Below, in pieces: positions 1 to 64,000 of a stretch of DNA of 64,000 nt. Positions within the stretch are counted from its first letter, which is position 1; every line of letters starts with the position of its first letter. Made by a program: the position numbers and the translations under genes. The notes beneath the pieces are model-generated. The model ran no database searches, had not been told where the DNA came from, and saw nothing but the letters and a program-made list of their open reading frames with translations. Origin of the DNA: Acuticoccus sp. MNP-M23 (GTDB lineage: Bacteria > Pseudomonadota > Alphaproteobacteria > Rhizobiales > Amorphaceae). The DNA is taken from contig NZ_CP133480.1 in assembly GCF_031195445.1 (NCBI RefSeq), forward strand, positions 1,350,001 through 1,414,000, given 5' to 3'.

Positions 1-387
1 CAGGCGAGCCTGCCATGACGCGGCCTCGGGCAGCGGAAAGCCCTTGGCCCAGCCAAGGTCGAAATAGCCGCCATGGTCGTGAAGGAGGAGTATCGCGCGG
101 CTGGGGGCGGTTCCCGCCAGCGTCAGCACAGCGCCGGCAGCCTCTCCGCCATGGGAAAATGTTGCGCGAAGGGGCGTCCGTCTGAACCTGCCGAGATCGG
201 CCGGGGTTCCTGCCGCCACCGTGGCCTCGGTTCGCGCGGGGGCTACGGCCGCCTCATACAAGGCAAGGGCGGACGCCCGCCACGCGCCGTAATCTCCCGC
301 CGCGGCGCCGAAGCTTGCGAACGGGGCGGCAGCGCCGAGGCGGTTGCGGACAAACGCCGGCAAGGTGCCCTCCCCCGCTTCGCTCAT
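1..387 (-). CDS. Alpha/beta hydrolase (dienelactone-hydrolase-like), partial
   Basis: Reading leftward from ATG 387 gives 129 codons with no stop, so the gene runs off the left edge. The visible N-terminal part contains ILLLHDHGGYFDLGW near residues 107-121, which looks like the beta-strand plus oxyanion-hole HGG region of alpha/beta hydrolases that act on esters or lactones. The nucleophile elbow would lie outside the window. The start overlaps the stop of the upstream enolase gene (ATGA), so it is the last visible gene of the sugar-acid operon. The family call rests on one motif and the context, so substrate is unknown. Confidence 0.6.
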   Translation of the reverse strand, partial: MSEAGEGTLPAFVRNRLGAAAPFASFGAAAGDYGAWRASALALYEAAVAPARTEATVAAGTPADLGRFRRTPLRATFSHGGEAAGAVLTLAGTAPSRAILLLHDHGGYFDLGWAKGFPLPEAASWQARL

Positions 388-1523
388 GGGTACGCGGTGG
401 ACCCGTCCGGCTTGACCTCCACCTTGCGCTCCCAGTGGATGTAGTCGTCCACCTTCAGCGCATCGGTGTCGATTTCCATCCCCCAGCCGGGACGATCGGG
501 GCGCAAATCCAGATATCCGTCCTTCGGCAGATACTGGTCCACCGCCCACGGGGCATTGCGCGCCACCTTGTATTCCAGGATGCGGAAGTTGGTGCAGGCG
601 GCGGAGAAATGCAGATTATGCGCCGTCGCCAGCGGACCCATGGGGTTGTGCGGCGCGACGGTGACAAAGTGAGCGCTGGCAATGTCGGCGATCTTCTTCA
701 TCTCGGTCATGCCGCCCACCACCGCAATGTCGGGCTGGATGATGTCCGCCCCGCCAGCCTGCAGCAGCGCCAGAAATTCCCAGCGGTTGTAGAGGCTTTC
801 CCCAGTGGCGAGCGGCACCGTCATCTGCGCGCGCAGACGGCCCCAGGCCGCCATGTGCTCGGGCCGCAGCGGCTCCTCGAAAAAATAGGGATCGTGCGGG
901 GCCAGCGCCTCGGCAAGCTGGATCGCCTTGATCGGCTCGTCGATCCGGGCATGGGCGTCGAACGCCAGCTCGAAGTGGGAGGGGAGCCTGGCGCGCATCT
1001 CGCCGAACCATTTGCCGGCGGCGGCGCACATTTCGCCCCAGCGGCCAACGTGAAGGTTGGTGCGGTAGGGGGAGAGCTTGAAGCAGGTAAAGCCGAACTC
1101 CTCGTGGAGTGCCATCACCTGGCGGACGGCCTCATCGGTTTCAGGCGCGGTGTAGACGCCGCAATAGACGCGGATGCGGTCGCGCACATGGCCGCCGAGG
1201 AGCTGGTAGACCGGAACGCCCAGCGCCTTAGCCGAAATGTCCCACAGCGCATGGTCGATGGCGGCAATGGCGGCAAGGCCGAGCGCACCCGGCGGAAAGC
1301 GTGTCTGCTGCAGGAGCTTCTGGTGAATATAGGAGATCCGGCGCGGGTCGTCTCCGGCGAACTGGGTCAGCAGGAATTCCAGCAGCGGCGGATAGGCCTT
1401 GTCGGGGCCGTGATTGTAGGTCTCGCCCCAGCCGGTGATGCCGGCGTCGGTGTCGATGGCAACGAGAAGCCGCGGGCGGTCGTCCACCCGCTGCATGAAG
1501 GTGCGCAGGCCGGTGATCTTCAT
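384..1523 (-). CDS. Mandelate racemase/muconate lactonizing family dehydratase, galactonate-dehydratase-like
   Basis: This 379-residue enolase-superfamily enzyme should dehydrate an aldonic or similar sugar acid to a 2-keto-3-deoxy acid in the cytoplasm. An N-terminal capping domain is followed by a barrel with AFDAH (D189, H191), FFEEP (E216/E217), TGES (E242) and APHNPMGP (H292). The Asp-x-His pair plus the late His is the arrangement known from D-galactonate dehydratase, rather than the KxK motif of mandelate racemase. It overlaps both neighbours by ATGA junctions and follows a UxuA-like dehydratase, so two acid-sugar dehydratases sit in one operon behind an ABC importer. The exact substrate cannot be read from sequence. 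Confidence 0.82.
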   Translation of the reverse strand: MKITGLRTFMQRVDDRPRLLVAIDTDAGITGWGETYNHGPDKAYPPLLEFLLTQFAGDDPRRISYIHQKLLQQTRFPPGALGLAAIAAIDHALWDISAKALGVPVYQLLGGHVRDRIRVYCGVYTAPETDEAVRQVMALHEEFGFTCFKLSPYRTNLHVGRWGEMCAAAGKWFGEMRARLPSHFELAFDAHARIDEPIKAIQLAEALAPHDPYFFEEPLRPEHMAAWGRLRAQMTVPLATGESLYNRWEFLALLQAGGADIIQPDIAVVGGMTEMKKIADIASAHFVTVAPHNPMGPLATAHNLHFSAACTNFRILEYKVARNAPWAVDQYLPKDGYLDLRPDRPGWGMEIDTDALKVDDYIHWERKVEVKPDGSTAYP

Positions 1524-2503
1524 CGGGCCGCCCCGGCGCGGATCATCTGGAGACCGGCAGCGATGTAGCCGTAGCAGAAGGCAAAGCCGACATTTTGCGG
1601 ATCGTTGCCCGAAACGGTGGGCACATGGTCCGGCATCAGCATGTGCTGGTAGCCGAGGTCATGGTAGAGGCGCAGGGATTCGATCATGTCCATGTCGCCC
1701 TCGTCGGGGAACGTCTCCATGAAGGAGAGTTTGCCGCCCGCAATGTTGCGGAAATGGACGTTGAAGATCTTGTCGCGGCTGCCGAACCAGCGGATCACGT
1801 CCGCGATTTCCTCGCGCGGGTTGTCCAGCATCTCGCCGACTGTGCCCTGGCAGAAGTTGAGGCCGTGGTATGGGCTCTCGCGCATCTGCACGAACTTTTT
1901 CAGCCCTTCGACGGTGCCGAGCACCCGCGTGACACCCTTGTAGCCCGGCGGGGTGTAGGGGTCGTGCGGGTGGCAGGCGAGGCGGACCTTGTTGGCCTCC
2001 GCCACCGGCACCACGCGTTCCAGAAAATAGTCGATCCGCGCCCAGTTCTCGTCCTCGGAGAGGACGCCGGCGCGGCCGGGGGCGGCGTTCTGGTCGATCC
2101 TGTCCCAGCGGAAGGCGGCGTTCATGGAGCCGCCGCGGCCCGGCTCATCGGGCGTGCGGGGAATGCCGATGATGTTCATGTTGTACTTCGCCGCCGGGAT
2201 GCCGACCGCGGCGAGGTTCTCGATCAGCGTGCAGATCGAGTCGATCTGCCGGTCGCGATCCGGGCCTGCGGTCAGGATGTCGGGGCTCTGGCTCTCTTCG
2301 ATCGGGCGGGAGGCGAGCGGGAGCTGCACCATGTCCAGCACCAGGCCGAGGGACTCGATGTGGTCGCGGTGCTTTTCAAGGTCCGCGCGGATCCAGTCGT
2401 GCGGGCTGCCGGGGGGATCGGCGTTGACGTGGGTGACGCCAAGCTGCGCCATGATGCGATAGTCGTCGTCGTTGCGGGCGGCGATCTGCGTGCCGAGCTT
2501 CAA
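1520..2503 (-). CDS. Mannonate dehydratase (UxuA)-like TIM-barrel enzyme
   Basis: The 327-residue product has the hallmarks of the UxuA family: ACHPHDP, NFCQGTVGE, VHFRNI and MPDHVP, which supply metal-binding His/Cys/Asp residues in a TIM barrel. UxuA dehydrates D-mannonate to 2-keto-3-deoxygluconate in uronate breakdown. It is shorter than the roughly 395-residue E. coli enzyme, as is common in a family branch that may act on related acids. It lies 42 nt after the ATPase gene and overlaps the enolase gene by ATGA, so it is probably cotranscribed with the importer. Confidence 0.8.
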   Translation of the reverse strand: MKLGTQIAARNDDDYRIMAQLGVTHVNADPPGSPHDWIRADLEKHRDHIESLGLVLDMVQLPLASRPIEESQSPDILTAGPDRDRQIDSICTLIENLAAVGIPAAKYNMNIIGIPRTPDEPGRGGSMNAAFRWDRIDQNAAPGRAGVLSEDENWARIDYFLERVVPVAEANKVRLACHPHDPYTPPGYKGVTRVLGTVEGLKKFVQMRESPYHGLNFCQGTVGEMLDNPREEIADVIRWFGSRDKIFNVHFRNIAGGKLSFMETFPDEGDMDMIESLRLYHDLGYQHMLMPDHVPTVSGNDPQNVGFAFCYGYIAAGLQMIRAGAAR

Positions 2504-2545
2504 GGGACGTGTCCTCGTTATTGGCCGCGCTCTTCGCGGCAGGTT

Positions 2546-4330
2546 CTATTCTGCGGCGGGGGCGTAACGGGTGCGCTGGGCAATGCGGCGGCGGCTGGGG
2601 TCATCGCCCGGAACCGCCGATAGCAGCGCCTTGGTGTAGGGATGGGTGGGGTTGTCGCACACCGCGTCGGCATCGCCGGTCTCGACCAGCTTGCCGCGGT
2701 ACATCACGCCCACCCGGTCGCAGAAATAGCGGATGACCGCGATGTCGTGGCTGATGAACAGGAACGACAGGCCAAGCTCCTTCTGAAGCTCGATCAGAAG
2801 GTCCAGCACCTGGGTGCGGACCGACACGTCGAGCGCGGAGGTCGCCTCGTCGGCAATCACGATGCGCGGGTCGACCGCTATGGCGCGCGCGATGCCGACC
2901 CTCTGGCGCTGACCGCCCGAAAAGGCGTGTGGGTAACGCTCCATCGCCTCGGTCGGCAGGCCGACGCGGGTGAGAAGGTCCGCCACCCGGTCCTGAAGCT
3001 CCGAGCCCGATGCGACGCCATTGACGATCAGCGGCTCGGCGATGATCTGCGAGATGGTCATCCGCGGATTGAGGGACGCGAACGGGTCCTGGAAGATCAT
3101 CCGGATTTCGCGGCGGTACTGCTTGAGGTCGCCCGCCGGAAGCGACGCGAGGTCGACCTCGCTGCCCTCCTTGGTGTGGTAGATCACCTTGCCCGAATTG
3201 GGGTCGTAGATGCGTGCGATACAGCGGCCGAGCGTGGTCTTGCCCGAGCCGGATTCGCCGACGATCCCCAGCGCCTCGCCCTCGTGGAGCACCAGCGAGA
3301 CGTCGTCGACAGCCTTCACCGCCTTGGTCTTGCCGCCGAACAGGCCCGCATCCTCGCCGAAGGTGAGGTTGAGGTTTTCGACGCGCAGGATTTCGGCCCG
3401 GCGGTCGAGGTCGCGCGGTTGCTCGCCCTTTTGCGGCGCGCGGCGGCCAAGGCGGGTCACACTGTCGAGAAGGCGCTTGGTGTAGGCCTCCTGCGGGTTG
3501 TTGAAGATGGCCTCCACGGTGCCCTTCTCGACCACTTCGCCAAGGTACATCACCACCACGTCGTGCGCGATTTCGGCGACCACGCCCATGTCGTGGGTGA
3601 TGAACATCACCGCCATGCCGTGGTTGCGCTGAAGGTTGGCGATGAGGTCGAGGATTTCGGCTTGCGTCGTCACGTCGAGCGCGGTGGTCGGCTCGTCGGC
3701 GATCAGCACGGACGGGTTGCAGGCCAGCGCCATTGCGATCATCACGCGCTGCCGCATCCCGCCGGAATATTCGAACGGGTACTTTTTCGCAGCCTCTTCG
3801 GGGCGCGGGATCTCCACCATCGTCAGAAGCTCGATCACCCGGCGGGCAACGTCCTTCTTCGACGCCTTCTCGTGCAGGCGGATGGATTCGGCCACCTGAT
3901 CGCCGATGGTGTGGACCGGCGACAGGGACGACATCGGCTCCTGGAAGATCATAGCGATGTCGCGGCCGCGGATCGCGCGGATCGGTTTGCCGCGCGGGTC
4001 GAGCCTGGCAAGGTCGATAAGGTCTTCGCCGCCGGCGGCCCCGCGGTCGGTGTTGTGGCGATGAAGGATCACTTCGCCGCCGACGATCTGGCCCGGCGGG
4101 TCGACGATCTTCAGGATCGAGCGCGCGGTGACGGACTTGCCGGAGCCGGACTCGCCCACAACGCAGGTGGTCCGCCCGCGGTGGAGCGTGAAGGAGACGT
4201 TCTTGACCGCCTCCAGCATCCGCTTCCTCAGCGGGAATACCGTGTTGAGGTTTTTCACCTCCAGCACGATGTCGCCGGTTTCGGCAGCGGCGCGGGCGGG
4301 CATGGCTGTCAGATTATCGCTCATGGTCAT
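2546..4330 (-). CDS. Dual-domain ABC transporter ATPase, DppD-DppF fusion type
   Basis: The 594-residue cytoplasmic protein contains two complete nucleotide-binding domains. The first has GESGSGKS near residue 58 and a signature SGGMRQRV. The second has GESGSGKT near residue 355 and SGGQRQRV, and each half ends with the oligopeptide-transporter C-terminal segment (NPQEAYTKRLLDSV; NPTHPYTKALLSAVPG). It powers the importer formed by the two upstream permeases and the binding protein. The ATG at 4330 overlaps the permease stop by 1 nt; an ATG two codons later at 4324 is an alternative start. Fusion of DppD and DppF into one chain is common in rhizobial systems. Confidence 0.93.
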   Translation of the reverse strand: MTMSDNLTAMPARAAAETGDIVLEVKNLNTVFPLRKRMLEAVKNVSFTLHRGRTTCVVGESGSGKSVTARSILKIVDPPGQIVGGEVILHRHNTDRGAAGGEDLIDLARLDPRGKPIRAIRGRDIAMIFQEPMSSLSPVHTIGDQVAESIRLHEKASKKDVARRVIELLTMVEIPRPEEAAKKYPFEYSGGMRQRVMIAMALACNPSVLIADEPTTALDVTTQAEILDLIANLQRNHGMAVMFITHDMGVVAEIAHDVVVMYLGEVVEKGTVEAIFNNPQEAYTKRLLDSVTRLGRRAPQKGEQPRDLDRRAEILRVENLNLTFGEDAGLFGGKTKAVKAVDDVSLVLHEGEALGIVGESGSGKTTLGRCIARIYDPNSGKVIYHTKEGSEVDLASLPAGDLKQYRREIRMIFQDPFASLNPRMTISQIIAEPLIVNGVASGSELQDRVADLLTRVGLPTEAMERYPHAFSGGQRQRVGIARAIAVDPRIVIADEATSALDVSVRTQVLDLLIELQKELGLSFLFISHDIAVIRYFCDRVGVMYRGKLVETGDADAVCDNPTHPYTKALLSAVPGDDPSRRRIAQRTRYAPAAE

Positions 4331-5478
4331 CAGCGCGCGTAGGGGTCGGCCGCATCACGCAGACCGTCGCCAAGGAAGTTGAGGCAGAGCACCGCCAGGA
4401 TCACGAACCCGCCCGGAATGAAGAGCCAGGGCGCTGCCGCAATGGACCGCACATTCTGCGCCTCCTTCAGGAGAACGCCCCACGAGATGGCAGGCGGCTG
4501 GAGCCCCAGCCCGAGGAAGGAGAGGCTTGTTTCGGCAAGGATCATCAAGGGCACGGCAAGGGTGACGGAGGCGATGATGTGGCTGGTCAGCGCCGGCATC
4601 ATATGGCGAAAGATGACGCGCTTTTCGGATGCCCCATCGAGCCGGGCGGCGACCACATAGTCCTCCGCGCGCAGCGACAGGAAACGGCCGCGCACCACGC
4701 GGGCAAGCTCGGTCCACCCCACCAGCGACACGATGGTGGTGATGACGAAATATTGCAGCAGCATCGGCCAGTCCTTGGGGACGGCAGCCGCCAGCGCCAG
4801 CCAGATCGGAATCGTCGGCAGCGACAGGGTGAACTCCACCAGCCGCTGGATGAACGCATCCACCTTGCCGCCATAATAGCCGGACAGCCCGCCGAGAATG
4901 AGGCCGAGGACGAGGCTGATCATCACGCCGACGAGGCCGATCGTCATCGAGACGCGGGTGGCGTAGACGGTGCGGCTGAACAGGTCGCGGCCCAGCCGGT
5001 CGGAGCCGAAGACATAAAAGCGCTCCCGCGGCTTTTCGGGCGCCAGCAGATGGCGATCCCACGGGATCAGGCCGAGAAGTTCATACGGCTCGCCCTTGCC
5101 GAAGAAGCGTAGGTAAATCCTCTCGTCCGTCGCCTCGTATGTCTGCGCCAGGCTGATCGGGTCGCGCGACACCTTCACCTTCGGCACCCAGGGGCGGAAG
5201 GCGAACCCATCCGACATGTCGATCAGGCGCACCATCTGCGGCGGATGGTAGACCGCGCGGCGGTTGGTATCGGTCGGCGAGAACGGCGCCACGAACTCGG
5301 CAAAGAAGCCGATGAGGTAGAGCAGCAGCACGATGGCGAGCCCGAACATGGCAAGCTTGTGCCGGCGGAACGACCACCAGGTGAGCTGCCACTGGGACGC
5401 AACGTCGAACCTTGTGGAGGCTGCGACCGGGGCCGCCGGCTGGGCGCCTGCGGGCGGGGCGGTGTCGATGGATGTCAT
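4330..5478 (-). CDS. ABC transporter permease, DppC/OppC family with long insert
   Basis: This 382-residue inner-membrane permease has the EAA-type loop of the family (GASEKRVIFRHMMPALTSHII) and ends GDGLRDAADPYAR, as DppC proteins do. An insert of about 100 residues lies between the first membrane helix (near residue 48) and the second (near residue 170). Such an insert is seen in the AgpC-like group that serves alpha-galactoside and oligosaccharide uptake; that link is an inference. It starts 10 nt after the first permease gene and touches the ATPase gene. Confidence 0.92.
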   Translation of the reverse strand: MTSIDTAPPAGAQPAAPVAASTRFDVASQWQLTWWSFRRHKLAMFGLAIVLLLYLIGFFAEFVAPFSPTDTNRRAVYHPPQMVRLIDMSDGFAFRPWVPKVKVSRDPISLAQTYEATDERIYLRFFGKGEPYELLGLIPWDRHLLAPEKPRERFYVFGSDRLGRDLFSRTVYATRVSMTIGLVGVMISLVLGLILGGLSGYYGGKVDAFIQRLVEFTLSLPTIPIWLALAAAVPKDWPMLLQYFVITTIVSLVGWTELARVVRGRFLSLRAEDYVVAARLDGASEKRVIFRHMMPALTSHIIASVTLAVPLMILAETSLSFLGLGLQPPAISWGVLLKEAQNVRSIAAAPWLFIPGGFVILAVLCLNFLGDGLRDAADPYAR

Positions 5479-5488
5479 CTCCGCATCC

Positions 5489-6475
5489 TCAGCTGTAACG
5501 CACGCGCGGATCGAGCAGCGCGAGCAGGATGTCGGAAACCAGCATGCCGAGCACGGTGAGCGAGCAGAGCAGCATCACGAACGCGCCGGCAAGGTACATG
5601 TCCTGGCTGAGCAGCGCCTGCAGCATCAGCGGGCCGGCGAGCGGCAGATTGAGCACGATTGCGGTGATGACAGCGCCCGAGACAAGCTGCGGCAGCAGCC
5701 AGCCGATGGTGGAGATGAACGGGTTGAGCGCCACCCGCACCGGGTATTTGAGGATGAGCCGCCACTCGCTCATTCCCTTGGCGCGCGCCGTGGTGACGTA
5801 GGCCTTGGGGAGTTCGTCGAGCAGGTTGGCGCGCATGATGCGCACAAGGCTGGCGGTAGAGGCGGTGCCCAGAATGATCATCGGCAGCCACAGGTGGCTC
5901 ATCAGGTCGCCGACCTTGGCGAACGACCAGGGCGCGTTGACGTACTCGTCCGAAAACAGGCCGCCGACATCCGTGCCGAAGTGCACGACGGCGACGTACA
6001 TCAGCACCAGCGCCAGGAGGAAGTTGGGCGTCGCGAGGCCGATGAAGCCGATGAACGTGACCACGTAGTCGCCGACCGAATATTTGCGCACGGCCGAGTA
6101 GATGCCGATGGGGAGCGCGAGGCCCCACGTGAAGACCAGCGTTGCGAACGACAGGAGCAAGGTCAGCGCCATCCGCTCCCAGATGAGGTCGCCGACAGGC
6201 TGCTGCCACTCGAACGAGATGCCGAAATCGCCCTGCAACATCCCCCACACCCATTTGAAATACTGGACATAGAGCGGCTGGTTGAGGCCGTAGCGCTCCT
6301 GCAAATTCTCGATGCGTGCCTGGTCGACGATCTCGCCCTGCTGGGCAAGCGTCGCGATGTAGGTGGTGAGATAGTCGCCCGGAGGCGCCTGGATCAGCAG
6401 AAACGAGACGATGGAGACGGCGAACAGGAACGGGATCGTCCAGAGCAGCCGCTTGAGTATGAACTTGAACAGCAT
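5489..6475 (-). CDS. ABC transporter permease, DppB/OppB family
   Basis: The start at 6475 (MLFKFILKRLLWTIP) has a GGGAG ribosome site 8 nt upstream and gives 328 residues. The frame is open further upstream, but that stretch is arginine/proline-rich and lacks the family N-terminus. The protein has six predicted membrane helices, the EWRLILKYPVRVALNPFI cytoplasmic loop that contacts the ATPase, and the terminal LLDPRVRYS typical of DppB. A GC-rich gap of 159 nt separates it from the binding-protein gene, as is common where binding-protein mRNA is made in excess. Confidence 0.92.
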   Translation of the reverse strand: MLFKFILKRLLWTIPFLFAVSIVSFLLIQAPPGDYLTTYIATLAQQGEIVDQARIENLQERYGLNQPLYVQYFKWVWGMLQGDFGISFEWQQPVGDLIWERMALTLLLSFATLVFTWGLALPIGIYSAVRKYSVGDYVVTFIGFIGLATPNFLLALVLMYVAVVHFGTDVGGLFSDEYVNAPWSFAKVGDLMSHLWLPMIILGTASTASLVRIMRANLLDELPKAYVTTARAKGMSEWRLILKYPVRVALNPFISTIGWLLPQLVSGAVITAIVLNLPLAGPLMLQALLSQDMYLAGAFVMLLCSLTVLGMLVSDILLALLDPRVRYS

Positions 6476-6634
6476 CGCCGCTCGCTCCCGGCTGGGGATG
6501 CCGCGCCCGGCGGCGGCCTGTGGCCGCGCGGGGTCGCGTCGATTGCTCGAAGGTGTCGGTGATGGCGGGCGGAGCTTCTGGCCCCGCCGGCCCTTCAAAG
6601 GGTTGGCGCCGCGGTGGCCGCCGCGCCGGCCGGC

Positions 6635-8572
6635 CTATTTCTCGTAGTAGTAGGTCTGCGGCAGGGTCGGTGCGGGGTTCGGGTACATCCACGAAGCGGG
6701 CATACCGTCCGGCACGTTCTTCAGGTTCTTCGCAACCACGCCGTAGCGGTCCGGCGCGGAGGCAAGGCCGATGACCTCGAACTGGTCGGCGGCTTCGTCG
6801 ATGATCTGCTGGAACACGGCTTGCTGCTCGGCGGGATCGACGGTCTGCTTCCACTGGTCGTAGAGCTTGAGACGCTTCTTCATGCTCTCGCTGGGCTCTT
6901 CGCCCTGCTCGCCGTTAGAGAGGTACCAGTTGGCCCAGGGGATCGCGTACCAGGTGCCCTGCGCGTGCATCGCCACGAAGTCACGCGGGTCGAGCGTGGG
7001 GTCGAGACCGCCGGGCGAGGCCCAGATCAGCATGTCGAAGTCGTTGGCATCGGCGCGCTGGTAGAAGATCGACCGCTCCAGAACGTTGATGGTCATGTCG
7101 ACGCCAACGTCGGCAAGCTGCGCCTTCATCAGCTCCAGGTTATCCGTGAACTCGGGGAAGAGGTTCGGGATCACGTTGATGCCGAAGGCCACGCGTTCGC
7201 CGTCGGGGCGCAGACGAAAGCCGTCACCGTCACGCTCGGTGTAGCCGAGGCCGTCGAGCAGCGCGTTGGCCTTGTCCGGGTCGTAGTCCAGGAACTGGGT
7301 GGCCATCTTCTCGCTGTAGAACTCGTTGTCCTCGTTCGGGCCGGTCTGCCGCGGCTCGATCTGGCCGAAGTAGACGACGTCGATGATCTCCTCGCGGTCG
7401 ATGGCGTGCGAGATTGCCTGGCGGAATTCCTTGTTGCCGATCATCTCGCGCATCGCCGGGTCCTTGTGCGTGATGTTGGGGTAGACCCCCATCACGTTGG
7501 CGAGCGTGTTGACCATGCGGAACATGTCATAGCCGCCCTTCTCCCTGTTCTCGTAGAGAACCGGGCGGTTGGCGACCGCATCGAGGTGGCGGGCCTGCAT
7601 GTCGATCTTGCCGGCCATCGCTTCCAGGAGCAGGCTCTCGGAGTCCTGGTTGATGGTGGACACGATCTCGTCGATGTAGGGGAGCTGGTTGCCCTCCTGA
7701 TCGACCTGCCAGAAGTATGGGTTGCGCTCCATCACGACGCGGGTGGCGCCGCCGGAATAGGCTTCGTCGCCCACAACCCACGGGTCGAGCGTCGGACGCT
7801 CTGCGTTACCCCAGCGGGCCGGGATCTCGATGTCGCCGCACTTGTTGCGGAACAGGGTCGCCCAGGTGTCGGCGTTTTCAGCCTCGATCAGCTCGTCGAT
7901 ATTCTCGTTATATTTGGGGTGGAACTGGCTGCAATAGTGCTTGGCCCACAGGGTCGGCTCCTGCGCCAGCGGGGTCGCAAGCTCGGTCAGGAACTGGCCG
8001 TAGGGTTTGGAGAACGTGATCTTGACGGTGGCGTCGTCGATCTTCTCGGCCGTTGCGGGCGTGCCCTCGGACACGAAACGCGGCGGGGGCGCTGCGTAAA
8101 AATCCTTGTTGGGCAGCAGGTCCTCGAAGAAGAACATGATGTCGTCTGCGGTGAAGGGCTCACCGTCGGACCATTTCATCCCCTTGCGCAGGTGGAAGGT
8201 GAACTCGGTGCCTTCGTCGTTGACGTCCCAGCGCTCTGCCACGTTGGGGACGATCCCCGAAAAGTCGGCAGCCCAGCGGGTCAGTCCCTGCGGGCCGACA
8301 ACGCGCAGAAGGTTGTTGTGGTCGCTGGAGCCGCGCAGGCCGCGCCGCAAGGCACCGCCATAGGTGCCGACACTGAGGGCCTCGACGACTTCGGGCTGTT
8401 CAGGAAGACGTTCTGCGACGGGCGGCAGGTCCATGCCATCCAGCATCGGCGCCTGCTGGTATTCCTGCGCTGACGCCGGACCAGCCAGCAACAGCGCCAC
8501 CGGGATGATCGCCGTCGCCATCTTGCGGCCAGACAGACCGATAGCGCCACGACCCATTGTGAAGGTTCTCAC
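6635..8572 (-). CDS. ABC transporter substrate-binding protein, family 5 (DppA/AgpA-like)
   Basis: The 645-residue periplasmic protein starts with an N-terminal signal region (IIPVALLLAGPASAQ, cleavage after Ala-Gln near residue 36). It contains family-5 features such as FTFHLRKGMKWSDGEPFTAD and NVLERSIFYQRADANDFDM. Its length is above the usual 500-550 residues of dipeptide-binding proteins and matches the oligosaccharide-binding AgpA-like branch. With the downstream sugar-acid dehydratases this suggests uptake of an uronate- or galactoside-containing ligand, which is an inference. It is the first gene of the leftward operon. The second Met (residue 6) is a possible start. Confidence 0.92.
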   Translation of the reverse strand: MRTFTMGRGAIGLSGRKMATAIIPVALLLAGPASAQEYQQAPMLDGMDLPPVAERLPEQPEVVEALSVGTYGGALRRGLRGSSDHNNLLRVVGPQGLTRWAADFSGIVPNVAERWDVNDEGTEFTFHLRKGMKWSDGEPFTADDIMFFFEDLLPNKDFYAAPPPRFVSEGTPATAEKIDDATVKITFSKPYGQFLTELATPLAQEPTLWAKHYCSQFHPKYNENIDELIEAENADTWATLFRNKCGDIEIPARWGNAERPTLDPWVVGDEAYSGGATRVVMERNPYFWQVDQEGNQLPYIDEIVSTINQDSESLLLEAMAGKIDMQARHLDAVANRPVLYENREKGGYDMFRMVNTLANVMGVYPNITHKDPAMREMIGNKEFRQAISHAIDREEIIDVVYFGQIEPRQTGPNEDNEFYSEKMATQFLDYDPDKANALLDGLGYTERDGDGFRLRPDGERVAFGINVIPNLFPEFTDNLELMKAQLADVGVDMTINVLERSIFYQRADANDFDMLIWASPGGLDPTLDPRDFVAMHAQGTWYAIPWANWYLSNGEQGEEPSESMKKRLKLYDQWKQTVDPAEQQAVFQQIIDEAADQFEVIGLASAPDRYGVVAKNLKNVPDGMPASWMYPNPAPTLPQTYYYEK

Positions 8573-8656
8573 GCGTTTCTCCCCTTTATATCAAGCCGCC
8601 TTTTATGCGGTCATTAGAGCAGAGCCTGACTGAGACGACTGCGGGGGTCAACATCC

Positions 8657-8743
8657 AATTCATCATATAGCTGACCAGAACGTCGCATTGCTGGCGCTGC
8701 CTGACTGGTTGTTCTTGCACCACGGCCCGCAAAATCATCATAT
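8657..8743. promoter_or_regulatory. Pair of 12-base direct repeats, possible operator
   Basis: AATTCATCATAT (8657-8668) and AAATCATCATAT (8732-8743) match at 11 of 12 bases and lie 75 nt apart, in an AT-rich patch of an otherwise GC-rich region. They sit 85-170 nt upstream of the importer binding-protein start (8572, leftward). A regulator such as a GntR or LacI-type protein could bind both and loop the DNA, but no regulator gene is encoded beside the operon inside the window. Confidence 0.35.
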
Positions 8744-8845
8744 CAATATGCCGGCCTCTGCAGAGGCAGACACTCCGGTCCGGCCGCGACCGGTGCGACG
8801 GCCGAACGCCACCCGGTTGCCGGAAAGCCATGACCGGTTCATCCA

Positions 8846-8860
8846 TGGCATCGGCCTTGC
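8846..8860 (+). promoter_or_regulatory. Sigma-54-like -24/-12 promoter of atzG-atzE operon
   Basis: TGGCATCGGCCTTGC matches the consensus TGGCAC-N5-TTGC with one mismatch and has the required spacing between the GG and GC dinucleotides. It lies 28 nt before the atzG-like start, which leaves room for a transcription start near 8872 and an AGGAG ribosome site at 8879-8883. Control by RpoN and an NtrC-type activator would fit a nitrogen-scavenging operon. No activator site was identified. Confidence 0.55.
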
Positions 8861-8888
8861 CTTCCCCCTTGCGGCACAGGAGACCGAA

Positions 8889-9083
8889 ATGGGCACGACC
8901 CCCACCCCCGACGACACCGCCGCCGCTGCCAACGCGCTGATGGCGCACGCAGAGGCGCTGAGCGGCATCGCCATTCCGGCTGAAAACCAGGCCGCCGTTC
9001 TGGCGCATCTGGTGAACGGGCTGACCCTTGCCCGCCAGATCGGGCCCGGTGCCCACGAGGCCGCGCCGGTTTTCCGGCCGTGA
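8889..9083 (+). CDS. AtzG-like small subunit (DUF4089)
   Basis: The 64-residue protein resembles AtzG/HpxX (DUF4089), the small helical partner that forms a complex with the amidase AtzE in 1-carboxybiuret hydrolysis. It shows the helical pattern ANALMAHAEALSGIAIP and ENQAAVLAHLVNGLTLARQ. The start at 8889 was chosen because an AGGAG site lies 5 nt upstream and because the longer upstream reading is not family-like. Its stop overlaps the GTG start of the amidase gene (GTGA), which supports translational coupling of the two subunits. Confidence 0.82.
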   Translation: MGTTPTPDDTAAAANALMAHAEALSGIAIPAENQAAVLAHLVNGLTLARQIGPGAHEAAPVFRP

Positions 9084-10471
9084 GCGCGTCGACGGCACCC
9101 GCCGCCCATGAAATTGCCGCTGCCGTAAAAAGCGGCAAGACCACCGCAACCGCTGTCCTCGACGAGACGCTGGCACGCATCGAGGCCGGCAACGGCGCGC
9201 TCAACGCCTTCACCGCCGTCACCGCGGCGCGGGCGCGCAGCGAGGCCGCCGCCGTCGATGCGCAGGTTGCCGCCGGCGGCGACCCCGGCCCGCTGGCTGG
9301 CGTGCCCTTTGCGGTAAAGAACTTGTTCGACCTTGAGGGTGAGGTGACCCTCGCCGGCTCCATCATCAACCGCGACAATCCCCCGGCCAGCAGCGACGCC
9401 ACGCTGGTCAGCCGGCTCGTGGCAGCCGGCGCCGTGTGCCTCGGCGCACTCAACATGGGCGAATATGCGTACGACTTCACCGGCGAAAACACTCACGAAG
9501 GCCCGTCGCGCAACCCGCACGACCTGTCGCGCATGTCGGGCGGCTCGTCCGGCGGTTCGGGCAGCGCAGTCGGCGGCGAACTGGTCCCGCTGGCGCTGGG
9601 CTCCGACACCAACGGCTCCATCCGGGTCCCCAGCTCGTTCTGCGGCATCTTCGGCCTCAAACCCACCTATGGCCGCCTCCCCCGGACCGGGACCTTTCCC
9701 TTTGTCGACAGCCTCGACCATCTGGGCCCCATGGCCCGCTCCGCCGAAGACCTCGCCCTCGCCTTCAACGCCATGCTTGGCGGTGACGACGGCGATCCGG
9801 TCTGCAGCGACGCTGCCCCTGCCCCGCCAGAAGGCAAGCTGGACGAAGCTTCCCTTCGGGTCCGGCGTCTCGGCGGCTTTTTCCGCGGCCAGGGCGACGC
9901 TGCGGTGGACGACGCGGCCGACCGCATTGCCGCAGCGCTTGGCGCGGGCGACCCGCTCGAGCTGTCGGATGTTGCCGAGGCACGCGCCGCCGCGTTCATC
10001 ATCTCCAACATCGAGGGTGCGGCGCTCCACGAGGAGCGGCTGGCCACCCGCCCCGGCGACTTCGAGCCGATGGTGCGCGACAGGCTGATGGCCGGTCTGC
10101 TCCTGCCGGGCATCCATTATGTGCGTGCCCAGCGCGTGCGCCGCAATTTTGCCGCCCAGCTGGCCACCGTGTTTGCCGAAACGGACCTTCTGGTCGCCCC
10201 GGCAACGCCGTTCACCGCGCCCGCCATCGGCCAGCAGATCGGCACCATCAATGGCGAGGAGGTTCTCCTTCGCCCTAATATCGGCATCTACACGCAGCCC
10301 ATCTCCTTCATCGGCCTGCCCGTGGTGGTGGTGCCGGCGGGGCTGATCGACGGCATGCCCATCGGCGTCCAGCTGATCGCAGCCCCCTGGCGCGAGGACA
10401 TCGCGCTGGCCGCCGCCCGCCGCCTGGAGCGCGATGGCGTTGCAGCCGTCCCCGCCCCCGCCCTTCGCTGA
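9080..10471 (+). CDS. AtzE-like amidohydrolase (amidase signature family)
   Basis: The 463-residue enzyme starts with GTG at 9080. It carries the amidase-signature Ser-cisSer-Lys triad: K80 in PFAVKN, Ser about 156 in SGGSSGGSGS, and the nucleophile S180 in TNGSIRVPS. Together with the AtzG-like subunit it should hydrolyse a small ureide or amide such as 1-carboxybiuret or oxalurate-related compounds; the exact substrate is not shown by sequence. It is followed by an AtzH/HpxZ-like protein, the order known from cyanuric-acid and oxalurate degradation clusters. Confidence 0.82.
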   Translation: MSASTAPAAHEIAAAVKSGKTTATAVLDETLARIEAGNGALNAFTAVTAARARSEAAAVDAQVAAGGDPGPLAGVPFAVKNLFDLEGEVTLAGSIINRDNPPASSDATLVSRLVAAGAVCLGALNMGEYAYDFTGENTHEGPSRNPHDLSRMSGGSSGGSGSAVGGELVPLALGSDTNGSIRVPSSFCGIFGLKPTYGRLPRTGTFPFVDSLDHLGPMARSAEDLALAFNAMLGGDDGDPVCSDAAPAPPEGKLDEASLRVRRLGGFFRGQGDAAVDDAADRIAAALGAGDPLELSDVAEARAAAFIISNIEGAALHEERLATRPGDFEPMVRDRLMAGLLLPGIHYVRAQRVRRNFAAQLATVFAETDLLVAPATPFTAPAIGQQIGTINGEEVLLRPNIGIYTQPISFIGLPVVVVPAGLIDGMPIGVQLIAAPWREDIALAAARRLERDGVAAVPAPALR

Positions 10472-10495
10472 CCTCTCAACCGGAACGACCCGCAC

Positions 10496-10891
10496 ATGCC
10501 TGAAATCAACCGCCCCGCCGTACTCGCCGAGGTAACTGCCGCGTTCGAACGCTACGAGACCGCGCTGGTCACCAACGACGTCGCGGTGCTGGACGAGCTG
10601 TTTCACGACGCGCCCACCACCATCCGCTACGGCGGCGGCGAGAACCTTTATGGCTATGACGAGATCAAGGCCTTTCGCGCCGGTCGCCCTGCGACCAACC
10701 TGGCCCGCACCCTGTCGCGCACCGTCATCACCACCTTCGGCGACGAGTTCGCCACCGCAATGACCCTGTTCGAGCGGGAGGACCCCGCAAAGATCGGCCG
10801 CCAGAGCCAGACCTGGGTGAAGACCGCCGACGGGTGGCGCGTTGTCGCCGCGCATGTGAGCGTTATTGCACGGCCCGCCGATCCGGCTTGA
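10496..10891 (+). CDS. AtzH/HpxZ-like protein (DUF3225, NTF2-like fold)
   Basis: The 131-residue protein belongs to the SnoaL/NTF2-like DUF3225 group, as shown by [20 protein letters not shown] and the C-terminal [19 protein letters not shown]. Homologues are HpxZ of oxalurate breakdown and AtzH, whose reported role is amide hydrolysis in cyanuric-acid catabolism. It lies 24 nt after the AtzE-like gene. The conserved pairing with AtzG/AtzE supports a shared ureide pathway. Confidence 0.82.
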
Positions 10892-10942
10892 TCCGCCAGC
10901 ACGGGGACGGCAGTGTTTGCCGCCCCCTTCAGGAGAAGACAT

Positions 10943-11392
10943 ATGCTGAGCGATACCGACCGAGAGATGCTGCGCCTTGCCTATGAGGAGGCGAAGGCGG
11001 GGTTTGACGAGGGCGGCTGCCCCATCGGCTCGGTGCTTGCCCGCGGCGGCGAGGTTGTGGCGCAGGGCCGCAACCAGCGCGTTCAGGGCGGCGACCCCAT
11101 CGCCCACGGCGAGATGGACGCGCTGCGAAAGGCCGGCCGGCAGAAGACCTACCGTGACACCACGCTCTACACCTCGCTCAGCCCCTGCATGATGTGCTCG
11201 GGCACCATCGTGCAGTTCGGCGTTCCGCGCGTTGTCATCGGCGAAAACGTCAACTTCGGCGGCAACGAGGATTTTCTGCGCGAACGCGGCGTCGAGGTGG
11301 TCCTCGCAGACGATCCCGACTGTATCGCGCTGATGAAGCGCTTCATCGAGGAAAAGCCGGAACTCTGGTCAGAAGACATCGCGGAAGACTGA
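10943..11392 (+). CDS. Cytosine/nucleoside deaminase, yeast Fcy1-like
   Basis: The 149-residue zinc deaminase starts at 10943, where AGGAG lies 7 nt upstream; an earlier in-frame ATG at 10913 lacks a site. It has the HAE-type motif HGE (H55, E57) and PCMMC (C82, C85), which bind the catalytic zinc. Its C-terminal FIEEKPELWSEDIAED closely resembles the end of yeast cytosine deaminase, so deamination of cytosine or a related amino-heterocycle to the keto form is likely. Being last in the ureide operon, it may remove an exocyclic amino group before ring opening. Confidence 0.85.
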   Translation: MLSDTDREMLRLAYEEAKAGFDEGGCPIGSVLARGGEVVAQGRNQRVQGGDPIAHGEMDALRKAGRQKTYRDTTLYTSLSPCMMCSGTIVQFGVPRVVIGENVNFGGNEDFLRERGVEVVLADDPDCIALMKRFIEEKPELWSEDIAED

Positions 11393-11400
11393 CGGTCGGT

Positions 11401-11503
11401 CTTCCCTGTTCCGGCGGAAGTCCGGTGTTCCGGACTTCCGATTCGTCTGGGTCAGATCGCGCCAGAGCGCTTTGACGCGCCGACCGCTCCCCAACGCGCT
11501 CTG
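11401..11503. repeat. Dispersed intergenic repeat, copy 1
   Basis: The element lies between two convergent genes. A leader at 11401-11420 (CTTCCCTGTTCCGGCGGAAG) runs into a perfect hairpin with 11-bp arms at 11415-11425 and 11430-11440 and a TGTT loop. Downstream, AGAGCGC (11464-11470) and TTGACGCGCCGACCGCTCC (11472-11490) recur in copy 2 at 61.4 kb. A further inverted pair CAGAGCGC/GCGCTCTG spans 11463-11503. The hairpin has no T-run, so simple rho-independent termination is not the obvious role. Confidence 0.55.
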
Positions 11504-11518
11504 CGGGATCCTTGAAGC

Positions 11519-12976
11519 TCAGTCGATCAGCTTCACCCCGAAGGCGGCCGGATCAAGTTCCGGGAACGGCCGGTTCGTATAGCCTGTGAAGTCGAACGGC
11601 TGGCGGGCGATGAACTTGCCGTCGCCCGGTTCGGCGTGGAGCTCGCCGCCCGACAGCGCGACCTTTCCGCGGGTGATGACGGTGGTCGGCCAGCCGGTGA
11701 TCTCCATCCCCTCGAACGGGGTGTAGTCCATCGCATCGTGCATGTCGGCGGCGGTCACGGTGCGGGTTTCTTCGGGGTCCCAGATCGCGATATCGGCGTC
11801 GGCGCCGACCGCGATTGTGCCCTTTTGCGGATGCATCCCGAACAGTTTGGCTGCGTTGGTCGCCGTCAGCGCCACAAAATCATTCAGCGACAGGCGGCCC
11901 TTGCGCACCCCTTCGGACATCAGGAGCGGCACGCGCATGGCAATGCCGGGCATCCCGTTGGCGATACGGTTGAATGGCGGGTTGGGGCCTGCCGAGAGTT
12001 TGCCCGATTCGTCGAAACGGTAGGGCGCATGGTCGGACGACCAGAGATGGAAGGTGCCGGCCTGGAGGTGGCGCCATAGGTCTTCTTGCGTCTTCACGTC
12101 CCGCAGCGGCGGGGAGCAGCAGAATTTCGCGCCCTCGGCGCCCGGCTTGTCGAGGTCGTCCCGCGTCAGGAACAGATATTGCGGGCAGGTCTCGCCGAAG
12201 ATCGGGTGGCCGGCGCGGCGGGCATCCGCCACGAGGTTGGCGCCCTCCTCGGTGGAGACGTGGACGATCAGAAGCGGCGCACCCACGAAATTGGCGAGCG
12301 TGATGGCGCGGTTGATAGCTTCCGCTTCCGCCGCCGCAGGGTGGCTCACCGCATGGTATTTCGGCGCGGTGTGGCCGGTCTCGACAAGGCGCTTCACCAT
12401 CCACTTGATGAGCGCGTTGTTTTCGGCGTGGACCATCGTCAGCGCGCCGTGCTCGCGGGCGGTGACGAGGATGTCCAGCATCGCCTCGTCTGGCACGATC
12501 ATCTTGTCGTAGGTCAGGAAGACCTTGAAGCTGGTGATCCCGCCCGCAAACGCTTCCGGCAGCTCCTTCTTGAGGATCTCTTCGGTGGGGTCCGTCACGA
12601 TCAGGTGGAACGAGTAGTCGATCACCGATTTTTCCGCCCGCTCGTGGTAGAGCGCCAGCGTATCGGTGACCGACTGGCCACGGTGCTGCGCGGCGAACGG
12701 CACGAACGAGGTGTTGCCGCCGTAAAGCGCGGAGATCGACCCTGTGCGGTAGTCGTCCGCCGTCATCGCGCCGGTGGCCGATTCCTGCTCGATGTGGGCG
12801 TGGGTCTCGATGGCGCCCGGCAGCACCAGCTTGGCCGTCGCGTCGATGGTTTCGGCGCCGCCGTCCAGCGCGGCGGCAATGGCCGCGATCTTGCCGTCCC
12901 TGATGCCGACATCGGCGGCAAAGGTGTCGGACGCGGTGGCGACAAGGCCGCCCTTGATGACGAGATCATAGCTCAT
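11519..12976 (-). CDS. D-hydantoinase / dihydropyrimidinase
   Basis: The 485-residue amidohydrolase opens the ring of hydantoins or dihydropyrimidines to N-carbamoyl amino acids. It shows metal-binding THAH (H59, H61), the carbamylated lysine K151 in SFKVFLTY, MVHAEN, LIVHVSTEEG and the catalytic Asp in SSDHAPY. The start at 12976 (MSYDLVIKGG) overlaps the DapA-like gene stop by ATGA; a long upstream open frame is not part of the family. The operon also encodes N-carbamoyl-D-amino-acid hydrolase, so hydantoinase in D-selective hydantoin use is the better reading than reductive pyrimidine breakdown, which would pair with beta-ureidopropionase and PydA-type reductases. Confidence 0.9.
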   Translation of the reverse strand: MSYDLVIKGGLVATASDTFAADVGIRDGKIAAIAAALDGGAETIDATAKLVLPGAIETHAHIEQESATGAMTADDYRTGSISALYGGNTSFVPFAAQHRGQSVTDTLALYHERAEKSVIDYSFHLIVTDPTEEILKKELPEAFAGGITSFKVFLTYDKMIVPDEAMLDILVTAREHGALTMVHAENNALIKWMVKRLVETGHTAPKYHAVSHPAAAEAEAINRAITLANFVGAPLLIVHVSTEEGANLVADARRAGHPIFGETCPQYLFLTRDDLDKPGAEGAKFCCSPPLRDVKTQEDLWRHLQAGTFHLWSSDHAPYRFDESGKLSAGPNPPFNRIANGMPGIAMRVPLLMSEGVRKGRLSLNDFVALTATNAAKLFGMHPQKGTIAVGADADIAIWDPEETRTVTAADMHDAMDYTPFEGMEITGWPTTVITRGKVALSGGELHAEPGDGKFIARQPFDFTGYTNRPFPELDPAAFGVKLID

Positions 12977-13920
12977 GCCACAAGCTCCGGTGCGACGACG
13001 GCGAGGCGCTTTTCGAGCCGGTCCATCAGACGGGTGAGTTCGGCGTGGCCGGTGGCGTCCAGCTTGGGGCCGGGGGCGCGCGTCGCCGCCGATGCAATCA
13101 CGCCGCGCCGCCGCAGGATTTCCTTTCGAACCGCAAGGCCGAAGCCCGGCTGCTGCTCGTGGCGCACCAGCGGCAGGTAGGCGTCGAACAGGTCTTCGGC
13201 GCCATCCACGTCGCCGGCCTTGTGGCGGCGGACGACTTCGACCAGCATTTCGGGATAGGCAAAGCCGGTCATCGCGCCATCGGCGCCGCGCGCGAGCTCC
13301 TGCGGCAAGTAGAGGCCGCCATTGCCGCACAGGATCGAAACGCGCTTCACGCCGCGCTTCTCGGACACGGCGCGCACATCCGAAAGCTTGGCAAGACCCG
13401 GCCAGTCCTCGTGCTTCAGCATCACCACCGAAGGCACGTTGGCGACGAGGTTGGCGAACCCGCCGGCCGAAATCGGCATCTGTGTCGTCAGCGGAAAATC
13501 CTGGAACACCAGCGGCACGTCGGGCAGGCGCCTGGCGATGGCCTGGAACGCGCCAACAACGCCGGACTCGGTCTTGTGGCCGGCATTGGGCGCCACCATC
13601 ACGCCGGCTGCCCCCCTGGAGATCGCGGTTTCCGCGAGATTCACGAGGTTGTCGAGCCCCGGATTGGAGACGCCGACGACAACGGGCACGCGGCCAGAGA
13701 CCGTGTCCATCACCCGGCCGATGACGGCCGTCGCTTCCTCCGACGTCAGCTTGGGCGCCTCGCCCATCATGCCGAGGATGGTGATGCCGGAGACGCCCTT
13801 GCCGATGTAGAATTCGGTGAGCTTTTCGAGGCTGGCGTGGTCGACCGCACCGGAATCCTCAAATGGCGTCGCGGAGATGATGTAGACGCCCGTTGCGTCC
13901 TCGGTCAGGCGGTGGCTCAC
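12973..13920 (-). CDS. DapA-family (dihydrodipicolinate synthase-like) aldolase
   Basis: The 315-residue TIM-barrel enzyme starts with GTG at 13920, overlapping the flavin reductase stop (GTGA). It keeps the Schiff-base lysine K169 in VVMLKHED and a GMMGE loop for carboxylate binding. The usual catalytic tyrosine of the LYNxP motif is replaced: the sequence reads VFQDFP with Gln140 at that position. True DapA activity is therefore unlikely; retro-aldol or dehydratase chemistry on another keto acid is possible. Its place between hydantoinase and flavin reductase is unusual. Confidence 0.83.
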   Translation of the reverse strand: MSHRLTEDATGVYIISATPFEDSGAVDHASLEKLTEFYIGKGVSGITILGMMGEAPKLTSEEATAVIGRVMDTVSGRVPVVVGVSNPGLDNLVNLAETAISRGAAGVMVAPNAGHKTESGVVGAFQAIARRLPDVPLVFQDFPLTTQMPISAGGFANLVANVPSVVMLKHEDWPGLAKLSDVRAVSEKRGVKRVSILCGNGGLYLPQELARGADGAMTGFAYPEMLVEVVRRHKAGDVDGAEDLFDAYLPLVRHEQQPGFGLAVRKEILRRRGVIASAATRAPGPKLDATGHAELTRLMDRLEKRLAVVAPELVA

Positions 13921-14570
13921 TTTGGCTCCTCGGCGTTTGCTGCGGCTGTGGGGGCAAGATCGCGCCAGTCGGGCACCGGCTTTTCGTAGGGCTCGTGCAG
14001 CTTGGCGTAGCCTTGCGCAAACAGGCGGGCGACCGGGTCGTAATGCGGCACCGTCATCCGCTTGGTGGTCTCGTCAAAAAGGCCCGGCCGGGCATGGAGC
14101 GCGCGCACTTCGCCGATGATGAGGTGGCGATAGTCGCCCACCGGCTTGTCCTCGAACAGGCTGCATTCCAGCGAGATCGGCGCGTCGGCCAGCCGGGGCA
14201 CCGCGACCACCGTGCCGGGCGCCGTCGCAAGGCCGAGAGCGTCCGGTTCGCCGACGCCTGCGGGGAACAACGCGGCCGTGTTCACCATCGCGTCCACCAG
14301 CGCGGTGTCGGCAAGGTTGACCACAAACGCCCCGGCCGACTGGATGTTGGTCAGGCTGTCCTTCGGCCCGCCGTCCGCCTTCTTGTCGATGCCGATGATC
14401 ACCAGCGCAGGCTCATCGGAAAAGACGTTGAAGAAGGAGTAGGGCGCAGCGTTCACCACGCCGTCCGGCCCAACCGACGTGATCCACGCCACCGGCCGCG
14501 GGATCACCGCAGCGCACAGCATCTTGTAACGCTCGGCGCGGGTGAGGTCGTCAAAGTGAAAGGCGGTCAT
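13917..14570 (-). CDS. Flavin reductase-like FMN-binding protein (DIM6/NTAB family)
   Basis: The 217-residue protein has the split-barrel flavin-binding fold, with RPVAWITSVGPDG and APYSFFNVFSDEP near residues 24-50 and DKPVGDYRHLIIGEV near residue 155. Members reduce FMN with NAD(P)H, often for a separate monooxygenase, or act as flavin-dependent oxidoreductases. The start at 14570 overlaps the carbamoylase stop (ATGA). No monooxygenase is encoded in this operon, so its partner is unknown. Confidence 0.85.
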   Translation of the reverse strand: MTAFHFDDLTRAERYKMLCAAVIPRPVAWITSVGPDGVVNAAPYSFFNVFSDEPALVIIGIDKKADGGPKDSLTNIQSAGAFVVNLADTALVDAMVNTAALFPAGVGEPDALGLATAPGTVVAVPRLADAPISLECSLFEDKPVGDYRHLIIGEVRALHARPGLFDETTKRMTVPHYDPVARLFAQGYAKLHEPYEKPVPDWRDLAPTAAANAEEPK

Positions 14571-15496
14571 TCGGCGGGTTCTTCGGCGCCGGTGCGCTCG
14601 GTGATGAGGCCGTAGTGCTCGATCCGGCGGTGGCGCGCAAAGTCGAAGATGGTGGACTTGCCGAACTTCGTCTCGTCGAGGTCGCAGGTGTGGACCAGCA
14701 CCCCGTCGTCCTCGCCGGGCAGCTCGCCGACAATGTGGCCGTTGGGGTCGACAATCAGCGTGCCGCCCATCAGGTGGTGGTCGTCCTCGCTGCCGGCCTT
14801 GGCCACGGCCACCACCCAGGTGGCGTTCTGGTAGGCGCCGGCCTGGAGCGACAGGCGGTGATGAAACAGCCGCTGCTCGATGCCCTCGCCGCCCTTCTCC
14901 GAGTTCACCGACGGCGTGTTGAAGCCGAGCGTCACCATCTCGACATTCTGAAGGCCCATCACGCGGAAGGTTTCGGGCCACCGGCGGTCATTGCAGATGC
15001 ACATGCCGAAGATGCCGCCCAGCGTCCGGTAGACCGGAAAGCCGAGGTCGCCCGGCTCGAAATAGCGCTTTTCCAGGTGCTGAAAGGCGCGGTTGTCATC
15101 CCACTCCGAATGGCCGGGCAGGTGCACCTTGCGGTATTTGCCGGCAATGTTGCCTTCCTTGTCGACGAAGATCGACGTGTTGAAGTAGTGCCCGTCCGGC
15201 GTCTTTTCGGCAAAGCCGAAGGTGATGGCGCAGCCGTGCTTCCTGGCGGCGTCGAACAGCGGCTGGACGGCAGCGTTCGGCATCTCCTTTTCGAACCACG
15301 AGTCGATCTCGGCGCTGTCGGTCATGTACCAGCGGGGGAAGAACGTGGTCAGCGCCAGCTCGGGGAAGACGACCAGATCGGCGCCCTTCGAGGCGGCTTC
15401 GTCCAGCAGCGTGATCATCCGCGCGACGACGTTCTGGCGACCTTCAGCCTTCTGGATCGGACCGAGCTGTGCGGCGCCGACGGTGATATTTCTCAT
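14567..15496 (-). CDS. N-carbamoyl-D-amino acid hydrolase (D-carbamoylase)
   Basis: The 309-residue nitrilase-superfamily enzyme releases D-amino acid, CO2 and ammonia from N-carbamoyl-D-amino acids. The catalytic triad is visible as E46 (VFPELAL), K123 (YRKVHLPG) and C168 (CICNDRRWPE). The segment HHRLSLQAGAYQNATW matches the Agrobacterium D-carbamoylase pattern, which separates it from beta-ureidopropionase. It lies downstream of the ABC permeases across a 142-nt gap and is followed by three genes with overlapping junctions, including hydantoinase. Confidence 0.88.
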   Translation of the reverse strand: MRNITVGAAQLGPIQKAEGRQNVVARMITLLDEAASKGADLVVFPELALTTFFPRWYMTDSAEIDSWFEKEMPNAAVQPLFDAARKHGCAITFGFAEKTPDGHYFNTSIFVDKEGNIAGKYRKVHLPGHSEWDDNRAFQHLEKRYFEPGDLGFPVYRTLGGIFGMCICNDRRWPETFRVMGLQNVEMVTLGFNTPSVNSEKGGEGIEQRLFHHRLSLQAGAYQNATWVVAVAKAGSEDDHHLMGGTLIVDPNGHIVGELPGEDDGVLVHTCDLDETKFGKSTIFDFARHRRIEHYGLITERTGAEEPAE

Positions 15497-15638
15497 GCTC
15501 TACGTCCCATGGGTCGCGCGCCGGGGTGTGCCGGCACGGGTTGCGCGCGGCGTGCACGAATGCGGCCGCGCGGCGTTGGTGTTGGTTTATTACAAGCCGG
15601 CCGCGCGTTGCAAAAACTTCCCGCGCGAACCGTGTGCC

Positions 15639-16301
15639 TCAGGCAAGGCGGCGCTCCATCCGGCTGACAAGACGCACGAACGGCCACAGGAGCAGAAGGT
15701 AGATCAGCGCCGCTGCCACAATGGGCGAGGCGTTGAAGGTGACCGAGCGCGCCATGTTGGCCTGGTACAAAAGCTCCGCCAGCGACACGACGGAGGCAAG
15801 CGACGTCAGCTTGACCACCTCCACCGTGTTGGAAATGAGGTCGGGCAGCACGTTCCGGATCGCCTGCGGCAGAACGACGTGGAGCATCGTCTGCGTGTGG
15901 CTGAGCCCGGTGGAGCGCGCCGCTTCGAATTGCCCCCGCCCGATGGACTGGATGCCCGCCCGGTAGATCTCGCCATAATACGCCGAGTTGTTGAGGAGAA
16001 AGCCGATCGCCACCGCCTGCAACGGCGACGGCCGGATGCCGGCGAAGGGCAGCCCGGAATAGACGAAGATCAGCAGCACCAGCGGCGGGATGGCGCGGAA
16101 GAAGTCCACGTAGGCGATGGTCGGCCAGCGGATCCACGGGTTGGCGGACATCGACATCAGCGCCGCACAGATGCCCGAGACGAGGCCGAGCGGAATGACG
16201 ATGACGCAGATCAACGCCGTCATGCCGAGGCCGGACAGAAGCATCGGCCAGGCGGCCTTCATGATCTCGAAGTTGAAGAATTGCTGGATGAGGTCGTGCA
16301 T
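15639..16301 (-). CDS. Polar amino-acid-type ABC transporter permease 2
   Basis: The 220-residue inner-membrane protein is a HisM/GlnP-type permease with the family loop RSTGLSHTQTMLHVVLPQAIRNVLP near residues 128-152 and about five membrane helices. Its start at 16301 overlaps the first permease stop by 1 nt. Together with the paired permease, ATPase and binding protein it forms a complete importer, probably for the amino acid, hydantoin or ureide used by the downstream enzymes. Confidence 0.92.
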   Translation of the reverse strand: MHDLIQQFFNFEIMKAAWPMLLSGLGMTALICVIVIPLGLVSGICAALMSMSANPWIRWPTIAYVDFFRAIPPLVLLIFVYSGLPFAGIRPSPLQAVAIGFLLNNSAYYGEIYRAGIQSIGRGQFEAARSTGLSHTQTMLHVVLPQAIRNVLPDLISNTVEVVKLTSLASVVSLAELLYQANMARSVTFNASPIVAAALIYLLLLWPFVRLVSRMERRLA

Positions 16302-16998
16302 CAGGCGCGTTTCCAGCGAAAGCGGGTTTCAAGCCAGCGCGAGAAGATCACGAGCGGCAGGAACAGGATGACATAGGCAATGGCCGCCATCATCAAAGGC
16401 GAGGCGTTGCCGGAGAAGGACTGGGCGGTGGTCGCCTCGCCCAGAATGTCGGCAAGGCCGATCACCATGCCGAGCGCGGTGGACTTGGTGATGGCGATGG
16501 CCCGGTTGGTCAGCGGCGGGACCGTCATCCGCACCGCCTGCGGCATGATCACGGAGAACAGCGTCTGCGTGAAATTCAGCCCCGTGGAGCGGGCGGCCTG
16601 CCACTGGCCCCGGTCCACCGAGGTGAGGCCGGCCCAGAAGATTTCCTCCGCAAAGGCGCCGAGGGTGAGCGCCAGCACGATCCAGATCACCAGAAACGCC
16701 GACAGCGAGATGCCGACATTGGGCAGACCGAAATAGAACAGAAGGATCAGCACCAGCGGCGGCAGGGAGCGGAACATGTCCGCAAACAGGATGATCAGCG
16801 CGTTGACGGCGCGGATCTTGTAGGCGCGCAGACAGGCCAGCGCGAGGCCGAGAACGATGCCCGTCACCACCACCAGAACCGCAAGTTCCAGCGTGACGAC
16901 CATCCCCTCCAGAATTTTCGGCAGATAGCGTTCGGTGACGACGGGGTTGAAGAAGGTGTCGACGAAACGCTCGTAACCCGACATGGGGGCCGTTTCCA

Positions 16999-16999
<1 letters not shown>
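16301..16999 (-). CDS. Polar amino-acid-type ABC transporter permease 1
   Basis: The 232-residue HisQ/GlnP-type permease carries the loop RSTGLNFTQTLFSVIMPQAVRMTVPP near residues 139-164 that docks to the ATPase. It starts at 16999, overlapping the ATPase stop by 1 nt; MSGYERF at residue 6 is another possible start. Two different permease genes suggest a heterodimeric channel. Confidence 0.92.
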
Positions 17000-17799
<800 letters not shown>

Positions 17800-17810
17800 G
17801 GCTTGCTCGC

Positions 17811-18647
17811 TCAGTCGCAGGTCGCTTCGTGCGGGGTCTCGTCGTAGCCATTGTAGCCGGGCTCGCCGAAGCCGACCTGCACGGTCACGGCCGCCGCGCC
17901 TTCAGGCGGCGTGACGCCGAACCACTTCTCGGACAGGGCCGCCATCGTGCCGTCGAGCTTCAGGCATTCGAGCGCGGCTTCCACCTTGTCGCGAGTGGCG
18001 GCATCGTCCTTGCGGAACGGCATCGCCCACACCTTGCCGGTGACGAAATTGTACGAAATGTCGAGTTCGGGGCTTTTCTTCGCAAGCCACTGGGAGGCGG
18101 TGTTTCCGGCCACGTTGGCATCGGCACGGCCGGAGATCACGGCTTGCACCGCGTCGGCGTTGGTGCCGTAGCTCTCGACGGTCCAGCCGATTTCCGGCTC
18201 AAGCTCACGCGCCCAGGAATCGTAGACCGAGCCCTTGTTGACCGCGATGGTCTTGCCGGCGAACTGCTTGAGGTCCGTCACCGGCTCGTGACCGGCCTTC
18301 ACGACAAACTGGAAGTCGGTGTTGAGATAGCCTTCGGTGAACAGGAGGCTCTCGGCGCGCTCTTCGGTCACCGTAGTGGGTGCGACGATGAAATCGTAGG
18401 TGCCGGCCTGGAGGGCAGGCAGAAGGCCGGACCACTGGGTCGCGGTGATGTCCATCTCGACGCCGAGCTTTTCGCCGACGGCGTTCGCCAGATCGACGTT
18501 GAAGCCTTCAACGCCGCCGCCGAGCTTCGGCATCGCGTGCGGTGCAAAAGTGCCGTCCAGCGCAACGTTGTATTTATCCTGCGCATGGGCGGCAGACGCG
18601 GCACCCAGAGCGAGGGTGAGGGCAATGAGGCGAAGCGACGAAGCCAT
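17811..18647 (-). CDS. ABC transporter substrate-binding protein, family 3
   Basis: The 278-residue periplasmic protein starts at 18647 ([15 protein letters not shown]), where AGGAG lies 9 nt upstream; an ATG at 18656 would sit on that site. A signal peptide ends at AHAQ. The mature protein has family-3 segments [18 protein letters not shown] and [20 protein letters not shown], typical of amino-acid binders. It heads the leftward hydantoin operon. The ligand is unknown; hydantoin, a carbamoyl amino acid or the amino acid itself are candidates from context. Confidence 0.9.
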
Positions 18648-18678
18648 GTTTGGCATCTCCTGATGGGGTTGCATTGAA

Positions 18679-18707
18679 AATATGCAGGCCAGTTTTGTGC
18701 CAGTCAA
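18679..18707 (-). promoter_or_regulatory. Overlapping sigma-70-like promoter
   Basis: On the minus strand TTGACT (18702-18707) and CATATT (18679-18684) are separated by 17 nt and overlap the sigma-54-like element. Either or both could drive the operon. The -35 box is strong, the -10 box matches four of six consensus bases. Confidence 0.4.
18688..18702 (-). promoter_or_regulatory. Sigma-54-like -24/-12 promoter of the hydantoin/amino-acid importer operon
   Basis: Read on the minus strand, TGGCACAAAACTGGC has the intact TGGCAC box and a GC at the required -12 position (consensus TGGCAC-N5-TTGC, one mismatch in TTGC). Transcription would start near 18676, giving a leader of about 28 nt before the binding-protein ATG at 18647. 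Nitrogen-limited expression is inferred. Confidence 0.55.
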
Positions 18708-18769
18708 TTGAACAAGTGGAACCGACCGGGTTGCAATTCTGTTGTATGCGCAACCAAGGAGTGACCGTG

Positions 18770-19171
18770 ATGGCCCCCACACTGACAATGCCGCGTTCGT
18801 CTGGAAGCCACCGCAAAGCGGAAGAGGCTCCGCCGTCGACCGAACAGCTCGACAAGCTTGCCCATATGCTGGACAGCCGCTTCAGCCTGTTCGGGATCCG
18901 CTTCGGCGTGGATTCGATGCTGGGACTCGTGCCCGGCATCGGCGATCTCGCCGGCCTCGGCATGTCCGCCTATATTCTGGGTCAGGGCTATAAGATGGGC
19001 GCCCGCAAGCGCACGCTGGCCCGCATGGGCGTCAACGTGATGGGGGACACCGTGTTCGGTGCCATCCCGGTGCTGGGCACGGTGATCGACGTGTTCTGGA
19101 AGTCGAACCGCAGCAACATGCGACTGCTGCACCGCGACATCGAACGCGGCAAGATGAAACGCCGCTTCTGA
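18770..19171 (+). CDS. DUF4112 domain protein
   Basis: The 133-residue protein has a DUF4112 core: LAHMLDSRFSLFGIRFGVD, LVPGIGDLAGLGMSAYILG and TVFGAIPVLGTVIDVFWKSNRSN. The hydrophobic stretches suggest membrane association. The function of the family is unknown. The ATG at 18770 has AAGGAG about 8 nt upstream; a GTG one codon earlier is possible. It is divergent from the importer operon and followed by a strong terminator, so it is probably a single-gene unit. Confidence 0.85.
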   Translation: MAPTLTMPRSSGSHRKAEEAPPSTEQLDKLAHMLDSRFSLFGIRFGVDSMLGLVPGIGDLAGLGMSAYILGQGYKMGARKRTLARMGVNVMGDTVFGAIPVLGTVIDVFWKSNRSNMRLLHRDIERGKMKRRF

Positions 19172-19220
19172 CGGAGCGGCGGACCGCCGCGTCATCTGGC
19201 GCGAGCATACATTAAGACCG

Positions 19221-19252
19221 AAAGCGGCAGGACCAATCCTGCCGCTTTTTTT
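19221..19252 (+). terminator. Rho-independent terminator after DUF4112 gene
   Basis: AAAGCGGCAGGA (19221-19232) pairs perfectly with TCCTGCCGCTTT across a CCAA loop and is followed by a T-run to 19252. It lies about 50 nt after the DUF4112 stop. The mirrored A-run means it could also act for the leftward small gene at 19285, whose stop is 33 nt away. Confidence 0.9.
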
Positions 19253-19284
19253 ATGCGCAGGGCGGCCGCGACACGAAATGCGCG

Positions 19285-19494
19285 TCAGTAGTGGCCGAAT
19301 CCCCCGTAGATGCCGTGGCACCGGAACGGGTATTCGCTGAAATAGCCCTCGTCGGCGAATTCGCCTTCGTGGCCCGGAGCGTCCGGGCGTTCTACCGGCA
19401 AATGCACGGGCCCCTTGCCGAACATGGCTTTGATCAGCCCGAACAAAGAGCCCACTGGGCTGGTGGATTGAGCGGCGGCGGTAACGTCGTTCAT
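19285..19494 (-). CDS. Small hypothetical protein
   Basis: A 69-residue frame starts at 19494 with GGAG 9 nt upstream. The product has a helical N-terminal part (VGSLFGLIKAMFGKG) and an acidic, aromatic, Gly/His-rich C-terminus (EYPFRCHGIYGGFGHY). No family was recognised. The opposite strand is also open across this stretch, so coding status rests on the ribosome site, protein-like composition and the terminator just beyond its stop. Its leader contains the pseudoknot-like structure at 19531-19587. Confidence 0.5.
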   Translation of the reverse strand: MNDVTAAAQSTSPVGSLFGLIKAMFGKGPVHLPVERPDAPGHEGEFADEGYFSEYPFRCHGIYGGFGHY

Positions 19495-19530
19495 CGCATC
19501 AGTCTCCGAGTTTCACGACCCGAGATCTAA

Positions 19531-19587
19531 GGCTGGTGTGCGCATGACTGAGTGACCGCGATCACGCACCAGCCGAAGTCAGTCATG
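19531..19587. promoter_or_regulatory. Pseudoknot-like interleaved inverted repeats
   Basis: Two perfect inverted repeats interleave in the order A-B-A'-B': GGCTGGTG (19531-19538) with CACCAGCC (19567-19574), and CATGACTGA (19543-19551) with TCAGTCATG (19579-19587). A short pair GTGA/TCAC lies inside at 19552-19565. This order permits an H-type pseudoknot with 8-bp and 9-bp stems. It lies between the alaS stop and the small gene start, so a leftward transcript would carry it as an alaS 3' end or the small gene's leader. Confidence 0.5.
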
Positions 19588-19651
19588 GAACAATGGAGAC
19601 CGGGGCCACGTCAAGCCTATAGTTGCGCCACCGCCGCGTTGTTTTGCAGCC

Positions 19652-22309
19652 TCAGCCCTGTTCAATCACGGCGACAATGGCGGCGATGGCGTCTTCCGCC
19701 TTGCCGGCATCGGGGCCGCCGGCCTGCGCCATGTCGCGCCGCCCGCCGCCGCCCTTGCCGCCCAGCGCCTCGGACGCAGCCCGCACCAGCGCAACGGCAT
19801 CAAAGCGCCCGGTCAGGTCTTCGCTGACGGTCACGACCACGCTGGCGCGCCCTTCCGCCGTGCCGACAATGGCAACCACTGCGGAGCCTGCGGCCTGCCG
19901 CGCCTCGTCGGCAAGCCCCTTCAGCGCCTTGCCGGGGAGCCCGTCCACCACGCGGCCGACAAAACTGACGCCCGCCACCTGGCGCGCCGCATCCGCCTGA
20001 CCGGGACCGGCAAGCGCCAGCTTCCGCTTGGCGTCTTCCAGCTCGCGCTCCATGCGGCGACGCTCTTCCATCAGCGCCTCCACACGGCTGGCGGCATCGG
20101 CCGGCGACACCCGCAGCGCGGATGCCACCGCGCGAAGGCGCGCCCGCTCGCCCGAAAGATAGGCACGGGCCGCCTCACCTGTGAGCGCCTCGATCCGCCG
20201 CACACCGGAGGACACGGCGCCCTCTTCGGTCAGCGCGATAAGGCCTATGTCGCCGGTGCGGGCGACGTGCGTGCCACCGCACAGCTCAACCGAAAAGCGC
20301 GTGTTGGCCGGTGCCCCGTCGTCAGCCCGGTTGCGCCCCATGGAGACGACGCGGACCTCATCGCCATATTTCTCGCCAAACAGCGCCCGCGCGCCGGACT
20401 GGCGGGCCTCGTCGATCGCCATCACGCGGGTGTCGACGGTGTCGTTCTCGCGCACCCGGTCGTTGGCATGGGTTTCAATCACCGCGATGTCTTCGGGGCT
20501 GATGGGTGCGTTGTGCGAAAAGTCGAACCGCAGCCGCTCCGGCGCGACGAGCGAGCCCTTCTGGGCCACATGGTCGCCCAGCGTCCGGCGCAGACACTCG
20601 TGCAGGATGTGGGTTGCGGAGTGGTTGGCGCGGATGTGGTCACGCCGGGCGGGGTCGACCTTGAGGGTCAGCGCATCGCCGAGCTTGATGGCGCCCGATT
20701 CCAGCCGGCCATGGTGGACGAAAATCCCGTCCGCCGCCTTCGCAACATCGGTGATGACGAAGCGGGCACCGCCCGCGACGGCAACGCCGTGGTCGGCCGC
20801 CTGGCCGCCCATTTCGGCGTAAAACGGCGTCTGGTTGAAGACCAGCGCAGCCTCGCCGGAGGTGAGTTCGTCCACTTCCTTGCCGTCCACCACAATGGCG
20901 CCGACCGAGCCGTCCGCCACCAGCGTGTCGTAGCCGAGGAATTCGGTGACGCCGACGCGGTCGCGCACGCCGAACCAGACGCGCTCGTCCGTCGCGTCGC
21001 CCGAGCCCTGCCAGTTCTTGCGTGCTTCGGCGCGTTGGCCGGCCATCGCCTCGTCGAACCCGGCGCGGTCCACCGTCAGCCCGCGCGGGCGCAGTGCGTC
21101 CTCGGTCAGGTCGTAGGGGAAGCCGAACGTATCGTAGAGCTTGAACGCTGTTTCGCCGGGGAGCGAGGCGCCTGCCGTCAGCCCCTCGGTGGCCTCCTCC
21201 AGCAGCGCGAGGCCGCGGGTGAGGGTGCGGCCGAAGCGCTGCTCCTCTGCCTCGGTGGTCTCGGCAATCAGCTGCTCGGCGCGGCCAAGCTCAGGGTAGG
21301 CCTGGCCCATCTCGTGAACCAGCGCCGGCACCAGCCTGTAAAGCACGGGCTTCGTCGCGCCCAGCATGTTGGCGTGGCGCATGGCGCGGCGCATGATGCG
21401 GCGCAGCACGTAGCCGCGGCCTTCGTTGGACGGCATCACGCCGTCCGCCATCAGGAAGCCGAGGGCGCGCAGATGGTCCGCAATCACCTTGAAGCTCGGC
21501 GCGGCGTCGCCCTCTGCCTTGGCGCCGATGGCGTCCTCGGTGGCGCGGATCAGCGCCTTGAAGAGGTCGATGTCGTAATTGTCGTGGACGCCTTGCAGGA
21601 TGGTCGCGATCCGCTCCAGCCCCATGCCGGTGTCGATCGACGGCTTGGGCAGGTCCAGCCGGCGGTCCGGCGTCTCCTGCTCGTACTGCATGAAGACAAG
21701 GTTCCAGATCTCGATGAACCGGTCGCCGTCTTCGTCGGGAGAGCCCGGAGGGCCGCCCGGAATGTGGTCGCCATGGTCGTAGAAGATTTCCGAGCACGGG
21801 CCGCAGGGGCCGGTGTCGCCCATCCGCCAGAAATTGTCGTCAGTCGGGATCCGGATGATCTTGTGGTCCGGCAGCCCGGCAATCTTCTTCCACAGGCCGA
21901 ATGCCTCGTCGTCGTCGGCGTAGACGGTGGCGAGCAGGCGGTCGGGGGAGAGGCCGAATTCCTTGGTGATCAGCCGCCATGCGAGCGTGATCGCCTCTTC
22001 CTTGAAATAATCGCCGAACGAGAAATTGCCCAGCATCTCGAAGAAGGTGTGGTGGCGCGCGGTATAGCCGACGTTTTCAAGGTCGTTGTGCTTGCCGCCC
22101 GCGCGGACGCACTTCTGAGACGTTACCGCACGATTGTACGGCCGGCTTTCCGCACCGGTAAAAACGTTCTTGAACTGGACCATGCCGGCGTTCGTGAACA
22201 GAAGCGTCGGATCGTTGCGCGGCACGAGCGGGCTCGACGGCACGATTTCGTGTCCCTCGCTCGCAAAATAATCCAGAAACTTCGAGCGGATATCGTTGAC
22301 GCCACTCAC
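19652..22309 (-). CDS. alaS: Alanyl-tRNA synthetase
   Basis: The enzyme charges tRNA-Ala and is essential. From GTG 22309 it has 885 residues, with the class II catalytic core ([31 protein letters not shown]), the editing-domain zinc motifs HSATHILH and CGGTHV, and a C-terminal DHHA1 domain. GTG 22309 was chosen because GGGAG lies about 8 nt upstream and because family members begin SGVNDIR; a TTG five codons upstream overlaps that site. It is flanked by the small leader-bearing gene downstream and a divergent racemase. Confidence 0.97.
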
Positions 22310-22438
22310 CCGATGCTCTCCCAAGTCTAATCAATGCGCGAGGTAGCCGCTTCCTCGCCCAATGTCACCAGTTGTCAGCGCGCGGGCTTGCCGGATCCAC
22401 CAAGCCCACGCCATTTTGTCACACGGGAGCCGACGCGA

Positions 22439-23146
22439 ATGCTGGGAAAAATCCTTCTCATCAACCCGAACTCGAACCAGGCCGTGACCGACGGCATGGC
22501 AGGCGCCGTCACCCCGTACAAGGTCCATGGCGGGCCCGAAGTCGAGTGCATCACGCTGACAACCGGCCCCTTCGGCGTTGAATCCCAGGCCGACGTGGAA
22601 GCCGTGACGCTGCCGCTGCGCAACATCGTCGCCTCGCGGCGGGACGTTGACGCGTTCATCATCGCCTGCTTTTCGGACCCCGGCCTCGCCGTCTGCCGCG
22701 AGGCGACGGGCGCCGCCGTGCTCGGCATCCGCGAATGCGCCGTGTTCAGCGCACTCACGCTGGGCGACCGCTTCGGCGTGGTTGCGCTGGGGCCTGCCTC
22801 CATCCGGCGGCAGTCGCGCGCATTTCGCGAGATGGGCGTGACCGCGCGCTGGGCCGGCTCGGCGCCGCTCCACATGAGTGTCGCCGACGCGGAGGAAGAA
22901 TCCGCCTACCCCGCCGTCCAGACCGCTGCCGAGCGTCTCCTCGAACAGGGCGCCGAAGCCATCATTCTGGGTTGCGCCGGCATGGTGAAGCACCGCGCCC
23001 CGCTGGCCCGCGCCATGGGCGTTCCGGTGATCGACCCCGTGCAGGCAGCTACGGCGCAGGCGCTGGGCGTTGCGCTTCTGGCCCGCTCCGAACGGGAGAC
23101 GGTGCCCGTGATGCCGACCCAGCTCACCGCTGCGCGCGGGTCGTAA
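22439..23146 (+). CDS. Hydantoin racemase (Asp/Glu racemase superfamily)
   Basis: The 235-residue enzyme should interconvert D- and L-5-substituted hydantoins so that a D-selective hydantoinase can use both. The start at 22439 has GGGAG upstream and gives the family N-terminus LINPNSN. The two catalytic cysteines are C77 (IIACFSDPGL) and C179 (ILGCAGM). It is divergent from alaS and lies about 3.8 kb from the hydantoinase operon start. Its 3' end overlaps the convergent EamA gene by 23 nt. Allantoin racemase is a possible alternative, as it is in the same family. Confidence 0.87.
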   Translation: MLGKILLINPNSNQAVTDGMAGAVTPYKVHGGPEVECITLTTGPFGVESQADVEAVTLPLRNIVASRRDVDAFIIACFSDPGLAVCREATGAAVLGIRECAVFSALTLGDRFGVVALGPASIRRQSRAFREMGVTARWAGSAPLHMSVADAEEESAYPAVQTAAERLLEQGAEAIILGCAGMVKHRAPLARAMGVPVIDPVQAATAQALGVALLARSERETVPVMPTQLTAARGS

Positions 23147-24110
23147 GCACCAGCGCGCCGGCGAGAATGAGGCCGGCGCCAGCCACGCTCACGAGGTCGG
23201 GCCAGACCGAGAAGATCGCGATGTCGTACACCGCTGCGAAGATGAGCGTGGTGTAGCCCACCGGCGCCACAAAGCTGGCGTCGGCCCGCTTCATGGCGGC
23301 AGTGTAACACATCTGCGCGCCCAGCATCAGCGTGCCCAGCGCCCACAGCGCCAGCCACTGGCCGGGCGTCGGCATCCGCCACACCGGCAAAACCGCCACC
23401 GACGACAGGATCAGCCCGAAGACGTTGGCCAGCAGCAGGATCTGCAACAGCGGCTCGCGCCCCGACAGGCGCTTGATGATCGTCAGCTCCAGCCCCATGA
23501 AGAGCGCCGCTCCCAGCGCCGCCACCGCGCCGAGGGACATGGCGCCCTCCCCCGGCCGCAAGAGGACGAACGCGCCGGACAGTGCAATCAACGTCGCAAT
23601 CCAGCGCCACCGGCCCACCCGTTCGCGCAGGATGAGGCCCGCCAGCACCAGCGTCACCACCGGGCTCAGGAACGAGATCGCGGTGGCGTCGGCGAGGGGG
23701 ATCAGGGTCGCCGCCATGAACATCAGCGTGACGGTGCTGAACCCGCAAACGGCGCGCAGCGCGTGGAGCGGCAGCGCCGGCCGCGTGAACGGCGCCCGCA
23801 CGGCAGCGGCCACCAGCGCCACCGCACCCAGCGCAAACAGAAAGCGGCCGTTGGTGATCTGAAGCGGATGCAGCGGCGCACCCAAAACAGGCGTGCCGAG
23901 CGCCTTGGCGAGCACCGTCGTCATCGCCACCAGCGCGGAGGCCAGCGCAATCAGCCCCACCGCCAGCAACGGCCGAGCAGCGGGCACGGCCGGTGCCGCA
24001 GGGTGAGCCGGCACGGCAATCACCTCGGATGCGGCGTGCACCGCAGCCACGCCGGTGGCAGGCGGCACCTGCGCCGTGTCTTGCGGTGCCGAAGTGTTCG
24101 ATGCGTTCAA
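23124..24110 (-). CDS. EamA/DMT-family transporter
   Basis: The product is about 328 residues with ten predicted membrane helices in two EamA repeats, such as PLLAVGLIALASALVAMTTVLAK and LGAQMCYTAAMKRADASFVAPVGY. It probably exports a metabolite from the cytoplasm. The best start is TTG 24110, with AAGGAG 5 nt upstream; the frame continues upstream without a good site. It is divergent from the molybdenum-hydroxylase operon and shares its 104-nt promoter region, so it may be a linked exporter. Confidence 0.82.
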   Translation of the reverse strand: MNASNTSAPQDTAQVPPATGVAAVHAASEVIAVPAHPAAPAVPAARPLLAVGLIALASALVAMTTVLAKALGTPVLGAPLHPLQITNGRFLFALGAVALVAAAVRAPFTRPALPLHALRAVCGFSTVTLMFMAATLIPLADATAISFLSPVVTLVLAGLILRERVGRWRWIATLIALSGAFVLLRPGEGAMSLGAVAALGAALFMGLELTIIKRLSGREPLLQILLLANVFGLILSSVAVLPVWRMPTPGQWLALWALGTLMLGAQMCYTAAMKRADASFVAPVGYTTLIFAAVYDIAIFSVWPDLVSVAGAGLILAGALVLTTRAQR

Positions 24111-24157
24111 TTCCGCTCCTTCACCGCCCGCCGTGCGTTGTCGCGCATTATTCCAAA

Positions 24158-24200
24158 TTGACAACTTCGCTGAGCGCGGCTTAACGTTCGTATACCAACG
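24158..24200 (+). promoter_or_regulatory. Promoter and palindromic operator of the 12-gene hydroxylase operon
   Basis: A perfect -35 box TTGACA (24158-24163) is followed 17 nt later by a weak -10 region (near 24181). Directly after it, CGTTCGTATACCAACG (24185-24200) is a 16-base palindrome with 7 of 8 pairs intact, ending 15 nt before the first start codon. A protein bound there would cover the transcription start, which fits repression by the MarR-family protein encoded at the operon end. That link is inferred. Confidence 0.5.
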
Positions 24201-24214
24201 ATCAGGACGGGTGA

Positions 24215-25051
24215 ATGTCATATCACTGCCCGCGAACTGTTGACGAGGCTCTGGCTGCGCTTTGCGTGGCGGACGCACGCATTCTTGCGGGCGGCACCGA
24301 CTTTTACGCAGCGCTTGGCGACCGCCCGCTCAACTTCCCCGTGGTGGACATCACCCGCATCGATGGCCTGCGCGCCATCACCCCGCACGAAGGCGGCTGG
24401 CGCCTCGGCGCCGCCACCACCTGGACCGACATCGTGCGCGCCCCCCTCCCCCCGGCATTCGACGGGCTGAAGGCCGCCGCGCGCGAGGTTGGCGCCGTGC
24501 AGATCCAGAACACCGGCACCATTGCCGGCAACCTGTGCAATGCCTCTCCTGCGGCAGACGGCGTGCCGGCCCTGCTGGCTCTGGGCGCCAGCATCGAGGT
24601 GGCAGGCTCCGGCGGTTTACGCACGGAGCCGCTGTCCGCCTTCCTCACCGGTGTCCGCCAGACCAGCCTTGCACCGGGTGAAATGGTGACGGCAATTCTC
24701 ATCCCGCCGCACGGCGCGGCGGCGCGCGGCGCGTTCGTCAAGCTCGGCGCCCGGCGTTATCTGGTCATCTCCATCGCCATGGCCGCTGCCGTTCTGGAGA
24801 CAGAAAACGGGCACATCAGCGCAGCCCGCGTTGCCGTGGGGGCGTGCTCGGCCGTTGCCGCACGGCTTCCCGCGCTGGAAGCCGCGCTGGCCGGCACGCT
24901 GGTGGCAGATGCACCTTGCGCGGTGGCGGCGGATCATTTCGCGGACCTTGCGCCCATCGGCGATGTGCGCGCCTCCGCCCCGTTCCGGATGGAGGCTGCG
25001 CTGGAGCTGGTGCGCCGCACCCTGAAATCTGCTGGTGAGGTCCCGTCATGA
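24215..25051 (+). CDS. Molybdenum hydroxylase FAD-binding subunit (CoxM/XdhB-like)
   Basis: The 278-residue protein carries FAD in xanthine-dehydrogenase-type enzymes and passes electrons from the iron-sulfur centres to the acceptor. FAD motifs are ILAGGTDFYAAL near residue 24 and QIQNTGTIAGNLCNASPAADG near residue 97. It is the first gene of the operon and overlaps the next by ATGA. The small size is normal for a separate FAD subunit. Confidence 0.92.
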   Translation: MSYHCPRTVDEALAALCVADARILAGGTDFYAALGDRPLNFPVVDITRIDGLRAITPHEGGWRLGAATTWTDIVRAPLPPAFDGLKAAAREVGAVQIQNTGTIAGNLCNASPAADGVPALLALGASIEVAGSGGLRTEPLSAFLTGVRQTSLAPGEMVTAILIPPHGAAARGAFVKLGARRYLVISIAMAAAVLETENGHISAARVAVGACSAVAARLPALEAALAGTLVADAPCAVAADHFADLAPIGDVRASAPFRMEAALELVRRTLKSAGEVPS

Positions 25052-27777
25052 GCGATGCTGCCGTCCGCAGCGCGCCGGAAGCTGCCGCCTCGTTCACCCT
25101 CAACGGCGTTGCGGTGGCACACGATGGCGCGCCAGGCGAACGGCTCAGCCAGGTGCTGCGCGAGCGGCTCGGCGCCCGTGACGTGAAGGTCGGCTGCAAT
25201 GCGGGCGACTGCGGCGCCTGCACCGTGCTTCTGGACCGCGAGCCGGTCTGCGCCTGCCTCGTCAGTGCCGGGCAGGCCGAGGGGCGCGCCGTCGACACTG
25301 TGGCCGGCCTTGCGGCCTCGCCGCTGGGGGCTGCCCTCGGCGCGTCGTTTCAAAGGCACGGGGCCGCGCAATGCGGCATCTGCACGCCGGGAATGCTCGT
25401 GTCGGCCGCGGCCCTGCTCGAGCATGATGCGGCCCCAACCGCCAGTGCCGTGGAGGAGGCGCTTGCCGGCGTCCTCTGCCGCTGCACCGGCTACCGCAAG
25501 ATCATCGCCGCGGTTCTCGATGTGGCCGGCGCCCCGGCGGTCCACGGCGAGGGCCGCGTCGGCGACGCGATCCCCCGGATCGACGGCCGCGCCAAGGTGG
25601 CCGGAACCGAGCGGTTCGGCGACGATGTCGCGCCCGAGGGAACGCTGGTCGTCAAGGTGGTGCGCTCGCCCCACGCCCACGCCGCCTTCACACTGGGCGA
25701 TCTCACCGCCTACCGCGACGCAACCGGCCTTGCCGCCATTCTCACCGCGCGCGACGTGCCGGGCAGCAACATTTTCGGCGTGATCCCGCCTTTTGCCGAC
25801 CAGCCGGTGTTTGCCGAGGGCACCGCCCGCTTCCGCGGCGAGGCCATTGCCGCCATTGTCGGCGAGCCGGCGGTGGTTGCGGCGCTCGACCTTGCCGCCT
25901 TTCCGGTGTCGTGGGAACCTTTGCCTGCGCTGGAAAGCCCGGTCGCTGCCCTGGCCGACACGGCGCCCCGCATCCATGGCAGCCGCCCCGGCAATGTCAT
26001 GTGCCGCGGCGCGGTCCGCCATGGCGACGCCGCCGCAGGCCTTGCCCGCGCCGACATTGTGGTTGAGGGCACCTTCACCACGCCCTTCGTCGAGCACGCC
26101 TATATCGAGCCGGAAGCCGGGTTCGCGCAGGTGGTGGACGGGCGCATCGAAGTCCATGCCTGCACGCAGGCCCCGGTGATGGACCAGGAAGGCCTTGCCG
26201 CCATCCTCGGCCGGCCGCTGGCGGATGTGCGCGTGGTGCCCACCGGGATCGGCGGCGGCTTCGGCTCCAAGCTCGACCTTTCGGTCCAGCCCTTCGTGGC
26301 CATCGCCGCCTTGAAGACGGGCCGACCGGCCCGCATCGCCTACACCCGCACCGAATCGATGCAGTCCACCACCAAGCGGCACCCAGCCACCATCCACGCG
26401 CGGATCGGCGCAACACGGGACGGCCGGATCAGCGGCTTTGCCTTCCACGGCGTGTTCGACACCGGCGCCTACGCCAGCTGGGGGCCGACGGTGGCCAACC
26501 GCGTGCCCGTCCACGCCTCCGGCCCCTACGGCGTGGCCGACTACGAGGCGACCAGCGAGGCGATCCACACCCACAACCCGCCGTCCGGCGCCTTTCGCGG
26601 CTTTGGCGTTCCGCAATCGGCCATCGCGCAGGAGGTGCTGTTCGAGGATCTTGCGCTGGCGCTCGGCCACGATCCGCTGGAATTCCGCCTCGCCAATGTC
26701 CTGCGCAACGGAACGCCCACCGTGTGCGGGCAGGTGTTTGAACAGGGCGTCGGTATTGCGGCGTGCCTGGAGGCGCTGAGGCCGCACTGGCAGCGTGCGC
26801 GGGCCGATGCCGAAGCCCTTTCGACCGCTACGCTGCGCCGCGGCGCCGGCATTGCCTGCGGCTGGTACGGCTGCGGCAACACCTCCATGGCCAACCCCTC
26901 CACCATCAAGGCGGGGGTAACGGCGGACGGCACCATCGTCCTCCACCAGGGCGCCACCGACCTTGGCCAGGGCTCCAACACCGTCATCGCGCAGATCTTC
27001 GCCACGGCGCTCGGCGTGCCGGTGGCCGCCATCACCCTCGTCGGCCCTGATACGGACGTGACGCCCGATGCCGGCAAGACCAGCGCCTCCCGGCAGACGT
27101 TCATTTCCGGCAACGCCGCCAAACGCGCCGGCGAAAGTTTGCGCGCGGCTCTGCTGCGCCTTGCCAATGCCGGCCCGGATGCCGAGATCGTCCCCGGCCG
27201 GGGCCTGGCGGTGGTCGACGGCGACCGGAAGCAGATCATCGAGCTGCCGGCCGCCGAGGGGCCGTACGCACTGGTGGTTGCAGAAAGCTACGATCCGCCC
27301 ACCGAACCGCTGGACGAGAACGGTCAGGGCGCGCCCTACGCCGTGTTCGGCTACGCGGCACATCTGGTGGAGCTGGAAGTCGACGTGGCGCTGGGGCGTG
27401 TGCGGCTCATCAAGTTCACCGCCGCACACGACGTGGGCAAGGCCATCAACCCGGCGCTGGTGGAGGGCCAGGTGGAGGGCGGCATTGCGCAGGGCATGGG
27501 CATGGCGCTGATGGAAGAATACATCCCCGGCCGCACCGAGAACCTGCACGACTATCTGATCCCCACCATCGGCGACATGCCGCCGGTGGAAACGCTTATC
27601 ATCGAGGAGGCCGACGCGCACGGCCCGTATGGCGCCAAGGGCCTTGGCGAACACTGCCTCATCCCCACCGCACCGGCGATCCTCAACGCCATCCGCCATG
27701 CCACCGGCGCACGCCTCACGGATGTGCCCGCCACACCGGACCGGGTGCGTGCCGCCATCAAGGCCGCCAGGCCATGA
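25048..27777 (+). CDS. Molybdenum hydroxylase, fused 2Fe-2S and molybdopterin subunits
   Basis: The 909-residue chain joins two subunits that are usually separate. Residues 15-160 bind two 2Fe-2S clusters (C50, C55, C58, C70 and C109, C112, C144, C146). Residues from about 170 form the molybdopterin domain, with GGGFGSK, GAFRGFG and the catalytic glutamate E868 in KGLGEH. Such enzymes hydroxylate carbon next to nitrogen in heterocycles using water. With the FAD subunit it makes a two-gene enzyme. The downstream hydroxynicotinate-reductase homologue suggests a nicotinate-like or other N-heterocyclic substrate; xanthine or an aldehyde cannot be excluded. Confidence 0.9.
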   Translation: MSDAAVRSAPEAAASFTLNGVAVAHDGAPGERLSQVLRERLGARDVKVGCNAGDCGACTVLLDREPVCACLVSAGQAEGRAVDTVAGLAASPLGAALGASFQRHGAAQCGICTPGMLVSAAALLEHDAAPTASAVEEALAGVLCRCTGYRKIIAAVLDVAGAPAVHGEGRVGDAIPRIDGRAKVAGTERFGDDVAPEGTLVVKVVRSPHAHAAFTLGDLTAYRDATGLAAILTARDVPGSNIFGVIPPFADQPVFAEGTARFRGEAIAAIVGEPAVVAALDLAAFPVSWEPLPALESPVAALADTAPRIHGSRPGNVMCRGAVRHGDAAAGLARADIVVEGTFTTPFVEHAYIEPEAGFAQVVDGRIEVHACTQAPVMDQEGLAAILGRPLADVRVVPTGIGGGFGSKLDLSVQPFVAIAALKTGRPARIAYTRTESMQSTTKRHPATIHARIGATRDGRISGFAFHGVFDTGAYASWGPTVANRVPVHASGPYGVADYEATSEAIHTHNPPSGAFRGFGVPQSAIAQEVLFEDLALALGHDPLEFRLANVLRNGTPTVCGQVFEQGVGIAACLEALRPHWQRARADAEALSTATLRRGAGIACGWYGCGNTSMANPSTIKAGVTADGTIVLHQGATDLGQGSNTVIAQIFATALGVPVAAITLVGPDTDVTPDAGKTSASRQTFISGNAAKRAGESLRAALLRLANAGPDAEIVPGRGLAVVDGDRKQIIELPAAEGPYALVVAESYDPPTEPLDENGQGAPYAVFGYAAHLVELEVDVALGRVRLIKFTAAHDVGKAINPALVEGQVEGGIAQGMGMALMEEYIPGRTENLHDYLIPTIGDMPPVETLIIEEADAHGPYGAKGLGEHCLIPTAPAILNAIRHATGARLTDVPATPDRVRAAIKAARP

Positions 27778-29204
27778 CCGCCGCCGAAAAGATCCGCTGC
27801 GATGCCTGCCCGGTGCTCTGCTACATTGCCGACGGGCGGACGGGCGCATGCGACCGGTACGCCAACCACGACGGCAACCTCGTCCGCCTCGACCCCTTGA
27901 CCGTGCTGGACATCGCTGGCGACGACCAGCGCGTCGTCCCCTTCCTGTCGGGCGCTCAGGACTGGGAGGGCGAGGCGTTTTCGTCGGGCGCCAAGTTCGT
28001 CACCGCCATCGGCGCCGGCACCACCTATCCGGACTACAAGCCCGCCCCCTTCATCGTCAGCCAGAAGGTGGGCGACGAAGACATGGTCACCGTCGTGACC
28101 GAAGGCATCTTCAGCTACTGCGGCGTGAAGGTGAAGATCGACACCGACCGCCACATCGGCGAGGAGCGCGCCATCGTGCGCGTGGACGGCGAGCCCGTCG
28201 GCCATGTGATGACCGGCGAATACGGCTCGCGAATGCTCTCGCTGGGCGGCGTCGACCATCTCACCGGCGGCTCCAAGAAGGAGGGCCGCGTCACCTGCGC
28301 GACCCTTCTGGCGCTGTGCAACCGTCAGTCGGTCGAGATGGAGGTCGAGGACGGCGCCCGTCTCGTCATCGCGGCCGGCAAGGCGCCGGTGATCAACGGC
28401 ACGGAAGAAGCGCGGATGCGCGTCGGCTGCGGCTCGGCGACCATCGGCATGTTCGCCCGCCAGTGGGCGCCGCTGGTGGACGATGTGGTGGTGGTGGACG
28501 ACCACATCACCGGCGTCCTGTCCGAGCATCAGGCGGGGCGACTGCTCGACGTGCCGCCCACCGGCATCAAGCTGAAGGGCCGCAAGTCGACGCCGGGGCG
28601 GTATTTCCAGGTTGCCGGGCCCGGCACGTCGTGGGGCGGCACGGACATTGCGGACCCGCTGGAGATTTTGGGGCCGTTCAACCCCAAGGTCGCGTGGCCC
28701 GGCATGCGCCTGCTGATGGTCTCCACCACCGGCGAACAATCCGCCTACTACACGCTGAATGAGGCGCTGGAGCCCGTCCCCACCGACCTCACCACGGCAC
28801 TGGAGGCGGTGGTGGCGCGCATTTCGGAAAATTGCGAACCGGCCACGGCGTCGGTGCTCTTCATGGGGGGCGCAGGCGGGTCGCTGCGCGCCGGTGTGAC
28901 GGAAAACCCTGTGAGGCTCACCCGCTCGGTGAAGGCCGCGCTCACCCGCGTCACGGTGGGCGGGGCACCGGCATTCGTGTGGCCGGGTGGCGGGATCACG
29001 GTGATGGCCGACGTGCTCGCCATGCCCGAAAACGCATTCGGCTCCGTGCCGACACCGGCGCTGGTCGCCCCCATCGAGTTTACCCTGCGGCGAAGCGACT
29101 ACGCCGCGCTCGGCGGTTACATCAACGAGGTGCAAAGCCTTGAGGACGTGCTGGCAAAGGGGATGCCCGCCGGCGTGCGAACCGAAAACGGCGAGGCCGC
29201 GTGA
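27774..29204 (+). CDS. 6-hydroxynicotinate reductase homologue
   Basis: The 476-residue protein begins KIRCDACPVLCYI and continues GRTGACDRYANHDG, a cysteine-rich N-terminus like that of 6-hydroxynicotinate reductase, the iron-sulfur flavoprotein that reduces the pyridine ring in Eubacterium barkeri nicotinate fermentation. Further cysteines occur in FSYCGVK, VTCATLLALC and RVGCGSA. The gene overlaps the hydroxylase gene (ATGA), so hydroxylation then ring reduction is a natural order. An enamidase, the next enzyme of the known route, is not in this operon. The actual substrate in this organism is unproven. Confidence 0.75.
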   Translation: MTAAEKIRCDACPVLCYIADGRTGACDRYANHDGNLVRLDPLTVLDIAGDDQRVVPFLSGAQDWEGEAFSSGAKFVTAIGAGTTYPDYKPAPFIVSQKVGDEDMVTVVTEGIFSYCGVKVKIDTDRHIGEERAIVRVDGEPVGHVMTGEYGSRMLSLGGVDHLTGGSKKEGRVTCATLLALCNRQSVEMEVEDGARLVIAAGKAPVINGTEEARMRVGCGSATIGMFARQWAPLVDDVVVVDDHITGVLSEHQAGRLLDVPPTGIKLKGRKSTPGRYFQVAGPGTSWGGTDIADPLEILGPFNPKVAWPGMRLLMVSTTGEQSAYYTLNEALEPVPTDLTTALEAVVARISENCEPATASVLFMGGAGGSLRAGVTENPVRLTRSVKAALTRVTVGGAPAFVWPGGGITVMADVLAMPENAFGSVPTPALVAPIEFTLRRSDYAALGGYINEVQSLEDVLAKGMPAGVRTENGEAA

Positions 29205-30058
29205 TGGAACGGGCCAGCGCGCACCGCCTTGCCGATGGCCGTCTCCACCTGTCACACGGTCCGATCGACCTCGTCATCAGCGCCGAGGGCGCCGCGGACG
29301 CCGTGACCGTTGCCGAAGCCGCCGCCACCGCCCGTTTCGCCACCATTCTGGCCGAACTTGCAGCCGAACTCCCTGCGCTGCGCACCGCGGGCGGCATCGG
29401 CGCCTCCCCTGTCGGCGCGCGGATGACCAGGGCCGTTGCCCCTCACACCGCCTTCGTGACCCCGATGGCCGCCGTTGCCGGCGCCGTGGCGGACGAAGTT
29501 CTGGTCGCGATGATTGCAGCGGCCCCCCTCACCCGCGCCATCGTCAACAACGGCGGCGACATTGCGCTTCATCTGGCCCCCGGCACAAAGGCCGACGCAC
29601 GCATTGCGCTGGGCGATGGATCGACGGCGGGCCACATTGCCATCAGCGCCGGGGACGGGATCGGCGGCATCGCAACCTCCGGCCGCCACGGCCGCAGCCT
29701 CTCGCTCGGAATTGCCGACAGCGTGACGGTGCTTGCCCCCCGCGCTGCCGAAGCGGACGCCGCCGCCACCCTCATTGCCAACGCCGTCGACCTGCCGGGA
29801 AGCCCTGCCATCATCCGCACGCCTGCCAATCTGCTGGACCCGGACAGCGACCTCGGCACCCGCCCCGTCACCACCGCGGTCGGCCCGCTGTCCCGCGCCG
29901 AGGTGGCCGAGGCGCTGGAACGGGGCGCATCCGCTGCACGCGAAATGCAGGCAGAGGGGCTGATCGCGGCGACAGCCTTGATCCTGGCTGGCGAAGGCCG
30001 CACCGTCGGCACATTCCTCAATTTCCCAATCATCACCCAAGGCAATCCCGACCGATGA
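29204..30058 (+). CDS. UPF0280 family protein (ApbE-like fold)
   Basis: The 284-residue protein has the UPF0280 pattern: GIGASPVGARMTRAVAPHTAFVTPMAAVAGAVAD and IVNNGGDIALHL, with GIATSGRHGRSLSLGIADSVTVLA near residue 165. The fold is related to ApbE, which attaches FMN covalently to target threonines. Here it directly follows the reductase homologue, so flavinylation of that protein is a reasonable guess, not shown. The ATG at 29204 overlaps the previous stop by 1 nt; a GTG at 29201 is also possible. Confidence 0.78.
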   Translation: MERASAHRLADGRLHLSHGPIDLVISAEGAADAVTVAEAAATARFATILAELAAELPALRTAGGIGASPVGARMTRAVAPHTAFVTPMAAVAGAVADEVLVAMIAAAPLTRAIVNNGGDIALHLAPGTKADARIALGDGSTAGHIAISAGDGIGGIATSGRHGRSLSLGIADSVTVLAPRAAEADAAATLIANAVDLPGSPAIIRTPANLLDPDSDLGTRPVTTAVGPLSRAEVAEALERGASAAREMQAEGLIAATALILAGEGRTVGTFLNFPIITQGNPDR

Positions 30059-30639
30059 GCGCCAAAGTCCGCAAGATCGCCGTCTTTCTCGACGAGACGC
30101 ACCTGGAAATGGGCCGCACCATCGCCCCCGCAACGCGCCGGGCCGCCGCCATCGCCGTGATCGAGAACCCGTTCGCCGGAACCTATCAGCACGACCTGTC
30201 GGAGCTGATGGAGATCGGTGCCGAGATGGGGGCCATGCTCGGCAACCGCGCCGTGCAGGCGCTCGGCATTGCGCCGGAGCGGGTCGAAAGCTACGGCAAG
30301 GCCGCGATAGTGGGCGAAAACGGCGAGCTGGAGCATGCCGCCGCCATCCTCCACCCCAAGCTCGGCGCGCCCCTGCGCGACGAGGTGGGCGGCGGCAAGG
30401 CCCTCGTCCCCTCCTCAAAGAAGATGGGCGGCCCCGGACAGGTCCTGGACGTCCCCCTTGGCCACAAGAATGCCGCCTATGTGCGCTCGCACTTCGACGG
30501 GATCGAGGTGCGCCTCAACGATGCCCCCCGTGCCAACGAGATTCTGGTCGCCGTCGCGGTGACCGATTCCGGACGCCCGCTGCCGCGCGTCGGCGGCCTC
30601 ACCAAGAAGGAAATCGTGGGTGACGATGGCTTGCGCTGA
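30055..30639 (+). CDS. Amino acid synthesis family protein (PF06684/DUF1185)
   Basis: The 194-residue protein belongs to PF06684, seen from KIAVFLDETHLEMGR, PFAGTYQHDLSELMEIGAEMG and KKMGGPGQVLDVPLGHKNAAYVRSHFD. Structures of the family show a chorismate-mutase-like fold and led to a suggested role in amino-acid metabolism; no activity is established. It starts by ATGA overlap at 30055. Conserved placement with ring-cleaving enzymes could mean action on a small dicarboxylate or amide intermediate. Confidence 0.82.
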   Translation: MSAKVRKIAVFLDETHLEMGRTIAPATRRAAAIAVIENPFAGTYQHDLSELMEIGAEMGAMLGNRAVQALGIAPERVESYGKAAIVGENGELEHAAAILHPKLGAPLRDEVGGGKALVPSSKKMGGPGQVLDVPLGHKNAAYVRSHFDGIEVRLNDAPRANEILVAVAVTDSGRPLPRVGGLTKKEIVGDDGLR

Positions 30640-30654
30640 CCGGGCGGCCCGCCT

Positions 30655-31047
30655 GTGAGCGAGCGTCGCGGAACGCTGCTTCGCCGCGCTGCCTGGGAGA
30701 AACCCGGCGAGAGCTGGCGCGGCCATGTGGAGGGGCTGACGCTCGGCACCAACGTGACGGTGCTGTTCCACGCCTCCGAACCCGGTGGCGGCGCACCGCT
30801 CCACGTTCACCCGTATGATGAGATCTTCATCGTGCGCGAAGGGCGCGTGCGCTACACTGTCGGCGACGACACGATCGACGCAAAAGCCGGCGATATTGTG
30901 CTTGGCCCCGCCAACGTCCCGCACAAGTTCACCAACATGGGGCCTGGCCGCCTCGAAACCACCGACATCCACCTCAGCGACCGCTGGATCCAGCAGAACC
31001 TCGATGATCCGGGCGATCGCCGGGACGCCGAAAACGACCCCGCCTGA
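30655..31047 (+). CDS. Cupin-domain protein
   Basis: The 130-residue protein starts with GTG and forms one cupin barrel: GGGAPLHVHPYDEIFIVREGRVRYTVG (metal ligands H-x-H and E) and GPANVPHKFTN (later His). It may be a small dioxygenase, isomerase or ligand sensor for the pathway. It lies 15 nt after the DUF1185 gene and 28 nt before the binding-protein gene. Confidence 0.85.
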   Translation: MSERRGTLLRRAAWEKPGESWRGHVEGLTLGTNVTVLFHASEPGGGAPLHVHPYDEIFIVREGRVRYTVGDDTIDAKAGDIVLGPANVPHKFTNMGPGRLETTDIHLSDRWIQQNLDDPGDRRDAENDPA

Positions 31048-31075
31048 GCCCCCTCCGACACCAAGGGAGACGACC

Positions 31076-32287
31076 ATGATCACACGACGCGTAACGCTTG
31101 CACTGGCACTTGCCGGCACGATTGCCGGGCTCGCCCCGGCCGCCCTCGCGCAGGATGGCACGCCGATCAAAGTTGGCGAGATCAACTCCTACACCCGCCT
31201 GCCGGCCTTCACCGAGCCCTACAAGAAGGGCTGGGAGCTGGCGATGGAGGAGATCAACACCGCCGGCGGCATCGACGGACGGCCGCTGGAGATCATCAGC
31301 CGGGACGACACCGGCGACCCCGCCACCGCAATCCGCATTGCCGACGAGCTGACCTCGCGCGAAGGCGTCTCCTTCCTGTTCGGCACCTTCCTCAGCAATA
31401 TCGGCCTCGCCGTTGCCGACTTTGCGAACCAGAAGAAGATCTTCTTCCTCGCCTCCGAACCGCTGACCGACGCGATCGTCTGGTCCGACGGCAACGACTA
31501 CACCTACCGCCTGCGCCCCTCCAACTGGATGCAGACCGGCATGCTGGCCGCGGAGGCTGCCAAGCTCCCCGCCACCAAATGGGCGACGATTGCCCCCAAC
31601 TACGCCTACGGCACCGACGCTGTGGATGCCTTCAAGACCCAGCTGAAGGCACTGAAGCCCGAGGTGGAGTTTGTGGAAGAGCAGTGGCCGACGCTGTTCA
31701 AGATCGACGCCGGCTCCTCGGTTCGCGCGCTGGAAGGCGCCAAGCCGGACGCGATCTTCAACGTCACCTTCGGCCCCGACCTTGCCAAGTTCGTGCGCGA
31801 AGGCTCCATCCGCGGCCTGTTCGACGGGCGCGAGGTGGTGTCGCTCCTGTCGGGCGAGCCTGAATATCTGGAGCCGCTGGGCGACGAGACTCCGGACGGC
31901 TGGATTGTCACCGGCTACCCCGGCAACGACGTGAACACCCCCGAGCACGACGCCTTCGAAAAGGCGTACATGGAAAAATGGGGCGAAGCGCCGAAGACCG
32001 GCTCCATCGTGGGCTACAACTCGGTGATGACCATCAAGAAGCTGATCGAGACCGCGCCGTCGCTCCATACGGCAGACCTTCTGGCCACCATGGAAGGCCT
32101 TGAGGTGGACAGCCCCACCGGGCCGTTCGTGTTCCGCAAGGCCGACAATCAGGCCACCATGGGCGCCTATGTGGGCAAGACCGCCCTGGTGGACGGCAAG
32201 CCCTCCATGGTCGACTGGGTCTATGCCCCCGGCGCGGATTTCCTCCCCAGCGAGGCCGACGCCGCCAAGATGCGCCCCGCGCAGTAA
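31076..32287 (+). CDS. ABC transporter substrate-binding protein, branched-chain amino-acid type
   Basis: The 403-residue periplasmic protein has a signal peptide ending PAALAQ near residue 24, then a Leu/Ile/Val-binding fold: IKVGEINSYTRLPAFTEPYKKGWELAMEEIN and GGIDGRPLEIISRDDTGDP. In heterocycle or aromatic-acid operons such proteins often bind aromatic carboxylates rather than amino acids. It works with LivHM, LivG and LivF encoded just downstream. An intercistronic hairpin follows its stop. Confidence 0.9.
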   Translation: MITRRVTLALALAGTIAGLAPAALAQDGTPIKVGEINSYTRLPAFTEPYKKGWELAMEEINTAGGIDGRPLEIISRDDTGDPATAIRIADELTSREGVSFLFGTFLSNIGLAVADFANQKKIFFLASEPLTDAIVWSDGNDYTYRLRPSNWMQTGMLAAEAAKLPATKWATIAPNYAYGTDAVDAFKTQLKALKPEVEFVEEQWPTLFKIDAGSSVRALEGAKPDAIFNVTFGPDLAKFVREGSIRGLFDGREVVSLLSGEPEYLEPLGDETPDGWIVTGYPGNDVNTPEHDAFEKAYMEKWGEAPKTGSIVGYNSVMTIKKLIETAPSLHTADLLATMEGLEVDSPTGPFVFRKADNQATMGAYVGKTALVDGKPSMVDWVYAPGADFLPSEADAAKMRPAQ

Positions 32288-32294
32288 GACGAGC

Positions 32295-32316
32295 GGAGCG
32301 GCTTGCGGGCCGCTCC
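32295..32316 (+). other. Intercistronic stem-loop after binding-protein gene
   Basis: GGAGCGGC (32295-32302) pairs perfectly with GCCGCTCC (32309-32316) across a 6-nt loop, 8 nt after the stop. There is no T-run. Such stems often protect the upstream mRNA from 3' decay, giving more binding protein than permease. Confidence 0.5.
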
Positions 32317-32344
32317 CACCCCTTCACCAATCGAGTTCCCGCCG

Positions 32345-33193
32345 ATGTCGACCACCGTGTTCTGTGCCGTCTTGCTGGCCGCGCTCCTCCACGCGGTCTG
32401 GAACGCGCTCGTCAAGGGCGGTGCGGACAAGCATCTGGGCATGGCGGCTGTCTCCATCGGCCATGTGCCGTTTGCGCTGGCTGTCCTGCCCTTTGCCCCG
32501 GCGGTGGACATGGCAAGCCTGCCCTGGATCATCGCCAGCATCGCCCTGCATCTCGGCTATCAGCTCTTCCTGCTGGCGGCCTACAAGATCGGCGATCTCA
32601 CACAGGTCTATCCCATGGCCCGCGGCAGCGCGCCGCTGATCGTCACGGCCTATTCGGTCTTCGTCCTGGGGGTGGTGCTCGACCGGTTGCAGCTCCTTGC
32701 CGTGCTCCTCATTGCCGCCGGCATCATCTCGCTGGCGCTGGTGCGCAAACGGGATGGCCTGCGCAACCGCAAGGCCGCGGTGCTGGCGCTGGGCACCGGC
32801 GCATTCATTGCCGCCTACTCGCTGGTTGACGGGCTCGGCGCCCGCGCCGCCGGCAGCCCGCTCGGCTTCTACGCCTATGTGGGGCTGGGCAGCGGGTTCG
32901 CCTTCGGGGTGGTTACGCTGTTCATGCGGCCGGACGTGCTGCCCCGCCTCGTCACGGACGGGCGCCGGATGTTCTTCATCGGCGGCGGCTGCTCTTTCGC
33001 CGCCTACGCGCTTGTGGTCTGGGCGTTCACCCATGCCCCCATCGCCCTGGTCACTGCACTGCGGGAAACCAGCATCGTCTTTGCCCTGATGATCGGCGTG
33101 TTTGCGCTGGGCGAACGGCTCGACCTCGGCAAGCTCATTTCCACCGCAACAACGCTGATGGGCGCGATCTTGCTGCGCGCTGCCAAATCATGA
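32345..33193 (+). CDS. EamA/DMT-family transporter within the hydroxylase operon
   Basis: The 282-residue membrane protein has about nine to ten helices and EamA features (HAVWNALVKGGADKH, DLTQVYPMARGSAPLIV, ALVTALRETSIVFALMIGVFALGERL). It lies between the binding protein and permease genes of the ABC importer, an odd position, and is probably an exporter or alternative carrier for the same substrate class. Start ATG 32345 was chosen for the family N-terminus. Confidence 0.87.
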   Translation: MSTTVFCAVLLAALLHAVWNALVKGGADKHLGMAAVSIGHVPFALAVLPFAPAVDMASLPWIIASIALHLGYQLFLLAAYKIGDLTQVYPMARGSAPLIVTAYSVFVLGVVLDRLQLLAVLLIAAGIISLALVRKRDGLRNRKAAVLALGTGAFIAAYSLVDGLGARAAGSPLGFYAYVGLGSGFAFGVVTLFMRPDVLPRLVTDGRRMFFIGGGCSFAAYALVVWAFTHAPIALVTALRETSIVFALMIGVFALGERLDLGKLISTATTLMGAILLRAAKS

Positions 33194-33215
33194 CATCCCC
33201 CGCCGGAGACTGCCC

Positions 33216-35063
33216 ATGAGCTTTTACTTTGCGCAGCTTCTCACCGGCCTTGCGAACGCGTCTTCGCTGTTTCTCATCGCGTCGGGCCTGTCGATCATCT
33301 TCGGGGTAACGCGGGTGGTGAACTTTGCCCACGGCTCGCTCTACATGCTGGGCGCCTACCTCGCCTACACGCTCATCACCACGCTCGATTTTGGCGTCTT
33401 CGGCTTCTGGGGCTCGGTGCTCGCCTCCGCGTGCATCGTCGCGGTCATCGGCGGTGCCATCGAAATCCTGATCCTGCGGCGGATCTACCGTTCGCCGGAG
33501 CTGTTCCAGCTCGTCGCCACCTTCGGCGTCGTCCTCATCGTACAGGACGTGGTGCAGGCCATCTGGGGCGCGGAGGACCTTCTCGGCCCACGCGCGCCGG
33601 GCCTGTCCAAGGCCGTGCGGATCTTCGGCGAACCGATCCCCGAGTACGATCTGGCGCTCATCGGGGTAGGGCCGCTGGTGCTCGCCATCATCTGGCTGAT
33701 CTTCAACCGCACGCGCTGGGGCATTCTGGTGCGCGCCGCCACCGAAGACCGCGAGATGGTCGGCGCGCTCGGCGTCAACCAGCGCTGGCTTTTCACCAGC
33801 ACCTTCATGGTCGGCTCCTTTCTGGCGGGCCTTGGCGGCGCGATCCAGATCCCGCGCGAATCCGCCAGCCTGCTGATGGACCTGTCCATCATCGGCGAGG
33901 CTTTTGTGGTGGTGGTGATCGGGGGCATGGGCTCTGTCACCGGCGCGTTCGTTGCCGCCGTCATCATTTCGGTCCTCAACGCATTCGGCGTGCTCGTCTT
34001 TCCGCAGATCTCGCTGATCCTGCCATTTTTGGTGATGGCGATCGTGCTGGTGGTCCGGCCCTACGGGCTGTTCGGGACCGCAGCCTCCGCCCACGGCGCT
34101 CCCACGGTGCCGGAGGCGCCGATGCGCCCGCTCGGCCGTGGCGGTCTCATCGTCGCGGCGGTGTTGATTGCATGTGCCGTCGCCCTCCCCGCGTTCGAGA
34201 GCGGCTTCATTCTGGTCCTCCTGACCGATGTTCTGATTGCCATGCTGTTCGCCGCCAGCCTCCACTTCATCATGGGGGTGGGGGGCATGGTTTCGTTCGG
34301 CCACGCGGCGTATTTCGGGCTGGGCGCCTACGGAGCGGCGCTGGCAGTGCGGGCACTGGAACTTCCCATGCTTGCGGCCATGGCGTTCGGCCCGCTGGTC
34401 GCGGGGCTTGGCGCGATGATCTTCGGCTGGTTCTGCGTGCGGCTTTCGGGCGTTTACCTTGCCATGCTTACGCTGGCCGCCGCGCAGATCCTGTGGGGCA
34501 TCACCTTCCAGTGGCAGGGGATCACCGGCGGGGATGACGGCATTCTCGGCGTGTGGCCCGCGAGCTGGGCCTCCGGCAACGTCGCCTACTTCTACATCGC
34601 GCTGGCGCTGTGCGGCGGCGGCCTTCTGTTGATCCGACACCTCGCCCACACCCCGTTCGGCTACGTCTTGCGCGGCGGACGCGACTCGCCAACCCGGATC
34701 GAGGCGATCGGCATCAACCTCAACGCCCACCAATGGCTGGGCTTCATCATCGCCGGCATGTTCGCGGGGCTGGCCGGGGTCGTCTTCGTCTTCTCCAAGG
34801 GCTCGGTGTTTCCCGATACGCTCGCCATCAGCCAGTCCATCGACGGGCTCATCATGGTGCTTCTGGGCGGCGTTCAGGCGCTCTCCGGGCCGCTGTTCGG
34901 CGCCGCCGCCTTCGTGCTGATCGAGGATTTCGTGACCCGGCTCGACTATTGGCGCTTCATCTTCGGCGCCATCATCCTTGCCATCGTGCTCCTCGCCCCT
35001 GACGGGATTTCCGGGGGAATATCGCGCCTCCTTGGTGTGTTCCGGCGAAAGGCACCGGCATGA
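33216..35063 (+). CDS. Fused LivH-LivM branched-chain-type ABC permease
   Basis: The 615-residue protein joins LivH (about residues 1-290, with FGVTRVVNFAHGSLYMLGAY and VIGGMGSVTGAFVAA) and LivM (about 305-610, with GVGGMVSFGHAAYFGLGAYG and IDGLIMVLLGGVQALSGPLFGAA). The usual state is two genes, and here one chain would supply both halves of the channel. The start overlaps nothing, and the stop overlaps LivG by ATGA. Confidence 0.93.
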   Translation: MSFYFAQLLTGLANASSLFLIASGLSIIFGVTRVVNFAHGSLYMLGAYLAYTLITTLDFGVFGFWGSVLASACIVAVIGGAIEILILRRIYRSPELFQLVATFGVVLIVQDVVQAIWGAEDLLGPRAPGLSKAVRIFGEPIPEYDLALIGVGPLVLAIIWLIFNRTRWGILVRAATEDREMVGALGVNQRWLFTSTFMVGSFLAGLGGAIQIPRESASLLMDLSIIGEAFVVVVIGGMGSVTGAFVAAVIISVLNAFGVLVFPQISLILPFLVMAIVLVVRPYGLFGTAASAHGAPTVPEAPMRPLGRGGLIVAAVLIACAVALPAFESGFILVLLTDVLIAMLFAASLHFIMGVGGMVSFGHAAYFGLGAYGAALAVRALELPMLAAMAFGPLVAGLGAMIFGWFCVRLSGVYLAMLTLAAAQILWGITFQWQGITGGDDGILGVWPASWASGNVAYFYIALALCGGGLLLIRHLAHTPFGYVLRGGRDSPTRIEAIGINLNAHQWLGFIIAGMFAGLAGVVFVFSKGSVFPDTLAISQSIDGLIMVLLGGVQALSGPLFGAAAFVLIEDFVTRLDYWRFIFGAIILAIVLLAPDGISGGISRLLGVFRRKAPA

Positions 35064-35830
35064 GCGCGCTCACCGTCAAGGGTCTCGCCAAGTCGTTCGG
35101 CGGCGTGGATGCGGTGTCGGACGTGTCGTTCACGCTGGATACCGGCGAGTTTCTGGCGCTGATCGGCCCCAACGGCGCCGGCAAGACCACCTGTTTCAAC
35201 ATGTTGAACGGCTACCTCAAGCCGGACAGGGGCATGGTTCACCTCGGCGATACGCCCATCACCGGCCTTCGCCCCCGCAAGGTCTGGCGGCTGGGCGTGG
35301 GCCGTACCTTCCAGATCACCGAGACCTTCGCCACCATGACCGTGGCCGAAAACGTGCAGATGGCGCTGATCTCGCACCACCACCGCACGCTCTCCATGCT
35401 TGCCCGCGCCACCCGCCTCTACCGCGCCGAAGCGGAGGCGCTGCTCGCCCGCGTCGGCATGGCGGACGACGCCGGCCGTGCCACATCCGAGCTTGCGTAT
35501 GGCGACCTGAAGCGCCTGGAGCTTGCCGTTGCCCTCGCCAACCGCCCCAAGGTGCTTCTGATGGACGAACCCACCGCCGGCATGGCCCCGTCCGAACGGC
35601 TGTCGCTGATGGCGCTGACGGCGGACATCGTCCACCAGGAGGGCGTCAGCGTCCTCTTCACCGAGCATGACATGGACGTTGTCTTTGCCCATGCCGACCG
35701 TATTCTGGTGCTCAACCGCGGAAAGCTGATCGCCGAAGGGTCGGGCGAACAGATCCGCGCCAATCCTCTGGTGCGCGAGGTCTATCTCGGTGGCGGCTCG
35801 GTGTTTGGCGAGGAGGCCGCCAATGCTTGA
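35060..35830 (+). CDS. LivG-like ABC transporter ATPase
   Basis: The 256-residue ATPase has Walker A GPNGAGKT near residue 39, GVGRTFQITETFATMTVAENV, signature ELAYGDLKRLELAVALA and Walker B VLLMDEPTAGM. The long Q-loop-to-signature helical region and TFQ motif are typical of LivG. It overlaps the permease and the LivF gene (8 nt), which supports a coupled transporter. Confidence 0.94.
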   Translation: MSALTVKGLAKSFGGVDAVSDVSFTLDTGEFLALIGPNGAGKTTCFNMLNGYLKPDRGMVHLGDTPITGLRPRKVWRLGVGRTFQITETFATMTVAENVQMALISHHHRTLSMLARATRLYRAEAEALLARVGMADDAGRATSELAYGDLKRLELAVALANRPKVLLMDEPTAGMAPSERLSLMALTADIVHQEGVSVLFTEHDMDVVFAHADRILVLNRGKLIAEGSGEQIRANPLVREVYLGGGSVFGEEAANA

Positions 35831-36524
35831 GGTTTCCGCGCTTAACACCTTTTACGGCGGCGCCCACATCCTGCGCGATGTCGGGTTTGCTCTCGCCGGC
35901 AACGAGGTCGTGGCGCTTCTCGGCCGCAACGGGGCCGGCAAATCCACCACCATGAAGTCGATCATGGGGCTGGTCCGGCCGCGTTCGGGCAGCGTCCGCT
36001 TCGAGGGCGAGGAGATTGCCGGCGCCCCCGCCTTCCGCATCTGCCGCGAGGGGATCGGCTATGTGCCGGAAGACCGCCGCGTGTTTGCAGCGCTGACGGT
36101 GGAAGAAAACTTGGAGGTCGGCCGCCGCCCACCCCGCGAAAACACCGCCACATGGAGCGAGGATGCGCTCTACACCCTGTTTCCCAACCTTGGCGAACGG
36201 CGGCGGCAGGCCGCGGGGCGCCTGTCCGGCGGCGAACAGCAGATGCTGACCATTGCGCGCACGCTGATGGGGAACCCGCGGCTCATCTTGCTGGACGAAC
36301 CATCGGAAGGGATTGCGCCGCGCATTGTGGAAGAGATGGCCGGCGTGATCCTCGAGATGAAGCGGCAGGGCGTCACGGTGCTTTTGTCGGAACAGAATCT
36401 CTACTTTGCCAAGCTGGTGTCGGACCGGGCGGTCATCATCGAAAAAGGCGAGGTCCGCTTTGCCGGACCGTTTGCGGCGCTGGCCGAACAGCCGGAAATC
36501 GCCCAGCAATATCTGGTCGTCTGA
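35823..36524 (+). CDS. LivF-like ABC transporter ATPase
   Basis: The 233-residue ATPase starts MLEVSALNTFYGGAHIL and has Walker A GRNGAGKST, YVPEDRRVFAALTVEENL and signature LSGGEQQMLTIARTLM, as in LivF. Walker B is LILLDEPSEGIAP. It overlaps the LivG stop by 8 nt and its own stop overlaps the MarR gene by 1 nt. Confidence 0.94.
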   Translation: MLEVSALNTFYGGAHILRDVGFALAGNEVVALLGRNGAGKSTTMKSIMGLVRPRSGSVRFEGEEIAGAPAFRICREGIGYVPEDRRVFAALTVEENLEVGRRPPRENTATWSEDALYTLFPNLGERRRQAAGRLSGGEQQMLTIARTLMGNPRLILLDEPSEGIAPRIVEEMAGVILEMKRQGVTVLLSEQNLYFAKLVSDRAVIIEKGEVRFAGPFAALAEQPEIAQQYLVV

Positions 36525-36946
36525 TGGCCGGCGAAGCGCCCTACCGGCTCGACGACCAGATCGGATACCTCTTGCGGCTGGCCGGTCAGCGCCACGTGGC
36601 GCTGTTCCAATCCCTCATGGAACACGACCTGACGCCAACCCAGTTCGCCATGCTGATCCGCCTTGGCGAGGTGGGTCAGGGCTCGCAAAACCAGCTCGGC
36701 CGGATGATCGGAATGGACGTCGCCACCACCAAGGGCGTGATCGACCGGCTGAAAGCCAAGGCCCTCATCACCCTCGCTGCCGACCCTGCCGACAGCCGCC
36801 GCCGGCTCATTGCCCTGTCGGAAGACGGGATCAAGCTCCTGCCGGCACTTCAGGCGCTGGGGCACCAGATCACCGACGCCACGCTGGGCGATCTGGACAA
36901 GGCGGAGCGCGCCACCCTCCTTGCCCTTCTCCGCCGGATCAGCTGA
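36524..36946 (+). CDS. MarR-family transcriptional regulator
   Basis: The 140-residue protein has a winged helix-turn-helix: LTPTQFAMLIRLGEVGQGSQNQLGRMIGMDVATTKGVIDRLKAKALI, with wing residues DPADSRRRLIALSEDG. MarR proteins usually repress catabolic genes and release DNA when the aromatic substrate binds. As the last gene of the operon it probably acts on the palindrome at 24185-24200. A NicR-like role in nicotinate-type catabolism is a plausible comparison. Confidence 0.88.
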   Translation: MAGEAPYRLDDQIGYLLRLAGQRHVALFQSLMEHDLTPTQFAMLIRLGEVGQGSQNQLGRMIGMDVATTKGVIDRLKAKALITLAADPADSRRRLIALSEDGIKLLPALQALGHQITDATLGDLDKAERATLLALLRRIS

Positions 36947-37111
36947 CCGCCCGACCGGAAAGCCCCACGAAGGCCGCATCCTCTATCGTTACCGCTGACG
37001 GAGTGCTCGCTCCGCACATCGGCGAAGCGCACGGGTGCGCAGCGGGGGACGCGTGGTCGCAGGACGGAAGCGGAGTGGTGCAGGTGGTTTGCGGGCAGGG
37101 CGCCGCTGCCG

Positions 37112-39310
37112 ATGACGCACGCCCAGCCACCACGCGAAGGCCCGCCGCGCGATCCGCCAAGGGCCAACGGCTCCGCATCCCGGTTCAATGAAGTCGCGCT
37201 GCCCGCCTACACCATCCGGGCAGCGCGACTTGCCGAGTTTGCGGCGCAGATTCTCGACATGCCGCTGGCGCTGATCCACCTGCCGGGCTTTGGGGACACC
37301 ACCATCTACCCCCTTGCCGAAGAACAGGATTTCGACACCGCACCCTATGTGCGCGCCTGGCAGGCGCCGGAAATCGCCGGGGTCACCACCCTCATCGATC
37401 CGGCGTTGCCGGCAAGCACGCCCATCGGCATTGCCGTCAGCATTCCCGTGACCCTGTTCGGGCGCGATGTGTGGATCGCCGCCATCGACCCCGGCCGCAA
37501 GACGGCCTCAGAACGGGACACCGCCCTCGCCGCGCTGCTGCACGAAATCGGCGGCGACTATGGCCAGCGCGTGCGCGCGGCCATGATGTGGACCAACCGG
37601 CTCACCGAGGAAGTGGCCCTGCACGAGAAGGTGCAGGCGCTGGCCGGGGTCGGCACCATCGCCTGCCACGGGGACAGCGGGACCCTCACCGTGTCCGAGC
37701 GGGTCCTGCGCATCATGCGGCTGCGCGACATCGATTCAGTGGAGAATCTCAGCGCCTGCTTCGCCCCGCACGACCGGGCCGCCGTGCGCGATCTCCTCAG
37801 CGGTACCCATGGGAACGGCCCCAGGTCCGGCGAGTACGACATCGACAACCCCGACGGCACGATGACATCCGTTCGGATCCGGCGGATGATGCTGGACCCC
37901 GAGGCTGAGGTTGAGGCTGCCGATCCCGCCTGGATTGCCACTGTGGAAGATATCAGCGACCACCGCACCGCCCTGCGCGCCGCGGAACATACCGCCCGGC
38001 ACGATCCGCTGACCGAGATCCTCAATGCCAACGCGTTTGGTGACGCGGTGAGCAGCGCCACCACCCGCGCCCAGAAATCCGAGACAATGGCCGGGCTGCT
38101 CCTCATCTCGCTGGACACGATGCGGAACACGGAGCAGCACTTTGCCCGCGCAAACGGTGACGCGGTGCTGCGCTTTGCCGCCCGCGCCCTCACCGCCAAC
38201 GTGCGCACCAACGACGTTGTGCTCCGGCTCAGCGGCGAGGAATTCGCCATCGTCATGGATCACGTGACCGACGAGGACGGCCTCATGCGCCGCGCCCGCA
38301 TCATCAAGGATGCACTGGAGAGCAATGTCTCCATCGGAGACGAAGCCAGCACCCTCAGCGCCTCCATCGGCGTTGCCATCTATCCGGACGATACCACCAC
38401 GGGGCTCGACCTTTACGACGCCGCCTCCTTTGCGTTGTCGGAGGCGACGCGCAGCGGCGTCAGCAGCGTACACCGCTATAATCCGCTCATCCGCGACAAG
38501 CGCGAAAAGGAGCGCAAGATTATCGAGGACGTCCGCCTCGCGCTGAAGGACGACGAGTTCACGCCCTTCTTTCAGCCGAAAGTGGACCTGGAGAGCGGGC
38601 TTGTGGTGGGCTTCGAGGCGCTGTGCCGCTGGATCCACCCGCAACGGGGCATTCTCACGCCCGGCGCATTCATGCCGGCCTTCAACGCCGCCGGCATCGG
38701 CGCCGAACTGTCGGATGTGTCGATGGTGGGCGCCTTCCGGGCCGCCAGCCAATTCTCCCGCATGTCGCTCGATTTCGGCCACATTGCGGTCAACCTCAAC
38801 GCGCTGCAGCTGCACCGTGCGAATTTTCTCGACATGGTCGAAGCGCTGCAATCCAGGTACAAGGTGCCCGCATCACGCATCGTGTTCGAGGTGCTGGAAA
38901 ACGTCCTGATCCGCGAAAAGCACATTGTGCAGGACAACCTTCACGCGCTTTGCGACGCGGGCTTCACCATTGCGCTGGATGATTTCGGCACCGGCTTTGC
39001 CTCGCTCAAGCACATCCGCGAGCCGTTCATTCGCGAAATCAAGATCGACCGCAGCTTCATCACCCACGCCGGCTCCAGCGCGTCCGACCAGCAGATCGTC
39101 ACCGCCATCGTCCAGATGGCCCGCAAGCTCGGCCTCCAGATGGTGGCCGAAGGCATCGAGGACGAAGAAACGCTGCGAAAGCTCAGGGCAATCGGCTGCA
39201 CCGTGGGCCAGGGTTTCGTCTTTGCACCGGCGCTGCCGTTCGACGAGGCGGCCGAGTTTCTGGGCCGCCAGCGACGGATTTACGCCCTCCTCCAGCACTC
39301 CGGCCTGTAG
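37112..39310 (+). CDS. GGDEF-EAL protein, probable c-di-GMP phosphodiesterase
   Basis: The 732-residue protein has an N-terminal sensory part (about 30-285, probably GAF- and PAS-like), a GGDEF domain (about 295-455) and an EAL domain (about 475-725). The GGDEF half is degenerate: the signature is SGEEF (374-378) and the metal/substrate segment reads SLDTMRNTE instead of DLDxFKxxN. The EAL half keeps FEAL (502-504), VNLNAL, FEVLENV, DDFGTG, IKIDRS, AEGIE and GQGF, so c-di-GMP hydrolysis is likely. No membrane helix is clear, so it should be cytoplasmic. Confidence 0.9.
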   Translation: MTHAQPPREGPPRDPPRANGSASRFNEVALPAYTIRAARLAEFAAQILDMPLALIHLPGFGDTTIYPLAEEQDFDTAPYVRAWQAPEIAGVTTLIDPALPASTPIGIAVSIPVTLFGRDVWIAAIDPGRKTASERDTALAALLHEIGGDYGQRVRAAMMWTNRLTEEVALHEKVQALAGVGTIACHGDSGTLTVSERVLRIMRLRDIDSVENLSACFAPHDRAAVRDLLSGTHGNGPRSGEYDIDNPDGTMTSVRIRRMMLDPEAEVEAADPAWIATVEDISDHRTALRAAEHTARHDPLTEILNANAFGDAVSSATTRAQKSETMAGLLLISLDTMRNTEQHFARANGDAVLRFAARALTANVRTNDVVLRLSGEEFAIVMDHVTDEDGLMRRARIIKDALESNVSIGDEASTLSASIGVAIYPDDTTTGLDLYDAASFALSEATRSGVSSVHRYNPLIRDKREKERKIIEDVRLALKDDEFTPFFQPKVDLESGLVVGFEALCRWIHPQRGILTPGAFMPAFNAAGIGAELSDVSMVGAFRAASQFSRMSLDFGHIAVNLNALQLHRANFLDMVEALQSRYKVPASRIVFEVLENVLIREKHIVQDNLHALCDAGFTIALDDFGTGFASLKHIREPFIREIKIDRSFITHAGSSASDQQIVTAIVQMARKLGLQMVAEGIEDEETLRKLRAIGCTVGQGFVFAPALPFDEAAEFLGRQRRIYALLQHSGL

Positions 39311-39341
39311 GCGCGGACCCGCTTCGGCGCGCAGGCGCGGC

Positions 39342-40523
39342 CTACCGGCAGCGTGCGCCGCGCCTCGCCGCGCGCGACGAGATCCATGCCGGCTTCGAGC
39401 CGAAGTCGGGCGAGAGGTTTGACCGCGCGGTCCAGCCGTCGAACGTGCCGTCGTGGTCATAATCGACCTCGACCAGATCGCCCGCCTGCCGGCCGATGCG
39501 GGCGGCGTTGGCGTAATCCACCGTGTCGCTGTGGCGCACGGTGCGGCCACCCCGGCAGCGGCTCTGGCTGGAAATGAGATCGCGCGGGCCGGAGTTGGCG
39601 CTTTTGCGGATGCGGGCATCGCCGTCGCAGGCAAAACGGTGGGCGGCATAGACCTCGCGCGTGCGGCTTGCCTTGATCCGGACGATCCCGCGGCGGGTCC
39701 AGGCCCCCAGCGGCTTGTTGGCAAAGCGGGCATTCTTGATGTTGGTGTCCAGCGGCAGACCGCGGCGGCAGGCGCCCGGCGTTCCGGTGAACCATTCAAG
39801 GTTCACCCCGTGCTGGAAGAGGTCCCACCGGCTGGAATTGTGGAAGGCCGTCGTGCCGGGGTAGGCGCGGGATGCGGACAGCCACGAATGGTCGATCAAT
39901 CGTGCATTTTGCAGCACATCAAGCGCATCGCCGTTGCCGTAGGCCCCCAGCTTGTAGCGCGCACCGCGCAGGATGCGGCGCACCTCGGTCATGTATTCCA
40001 GCATTGCCTTGCGGGTGGGTGCATCGCCGGCGCTGAACGCGATGTCGACGCCGAAATAGATCGCGCTGCCCCGCGGCTGGCCCAGCGCGCGGGCCTGCGC
40101 CACGGCCGCCTTGGCGTCCAGCGCGCCCTCCTGCGCCGGGGTGCGCGGCCGGCTTGTTGCGCGGCATGACCCGTCGGGCAGCGGCTTGCCGTTGCGGTCC
40201 TTGCCGAAGAATTTCTGCTTGGAGTCGTTGTTGAACTGGTAGATCGACAGCACCGCCATGCCGTTGTCGATGATCTGCCGCACCTCGCTGCGCGGATCGT
40301 TGATGAGACCCTGGTCCATCAGCCGCTTTTCCGGAATGCCGCGCTCCGGCTGCGGACAGCGCGCCAGATAGCGGCCGACCACCTCAACGCCCGAGGCGGC
40401 AAGCGCCTTGACGTAAGGCCGGGTGTCCCACGCCGCGTCGATGATGGCCGGGCGCGAATCCGCCAGTGCGGCGTGCGGCAGAACCGCGGCCAGGAATGCC
40501 GCGACGACCGGTGCGATGCGCAT
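39342..40523 (-). CDS. Secreted DUF1906 glycoside-hydrolase-like protein
   Basis: The 393-residue protein has a signal peptide (ending PHAALAD) and a DUF1906/Rv2525c-like domain: AIIDAAWDTRPYVKALAASGVEVVGRY, GSAIYFGVDIAFSAGDAPTRKAM and GAYGNGDALDVL. Such domains resemble GH25-like TIM barrels that may act on cell wall. The C-terminal about 130 residues are Arg-rich and contain VDYDHDGTFDGW, a calcium-binding-like Asp loop. The ribosome site AGGGGGT lies before ATG 40523. Substrate is unknown. Confidence 0.78.
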   Translation of the reverse strand: MRIAPVVAAFLAAVLPHAALADSRPAIIDAAWDTRPYVKALAASGVEVVGRYLARCPQPERGIPEKRLMDQGLINDPRSEVRQIIDNGMAVLSIYQFNNDSKQKFFGKDRNGKPLPDGSCRATSRPRTPAQEGALDAKAAVAQARALGQPRGSAIYFGVDIAFSAGDAPTRKAMLEYMTEVRRILRGARYKLGAYGNGDALDVLQNARLIDHSWLSASRAYPGTTAFHNSSRWDLFQHGVNLEWFTGTPGACRRGLPLDTNIKNARFANKPLGAWTRRGIVRIKASRTREVYAAHRFACDGDARIRKSANSGPRDLISSQSRCRGGRTVRHSDTVDYANAARIGRQAGDLVEVDYDHDGTFDGWTARSNLSPDFGSKPAWISSRAARRGARCR

Positions 40524-40850
40524 GTAGACCCCCTGCTTGCATGTGGAGCGACCTTGGAGAAGACAGCGCCCGGTCTCAACCCCATCCCGGTCTCAAACCC
40601 ATCAAGGTCACTCACATGCCGGCCGCACGCTTTCCCGCGCCGGCGGCGGAGAAATGGCGGCGCCCTGCGGAGCGGCGCAATCCGGCGCCCCTTCCCTGCG
40701 TTCCGGAAAGCAGTGCCCGCCATGGCGACGGCATCCGGAGCCGGGCTGTTGACAGCGCGCCGATTTTCCCATCGGTGCTGGACCCAGCGTGATGCCGCAA
40801 GGGCAGGCCCTGCCTTCGCCTTTGAGCAACGCACCAAGCGGAGACGAGCG
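40524..40850. other. Divergent intergenic region with tandem repeat
   Basis: These 327 bases separate the DUF1906 gene (leftward) from the isomerase gene (rightward). Short open frames cross it but have arginine/proline-rich, non-protein-like products. It holds a 17-base tandem duplication at 40570-40603 and a small hairpin CCGAT/ATCGG near 40762-40777. No clear promoter boxes were found. Confidence 0.6.
40570..40603. repeat. 17-base tandem duplication
   Basis: CCGGTCTCAACCCCATC (40570-40586) is followed directly by CCGGTCTCAAACCCATC (40587-40603), 16 of 17 bases identical. It lies about 50 nt upstream of the leftward DUF1906 start and could be a duplicated binding site or a slippage product. 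Confidence 0.6.
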
Positions 40851-41459
40851 ATGGCGCTGACCTTCTGGTATGATTTTTCCTCGACTTACTCCTATCTGGC
40901 CGCCTTGCGGGTGGAGGCGCTGGCTGCGGACGAGGGCGTGGAGGTGATCTGGCAGCCCTTCCTGCTCGGGCCGATCTTTGCCGAAGCGGGCTATGGCGGT
41001 TCGCCGAACCTGATGCTGGCCACCAAGGCCGAATACATGTGGCGTGATATTGCCCGCCGTGCCGCCCATCGGGGCGAACGCTTCGCCAAACCCGGCGATT
41101 TTCCGCAAAAGAGCGTTCTGGCGGCCCGCGCCGCCATTGCCGTCGACGCAGCGCAGCGTCCGGCCTTTTCGCGCGCGGTATTTGCGGAAATCTTCGCCAA
41201 CGGCAACGATATTGCCAACCCCGATATCATCAAGGAAGCGGCGCTCGCGGCCGGGCTGTCGCCTGCAACCGTGCTGGAGCAAGCCGCCGCACCGCCCGTC
41301 AAGGAAGCGCTGTTTGCCGCGGTGGACCGCGCAAAATCACTCGGCATTTTCGGGGCCCCGTCCTTCGTGACTGCCGACGGGTCACTCTTCTGGGGCGACG
41401 ATCGCCTGGCCGACGCGCTGCACTGGGAGCGCACCGGCGCGCTGCCGCAGCACAGCTGA
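40851..41459 (+). CDS. 2-hydroxychromene-2-carboxylate isomerase-like DsbA-fold protein
   Basis: The 202-residue protein belongs to the kappa-class GST/HCCA isomerase group: LTFWYDFSSTYSYLAALRVEAL at the N-terminus, FLLGPIFAEAGYGGSPN, and SLGIFGAPSFVTADGSLFWGDDRLAD at the C-terminus. The active-site Ser in the N-terminal FSSTYSY binds glutathione in known members. Start ATG 40851 fits the family; it is not in an operon. It may isomerise an aromatic-pathway intermediate or act in glutathione-linked detoxification. Confidence 0.85.
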   Translation: MALTFWYDFSSTYSYLAALRVEALAADEGVEVIWQPFLLGPIFAEAGYGGSPNLMLATKAEYMWRDIARRAAHRGERFAKPGDFPQKSVLAARAAIAVDAAQRPAFSRAVFAEIFANGNDIANPDIIKEAALAAGLSPATVLEQAAAPPVKEALFAAVDRAKSLGIFGAPSFVTADGSLFWGDDRLADALHWERTGALPQHS

Positions 41460-41476
41460 GCGACGCGCGGACCGGC

Positions 41477-41833
41477 TCAACTGTCCGCGTCGTCCTCCAC
41501 ATGTTGCTTCAGGCGGCCCAGCGCACCCTGCCACTGGCGGGCGATGGCATCGAGCTGCGCACAGGCGCCGGCAAGGGCTTCCCCCTCAAACGAATACACC
41601 GTTTCCCGGCCGATCCTGCGGCTTTGCACCAGGCCGGCGCCTTCCAGCACCTTCAGGTGTTTGGTCACCGCCTGCCGCGTCAGGTCTGATGTATCGGCCA
41701 GCGCGCTGATGGAGCGCGGGTCCCCCGCCGACAAGGTGGCCACGATGGTGAGCCGCGTCCGGTCTCCGAGGGCGGCGAAGACCGGGGCCGTGGCAGGAAG
41801 GCCGGGTTCGGGGTCAGGGTCGTTCTGAGGCAT
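41477..41833 (-). CDS. ArsR-family transcriptional regulator
   Basis: The 118-residue winged-helix protein has FAALGDRTRLTIVATLSAGDPRSISALAD and TRQAVTKHLKVLEGAGLVQSRRIGRETVYSFEG. It lacks the CxC metal motif of arsenic sensors, as do the ArsR members that are paired with SRPBCC proteins. It overlaps the SRPBCC gene by 20 nt and is probably its cotranscribed repressor. Confidence 0.88.
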   Translation of the reverse strand: MPQNDPDPEPGLPATAPVFAALGDRTRLTIVATLSAGDPRSISALADTSDLTRQAVTKHLKVLEGAGLVQSRRIGRETVYSFEGEALAGACAQLDAIARQWQGALGRLKQHVEDDADS

Positions 41834-42299
41834 GGCGTCCGATGTTGGCGAGCTGATAGGACCAGCCGCTTGTATTCATCCGGAAGGCTTCGGCCCGGCG
41901 GAATGCGGGAATGGCGTCGAACCCGCTCTCCCGGACGGTGAGAAGCGTCCCCGTATCGCGGGCAGCAAGCCGGAACTCGACCACCGTTTCCGGCTCCTGC
42001 GAATAATCGATCGCGGGGTCCAGCGCGTAGGGGTGCCATGTGTAGACGAAGCGGTCCGGCGCTTCCAACGCCTGCACATTCATTTGCACCACATAGTCCT
42101 TTCCGCGCAGCGTGAGGTGCGCCTCCACCGTCTCGCCCTCGCGAAACGGCGCGCTGATGGTGGCACCGAACCACTGGCCGAACTCGGCCGCATCGGTGAG
42201 CGCTCGCCAGACGCGGGCGACAGGCGCGGCAATCTCGATCTCTTCGACTATGGCATCCGCAACGTCGACGCAGGCGGGTTCGGGCTGTTCGATTGTCAT
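41814..42299 (-). CDS. SRPBCC/AHSA1-domain protein
   Basis: The 161-residue protein has the START-like AHSA1 fold: EEIEIAAPVARVWRALTDAAEFGQWFG and the C-terminal YQLANIGRHASERP. Such proteins bind hydrophobic ligands. The start at 42299 has GGAG 9 nt upstream; a longer reading adds a poor N-terminus. It precedes the ArsR gene, a very common pairing, and its promoter contains two ArsR-type palindromes. Confidence 0.85.
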   Translation of the reverse strand: MTIEQPEPACVDVADAIVEEIEIAAPVARVWRALTDAAEFGQWFGATISAPFREGETVEAHLTLRGKDYVVQMNVQALEAPDRFVYTWHPYALDPAIDYSQEPETVVEFRLAARDTGTLLTVRESGFDAIPAFRRAEAFRMNTSGWSYQLANIGRHASERP

Positions 42300-42317
42300 G
42301 ATCTGGCGCTCCAATTG

Positions 42318-42333
42318 GCAACTCATAAGTTGC
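42318..42333. promoter_or_regulatory. ArsR-type palindromic operator 1
   Basis: GCAACTCATAAGTTGC has perfect 6-bp arms around CATA and lies 19 nt upstream of the SRPBCC start. The same GCAAC-N6-GTTGC pattern repeats exactly 40 nt upstream. Confidence 0.65.
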
Positions 42334-42357
42334 ACTTTAGAGGCATCAGCCGCTCGC

Positions 42358-42373
42358 GCAACCTTTTTGTTGC
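42358..42373. promoter_or_regulatory. ArsR-type palindromic operator 2
   Basis: GCAACCTTTTTGTTGC has 5-bp arms in the same GCAAC-N6-GTTGC pattern as operator 1, offset by 40 nt (about four helical turns). A perfect 12-base palindrome TTGATCGATCAA lies further upstream at 42385-42396. Confidence 0.55.
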
Positions 42374-42400
42374 CTATTGCGCCATTGATCGATCAAAATG

Positions 42401-42435
42401 CAAAAAAGCCGCCGGCGCTGGGCCGGCGGCTTTTG
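42401..42435 (-). terminator. Rho-independent terminator of the cysQ-cysD-cysNC operon
   Basis: On the minus strand a 13-bp GC-rich stem (arms at 42422-42434 and 42404-42416, loop 42417-42421) is followed by six T residues. It begins about 28 nt after the cysNC stop. On the plus strand only four T residues follow, so the leftward orientation is favoured. Confidence 0.9.
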
Positions 42436-42462
42436 ATTGGCTGCAATCGCGAGCGGCAGGGA

Positions 42463-44373
42463 TCAGTCGATGATCCCGCGCTCCTTCAGGAGCTTCACGA
42501 TCCGCTCGGCGTGCTCTTCGGGCTCACCCAGCGTGGTGTCGATGGCGATCTCCGGGTTTTCCGGCCCTTCGTAGGGGCTGTCGACGCCGGTGAAGTTCTT
42601 CAGCTCACCAGCATCCGCCTTCTTGTAGAGGCCCTTGGGGTCCCGCGTCCGGCAAACGTCGATCGGCGTATCGATGTAGACCTCGAGGAACTCGCCGTCC
42701 TCCACCATGTCGCGCGCCATCCGGCGTTCGGCCTGGAACGGAGAGATGAACGAGACCAGCGTGATCATGCCGGCTTCGGTGAACAGCCGCGCCGTTTCGG
42801 CAACGCGGCGGATGTTCTCCACCCGGTCCGTGTCGGTGAAGCCGAGGTCGCGGTTGAGGCCGTGACGCACGTTGTCACCGTCGAGGATGTAGGTGTGGCG
42901 ACCCTGCGCGTGCAGCCGCTTCTCGACGAGGTTGGCAATCGTCGACTTGCCGGAGCCCGAAAGACCGGTGAACCACAGCACCGCAGGCTTCTGCCCCTTC
43001 AGCGCCGCGCGGGAGGTCTTGGACACGTCCAGCGCCTGCCAGTGGATGTTGGTCGCGCGGCGCAGCGCAAACCACACCATGCCGGCGCCAACCGTGAGAT
43101 TGGTCATCCGGTCGATCAGGATGAAGGCGCCCGTATCGCGGTTGGCTTCGTAGGGATCGAACGCGATTTCCTCGGACACCGAAACGTTACAGAAGCCGAC
43201 CTCGTTGAGGCCCAGTTCCTTGGCGGCAAGGTGGTCGAAGGTGTTAACGTCGATCCGGTGCTTGATCTCGGTGACCGTCGCCGTGACCGTGCGCGTTCCG
43301 ATCTTGAGCAGGTACGGCCGGCCGGGGAACAGCTCTTCCTCACCCATCCAAACGATGTGCGCGGCAAACTGGTCGGTCACTTCCGGGCGGTGGCTCGGCG
43401 GAACGAGGATGTCGCCGCGCGACACGTCGATCTCGCGGTCGAGCACGATGGTCACGGCATCGGACGCGCCGGCTTCGGGCAGGTCGCCATCCATGGTGAC
43501 GATGCGCGAAACCTTGGCGTCACGGCCGGACGCTGCGACGACCACGGGATCACCGGGGCGGATCGTGCCGGTGGCGATGGTGCCGGAGAAGCCGCGGAAG
43601 TCGAGGTTGGGGCGGTTGACCCACTGCACCGGCATCCGGAACGGGCGCTGCTCCAGGTCGGACTGAACCTCGATGGTTTCGAGGTGCTCCAGCAGCGACG
43701 GGCCGTGATACCACGGCGTGCGTTCGGACTTGGTGGTGACGTTGTCGCCGTAGCGGGCGGACATGGGCACCGCGACCATGGAGTCGAAGTCGAACGAGCG
43801 GCCGAACTGCTCGAAATCCTTCACGATGGCGTTGTACTTGTCCTCGTCGAAGTTGACGAGGTCTATCTTGTTGATCGCCAGCACGACGTGGCGGATGCCG
43901 AGCAGCGACACCAGGAAGGCGTGGCGCTTGGTCTGCACCTGGATGCCGTGGCGTGCGTCGATCAGCAGGACCGCGAGATCGGCGGTGGAAGCGCCGGTCG
44001 CCATGTTGCGCGTGTACTGCTCGTGGCCGGGGGTGTCGGCCACAATGAACTTGCGCTTGTCGGTGGTGAAGAAGCGGTAGGCGACATCGATGGTGATGCC
44101 CTGCTGACGCTCGGCCTCCAGGCCGTCGACCAGCAGCGCAAGGTCGATCTCTTCACCGGTGGTGCCGTGCTTCTTCGAGTCGCGCTCGACGGCGGCCAGC
44201 TGATCCTCGAAGATCAGCTTGGTTTCGTACAGAAGACGGCCGATCAGCGTGGACTTGCCGTCGTCGACGGAGCCGCACGTGATGAAGCGCAGGAAGGACT
44301 TCCTTTCCTGACTCTCCAGATACTCGGCAAATTCTTCGGCTGAAAAATTTTCTGCGATGGCGGACTGTTGCAT
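42463..44373 (-). CDS. cysNC: Bifunctional sulfate adenylyltransferase subunit 1 / adenylylsulfate kinase
   Basis: The 636-residue protein fuses CysN and CysC. The N-terminal GTPase (about 1-435) has [21 protein letters not shown] and NKIDLV; it drives APS formation with CysD. The C-terminal kinase (about 450-636) has [24 protein letters not shown] and phosphorylates APS to PAPS. The fusion is widespread in alphaproteobacteria. It overlaps the cysD stop by 1 nt and ends at a strong terminator. Confidence 0.96.
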
Positions 44374-45281
44374 CAGAAGTAACCCTCGCGCTTCTTTTTC
44401 TCCATCGACGCGTTCTCGTCCTGGTCGATGACGCGCCCCTGGCGCTCGGATGTCTTGGCAATCAGCATTTCGGCGACAATCTCGGACAGCGTCGCAGCCG
44501 GCGATTCCACCGCGCCGGTCAGCGGGTAGCAGCCGAGCGTGCGGAAGCGGACCATCTTCATCTCCGGCTCCTCGCCGGGCTCTAGCGGCATGCGCTCGTC
44601 ATCGCGCATGATGAGCTGGCCGTCACGCTCCAGAACCGGACGCATGGCGGCGTAGTAGAGCGGCACGATCTCGATGTTTTCCATCATGATGTACTGCCAG
44701 ATGTCGAGCTCGGTCCAGTTCGACAGTGGGAACACGCGGATCGATTCGCCCTTGGCCACGCGGCAGTTGTAGAGGTGCCAGAGCTCGGGACGCTGGGTCT
44801 TGGGGTCCCAGCCGTGGTTGGTGGTGCGGAAGGAGAAGACGCGCTCCTTGGCGCGGCTCTTCTCCTCGTCGCGCCGGGCACCGCCGAACGCCGCGTCGAA
44901 GCCGTACTTGGTGAGAGCCTGCTTCAGCGCGTCGGTCTTCATCACCTGCGTGTGGTAGGCCGAGCCGTGGCTGAACGGGCCGACGCCCTGCTGCACGCCG
45001 TCCTCGTTGGTGTGCACGATCAGGTCGAGGCCGAGCTTCTTGACCATCTGGTCACGGAAGTCCGTCATCGCCTTGAACTTCCACGTGGTGTCCACGTGCA
45101 TCAGCGGGAAGGGCGGCTTGGACGGATAGAACGCCTTCATCGCAAGGTGCAGCATCACTGCCGAGTCCTTGCCGATGGAATACAGCATCACCGGGTTGCG
45201 GAATTCGGCCGCAACCTCACGGATGATGTGAATCGATTCGTCTTCCAGTCGCTTCAGATGCGATCCGCGGTCGACTGCCAT
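44373..45281 (-). CDS. cysD: Sulfate adenylyltransferase subunit 2
   Basis: The 302-residue ATP-sulfurylase catalytic subunit has the PP-loop [46 protein letters not shown] and the terminal [17 protein letters not shown]-like end ([17 protein letters not shown]). It makes APS from sulfate and ATP together with CysN. It lies 23 nt after the cysQ gene. Confidence 0.96.
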
Positions 45282-45304
45282 ACGGTGTGTCCTGTGAAAA
45301 AGGG

Positions 45305-46096
45305 TTACGCGGCGAGGGCGAACGGGTCGAACGCACCCGCGGCCACAAAATGAGGATTGGCGAACGTGTCGCCGTCGCGCTTGCCATAGGAGAGCGGCGC
45401 GCCGTCGAGCGTGTAGACTTCACCGCCAGCTGCCTTCAGCACGGCGTGCCCGGCTGCGGTGTCCCACTCCATGGTGCGACCCATGCGGGGATAAAGGTCT
45501 GCCGCAGCTTCAGCAACGCGGCAGAATTTGAGCGATGACCCGGACGAGACGAAGCTCTCGACCGTGAACCGGTCGATGAACGCCTTGGTCTCGTCGGTCA
45601 GGTGGGAGCGCGAGGCGACGACGCGCACTGCGGCGTCGGGCGCTGCAACCGTCAGCGGCGTGCGGGTGCCGACCTTGCCGTCCACCACGTCGGCGCGCCA
45701 TGCACCGTTCTCGTCGCCAGCGTAGATCACGTTGATGGCGGGTGCGTAGACCACGCCCGAAACCGGCTTGCCATGCTCGATCCGCGCGATGTTGACGGTG
45801 AATTCGCCGTTCTTGGAGATGAATTCACGCGTCCCGTCCAGCGGGTCGACAAGGTAGAAGATGTCCGCAGGCGGGGGCATCTTGCCGGCGGCCATGGCCT
45901 CTTCGGCCACAATGGTCTCGACGCCGTCTTCGCGCAGGCGCTGGAGAATGATCTCTTCGGCTGCTTCGTCGGCAACGGTAACCGGGGAACCGTCGCCCTT
46001 CTCGCGGGCCTCGCCGCCACTTTCGTAGTGGGGCATGATTGCGCGGCCCGCCTCGAGGGAAATCTCGACGAGGCGATCCAAAGTCGGCTGTGTCAT
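45305..46096 (-). CDS. cysQ: 3'(2'),5'-bisphosphate nucleotidase
   Basis: The 263-residue Mg-dependent phosphatase hydrolyses PAP, the by-product of PAPS use. It has the inositol-monophosphatase-family motifs [33 protein letters not shown] and [17 protein letters not shown]. The start at 46096 has GGAG 9 nt upstream. As first gene of the cys operon it supports the assimilation enzymes that follow. Confidence 0.92.
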
Positions 46097-46114
46097 TGAC
46101 GCACGCTCCAAATG

Positions 46115-46131
46115 CTAGGCTGCAGGCCTAG
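46115..46131. promoter_or_regulatory. Palindrome upstream of cysQ
   Basis: CTAGGC-TGCAG-GCCTAG is a 17-base palindrome with 6-bp perfect arms, ending 18 nt upstream of the cysQ start. It lies where a repressor or leader hairpin would affect the operon. No cognate regulator is encoded nearby. Confidence 0.4.
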
Positions 46132-46231
46132 ACGAACCTTCGCTGCACTGCAACATGAAGCCGTGCATCAATCAGCGGCATGCATATAGCTGCAACAAAC
46201 GAAAGCCCCAATCCAGAGGTCGTCCTACCGA

Positions 46232-46405
46232 TTAATTGTGGCGATGCAAGAGCGGTCTGACCCAGAAATCATAGACTGCAAGCATTACTGTGATGCCGAT
46301 CACAGCCAGAAGGGCCGGCTCGGGCACGAAAACAGCGATAATTCCCACGAACGCAATCAGCCCGGAAAGGCCGAGGAGGGATAGCACCCAATCAAGCGGT
46401 GTCAT
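46232..46405 (-). CDS. Small membrane protein
   Basis: The 57-residue product (MTPLDWVLSLLGLSGLIAF) has two predicted membrane helices ending in a basic tail VRPLLHRHN. The start at 46405 has AAGGA 8 nt upstream; a start 7 codons earlier lies before that site. Function is unknown. It lies between the TauE-like exporter and the cys operon on the same strand, but a clear link is not shown. Confidence 0.65.
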   Translation of the reverse strand: MTPLDWVLSLLGLSGLIAFVGIIAVFVPEPALLAVIGITVMLAVYDFWVRPLLHRHN

Positions 46406-46466
46406 TGGCAAATTCCTTGTCAGCACGCCGATGGCTGAAACCTAACAGCATTCTGGGACAGAAGCG

Positions 46467-47228
46467 TCAGAAGCCTTCAATGCCACGCCGGATCAGGTTC
46501 AGCCCGGCCACCACCAGGACCACCAGGGTTGCCTTGCGGAATTTCACTTGATCCAGCGCATCGGACATGCGGAAGCCAACCGCAATGCCAAGCATCGCCG
46601 GAATGAGAAGCACGGCCGAGAGCGGCGCCGTGGCCAGGGTCAATACGCCCGAATTGATGTGCGCTGCGCACAGGACCACGGCGGCAAGGCCGTAGATGAT
46701 GCCCTGCACGCGCATCTGTTCCACCTTCGGCGTGTCGAGCGCGGTGAGGTAGAGCACCGTCGGCGGCCCCCACACCCCGGACATCCCGCCCACAAAGCCC
46801 GAAAAGCCGCCGAGGCCGAACTCGGCATACACCTTCCCGGACGGCGGGATCGTGAACCGGACGCCAGCAAGCTGGATCAGCGCGAAGATCACCACCGGAA
46901 CGCCGATGATCAGGAACAGCGCCCAGGATGGCAGGATCGACACCAGCTGTGCGCTGCACGCAATCATCACCATGACGATCACGATGTAGCGCCAGTGCTT
47001 TTTGGCGGACGCGAGCGCAGCCGAACCGCCACCGCGCATGGCCTGCGCCGCATTGGTGGCAAGGGTCGGAAACATCAGGGCGGCCAGCGCCAGCTCGGGC
47101 GGCAGCAGGGAGCCGAGGCCCGAAATCATGATCATCGGCATTGCAAAGCCGACGGTCCCCTTCACGAACCCGGCCACAAGGGTGATCGCGATGACAGCGA
47201 CCCAGAGGGAAACCGAAAAATCGGGCAA
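46467..47228 (-). CDS. TauE/SafE-family sulfite/anion exporter
   Basis: The 253-residue membrane protein has TauE features: LVAGFVKGTVGFAMPMIMISGLG near residue 18 and GGFSGFVGGMSGVWGPPTVLYL near residue 140, and about seven or eight helices. Members export sulfite, sulfoacetate or other organic anions. It is near the cys operon but is transcribed from the amidase side; it starts 3 nt before the amidase stop coordinate, so it may be cotranscribed with the TRAP-amidase operon instead. Confidence 0.87.
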   Translation of the reverse strand: MPDFSVSLWVAVIAITLVAGFVKGTVGFAMPMIMISGLGSLLPPELALAALMFPTLATNAAQAMRGGGSAALASAKKHWRYIVIVMVMIACSAQLVSILPSWALFLIIGVPVVIFALIQLAGVRFTIPPSGKVYAEFGLGGFSGFVGGMSGVWGPPTVLYLTALDTPKVEQMRVQGIIYGLAAVVLCAAHINSGVLTLATAPLSAVLLIPAMLGIAVGFRMSDALDQVKFRKATLVVLVVAGLNLIRRGIEGF

Positions 47229-47231
47229 ACT

Positions 47232-48554
47232 CTAGGCCGTTTCGAGCGTTTTTGACAGCCACGCGGCACTGCGCAGTAGCCGCGCATCCTCGCCCGGCCT
47301 GCCGACCACCTGCACGCCGAGCGGCAAACCGTGGGCGCCCTTGCCCAGCGGCAGGGTCACGGAAGGCGCGCCGACGAAGGTCCACAACGCGTTGAAGCGG
47401 CTGTCGCCGGTGCTGTCCAGCGTTTCGGGCGCCTCGCCCGGCGCCGCCGGCGTGATGATCGCGTCGAACCGGTCGAAGATCCGGGAAAGACCGTCGCGCA
47501 GCACGGTCTGCCAGTCGAGCGCGCTGAGGTAGTCCGCGGCGGTGATGGCGGCGCCTTCATCCATGGCCTGCCGCATGACCGGGCTGATGCCGTCCGCGTC
47601 GCGGCGGCGGTAATGGGCAAGGTTCTTGGCGAAATGCGTCTTCATGATGGCGAGGTGCGCGGGCAGCGCGTTGTCGAACACCGCCGGCAGGTCGACCCGT
47701 TCGGCGCGCCCGCCGAGGGCATCGGCCACCTCGCCCAGCAACGCCTGCATGTCGGGCGAGGCTTCGTCCCAGAACGGGCCGCCGACAACGGCGAATGTCG
47801 GCGCCACCGGCGGCTCGCTCGTGGCTGCGGCCAGAAGGTCGGCGTGGGCAATCATCCTGGTGCGCGGGTCGGCCGGGTCATGGCCCTGCATGGCGTTCAC
47901 CAGCAGCGCAACATCGGGCAGGTTGGCGGCAAACGCGCCGATGGTGTCGAACGGGCTGCAAAGGTCGAGCACGCCGGTTGCCGAAATGGTCCCGAAGGTC
48001 GGCTTCATCGCGACCACGCCGCAGAACGAGGCCGGACGGATCACCGACCCCACCGTCTGCGTGCCGACGGCTAAAGGCACCATCCCGTCCGCCACCGCGG
48101 CGGCGGACCCCTGAGAGGAGCCCCCCGGCGTGTGCGCCAGATTGTGCGGATTGCGGGTCGGCCCAGGGTGGATATAGGCAAATTCGGTGGAGACCGTCTT
48201 GCCGATGATGACAGCGCCGGCAGCGCGCAGTCGCGCAACCAGCGTCGCATCGGCCTTCGGCTGGCGGCCCTCGTCGAGCTTGCTGCCATTCGCAGTCGGC
48301 TGATCTGCGGTATCGATGATGTCCTTGATGCCGACCGGAATGCCGTGGAGCGGCCCCAGCGGGCAGCCGGCCCGGCGGTGGGCATCCAGCGCATCCGCCT
48401 GATGGCGGGCGTGGGCGGGGTCCACATGCACAAAGGCATGAACCTCGCCGTCGCGCGCCTCGATCCGCGCCAGACACGCATCGGTGACGTCACGCGCAGA
48501 CAGTGCGCCAGCGGCGACCTGGCGGGCGATTTCGACGGCGGACGGCGCGCTCAA
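47232..48554 (-). CDS. Amidase (amidase signature family) linked to TRAP transporter
   Basis: The 440-residue enzyme starts at TTG 48554, which overlaps the DctM stop (TTGA). It has the triad K77 (VGIKDI), a Ser in TPGGSSQGSAAAV and the nucleophilic Ser in TVGSVIRPASFCG. It hydrolyses an amide, releasing ammonia, or may be a gatekeeper of an imported amide substrate. Its coupling to a TRAP importer suggests that the imported molecule is an amide or that the product acid is imported; this is an inference. Confidence 0.85.
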   Translation of the reverse strand: MSAPSAVEIARQVAAGALSARDVTDACLARIEARDGEVHAFVHVDPAHARHQADALDAHRRAGCPLGPLHGIPVGIKDIIDTADQPTANGSKLDEGRQPKADATLVARLRAAGAVIIGKTVSTEFAYIHPGPTRNPHNLAHTPGGSSQGSAAAVADGMVPLAVGTQTVGSVIRPASFCGVVAMKPTFGTISATGVLDLCSPFDTIGAFAANLPDVALLVNAMQGHDPADPRTRMIAHADLLAAATSEPPVAPTFAVVGGPFWDEASPDMQALLGEVADALGGRAERVDLPAVFDNALPAHLAIMKTHFAKNLAHYRRRDADGISPVMRQAMDEGAAITAADYLSALDWQTVLRDGLSRIFDRFDAIITPAAPGEAPETLDSTGDSRFNALWTFVGAPSVTLPLGKGAHGLPLGVQVVGRPGEDARLLRSAAWLSKTLETA

Positions 48555-49975
48555 CGGCCGTACACGAGATTGGGCAGCCAGAAGACGATATCGGGGAACA
48601 CGTAGAGAATCACCATCGTGAGAAAGACCATAGCCAAGAAAGGCATACAGCCTGCAAAGATCTGCGCCAAGCGCACCTGTGGTGGCGCGATGCCCTTGAG
48701 GTAGTAGGCACTCATCGCCATCGGCGGCGTCAGGAAGGACGTTTGCAGGTTCAGGGCCACAAGGATGCCGAAGAACAGCGGGTCGATCTCGAACACCACC
48801 AGGAGCGGCAGGAAGATCGGCACGAAGATGATGATGATCTCCGACCATTCCAGCGGCCAGCCCAGGAGGAAGATGATGATCTGCGCGAGAATGAGGAATT
48901 CCAGCGGTGAAAGATTGAGCCCGGTGACGAACTCCGACACCAGCTGCTCGCCGCCAAGATAGGAAAACACCGACGCGAACGTCCACGAGCCGACGAACAG
49001 CCAGCACACCATGGCGGAGGTTCGGACCGTGAGGTAGACGCTTTCGCGAAGGCGGTCCCAGGTGAGTGCGCGGTAGGCCATCGCCAGCAACAGACCGCCG
49101 AGCGCGCCGATGGCTGCCGCCTCGGAGGGCGTTGCAAGGCCGAACAGGATCGCCCCCAGCACCGAAAAGATAAGCACCGCCAGCGGCACGAACGAGGTGA
49201 TCATCATGATGACCACCTTGCTCGTGGAGATGTGCGACACATCCTCCTCGCGCAGCTTGGGCGCGATCGACGGCTGCAACCACGCGCGGCCGATCACGTA
49301 GACCACGTAAAGCCCGGCCAGCAGCATGCCCGGCAACAGCGCGCCGGCATAAAGGCGGACGATGGAGACGTTGGACGTGGCGGCGTAGACGATCAGCATG
49401 ATCGACGGCGGAATGAGAATGCCGAGGGTTCCGCCCGCGCAGATCACACCGGCCGAGAAGCTTGTGTTGTAGCGCGCGTTGAGCATCGCCGGGAATGCCA
49501 GGAGACCCATCAACGTGACCACCGCGCCGACAATGCCGGTGGCGGTCGCAAACAGCGCGCAGGTGATCAGCGCCGCGACGGCCATGGAGCCTGGAATGCG
49601 CCGCGCCGCAATCTGCAGGGTGGAGAACAGGCGGTCCACAATGTTGGCCCGCTCCACAACGTAGCCCATGAACAGGAACAGCGGCACGGCGGTGAGCACG
49701 TCGTTGCTCATCACGCCGTAGGTCTGGTTCACCAGAAGGTCGAAAATGCGGTTGTTGAGGAAACTCTGGAGCCACTCGCTCCACAGCTCGAAGATGCCGG
49801 CATCACCGGCCTCCGCAATCCGGTCGTAGACGCGAAACTGACGCGTGGCGTCGAAATAGGCGTAGTAGCCAAAGCCCACCGCCATCGCCATCAGCGTGAA
49901 GGCAATGGGAAAGCCCAGCATGATGATGACGATGAACGAAGCCAGCATCAGAACGGCCACTTGAGGATCTGTCAC
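48551..49975 (-). CDS. TRAP transporter large permease (DctM-like)
   Basis: The 474-residue protein has about 12 to 13 membrane helices and DctM features such as GILIPPSIMLIVYAATSNVSIVRLYAGALLPGMLLAGL and TPPMAMSAYYLKGIAPP near the C-terminus. It forms the sodium-dependent channel of the importer. Its stop overlaps the amidase start. Confidence 0.93.
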   Translation of the reverse strand: MTDPQVAVLMLASFIVIIMLGFPIAFTLMAMAVGFGYYAYFDATRQFRVYDRIAEAGDAGIFELWSEWLQSFLNNRIFDLLVNQTYGVMSNDVLTAVPLFLFMGYVVERANIVDRLFSTLQIAARRIPGSMAVAALITCALFATATGIVGAVVTLMGLLAFPAMLNARYNTSFSAGVICAGGTLGILIPPSIMLIVYAATSNVSIVRLYAGALLPGMLLAGLYVVYVIGRAWLQPSIAPKLREEDVSHISTSKVVIMMITSFVPLAVLIFSVLGAILFGLATPSEAAAIGALGGLLLAMAYRALTWDRLRESVYLTVRTSAMVCWLFVGSWTFASVFSYLGGEQLVSEFVTGLNLSPLEFLILAQIIIFLLGWPLEWSEIIIIFVPIFLPLLVVFEIDPLFFGILVALNLQTSFLTPPMAMSAYYLKGIAPPQVRLAQIFAGCMPFLAMVFLTMVILYVFPDIVFWLPNLVYGR

Positions 49976-50017
49976 CGGGGTCTCCTGGCTGGGTCTGGGT
50001 CTGCGGTGGGGCGGATA

Positions 50018-50656
50018 TCAGCGGGGCTGGCGGGGCCTGGGTGTCGCGGCGGGCGCCACCACGTCCACCGCCTCCGAGCCGTGCCTCAGAATGTCGGTCT
50101 CTTTGCCCTTGATGAGCTGGGTCTCCAGCTCCTCGATGTCGCCTTCGCGCGGCGGCCAGGCCCCGCGCTTCATGGCGATGACGCAGCGGAACACCTGCGC
50201 AATGCCCTGGATGAACAGAAGCACACCGGCGGCAACGATGATCATCTTGAACTGGAAGATCGGCACGCCGGCCGGGCTCATCACCGAGACCTCCCGGTAG
50301 CCGACCGAGCGCGAGGCGTATTTCCACCCGGCGATGATCAGCGCCAGAACGCCCGGAAAGAAGAACAGGAAGTAGAGGACGAATTCCACGGCGCCCTGCA
50401 CGCGCACCGGCCACAGCCGGTAGAACACGTCCGCCCGCACATGCCCGTCGCGCGACAGGGTGTAGGCACCCGCCATCATGAACAGCGCGCCGTACATCAT
50501 GTACGAAATGTCGAAGGACCAGGAGGTCGGGTTGCGGAAGATGTAACGCACCACAACCTCGTAGGCGACGCCGAAGGTCATCAGGATGATGCACCAGGCG
50601 AACGCGCGGCCGAACCAGGCGGACACCTTGTCGGCAAAGCGGATGTAGGTTTCCAC
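50018..50656 (-). CDS. TRAP transporter small permease (DctQ-like)
   Basis: The 212-residue protein has four membrane helices, with RNPTSWSFDISYMMYGALFMMAGAYTLSRDGHVRADVFY matching the DctQ centre. The C-terminal hydrophilic tail (about 50 residues) is longer than in many DctQ proteins. It lies 42 nt before the large permease gene. Confidence 0.9.
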   Translation of the reverse strand: METYIRFADKVSAWFGRAFAWCIILMTFGVAYEVVVRYIFRNPTSWSFDISYMMYGALFMMAGAYTLSRDGHVRADVFYRLWPVRVQGAVEFVLYFLFFFPGVLALIIAGWKYASRSVGYREVSVMSPAGVPIFQFKMIIVAAGVLLFIQGIAQVFRCVIAMKRGAWPPREGDIEELETQLIKGKETDILRHGSEAVDVVAPAATPRPRQPR

Positions 50657-50788
50657 GGTCGGTCAGGCTCCCGGAGCGCGAGGGGCGCGGACAAAGGCGC
50701 CGCCTCGGAAAACCGGGCGGCGCTTTCAGTTTCGGACCTGGCAGTGGCGCGAGAGTCCCGCTTAACCCCGCCCGTCCGTCGTGCGGTG

Positions 50789-51907
50789 TCAGAAGCCGAG
50801 CTTGCCCGGGAAATAGTGGTCGTAGGCGAGCTTGTAGTCGGCCTGGTTGAGGAGGTTGTAATAACCGACCCGGTCCGACCAGTCCTTCTGCGACTTGACC
50901 ACGCGGCCGAAGAAATCGTCCTGCGTGAGGTCTTCAAGCACGGTGTCCCAGCTGTCCAGCTGCGCTTCCATGATCGAGGTGGGCGTGCGGTAGACGTTGA
51001 CGCCGTTGTTGTCGCGCAGGTCCACGAGATCGGCCGAATAGCGGTCCATCGCCAGCCCGTAGTTGGCGGTGGAGGCGGCCTCGGCGGCATATTCGAGGAT
51101 CGCCTGGTGCTCTTCCGGCAGGCTCTCGTAGAGGCCCTTGTTGAACATGATCTCGAAGAATTCCGCCGCCTGGTGGTAGGAACCGAGCATGTAGACCTTC
51201 GACACGTCCTGCGCGCCGAACTGCTTGTCCGATGTCGGGTTGTTGAACTCGAATGCGTCGATGACGCCGCGTTCCAGCGCGGGCACGATTTCGCCGCCCG
51301 GCAGCTGCGCCACCGAAAGGCCGATGCCCTGCATGATGTCGGTCGCAAGGCCCACGGTGCGGTATTTGAGCCCCTGCATGTCCTCGATGGACGTGACCTC
51401 GTTCTTGAACCAGCCGAGCGGCTGGGTCGGCATCGGCATTGCGAAGAAGCCGACAAGGTCGAGGCCGAGAATGTCGTTGATCAGCTCGTCGTAAAGGGCC
51501 CGCCCGCCGCCGAAATTGATCCACGCCAGCATCTGCTGCGCGTCTGTGCCGAAGACCGGGCCGGTTCCGAACAGCGAGGCCGCCTTGTTCTTGCCGTACC
51601 AGTAGGCGGTGACGTGGTGGCCGCCGTCCAGAATGCCATCGGCAACAGCATCCTGGAGCTGGAACGCCTGCACCACCGCGCCCGCCGGCAGAAGATCGAT
51701 CTTCAGGCGGCCGCCGGACATTTTCTCCACGCGGTCAGCGTATTGCTGTGCCATTTCCTGAAATATGTTCGATGCCGTCCATGCAGACTGCATCTTCAGA
51801 ACAGTGGCGTCCTGCGCACGAACAACGTTGGGTGCAGCAAGTGCTGAAACGCCGATGGCGGCAGCGCCGCCCGTCTGTAGAAAGCGACGACGAGTCGTGT
51901 GGCTCAT
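50789..51907 (-). CDS. TRAP transporter substrate-binding protein (DctP/TakP-like)
   Basis: The 372-residue periplasmic protein has a twin-arginine-like signal (TRRRFLQTGGAAAIGVSALA). It carries TRAP features: YADRVEKMSGGRLKIDLLPAGAVV, GTGPVFGTDAQQML and LGWFKNEVTSIEDMQGLKYR with an Arg that binds carboxylate. The tryptophan/YWYG and GTGPVFG pattern resembles the 2-oxoacid-binding TakP group. The ATG at 51907 has GGAGG 7 nt upstream. It heads the TRAP-amidase operon. Confidence 0.9.
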   Translation of the reverse strand: MSHTTRRRFLQTGGAAAIGVSALAAPNVVRAQDATVLKMQSAWTASNIFQEMAQQYADRVEKMSGGRLKIDLLPAGAVVQAFQLQDAVADGILDGGHHVTAYWYGKNKAASLFGTGPVFGTDAQQMLAWINFGGGRALYDELINDILGLDLVGFFAMPMPTQPLGWFKNEVTSIEDMQGLKYRTVGLATDIMQGIGLSVAQLPGGEIVPALERGVIDAFEFNNPTSDKQFGAQDVSKVYMLGSYHQAAEFFEIMFNKGLYESLPEEHQAILEYAAEAASTANYGLAMDRYSADLVDLRDNNGVNVYRTPTSIMEAQLDSWDTVLEDLTQDDFFGRVVKSQKDWSDRVGYYNLLNQADYKLAYDHYFPGKLGF

Positions 51908-51965
51908 TGGTGTCCTCCCTGGGGCGATTCTTACGATCGCTGCCACTGAAAGGACACGAGTTTTA

Positions 51966-52017
51966 CCGCGAGAGCAAGTCCGATCCAAATAATCGACTCG
52001 CGGAAGGTCTAATTATA
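51966..52017 (-). promoter_or_regulatory. TRAP operon -10 box and leader hairpin
   Basis: On the minus strand a perfect TATAAT lies at 52012-52017, and no good -35 box is found, so activation may be needed. Just downstream in the leader, CTCGCGG/CCGCGAG arms (51997-52003 and 51966-51972) with an inner bulged stem form a 38-nt hairpin about 60 nt before the start codon. Confidence 0.45.
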
Positions 52018-52059
52018 GTTCCAGGAATTTTGCTTTTATGCTTCGAGTCCGCGTGATTT

Positions 52060-52767
52060 CTAGCGGATACCATGAACGAGACAGCGCGATCCGCCGCCTG
52101 AATAATAGGGTTCGTCCGCTTCCACCTTGCTGAAACCGCACGCGTGCAACATTGCAATGACGGCCGCCGGGTTGGGGCCCCACCAATTGGACGGATCCTT
52201 GTTCAGCTCGTCGAACGGATAAAACACCATTGCCGGCGGCTCCGGCGGCAGGCGCTGGTCCATGTGCGTCTCGATGACGATCATCCTGCCTGCAAGACGG
52301 GACATCTGCTCGATCACCGAGAGTGGATTCTTGAGGTGGTAGAGGATGCCGAGGAACAGGACGACATCGAATTCGCCCACGGTTTCCGGCGTCATGTCGT
52401 CGATATCAATGACCTGATCTTCGACCGTGGGGTCGATCAACCCGCGCGCCAGGTCGAAGGCGCCCTTGTCGCCCCAACCCGGCCCGTCCCACACGAAATG
52501 GTCCGCACCCAGCACCCGCGCTGCACCGCGCCGCTTGGCCTCGAAGGCAAAATGCCCGTCCCAGCAGCCGATATCCAGCACCGAGAGCCCGTCAACCGGA
52601 TGCTTGAACACCCGGTCGGACTGGAACGCCAGCCGCTCGGCCGACACGACTCCCGGTGTCGTCACCCCGTCGCCAAGGTCAAGACTGTGAAACCAGCGGA
52701 AGGCCTGCACCCTGCTGCGCTTTTCATCGGCAGTCAGCGGCGCAACGGGCGGGGTCGGATCGGGCAT
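52060..52767 (-). CDS. CmoB-like methyltransferase (DUF1698)
   Basis: The 235-residue protein has a SAM-binding Rossmann fold: LSVLDIGCWDGHFAFEAKRRGA near residue 62, FDVVLFLGILYHLKNPL and VIETHMDQRLPPEPPAMVFYPFDELNKDPSNWWGPNP. CmoB carboxymethylates tRNA wobble uridine with carboxy-SAM; the shared middle motif supports kinship. CmoB proteins are longer (about 320) and pair with CmoA; this one is solitary and lacks CmoA nearby. It may be a different SAM methyltransferase. The start at 52767 overlaps no gene. Confidence 0.75.
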   Translation of the reverse strand: MPDPTPPVAPLTADEKRSRVQAFRWFHSLDLGDGVTTPGVVSAERLAFQSDRVFKHPVDGLSVLDIGCWDGHFAFEAKRRGAARVLGADHFVWDGPGWGDKGAFDLARGLIDPTVEDQVIDIDDMTPETVGEFDVVLFLGILYHLKNPLSVIEQMSRLAGRMIVIETHMDQRLPPEPPAMVFYPFDELNKDPSNWWGPNPAAVIAMLHACGFSKVEADEPYYSGGGSRCLVHGIR

Positions 52768-52955
52768 TCGGCAGGTCCTGTTGGTTTTGGCGAACGCTTG
52801 CACCGGCAAGCGGGCGGCGCAAGCTCTCCGGCGAGCGATCTGGTGATGAGGTTCACCGCGCCCCGGCGGCGTCGTACCAGGCGAGGCGGGGGCGGCGCGG
52901 CGCTGGCCCATCCCGCCGGGTCTGCTAACGTCGAAGCTTCAATGGAGATCGGACT

Positions 52956-53750
52956 ATGCGGCTCATGTTCTGCGCTGCGGCCCTGGCGCTTCTGGCTCCG
53001 TCCGCAATGGCCTGCGGACCGGATACTGATTGTGTGATCGGCAAGCGCACCTATCGCATTGCGGTGCCGGAGGGGGACGGCCCGTTCGGCGCCATTGTCT
53101 ACAGCCATGGCTACCGCGGCAATGCAGCGGGCGTGATGAACAACGGTGCGATGCGCAAGATGGCGCAGGACCTCGGCGTTGCGCTGATCGCCACCAAGTC
53201 CGGTGGCGAGGACTGGCTGATCCGCAACGCGCCGCAGCAGGGCTTCACCGACGATCACCGCGAGCTGGACTATTTCGACGCCGTGCTCGCCGACGTTACG
53301 GCACGGTTTCCCATTGACGCAGACCGTCTTCTGGCGACGGGCTTTTCCGCCGGCGGGATGATGACGTGGACGCTTGCGTGCCACCGCGCCGACCGGTTCA
53401 GGGGCTTTCTGCCAGTGTCCGGCACCTTCTGGGCGCCCGTCCCCAGGGACTGCGCATTCGGCGACGTCAACCTCATCCACATCCACGGCACCGCCGATCC
53501 CGTGGTGCCCATGGCCGGCCGCGCCATTGCCGATGTGCGCCAGGGCGATGTAAAAACCGCGCTGGCGGCCCTTGGCACTGCCGGCGCGTATGACCGCGAA
53601 CTGCCGCCGCTGGACCCGCCGGAAGACCTCAGCTGCGAGGGCGCTGCGGCCGAAAACGGCGACATTCTCGCCCTCTGCCTCCACGCCGGCGGCCACATGG
53701 TGAAACCGTCGTGGATCGGCTGGGGCTACAGGTCGTTGGTTGGCCGGTGA
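52956..53750 (+). CDS. Secreted alpha/beta hydrolase, PHB-depolymerase/LpqC-like
   Basis: The 264-residue periplasmic or secreted protein has a signal peptide ending PSAMAC and the esterase triad Ser in GFSAGG near residue 130, Asp in GTADPVVPM and His in GGHMV. The family includes polyhydroxybutyrate depolymerases and feruloyl-esterase-like LpqC proteins. It overlaps the mepA start by GTGA, so the two are translationally coupled. Cys after the signal (AC) could also be a lipoprotein acylation site. Confidence 0.82.
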   Translation: MRLMFCAAALALLAPSAMACGPDTDCVIGKRTYRIAVPEGDGPFGAIVYSHGYRGNAAGVMNNGAMRKMAQDLGVALIATKSGGEDWLIRNAPQQGFTDDHRELDYFDAVLADVTARFPIDADRLLATGFSAGGMMTWTLACHRADRFRGFLPVSGTFWAPVPRDCAFGDVNLIHIHGTADPVVPMAGRAIADVRQGDVKTALAALGTAGAYDRELPPLDPPEDLSCEGAAAENGDILALCLHAGGHMVKPSWIGWGYRSLVGR

Positions 53751-54649
53751 GACTGGCGCTCGCCCTTGCGCTCTGCCTGCTGCTTGGCCCCGGTGCCGCC
53801 GCGGCGGGTGACGACGACCTTGCCAAATTCGCCTTCGGACGGGAGCAGACCCCGAGCCCGCAGGCGCCCGCGGCCATTGGCAGCTATTCGCGCGGGTGCC
53901 TGGCGGGGGCAGTGGCGCTGCCGGCCGACGGGCCGTCGTTTCAGGCCATGCGCTTGTCGCGGAACCGCAGATACGGGCATCCGGCGCTGGTTGGTTTCGT
54001 GAAGGAGCTTGCGGCAGCGGCCCCCGTGCTCGGGCTGCGCGGCCTGCTTGTCGGCGATCTCAGCCAGCCGCGCGGCGGGCCGATGCTGTCCGGCCACTCC
54101 AGCCACCAGATCGGCCTCGATGCCGACATCTGGTTTGCCGACATGCCCGAGCCGCGCCTGTCGGAAGAGGAGCGCGAGACTGTGCCCTTCCTGTCCATGC
54201 TGAACGCGGACAGCAGCGCCGTTGCGCCGGAAAAATTCACCGCCCCGTTTGCACGGCTGCTGCGCCATGCGGCCCGCGACGAGCGGGTGGCGCGGATCTT
54301 CGTGCATCCGCTGCTGAAGCGGAGCCTTTGCGCATGGGAAACGCCCACGGCGGACCGTGCCTGGCTGGGCAAGATCCGCCCCTGGTACGGCCATTATAAG
54401 CATTTTCATGTGCGGCTTGACTGCCCGCGCGGCGCGCGCTGGTGCCGGGGCCAGCGGCCTCCGCCGGCGGGCGACGGCTGCGGCGCCCCGCTGGACTACT
54501 GGTTCACCGATGCGCCCTACACGCCCCGGCCCGGCGCCAGGAAAAAACTGCCGCTGACCATGGCGCGGATGCCGCGGGCCTGCCGCAACGTCCTGTCCGC
54601 CGTGCTGCCCGTGCCTAGGCCGCCGCGCCCAGCCCCACCGGACAACTGA
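53747..54649 (+). CDS. mepA: Penicillin-insensitive murein endopeptidase
   Basis: The 300-residue periplasmic peptidase cleaves cell-wall crosslinks. It starts with GTG at 53747 overlapping the upstream stop, and has a signal peptide ending AAAAG. Zinc motifs are [16 protein letters not shown] (His/Asp ligands) and [13 protein letters not shown]. Cys residues in LDCP, RWC and GCG fit disulfides. Its 3' end overlaps the convergent msrA gene by 35 nt. Confidence 0.92.
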
Positions 54650-55274
54650 CGCCGGTGCCGCCCAGCCCGCAATAGCCGTTCGGCACCTTGTGCAGGTATT
54701 GCTGGTGCTCGGCTTCGGCGTAGTAGAACGTCTGTGCGGCGTGGATCGTGGTGGTGATCTCCCCGTGACCCGCCGCTTTCAGCTTCGCCTCGAAGGCGGC
54801 CTTGATCTTCTCCGCCACCGCCTGCCGATCCTCACCGTTGACGAAGATGGCCGAGCGGTACTGGGTGCCGACATCGTTGCCCTGGCGCATGCCCTGCGTC
54901 GGATCATGCCCCTCGAAGAATTTTGAGACCAGCTTTTCGAACGTGACTTTCTCGGGGTCGTACACCACCAGCACGCCCTCGGTGTGCCCGGTCTTTCCGG
55001 AACAGACTTCGCGATAGTTGGGGTTGGCCGTCACGCCGCCGATGTACCCCACCGCGGTGACCGTGACCCCGTCCATCATCCAGAACAAGCGCTCGGCGCC
55101 CCAGAAACAGCCCATGGCGAACACGGCTGTCTCCATGCCGGGCCAATGGCCCTGCAACGGCTCGCCGTTCACCGCATGGCGCTCGGCGGTCTGGAGCGGC
55201 TCGGCGCGGCCGGGCAAGGCGTCATCCGCCGTGGGCAGCGTCATCGGCTTGGAAAAGCGTGCGAAGATATTCAT
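54615..55274 (-). CDS. msrA: Peptide methionine (S)-sulfoxide reductase
   Basis: The 219-residue enzyme has the catalytic motif GCFWGAE near residue 54, [18 protein letters not shown] and the resolving-Cys-containing end [16 protein letters not shown]. It repairs oxidised methionine. The start at 55274 has AGGAGG 6 nt upstream; longer readings lack family similarity. The N-terminal about 40 residues ([23 protein letters not shown]) precede the core as in other rhizobial MsrA. Confidence 0.93.
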
Positions 55275-55306
55275 GGCAAGCCTCCTCTTGTGGCGGATGG
55301 AACCGC

Positions 55307-55630
55307 CTACCTCGGACGATAGATAAGCTGCGCGATGAGCAGCACCAAGGCGGCAAAAATGAGCAGCGCCATGAAGCTGGGCAGCTTGAGAAAGTAGATC
55401 AGCACCGGATCCCACACCGCGGGGTGGATGTAACGCTGCGTCACCGCCTGGGTGAGGTTCAGCGAATCGGCAGAAAGCCGGTACCACAACTCACCCAGCG
55501 GGGTCAGAACCAGGCTGTCGGTCCGGACCGACTGCCACAGGTCCCAGAAGCCTGCCGCAAACGCCGCAATCACGCTCACATAGCCGAGCACGCGAAAAGG
55601 CAGGCTGAGCAGCCACAACAAACCAGACAT
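55307..55630 (-). CDS. Hypothetical membrane protein
   Basis: The 107-residue protein has a hydrophobic N-terminal helix ([25 protein letters not shown]) and a C-terminal helix ([22 protein letters not shown]), with a central part [33 protein letters not shown]. Similar small alphaproteobacterial membrane proteins are known, but their role is not. It lies 32 nt upstream of msrA on the same strand. Confidence 0.75.
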
Positions 55631-55776
55631 TATTGTTCCTCATCATCCGGACAGGGCGAATTTGCCGCACCCGTAAAAGTGCAATCAAGGGGCGGGCAGG
55701 CCGCATCCCTCCAGGCGCGAGAACGGGGATCCCGCGCGCCGGATCGGCTGCGATGGCAACCCTCGCGGCGCAGGCG

Positions 55777-56247
55777 CTAGCGGGGGTGCCCGTCGGACCA
55801 GGGGTAGGCCATCCAGCGGCCAGCGGTCCGCCCGGCAATCAGCCAGTAGAAAAACCCGCCCACTGCGGCGGCAGCAACCGTCAGTGTCAGCGCGTCACGG
55901 TCCAGCGGCGGGTACTCCTGCCCGTAGAGCGCAGCGCCCAGCGGCAATGCCGTGGCAAGGCCCACCACAATGGCTGCGACAAGGTAGGCGACGAGCCCGC
56001 GCAATTTCATCCCCTCGCACACCGCAATGGCAATCGCGGCCGGGCCGAAACTGGCCTGAAGGCCCGTGATGCCGAAGGACAGCCAGATCACCACCGCTTC
56101 GGTGAGAACCCGCCAGTCGCTGGTGAGCTGCGATGTCTCGAACTGCATGACGGCAACGGTGGCAAAGGCGGCCCCGGTGGCGAGGGCGGCCCCGTAGCCG
56201 AGCGCGATCATGCAGATTTGGGCAGTGAGGGCCCAGATCGCGGTCAT
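55777..56247 (-). CDS. Hypothetical integral membrane protein
   Basis: The 156-residue product has four predicted membrane segments (ICMIALGYGAALATGAAFATVAVM; AVVIWLSFGITGLQASFGPAAIAIAV; GLVAYLVAAIVVGLATALPLG; TLTVAAAAVGGFFYWLIAG) and ends WMAYPWSDGHPR. No family is recognised. The start at 56247 lies 1 nt after the rlmN stop, which suggests coupled translation. Confidence 0.72.
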   Translation of the reverse strand: MTAIWALTAQICMIALGYGAALATGAAFATVAVMQFETSQLTSDWRVLTEAVVIWLSFGITGLQASFGPAAIAIAVCEGMKLRGLVAYLVAAIVVGLATALPLGAALYGQEYPPLDRDALTLTVAAAAVGGFFYWLIAGRTAGRWMAYPWSDGHPR

Positions 56248-56248
56248 C

Positions 56249-57472
56249 TCATTCGGCCGCCAGGGCGGCGCGCTGCTCGCGCGCGGAGACCTTCTGGGAG
56301 GCGGAGCGCAGCTGGCCGCAGGCGGCGAAGATGTCCTGCCCGCGCGGCGTGCGCACCGGCGAGGCATAGCCCGCGCGGTTCACGATGTCGGCGAACTCTT
56401 CGATGGTGTCCCAGTCCGAGCACTCATACGGCGAGCCCGGCCACGGGTTGAACGGGATGAGGTTGATCTTGGCCGGAATGCCTCGGATCAGCGCCACAAG
56501 TTCGCGCGCCTCGGCCGGACTGTCGTTGATGCCCTTCAGCATCACGTACTCGAAGGTGATCCGCCGGGCGTTGGAGAGGCCGGGATAATTGCGGCACGCG
56601 TCCATCAACTGCGCGATGGGATATTTCTTGTTGAGCGGCACCAGCTCGTCGCGGGTTTCGTCGCGCACGGCATGGAGCGAGATGGCGAGGAGCACGTTCA
56701 TCTCCGCACCCACGCGGTGGATGGTCGGCACGACGCCGGAGGTGGACAGCGTGATCCGCCGGCGGGAGAGGGACAGCCCCTCCCCGTCCGACACGATGGC
56801 CATGGCAGCCTTCACGTTGTCGTAATTGTAGAGCGGCTCGCCCATGCCCATCAGGACGACGTTGGAGATCATCCGCCCGGTGGCGGGACCGGCGACATCG
56901 CCCTCGGCCTCGCCCGGCTTCGCGAAATCACCCAGACGGCGGCGGGCGAACACAACCTGCTCGACAATTTCGCCGGCGGTGAGGTTACGCACCATGCGCT
57001 GGGTGCCGGTGTGGCAGAAGGTGCAGGCCAGCGTGCAGCCCACCTGGCTGGACACGCACAACGTCCCGCGGTTTTCCTCCGGGATGTAGACCGTCTCCAC
57101 CTCGACCGGGCGGCCGGCGCCACGGGCAGGCAGGCGGATCAGCCACTTGCGCGTCCCGTCGGTGGAGATCTGCTCTTCCACCATTTCGGCAGAACCGATG
57201 GGGAGCGTGCCGGACAGCGCCGTACGGGCCGGCGCCGCGATATTGGTCATCTCGTCGAAGCTGGAGGCCCCGCGCACATAAAGCCAGTGCCAGAGCTGGG
57301 CCACGCGCATCTTGATCTGGTGCGACGGAATGCCTGCGGCCGCGCAGTGGGCGGCCAGTTCGTCACGCGTGGCGCCGATCAGCTGCGCCCCCTCCGGCGC
57401 CGGCATGGCGGTGACGGCAGGCGTGACCGCCGTGTCACCCGTGCGGCGCTTCAGGAGGGAGAGGTTGGCCAT
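56249..57472 (-). CDS. rlmN: 23S rRNA (adenine-2503-C2)-methyltransferase
   Basis: The 407-residue radical-SAM enzyme methylates A2503 of 23S rRNA (and tRNA A37 in some bacteria). It shows the [11 protein letters not shown] cluster motif near residue 150, [24 protein letters not shown] and the C-terminal Cys in IFAACGQLR, which carries the methyl group. It is the second gene after the IalB-like gene, 1 nt away. Confidence 0.95.
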
Positions 57473-57473
57473 G

Positions 57474-57974
57474 TCAGTTGGGGCACTCGCTGGTCAGGCG
57501 GTTGGTGCCCGCCGTCACGCCGGAAAGCGAAAAGGTGTAGGTGGTCTCGGTGCCGCGGGCAGACTTGCCCTTCACGACCATCGACTTGCCGGCCTTCATC
57601 GCCGCGACGAGCTGCTTCTCGTCGGCAGGCTGCTCCACCCAGGCGCCATCGTCCTTGGTGAAGAGGTTGAAGGTCTGACCGTCGATATCGACCGTGACCT
57701 GACCTTCGGGCGCAAACGGGTAGCCGACCAGAACCGATACCTCGTTGAAGACGTTTTCGCCCGGCCGCGAGGTCAGGAAGAAAAAGACGTCACCATGGTT
57801 GCGGTTGGTGGGCTGCAACGTCTTCGGCTTGGACAGGATGTAGCAGGTCTTCTGACCGCCACCGTCGTACCGGTAAGCTTCCCAATCGTTGTACTGCTGA
57901 AGCAGCGTAGGCGCGCCCTGCGCAGAGGCCGCGATGGGCCACAGCAGGAAAAGGAGTGCCGCAATCGTCCGCAT
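57474..57974 (-). CDS. Invasion-associated locus B (IalB) family protein
   Basis: The 166-residue secreted protein has a signal peptide ending ASAQ and the IalB domain: [40 protein letters not shown] and [31 protein letters not shown]. Two cysteines (CYI and SECPN) could form a disulfide. The family is widespread in rhizobia and Bartonella; its cell-surface role is unclear. It lies upstream of rlmN by 1 nt. Confidence 0.88.
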
Positions 57975-58133
57975 TCTATGATCCCAGTGTCCGAAGAGGG
58001 CCGTGCCCCTCCCATTCCAGAGGCAGAGCGGCGCGGTCAAGCCCCGCCGCGTTACGCATTTGCCATCTTGGCCTGACAATATGCGCAAACGTCTCCCCTT
58101 TTTGACGGGAATGCCTGAAGAGACGGTGAATGT

Positions 58134-59024
58134 TCACTCCGCCGCCATGGCCTTGTCATGGGTCGTTCCGTCCGCCCAGTTTTCCCGAACCACGTCGGCA
58201 AGCTTCTGCGCAAGCGCGTGTTTGGGCCCGTTGCGGACGTAGAGCGCAACCTTGATGGAGGGAAGTTCCGGCAGCAAGCCGCCATGCTCGATCAGCTCGT
58301 AACGCCTCTGGACCGTGAAGTTGATGGCGGCGTGCACCGCAAAATCTGCCGACACGGTCGCATCAATGGTGCGGATGGAAAGCGAGTCCACCGCCATTGT
58401 CCATGGAATGCCCACCTCGTCCAGCGCACGCTGGACCCAGGGGCGAAAGATGCAGCCGGTCTCGAACGCCAGCGGCAGCGGACGCTGGCGCCAGGCTGTC
58501 CCGCCCGGCGCGCCGATCCACACCAGCGGCGACTCCTGCAAGATCTCGGCGGAGGCGCCCGGATGGGTTTCCGTCGTCAAGATGACATCGACCTCGCCGG
58601 CGTTGTACTGCTCGATGAGGTGGGCCGTATAGGACGACTGGAGGGAAATGCGCACGCGCGGATAATCGCGCGCAAAACGCTTCAGCACATCAGGTATGTG
58701 CGGATAGATGATGTCATGCGGCGCGCCGAGGGTTAGCTCGCCCTCGAACGCACGCTCGGTCATCCGCGCGTAGACTTCGTCGTTGAGGTCGAGCATTCGG
58801 ACGGCATAACTCAAGAGCTGCTCGCCATGGGCGGTCGGGTTCATTTTCTTGCGCTCGCGCTCGAACAATGGCTGACCGAGCGCCATTTCAAGGCGCTTCA
58901 GCTGCATCGACACGGCGGACTGGGTGAGGTTCAGCCGGGTCGCCGCACGGGTGACGCCACCGCTCTCGGCAATTGCGACGAAACTGCGCAGCGCGGAGAT
59001 GTCGAGATTGCGAGCCATGATCAA
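58134..59024 (-). CDS. LysR-family transcriptional regulator
   Basis: The 296-residue protein has the HTH ALRSFVAIAESGGVTRAATRLNLTQSAVSMQLKRLEMALGQPLFER and a co-inducer domain (LTLGAPHDIIYPHIPDVLKRFARDYPRVRISLQSS). Adjacent divergent target would be the DUF1127 gene at 59114. The start may be MIMARN or MARN, two codons apart. No catabolic partner is next to it, so its regulon is unknown. Confidence 0.92.
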   Translation of the reverse strand: MIMARNLDISALRSFVAIAESGGVTRAATRLNLTQSAVSMQLKRLEMALGQPLFERERKKMNPTAHGEQLLSYAVRMLDLNDEVYARMTERAFEGELTLGAPHDIIYPHIPDVLKRFARDYPRVRISLQSSYTAHLIEQYNAGEVDVILTTETHPGASAEILQESPLVWIGAPGGTAWRQRPLPLAFETGCIFRPWVQRALDEVGIPWTMAVDSLSIRTIDATVSADFAVHAAINFTVQRRYELIEHGGLLPELPSIKVALYVRNGPKHALAQKLADVVRENWADGTTHDKAMAAE

Positions 59025-59113
59025 TATCCGTGATCGAATACATCAGAACGTTTCGTTTTCTTTATCGACCTCCTCACCGCATATCAAGTTGCAACGGGGC
59101 TGAGGAGGGCACC

Positions 59114-59350
59114 ATGGAAACTGTAATTACACGCAAGTATGCGCCCGGAGCGACCCGGCCGCGTTTACTGAAACGTATCCGACTGTGGCTCGACGTCTGG
59201 TCGGAGCGGCGGACACTAGAACGGCTCGACCAGCGGATGCTGGCCGACATTGGCATTGAGGAATACAGCGCCCGCAGGGAAGCGGCACGCCCGTTGTGGG
59301 ACGTGCCGGCGGCGCGTGATGGAGGGTTGCGCTATGGGCTGGATCGCTGA
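59114..59350 (+). CDS. DUF1127 (YjiS-like) small protein
   Basis: The 78-residue basic protein has a DUF1127 core: IRLWLDVWSERRTLERLDQRMLADIGIEEYSARREAARPLW. GAGGAGGG lies just before ATG 59114. Small DUF1127 proteins often act in RNA turnover or phosphate/stress physiology in alphaproteobacteria. It is divergent from the LysR gene and its stop is 1 nt from the convergent DUF1232 gene. Confidence 0.85.
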   Translation: METVITRKYAPGATRPRLLKRIRLWLDVWSERRTLERLDQRMLADIGIEEYSARREAARPLWDVPAARDGGLRYGLDR

Positions 59351-59351
59351 T

Positions 59352-59741
59352 TTATTCTGCCAGGGCTTGTTTGGCACGCTCACGATGAGCGGCCGTGATG
59401 TGAGCAGCCACCATGCTGATCGCGCCAACAAGCACGGTGGCATCATCCGTAAAGCCGATACCCAGAATTATATCCGGTAGCGCGTCGATTGGCGCGACGA
59501 AGTAGGCGAGCGCCCCGAGCAAGGTCGCCCGCACACGGAACGGGACTTCCGGGTCGATGGCACAATAATACGCCGCCGCAAGGTCGTGCGTAAACGGGAT
59601 CTGGCGTGCCGCGCGCTTCAACGTGCGCCAGAAACCTTTCTTGACCGCGTTTTCGCGCTGCGCGGCATCGTCCGCATCCATCACCGGCTCGGGCATCAGG
59701 ATCTCGCCGTCCAGCGGCGTGTTGCCTGGTGTGCGGGTCAT
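59352..59741 (-). CDS. DUF1232 (YkvA-like) membrane protein
   Basis: The 129-residue protein has the YkvA signature: [64 protein letters not shown]. The hydrophobic part suggests a membrane association. Function is unknown. The start overlaps the phhB stop by ATGA, so it is the last gene of the ispG-phhB unit. Confidence 0.88.
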
Positions 59742-60019
59742 CGCGTGCGCCCGTGCGCGGCCTTGTCGATGGCTTTGGCCAGCGCGATGTCCTTATCGGT
59801 CAGCGTGCCGGCATCGTGCGTCGTCAGGCGGATAGAGACTTTGTTGTACACGTTCGACCACTCCGGGTGGTGGTTCATCTTTTCGGCCGCAAGCGCGACC
59901 TCTGTCATGAACGCGAACGCGGCGCGAAAGTTTGCAAACTTTAAATCGCGGCCGATCGCCTTGCCGCCGTCTTCAAGCGTCCACTCGGGCACATGACCGG
60001 CAATATCGGCGGCGTCCAT
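59738..60019 (-). CDS. phhB: Pterin-4-alpha-carbinolamine dehydratase
   Basis: The 93-residue enzyme (PCD/DCoH family) recycles tetrahydrobiopterin after aromatic amino-acid hydroxylation. It has the family core [52 protein letters not shown], with catalytic HHPEW. It lies 2 nt after the ispG stop. No phenylalanine hydroxylase is in the window. Confidence 0.92.
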
Positions 60020-60021
60020 GG

Positions 60022-61275
60022 TCAGCGCACCCCGCTCTCGCCGTAGCGCCGCACCACGTAATCCTCGACGATCGCCTTGAAATCGCTGGCAATTGCCGGA
60101 CCACGGAGGGTCTGGGTCTTCTCACCGTCGATGAAGACAGGCGCCGTCGGCGTCTCGCCGGTGCCGGGGAGCGAGATGCCGATGTCGGCATGCTTGCTCT
60201 CGCCGGGGCCGTTGACGATGCAGCCCATCACGGCGACCTTCATGGTCTCGACGCCGGGGTAGGCTTGGCTCCACTCCGGCATCTTGGTGCCGATGAAGCC
60301 CTGAATGTCCTGCGCCAGCTCCTGAAACACGGTCGATGTCGTCCGCCCGCAGCCGGGGCAGGCCGAAACCACCGGAAGGAAAGCGCGGAACCCCATGGTC
60401 TGCAAAAGCTCCTGCGCGACGGTGACTTCCTTCGTGCGGTCGCCGCCAGGCTCCGGTGTCAGCGAGATGCGGATCGTGTCGCCAATCCCCTCCTGCAACA
60501 GGATGCCGAGCGCCGCAGAGGACGCGACAATCCCCTTGGAGCCCATGCCTGCCTCGGTGAGCCCCAGATGGAGCGCATATTCGCAGCGCGCCGCAAGGTC
60601 GCGGTAGACCGCGATCAGCTGCTGGACGTCGCTCACCTTGGCCGAAATCAGGATCTTGTCGGCGCCCAGACCAAGCTCTTCGGCGCGGCGGGCCGACGAG
60701 ATCCCGGACACCACCATCGCTTCGCGCAGCACGGCAGCGGCGGAGATCGGCGCATCGGACCGGGAGTTCTCGTCCATCAGCTGCGTCAGGAGCTCCTGAT
60801 CGAGCGAACCCCAGTTGACCCCGATGCGCACCGGCTTGTCGTACCGCATCGCCATCTCGATGATCGACGCGAACTGCGTGTCCCGCTTGGCCTTGTAGCC
60901 GACGTTGCCGGGGTTGATGCGGTATTTGGCCAGCGCCTCGGCGCATGCCGGATGGTCGGCAAGGAGCTTGTGGCCGATATAGTGGAAATCACCCACCAGC
61001 GGCACGTTGACGCCGCGCAGCGCCAGCCCGTCACGGATCTTCGGGACGGCGGCGGCGGCTTCATCGCGGTCGACGGTGATGCGCACCAGTTCCGAGCCTG
61101 CCGCGGCCAGCGCTGCCACCTGCGCAATGGTGCCGGCAATATCGGCAGTATCGGTGTTGGTCATCGACTGCACGACGATCGGCGCGTCGCCGCCCACGGT
61201 GACCCCGCCGACGTTGACGGGGATCGACCGCCGCCGCTCAAGCGGGCCGCTGGAAATGCGGACAGGCGCGTTCAT
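60022..61275 (-). CDS. ispG: 4-hydroxy-3-methylbut-2-en-1-yl diphosphate synthase
   Basis: The 417-residue enzyme makes HMBPP in the methylerythritol phosphate isoprenoid pathway. It has [27 protein letters not shown], the 4Fe-4S ligands in SACPGCGRT and [11 protein letters not shown], and GINWGSLD-like [12 protein letters not shown]. The start at 61275 fits the family N-terminus; the open frame upstream is not homologous. It begins an operon with phhB and DUF1232. Confidence 0.96.
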
Positions 61276-61584
61276 TGGCAAAGCCTCCAAAACCGTTGTC
61301 CGGATATATCGACGATCGCCGCCGCCGACAACGCACCCGCCACGAAGCACCGCGCCCGCGCCGAACGCCCTCTTCCCTATTCCGGTGGAAGACCCGCCGG
61401 AGGCGAGTCTTCGCTTGGCGACATTCCGGCGGAGCCGACACCCTCAGAACCCCGCGGAGCGGTGGCCGGGTCAACCCCGAAGAGCGCAGCGTGGGTTGAC
61501 GCGGTCACCGCTCCGCGGGAGCCTCGACAACCGAGGGAGCTTATGGGCACGGCCGCGAGCAACCGCGCCGCGAGGCACACCCTC
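61276..61584. other. Intergenic region with repeat hairpins
   Basis: These 309 bases between recQ and ispG, both leftward, hold no gene. They contain the second copy of the dispersed repeat (61372-61519) and its two hairpins. A ribosome-site-like AGGAGG near 61597 belongs to neither gene start. The ispG promoter should lie here but no confident boxes were identified. Confidence 0.6.
61372..61519. repeat. Dispersed intergenic repeat, copy 2
   Basis: CTTCCCTATTCCGGTGGAAG (61372-61391) matches copy 1 at 18 of 20 bases and runs into a hairpin whose arms are GAAGACCCGCC (61388-61398) and GGCGAGTCTTC (61402-61412), one mismatch. A larger hairpin follows: 14-bp arms 61451-61464 and 61506-61519, then an inner 8-bp stem GTCAACCC/GGGTTGAC (61470-61477, 61493-61500). 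AGAGCGC (61481-61487) and TTGACGCGGTCACCGCTCC (61496-61514) also recur from copy 1. Confidence 0.55.
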
Positions 61585-63441
61585 TCAGGAGGATGCACCC
61601 CCGCTATATTCCCGCACCACTTCAAGAAATGAAGGCGCGAGGTCCTTCAGCTTGCGTTCGCCGACGCCGTGAATGCCCCTCATTTCGTCCATGCTTTCAG
61701 GCACTTTTGCGGCCATCTCGATCAGCGAGCGGTCGGAAAAGATGACATAGGCCGGCACGTCGCGCTCGTCCGCCAGGGTGCGGCGCCGGGCCTTCAGCGC
61801 ATCGAGAAGGTCCTTGTCGTAGTCGGTCGGCAGGTCGGCGGCGGCGCCCTTGGGGGTCTTGTCCTTGAGGGAGAGAGCGTCCTTTCGGAGCGTTACCTTT
61901 TCCTCGCCCTTCAGTACCTTCCACCCGGTCTCGTAAACGCGCCAGCCGCCGTGCCGCTCGGGGTCGGCGCCGGCGTAGCCGATCATGCCGATCTGGCGGA
62001 AGATCGACCGCCACGCGTTCTTCGACTGGTCCTTGCCGACGCCGAAGGTGGGGAGGTTCTCGTGCCCGTGCTGCGTCACCTTGTCCGAGGGTTCGCCGCG
62101 CAAAATGTTGATGAGGTGCTCCACGCCGAACCGTTCGCGGGTGCGCACCACGGCGGACAGCGCCTTTTGCGCCAGCACCGTGGCATCGAAGGTTTCCACC
62201 TTGCCGCCGCAAAGGTCGCAGTTGCCGCAGGGTTCCGCCGTTTCGCCAAAATAGTCGAGCAGGACGACGCGGCGGCAGCGCGGCGCCTCGCAAAGGGACA
62301 CCAGCGCATTCACCTTGGCGTGCTCGATGGCCTTTTGCTCGGGCGTGGTCTCCGCGCCTTCGATCCACTGGCGGAACTGGCGGATCTCGCCGAAGCCGTA
62401 GAGCGCGTGGGCGGTGGCGGGCAGACCATCGCGCCCGGCACGGCCGATCTCCTGATAATAGCTCTCGATGTTTTTCGGCAGGTCCATGTGGAAGACGAAC
62501 CGCACGTCCGGCTTGTCGACACCCATGCCAAACGCAACGGTGGCGACCACGATCACCCCGTCCTCGCGCAGAAAAATATCCTGGTTGTGGTCGCGTTCGC
62601 CGCGTTCCAGGCCCGCGTGGTAGGCGATCGCCTTCATGCCGCGCGCGGCGAGGAATGCGGCGGTTTCATCCACCTTGCGGCGGGATTGGCAGTAGATGAT
62701 GCCGCTTTCGCCCTCGTGCGCCTTGAGGAAGGCGAGGAGCTCGGCCCGCCCGTCCTGCCGCGCGGTCATCGCCAGCGAGATGTTCGGCCGGTCGAACGAG
62801 CGCACGAAAACGCGCGGCGCCGCGGCGAACAGGCGCTCGCCGATATCGTCGCGGGTGATCTTGTCGGCCGTCGCAGTGAAGGCAACGGTCTGCCTGATCC
62901 CGAGGTCGCGCCGGACTTCGCCCAGCAGCCGATACTCCGGGCGGAAATCGTGGCCCCACTGGGAGACGCAGTGTGCCTCGTCCACCGCCATCATGGCAAT
63001 GGGCGCATCGCGCAGCGCGTGCAGCGTTTCGGCGGAAGAGAGCCGCTCCGGCGAGATGTAGAGGAGCTTGAGGTCGCCGGATGCAGCACGCGACAGGAGG
63101 CGCCGGTTGTCCGAGGCGTCGTTGGAGGAGTTGACCGCGCCGGCCTCCACGCCGAGGCCGCGCAGGGCCGACACCTGATCGCGCATCAGCGCAATCAGCG
63201 GCGAGACGACGATGGTGACGCCGGGCCGCATCAGCGCCGGGAGCTGATAGCAGAGCGACTTGCCGCCGCCCGTCGGCATCACGCCCAGCACTTCCTCGCC
63301 GGCGGCCACGGCATCGACGATCTCCTTCTGGCCGGGGCGGAAGGTCTCGAAGCCGAACACATCGTGCAGGATCTCGTCCGCGCCGCGCCGGTCACCGCCA
63401 GCGGGCGCCTTCGATGGGGCGAGGTCCAGAAGATCGCTCAT
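61585..63441 (-). CDS. recQ: ATP-dependent DNA helicase RecQ
   Basis: The 618-residue 3'-5' helicase acts in recombination repair. It has Walker A GVMPTGGGKS near residue 56, DEAH box VDEAHCVSQWGHDFRPEY, helicase motif VI QEIGRAGRDG, a zinc-binding set (CRRVVLLDYFGE and CGNCDLC), a winged-helix region and a C-terminal HRDC domain. The start at 63441 overlaps the dcd stop by ATGA. Confidence 0.95.
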   Translation of the reverse strand: MSDLLDLAPSKAPAGGDRRGADEILHDVFGFETFRPGQKEIVDAVAAGEEVLGVMPTGGGKSLCYQLPALMRPGVTIVVSPLIALMRDQVSALRGLGVEAGAVNSSNDASDNRRLLSRAASGDLKLLYISPERLSSAETLHALRDAPIAMMAVDEAHCVSQWGHDFRPEYRLLGEVRRDLGIRQTVAFTATADKITRDDIGERLFAAAPRVFVRSFDRPNISLAMTARQDGRAELLAFLKAHEGESGIIYCQSRRKVDETAAFLAARGMKAIAYHAGLERGERDHNQDIFLREDGVIVVATVAFGMGVDKPDVRFVFHMDLPKNIESYYQEIGRAGRDGLPATAHALYGFGEIRQFRQWIEGAETTPEQKAIEHAKVNALVSLCEAPRCRRVVLLDYFGETAEPCGNCDLCGGKVETFDATVLAQKALSAVVRTRERFGVEHLINILRGEPSDKVTQHGHENLPTFGVGKDQSKNAWRSIFRQIGMIGYAGADPERHGGWRVYETGWKVLKGEEKVTLRKDALSLKDKTPKGAAADLPTDYDKDLLDALKARRRTLADERDVPAYVIFSDRSLIEMAAKVPESMDEMRGIHGVGERKLKDLAPSFLEVVREYSGGASS

Positions 63442-64000
63442 GGCACCGCCTTGAAGTGCTTGGAGAGTTTCAACGATTGCGCCTGATAGTTTGACTTGAT
63501 GTCCGTACCATACAACTGATCCGGCAATTCAGCCATACGTTCATATGCGAGCCGTGCCACAACCTGACCGTGCTCCAGAATGAACGGCACCTCGCGCGAG
63601 CGCACCTCCAGCACCGCGCGCGACGGCACGGTGCCGAAGCCGGGGTCGAAGAAGCCCGCGTAGTGGGCGCGGAATTCGCCGACCAGCGGGTCGAACGGCA
63701 CCATTTCGGCTGCGTACTGGGGCGGGATGGTCACCGCCTCGCGACTCATCAGGATGTAGAATTCGTTGGGGTCGAGGATCAGGCGGCCGTCCTTGGCCTC
63801 GATGGGGTCCCAGAATTCGGCCATGTCGAGGCCGTCGCGCTTGTCGACGTCGATCAGCGCGGTGTGGCGCTTGGCGCGGTAGCCTGCGGGGCGGCCGGCC
63901 TCGGGCATGAGATCGATCGAGACGTTGAGGCCATCGTGGATGCGCGCGTCCGGCGTTGCGATGGGCGTTTCGCGGTGAACCTCGGTGAGGGCGGCATCGG
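63438..64000 (-). CDS. dcd: 2'-Deoxycytidine 5'-triphosphate deaminase, partial
   Basis: The frame is open from the right edge to a stop at 63438, so the window holds about 187 C-terminal residues and the start is beyond 64000. The visible part contains FWDPIEAKDGRLILDPNEFYILMSREAV and AEMVPFDPLVGEFRAHYAGFFDPGFG, a Dcd/dUTPase trimer fold, with EVPFILEHGQVVARLAYERM near the end. The enzyme makes dUTP from dCTP for thymidylate synthesis. In alphaproteobacteria this form is often about 360 residues with two domains. It is translationally coupled to recQ. Confidence 0.88.
   Translation of the reverse strand, partial: DAALTEVHRETPIATPDARIHDGLNVSIDLMPEAGRPAGYRAKRHTALIDVDKRDGLDMAEFWDPIEAKDGRLILDPNEFYILMSREAVTIPPQYAAEMVPFDPLVGEFRAHYAGFFDPGFGTVPSRAVLEVRSREVPFILEHGQVVARLAYERMAELPDQLYGTDIKSNYQAQSLKLSKHFKAVP

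Follow-up and report, generated by a model that had tools for sequence, protein, structure and literature searches.

A putative nicotinate-catabolic operon of Acuticoccus sp. MNP-M23, its unlinked enamidase, and a candidate flavin-installing partner of the ring reductase

A gene set that appears to hydroxylate and then reduce an N-heterocycle, with no enamidase among its members, raises the question of whether it encodes a variant pathway or whether the ring-opening enzyme is encoded elsewhere. Such a set lies in a 64,000-nucleotide stretch of the genome of Acuticoccus sp. MNP-M23 (contig NZ_CP133480.1, positions 1,350,001 to 1,414,000; referred to below as the window).

Layout of the operon

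All 12 genes were verified on the + strand at positions 24215 to 36946 of the window, and Pfam and NCBIfam searches recovered the domains previously named (Table 1). The first-pass annotation had described one close-packed gene set, and the junction gaps agree with this, ranging from -8 to +57 nt (from 5' to 3': -4, -4, -4, -4, 15, 28, 57, 22, -4, -8, and -1 nt). The twelve-gene operon is likely read as a single transcript. Promoter-like sites (1, versus 0.8 expected) and terminator-like sites (9, versus 7.0 expected) occur within it at chance level.

Table 1. Genes of the operon, with coordinates within the window
Product	Position	Strand	Basis
Molybdenum hydroxylase FAD subunit, 278 aa	24215..25051	+	PF00941, PF03450
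Fused [2Fe-2S]/molybdopterin subunit, 909 aa; probable nicotinate dehydrogenase	25048..27777	+	Pfam; 3hrd chain matches
Hnr, 6-hydroxynicotinate reductase homologue, 476 aa	27774..29204	+	Identity to relatives; plasmid-record names
UPF0280 / COG2122 protein, 285 aa; proposed flavin-installing partner of Hnr	29201..30058	+	NF003322, PDB 2o34
DUF1185 / AA_synth protein, type B, 194 aa	30055..30639	+	PF06684 (longer frame 29140-30639); PDB 2qtp
Small cupin, 130 aa, genus-local	30655..31047	+	PF07883
ABC importer substrate-binding protein, 403 aa	31076..32287	+	PF13458 (longer frame 30785-32287); NCBIfam matches all below cut-off
EamA-type carrier, 282 aa	32345..33193	+	PF00892
Fused LivH-LivM permease, 615 aa	33216..35063	+	Two PF02653 (BPD_transp_2) stretches
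LivG-type ATPase, 256 aa	35060..35830	+	PF00005, PF12399
LivF-type ATPase, 233 aa	35823..36524	+	PF00005
MarR-family regulator, 140 aa	36524..36946	+	PF12802, PF01047

Probable hydroxylation and ring reduction, and an unlinked enamidase

The proposal that hydroxylation is followed by ring reduction is supported. The fused Mo subunit contains the Pfam domains Fer2, Fer2_2, Ald_Xan_dh_C, MoCoBD_1, and MoCoBD_2, and its successive parts match chains of the Eubacterium barkeri nicotinate dehydrogenase (3hrd_A, 3hrd_B, and 3hrd_D at 268.6, 209.1, and 116.7 bits, respectively); the top single chain is the aldehyde oxidoreductase 1dgj (403.6 bits). A NicB-type protein occupies the hydroxylase slot in 10 of 88 related loci of at least 15 kb, and in Neorhizobium this replacement carries a nicA/nicB annotation. 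As a NicB-type protein can fill the slot around the same core, nicotinate may well be the common substrate.

Hnr is 60 to 78% identical to its counterparts in other genomes; at E 0.001, neither Pfam nor NCBIfam gave it a match. All 26 plasmid records with an Hnr match lie at 60 to 80% identity; the gene is named 6-hydroxynicotinate reductase or hnr in 17 and hypothetical in 3, while 6 records have no feature annotated at that place. Nine cysteines are invariant in all 42 aligned Hnr rows. A profile search against solved structures returned only a chance-level match (E 0.36), and 32 of the 42 members gave a GCV_T_C match at E ≤1 (best, 0.00066), which was set aside as weak.

The earlier statement that an enamidase is missing holds for the operon but not for the genome, which encodes one at C1:2186367-2187533, about 0.8 Mb away. 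Its top solved-structure match is 2VUN, the E. barkeri enamidase (E 6.2e-109, residues 7 to 386; next best, E 3e-7), and it is 78% identical to an enamidase that adjoins Hnr in a related locus (L080). The two genes share a locus in 46 of the 88 loci. A gene for a ferredoxin-NADP reductase (65%) lies about 140 nt from the enamidase gene and is divergent from it; the pair is also present in three same-genus genomes, and the reductase is a plausible electron source for Hnr. A pathway lacking enamidase was rejected on finding this 2VUN-type gene. With an enamidase in the genome, variant chemistry is not needed in this organism, and the case illustrates how a reading of one locus can make a pathway seem incomplete.

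We have good confidence, at the level of sequence comparison, that the operon would serve nicotinate catabolism of the known type (hydroxylation, ring reduction, and enamidase), split over two loci. The N-heterocycle substrate named in the first-pass annotation is retained, with nicotinate the most likely candidate given the enamidase in this genome and the NicB-type swaps in relatives. The LivHM-type ABC importer would bring in nicotinate, the FAD/MoFeS molybdenum hydroxylase would convert it to 6-hydroxynicotinate, and Hnr would reduce the latter to 1,4,5,6-tetrahydro-6-oxonicotinate, probably with electrons from the ferredoxin-NADP reductase; the distant enamidase would then open the reduced ring. 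The MarR protein is the probable regulator of the operon.

The nicotinate pathway itself is already known. Alhapel and colleagues reportedly described in 2006 the same succession of hydroxylation, ring reduction, and enamidase steps in E. barkeri, where, by contrast, the hydroxylase is said to be a four-subunit selenium enzyme and the lower pathway anaerobic. A homologous nicotinate cluster is reported for the nicotinate-growing Bradyrhizobiaceae strain SG-6C, as in Azorhizobium caulinodans (PMC3511419). The window differs from this cluster in its unlinked enamidase and its added cupin and EamA genes; its hydroxylase comprises an FAD protein and a fused FeS/Mo protein.

UPF0280 as a candidate partner of Hnr

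The first-pass annotation gave no step to UPF0280, DUF1185, or the cupin. This stands for the latter two, but UPF0280 now gains a likely role. Strong matches to Hnr and to UPF0280 fall in the identical 32 of 398 pseudomonadotal genomes (16 genera), a count that leaves out weak Hnr matches in G129 and G251 (E about 3e-4) and a UPF0280 match in G207 (8e-5); the survey scored the best 4 candidates per genome for Hnr and enamidase, 6 for UPF0280, and 2 for HyuA, so that absences are not absolute. A neighborhood survey of UPF0280, DUF1185, and the reductase, as suggested earlier, placed UPF0280 downstream of Hnr, on the same strand and within 700 nt, in 98 of the 101 loci with both genes and elsewhere in the locus in the other 3; in four further loci of the 101, a MarR gene lies between the two. 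UPF0280 was not found in 4 of 105 Hnr loci (L088, L097, L114, and L117, the last a 3-kb contig), and DUF1185 was not found in 7 of the 88. Two loci without matches (L124 and L125) were left out of the survey. Two pairs among the 88 are the same DNA (L040/L143 and L090/L138); they were counted in the 88 and removed from the tree, which also excludes L141, with its broken hnr. Because UPF0280 accompanies Hnr so faithfully across genomes, it probably helps to build Hnr.

The window protein matches NF003322 (UPF0280) at 343.5 bits, above the curated cut-off of 290, and a search of solved structures matched it to PDB 2o34. Comparison of UPF0280 with ApbE by hhalign, using an ApbE set of 19 rows of which some were badly cut (lengths of 1, 140, and 209 aa), gave a probability of 85.9 and an E value of 5.9e-7, with NNGGDI, ATSG, and ADAAAT aligned at low column confidences and a gap in UPF0280 at the H..DP.TG loop of ApbE. 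PF02424 matched 19 of 40 UPF0280 members at E ≤1 (best, 5.9e-5), the window protein scored 13.3 bits against a Pfam cut-off of 25.6, and ApbE structures were absent among the UPF0280 profile matches to solved structures. Residues D186, G119, D120, A158, and S160 are each conserved in 40 of 40 members and T190 in 38 of 40. In ApbE, ADAxAT is the metal-site segment; D186 and T190 fall in its counterpart here, and the other residues in the GG and ATSG segments. UPF0280 thus appears to be a distant relative of the ApbE FMN transferases (PF02424), sharing GGD, ATSG, and ADAxAT but not H..DP.TG, with very weak similarity.

The E. barkeri Hnr reportedly carries a covalent flavin, according to Alhapel and colleagues (2006). 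We propose that UPF0280, as a divergent ApbE-type transferase, may attach a (covalent) flavin to Hnr, and we give this about an even chance. An ordinary ApbE (PF02424 match at E 0.001) was not found in this genome or in the Hnr genomes G027, G040, and G075; the Hnr genomes G013, G019, and G028 each carry at least one PF02424 match. In the Hnr alignment, the classical ApbE target motif was not recognized. Literature searches under UPF0280, and for 6-hydroxynicotinate reductase with flavin, found no paper.

UPF0280 could instead handle sulfur, aiding a step on Hnr that involves persulfide or Fe-S, an alternative that we regard as unlikely though worth keeping in view. The nine invariant cysteines of Hnr fit such a role, but the conserved ApbE-type segments and the covalent flavin reported for E. 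barkeri Hnr do not. One study describes DUF39, NIL/ferredoxin, and COG2122 as a homocysteine synthesis set, with COG2122 needed alongside the other two in Desulfovibrio and a persulfide role suggested; it also notes that COG2122-ApbE homology seemingly stops short of the ApbE flavin-binding region (PMC5764234). The parallel is a COG2122 (UPF0280) protein required alongside an enzyme and a protein of the ferredoxin type, although partner and reaction differ. The Hnr-UPF0280 pairing offers a testable function for a family that is also unexplained in homocysteine synthesis; if UPF0280 does install the Hnr flavin, the role may extend to an unrecognized flavoprotein of the UPF0280-dependent homocysteine pathway.

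Ring opening in relatives and the accessory genes

Every one of the 32 Hnr genomes carries a candidate ring-opener, with enamidase alone in 16, a caprolactamase-like HyuA alone in 14, and both in 2, where the enamidase count drops matches weaker than E 1e-150 (including G276, 46%, and G326, 42%) and the HyuA count drops matches of 42 to 45% identity, including one in this genome. An HyuAB pair takes the place of enamidase in some related loci, and neither ring-opener was seen in 26 of the 88. Two of 16 HyuA genes (G205 and G232) contain an internal stop. In three same-genus genomes (G002, G004, and G006), all with Hnr and UPF0280, no enamidase orthologue was found, and perhaps neither enamidase nor HyuA is present, which speaks against a general enamidase-or-HyuA rule. 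G006 carries an enamidase paralogue (42%). The variant pathway suggested earlier is thus not borne out here but may apply in relatives with HyuAB and perhaps in these three genomes. HyuAB in place of enamidase predicts a second enzyme for opening the pyridine ring of vitamin B3 after its reduction. The combined claim, that UPF0280 is a second ApbE-superfamily class for the covalent flavin of Hnr and that HyuAB truly replaces enamidase in about half of the sampled Hnr-bearing Proteobacteria, is advanced only tentatively.

The three same-genus genomes also bear on whether the operon handles another N-heterocycle (picolinate, for instance, or a substituted nicotinate), in which case the Hnr and enamidase homologues would have shifted in specificity. 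In these genomes a divergent TPP-dependent enzyme is encoded next to the operon, and the hydroxylase and importer families are broad. Moreover, the nicotinate reading does not account for the cupin, found in 2 of the 88 loci, both of the same genus, or for the EamA carrier, found in 0 of the 88; by this distribution, the two are local additions. However, the enamidase orthologue is present in this genome, the divergent TPP-dependent gene is not in this window, and NicB-type hydroxylases can substitute around the same core, which makes another substrate improbable and leaves nicotinate favored.

Ring opening here by DUF1185 and/or the cupin, instead of by enamidase, is less probable still. In a 7-hydroxycoumarin (hcd) cluster, DUF1185 and a cupin likewise accompany a ring reductase, and four co-expressed proteins of the cluster yielded the ring-opened acid (PMC7913881). 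The likeness lies in this combination; the hcd reductase, unlike Hnr, is of the alcohol-dehydrogenase type and acts on an alpha-pyrone, and the reduced coumarin lactone is reported also to self-hydrolyse. The genome encodes an enamidase, and DUF1185 co-occurs with either ring-opener, enamidase or HyuA. With the distributions given above, DUF1185 or the cupin as a general ring-opener was rejected. With low confidence, we suggest that DUF1185 may act on the reduced or opened intermediate. The protein matches PF06684 at 243.3 bits (cut-off, 27; 246.7 in the genome search) and PDB 2qtp (SPO0826) at E 4e-95, and the family splits into types A and B, the window copy being of type B.

Probable ring-opening enzymes in the window's genome and in its relatives

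The first-pass annotation had taken the enamidase of the proposed nicotinate pathway as missing. Searching the genome that holds the window overturns this: C1 encodes an amidohydrolase whose best match among solved structures is the Eubacterium barkeri enamidase (380 residues aligned at E 6.2e-109; next best structure, E 3e-7). About 140 nt away lies a divergent gene for ferredoxin-NADP reductase, of which a second copy (60%) occurs elsewhere in the genome. This gene pair, also present in genomes G003, G005 and G007, is ~0.8 Mb from the window operon.

In a survey of 398 genomes, the 32 harboring the 6-hydroxynicotinate reductase homologue (Hnr) included 18 with enamidase orthologues (at least 62% identity) and 16 with the caprolactamase-like HyuA (at least 60% identity); two (G161 and G232) had both, none had neither, and neither enzyme was found at those identities in genomes without Hnr. 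The two ring-openers avoid each other among the 32 (Fisher p 5e-7, kinship ignored). Among 88 related loci of at least 15 kb (63 named and 25 unnamed, two pairs of identical DNA being counted), 46 carry enamidase together with Hnr, and none carries both enamidase and HyuA. Relatives from the named collection are the best 80 of 592 found, with distant Hnr forms, including that of E. barkeri, outside the sample. The NCBIfam model NF050156 gives HyuA 492 bits, below the cut-off of 1000, which makes it caprolactamase-like but, by this model, no caprolactamase. HyuB adjoins it in most loci showing HyuA, and 2 of the 16 HyuA genes (G205 and G232) contain an internal stop.

Three genomes of the window's genus (G002, G004 and G006) stand against a universal enamidase-or-HyuA rule: Hnr and UPF0280 are present, no enamidase orthologue was found, and HyuA was not found within 19.5 kb around the operon. 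Each has a gene for a TPP-dependent enzyme, recognized by Pfam in G002 and G006 and as an 84% identical protein in G004, that is absent from the window. At the G006 locus, HbpS-like and LysE genes lie among the importer genes (L145).

Features located in the window, its genome and related loci (L-numbers, related loci; G-numbers, genomes)
Feature	Location	Strand	Remark
Enamidase-like amidohydrolase	C1:2186367-2187533		window's own genome
Bmp-type (PnrA-like) ABC importer	L123:2951-6998		adjoins unlinked enamidase/ferredoxin-NADP reductase pair
TPP-dependent enzyme gene	L144:3122-4672 (G002)	-	divergent beside Hnr operon
TPP-dependent enzyme gene	L145:3122-4672 (G006)	-	divergent beside Hnr operon
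TPP-dependent enzyme gene	L146:3052-4785 (G004)	-	divergent beside Hnr operon
Rieske oxygenase with VanA_C domain	L110:5050-6144	-	beside Hnr or importer genes; 12/88 related loci
Uncharacterized 469-aa protein	L172:6125-7534	-	adjoins alternative Liv-type importer near Hnr; 15/88 loci
G056 hnr with frameshift	L141 around 9510		two overlapping frames; pseudogene or sequencing error
Asp/Glu/hydantoin racemase; second EamA-type carrier	window 22334-24278	+; -	directly upstream of operon
Separate cluster	window 11519-18788	-	amino-acid-type ABC importer parts, nitrilase-type hydrolase, flavin-reductase-like protein, amidohydrolase

Interchangeable hydroxylases and the likely substrate

The window hydroxylase belongs to the xanthine oxidase family. 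Along its fused subunit, consecutive segments match the E. barkeri nicotinate dehydrogenase chains 3hrd_A, B and D. The summed bits of these hits, a rough guide only, reach 594, and the top-scoring single chain, that of an aldehyde oxidoreductase, has 404; comparison of the FAD subunit had no discriminating power. In 10 of the 88 loci this hydroxylase is replaced by a NicB-type protein, and in Neorhizobium the replacing pair is annotated nicA/nicB. Its large subunit has a weak cytochrome c match at the C-terminal end; Pseudomonas NicB likewise has cytochrome c domains. Xanthine-oxidase-type hydroxylases occur with enamidase in 42 loci, with HyuA in 9 and with neither in 22; the corresponding numbers are 3, 5 and 2 for the NicB type, and 1, 2 and 2 for the five loci with neither hydroxylase. 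On an Hnr tree built from 85 loci plus the window (86 rows), the hydroxylase label needs a minimum of 4 changes and the ring-opener label at least 3. Since the Hnr/UPF0280 core is constant while hydroxylases and ring-openers are exchanged, the pattern fits a single substrate, nicotinate.

In a nicotinate-growing Bradyrhizobiaceae strain, the published cluster (PMC3511419) comprises the first three enzymes together with an importer and two conserved but unnamed proteins, which we infer to be UPF0280 and DUF1185. As to the Rieske oxygenase of the table, our guess is an N-demethylase converting trigonelline (N-methylnicotinate) to nicotinate. The 469-aa protein gave no match in an NCBIfam search.

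UPF0280 as proposed partner of the reductase

No family model searched matched Hnr at E 0.001; it is 60 to 78% identical to counterparts in other genomes, and 17 of 26 matching plasmid records name it 6-hydroxynicotinate reductase or hnr. Strong matches to Hnr and to UPF0280 fall in the identical 32 of 398 genomes, from 16 genera (random-draw chance, ~10^-47, a figure inflated by kinship). UPF0280 follows Hnr on the same strand within 700 nt in 98 of the 101 loci with both, four of these with a MarR gene in between, and lies elsewhere in the locus in the other 3; in four further Hnr loci it was not seen.

By profile comparison the UPF0280 family is a distant relative of ApbE: a single hhalign alignment gave a probability of 85.9 and E 5.9e-7 at 19% identity, with its columns at low confidence. 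The segments NNGGDI, ATSG and ADAAAT are conserved. PF02424 matches 19 of 40 members, the window protein falling below the cut-off; at E 0.001 the window's own genome gave no PF02424 match, and of seven Hnr-bearing genomes searched, four (G000, the window's own, and G027, G040 and G075) have none and three one or more. Hnr of E. barkeri is reported to carry a covalent flavin (Alhapel 2006), and the simplest reading is therefore that UPF0280 would install this flavin on Hnr. Against this, the alignment lacks the H..DP.TG loop of ApbE. Also against it, PMC5764234 indicates that the ApbE homology seems to stop short of the flavin-binding region and proposes a persulfide role for UPF0280 relatives.

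Operon layout and accessory genes

Domain searches (Pfam and NCBIfam) found all twelve genes in the order first described. The operon is likely a single transcript because its genes are tightly packed (junction gaps, -8 to +57 nt); promoter- and terminator-like sites occur at chance level only. The cupin (2 of 88 loci, both of the window's genus) and the EamA carrier (0 of 88) are thus local additions.

DUF1185 was not found in 7 of the 88 loci and so looks helpful rather than essential. It comes in two sorts, often in tandem: type A (less than 60% identity to the window protein; 75 copies) and type B (at least 60%; 77 copies). The window protein, a single type B copy and the sole match in its genome, is very close to the solved SPO0826. 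Both have branched-chain-amino-acid-type ABC-transport genes nearby, as PMC2954203 describes for SPO0826. Residues E91, E93, H94, H100, R108, H146, R174 and R178, kept at 97% or more in both types, would suit an active site; at position 176 the types differ, A having His and B having Leu.

The separate minus-strand cluster in the window possibly represents another N-compound pathway.
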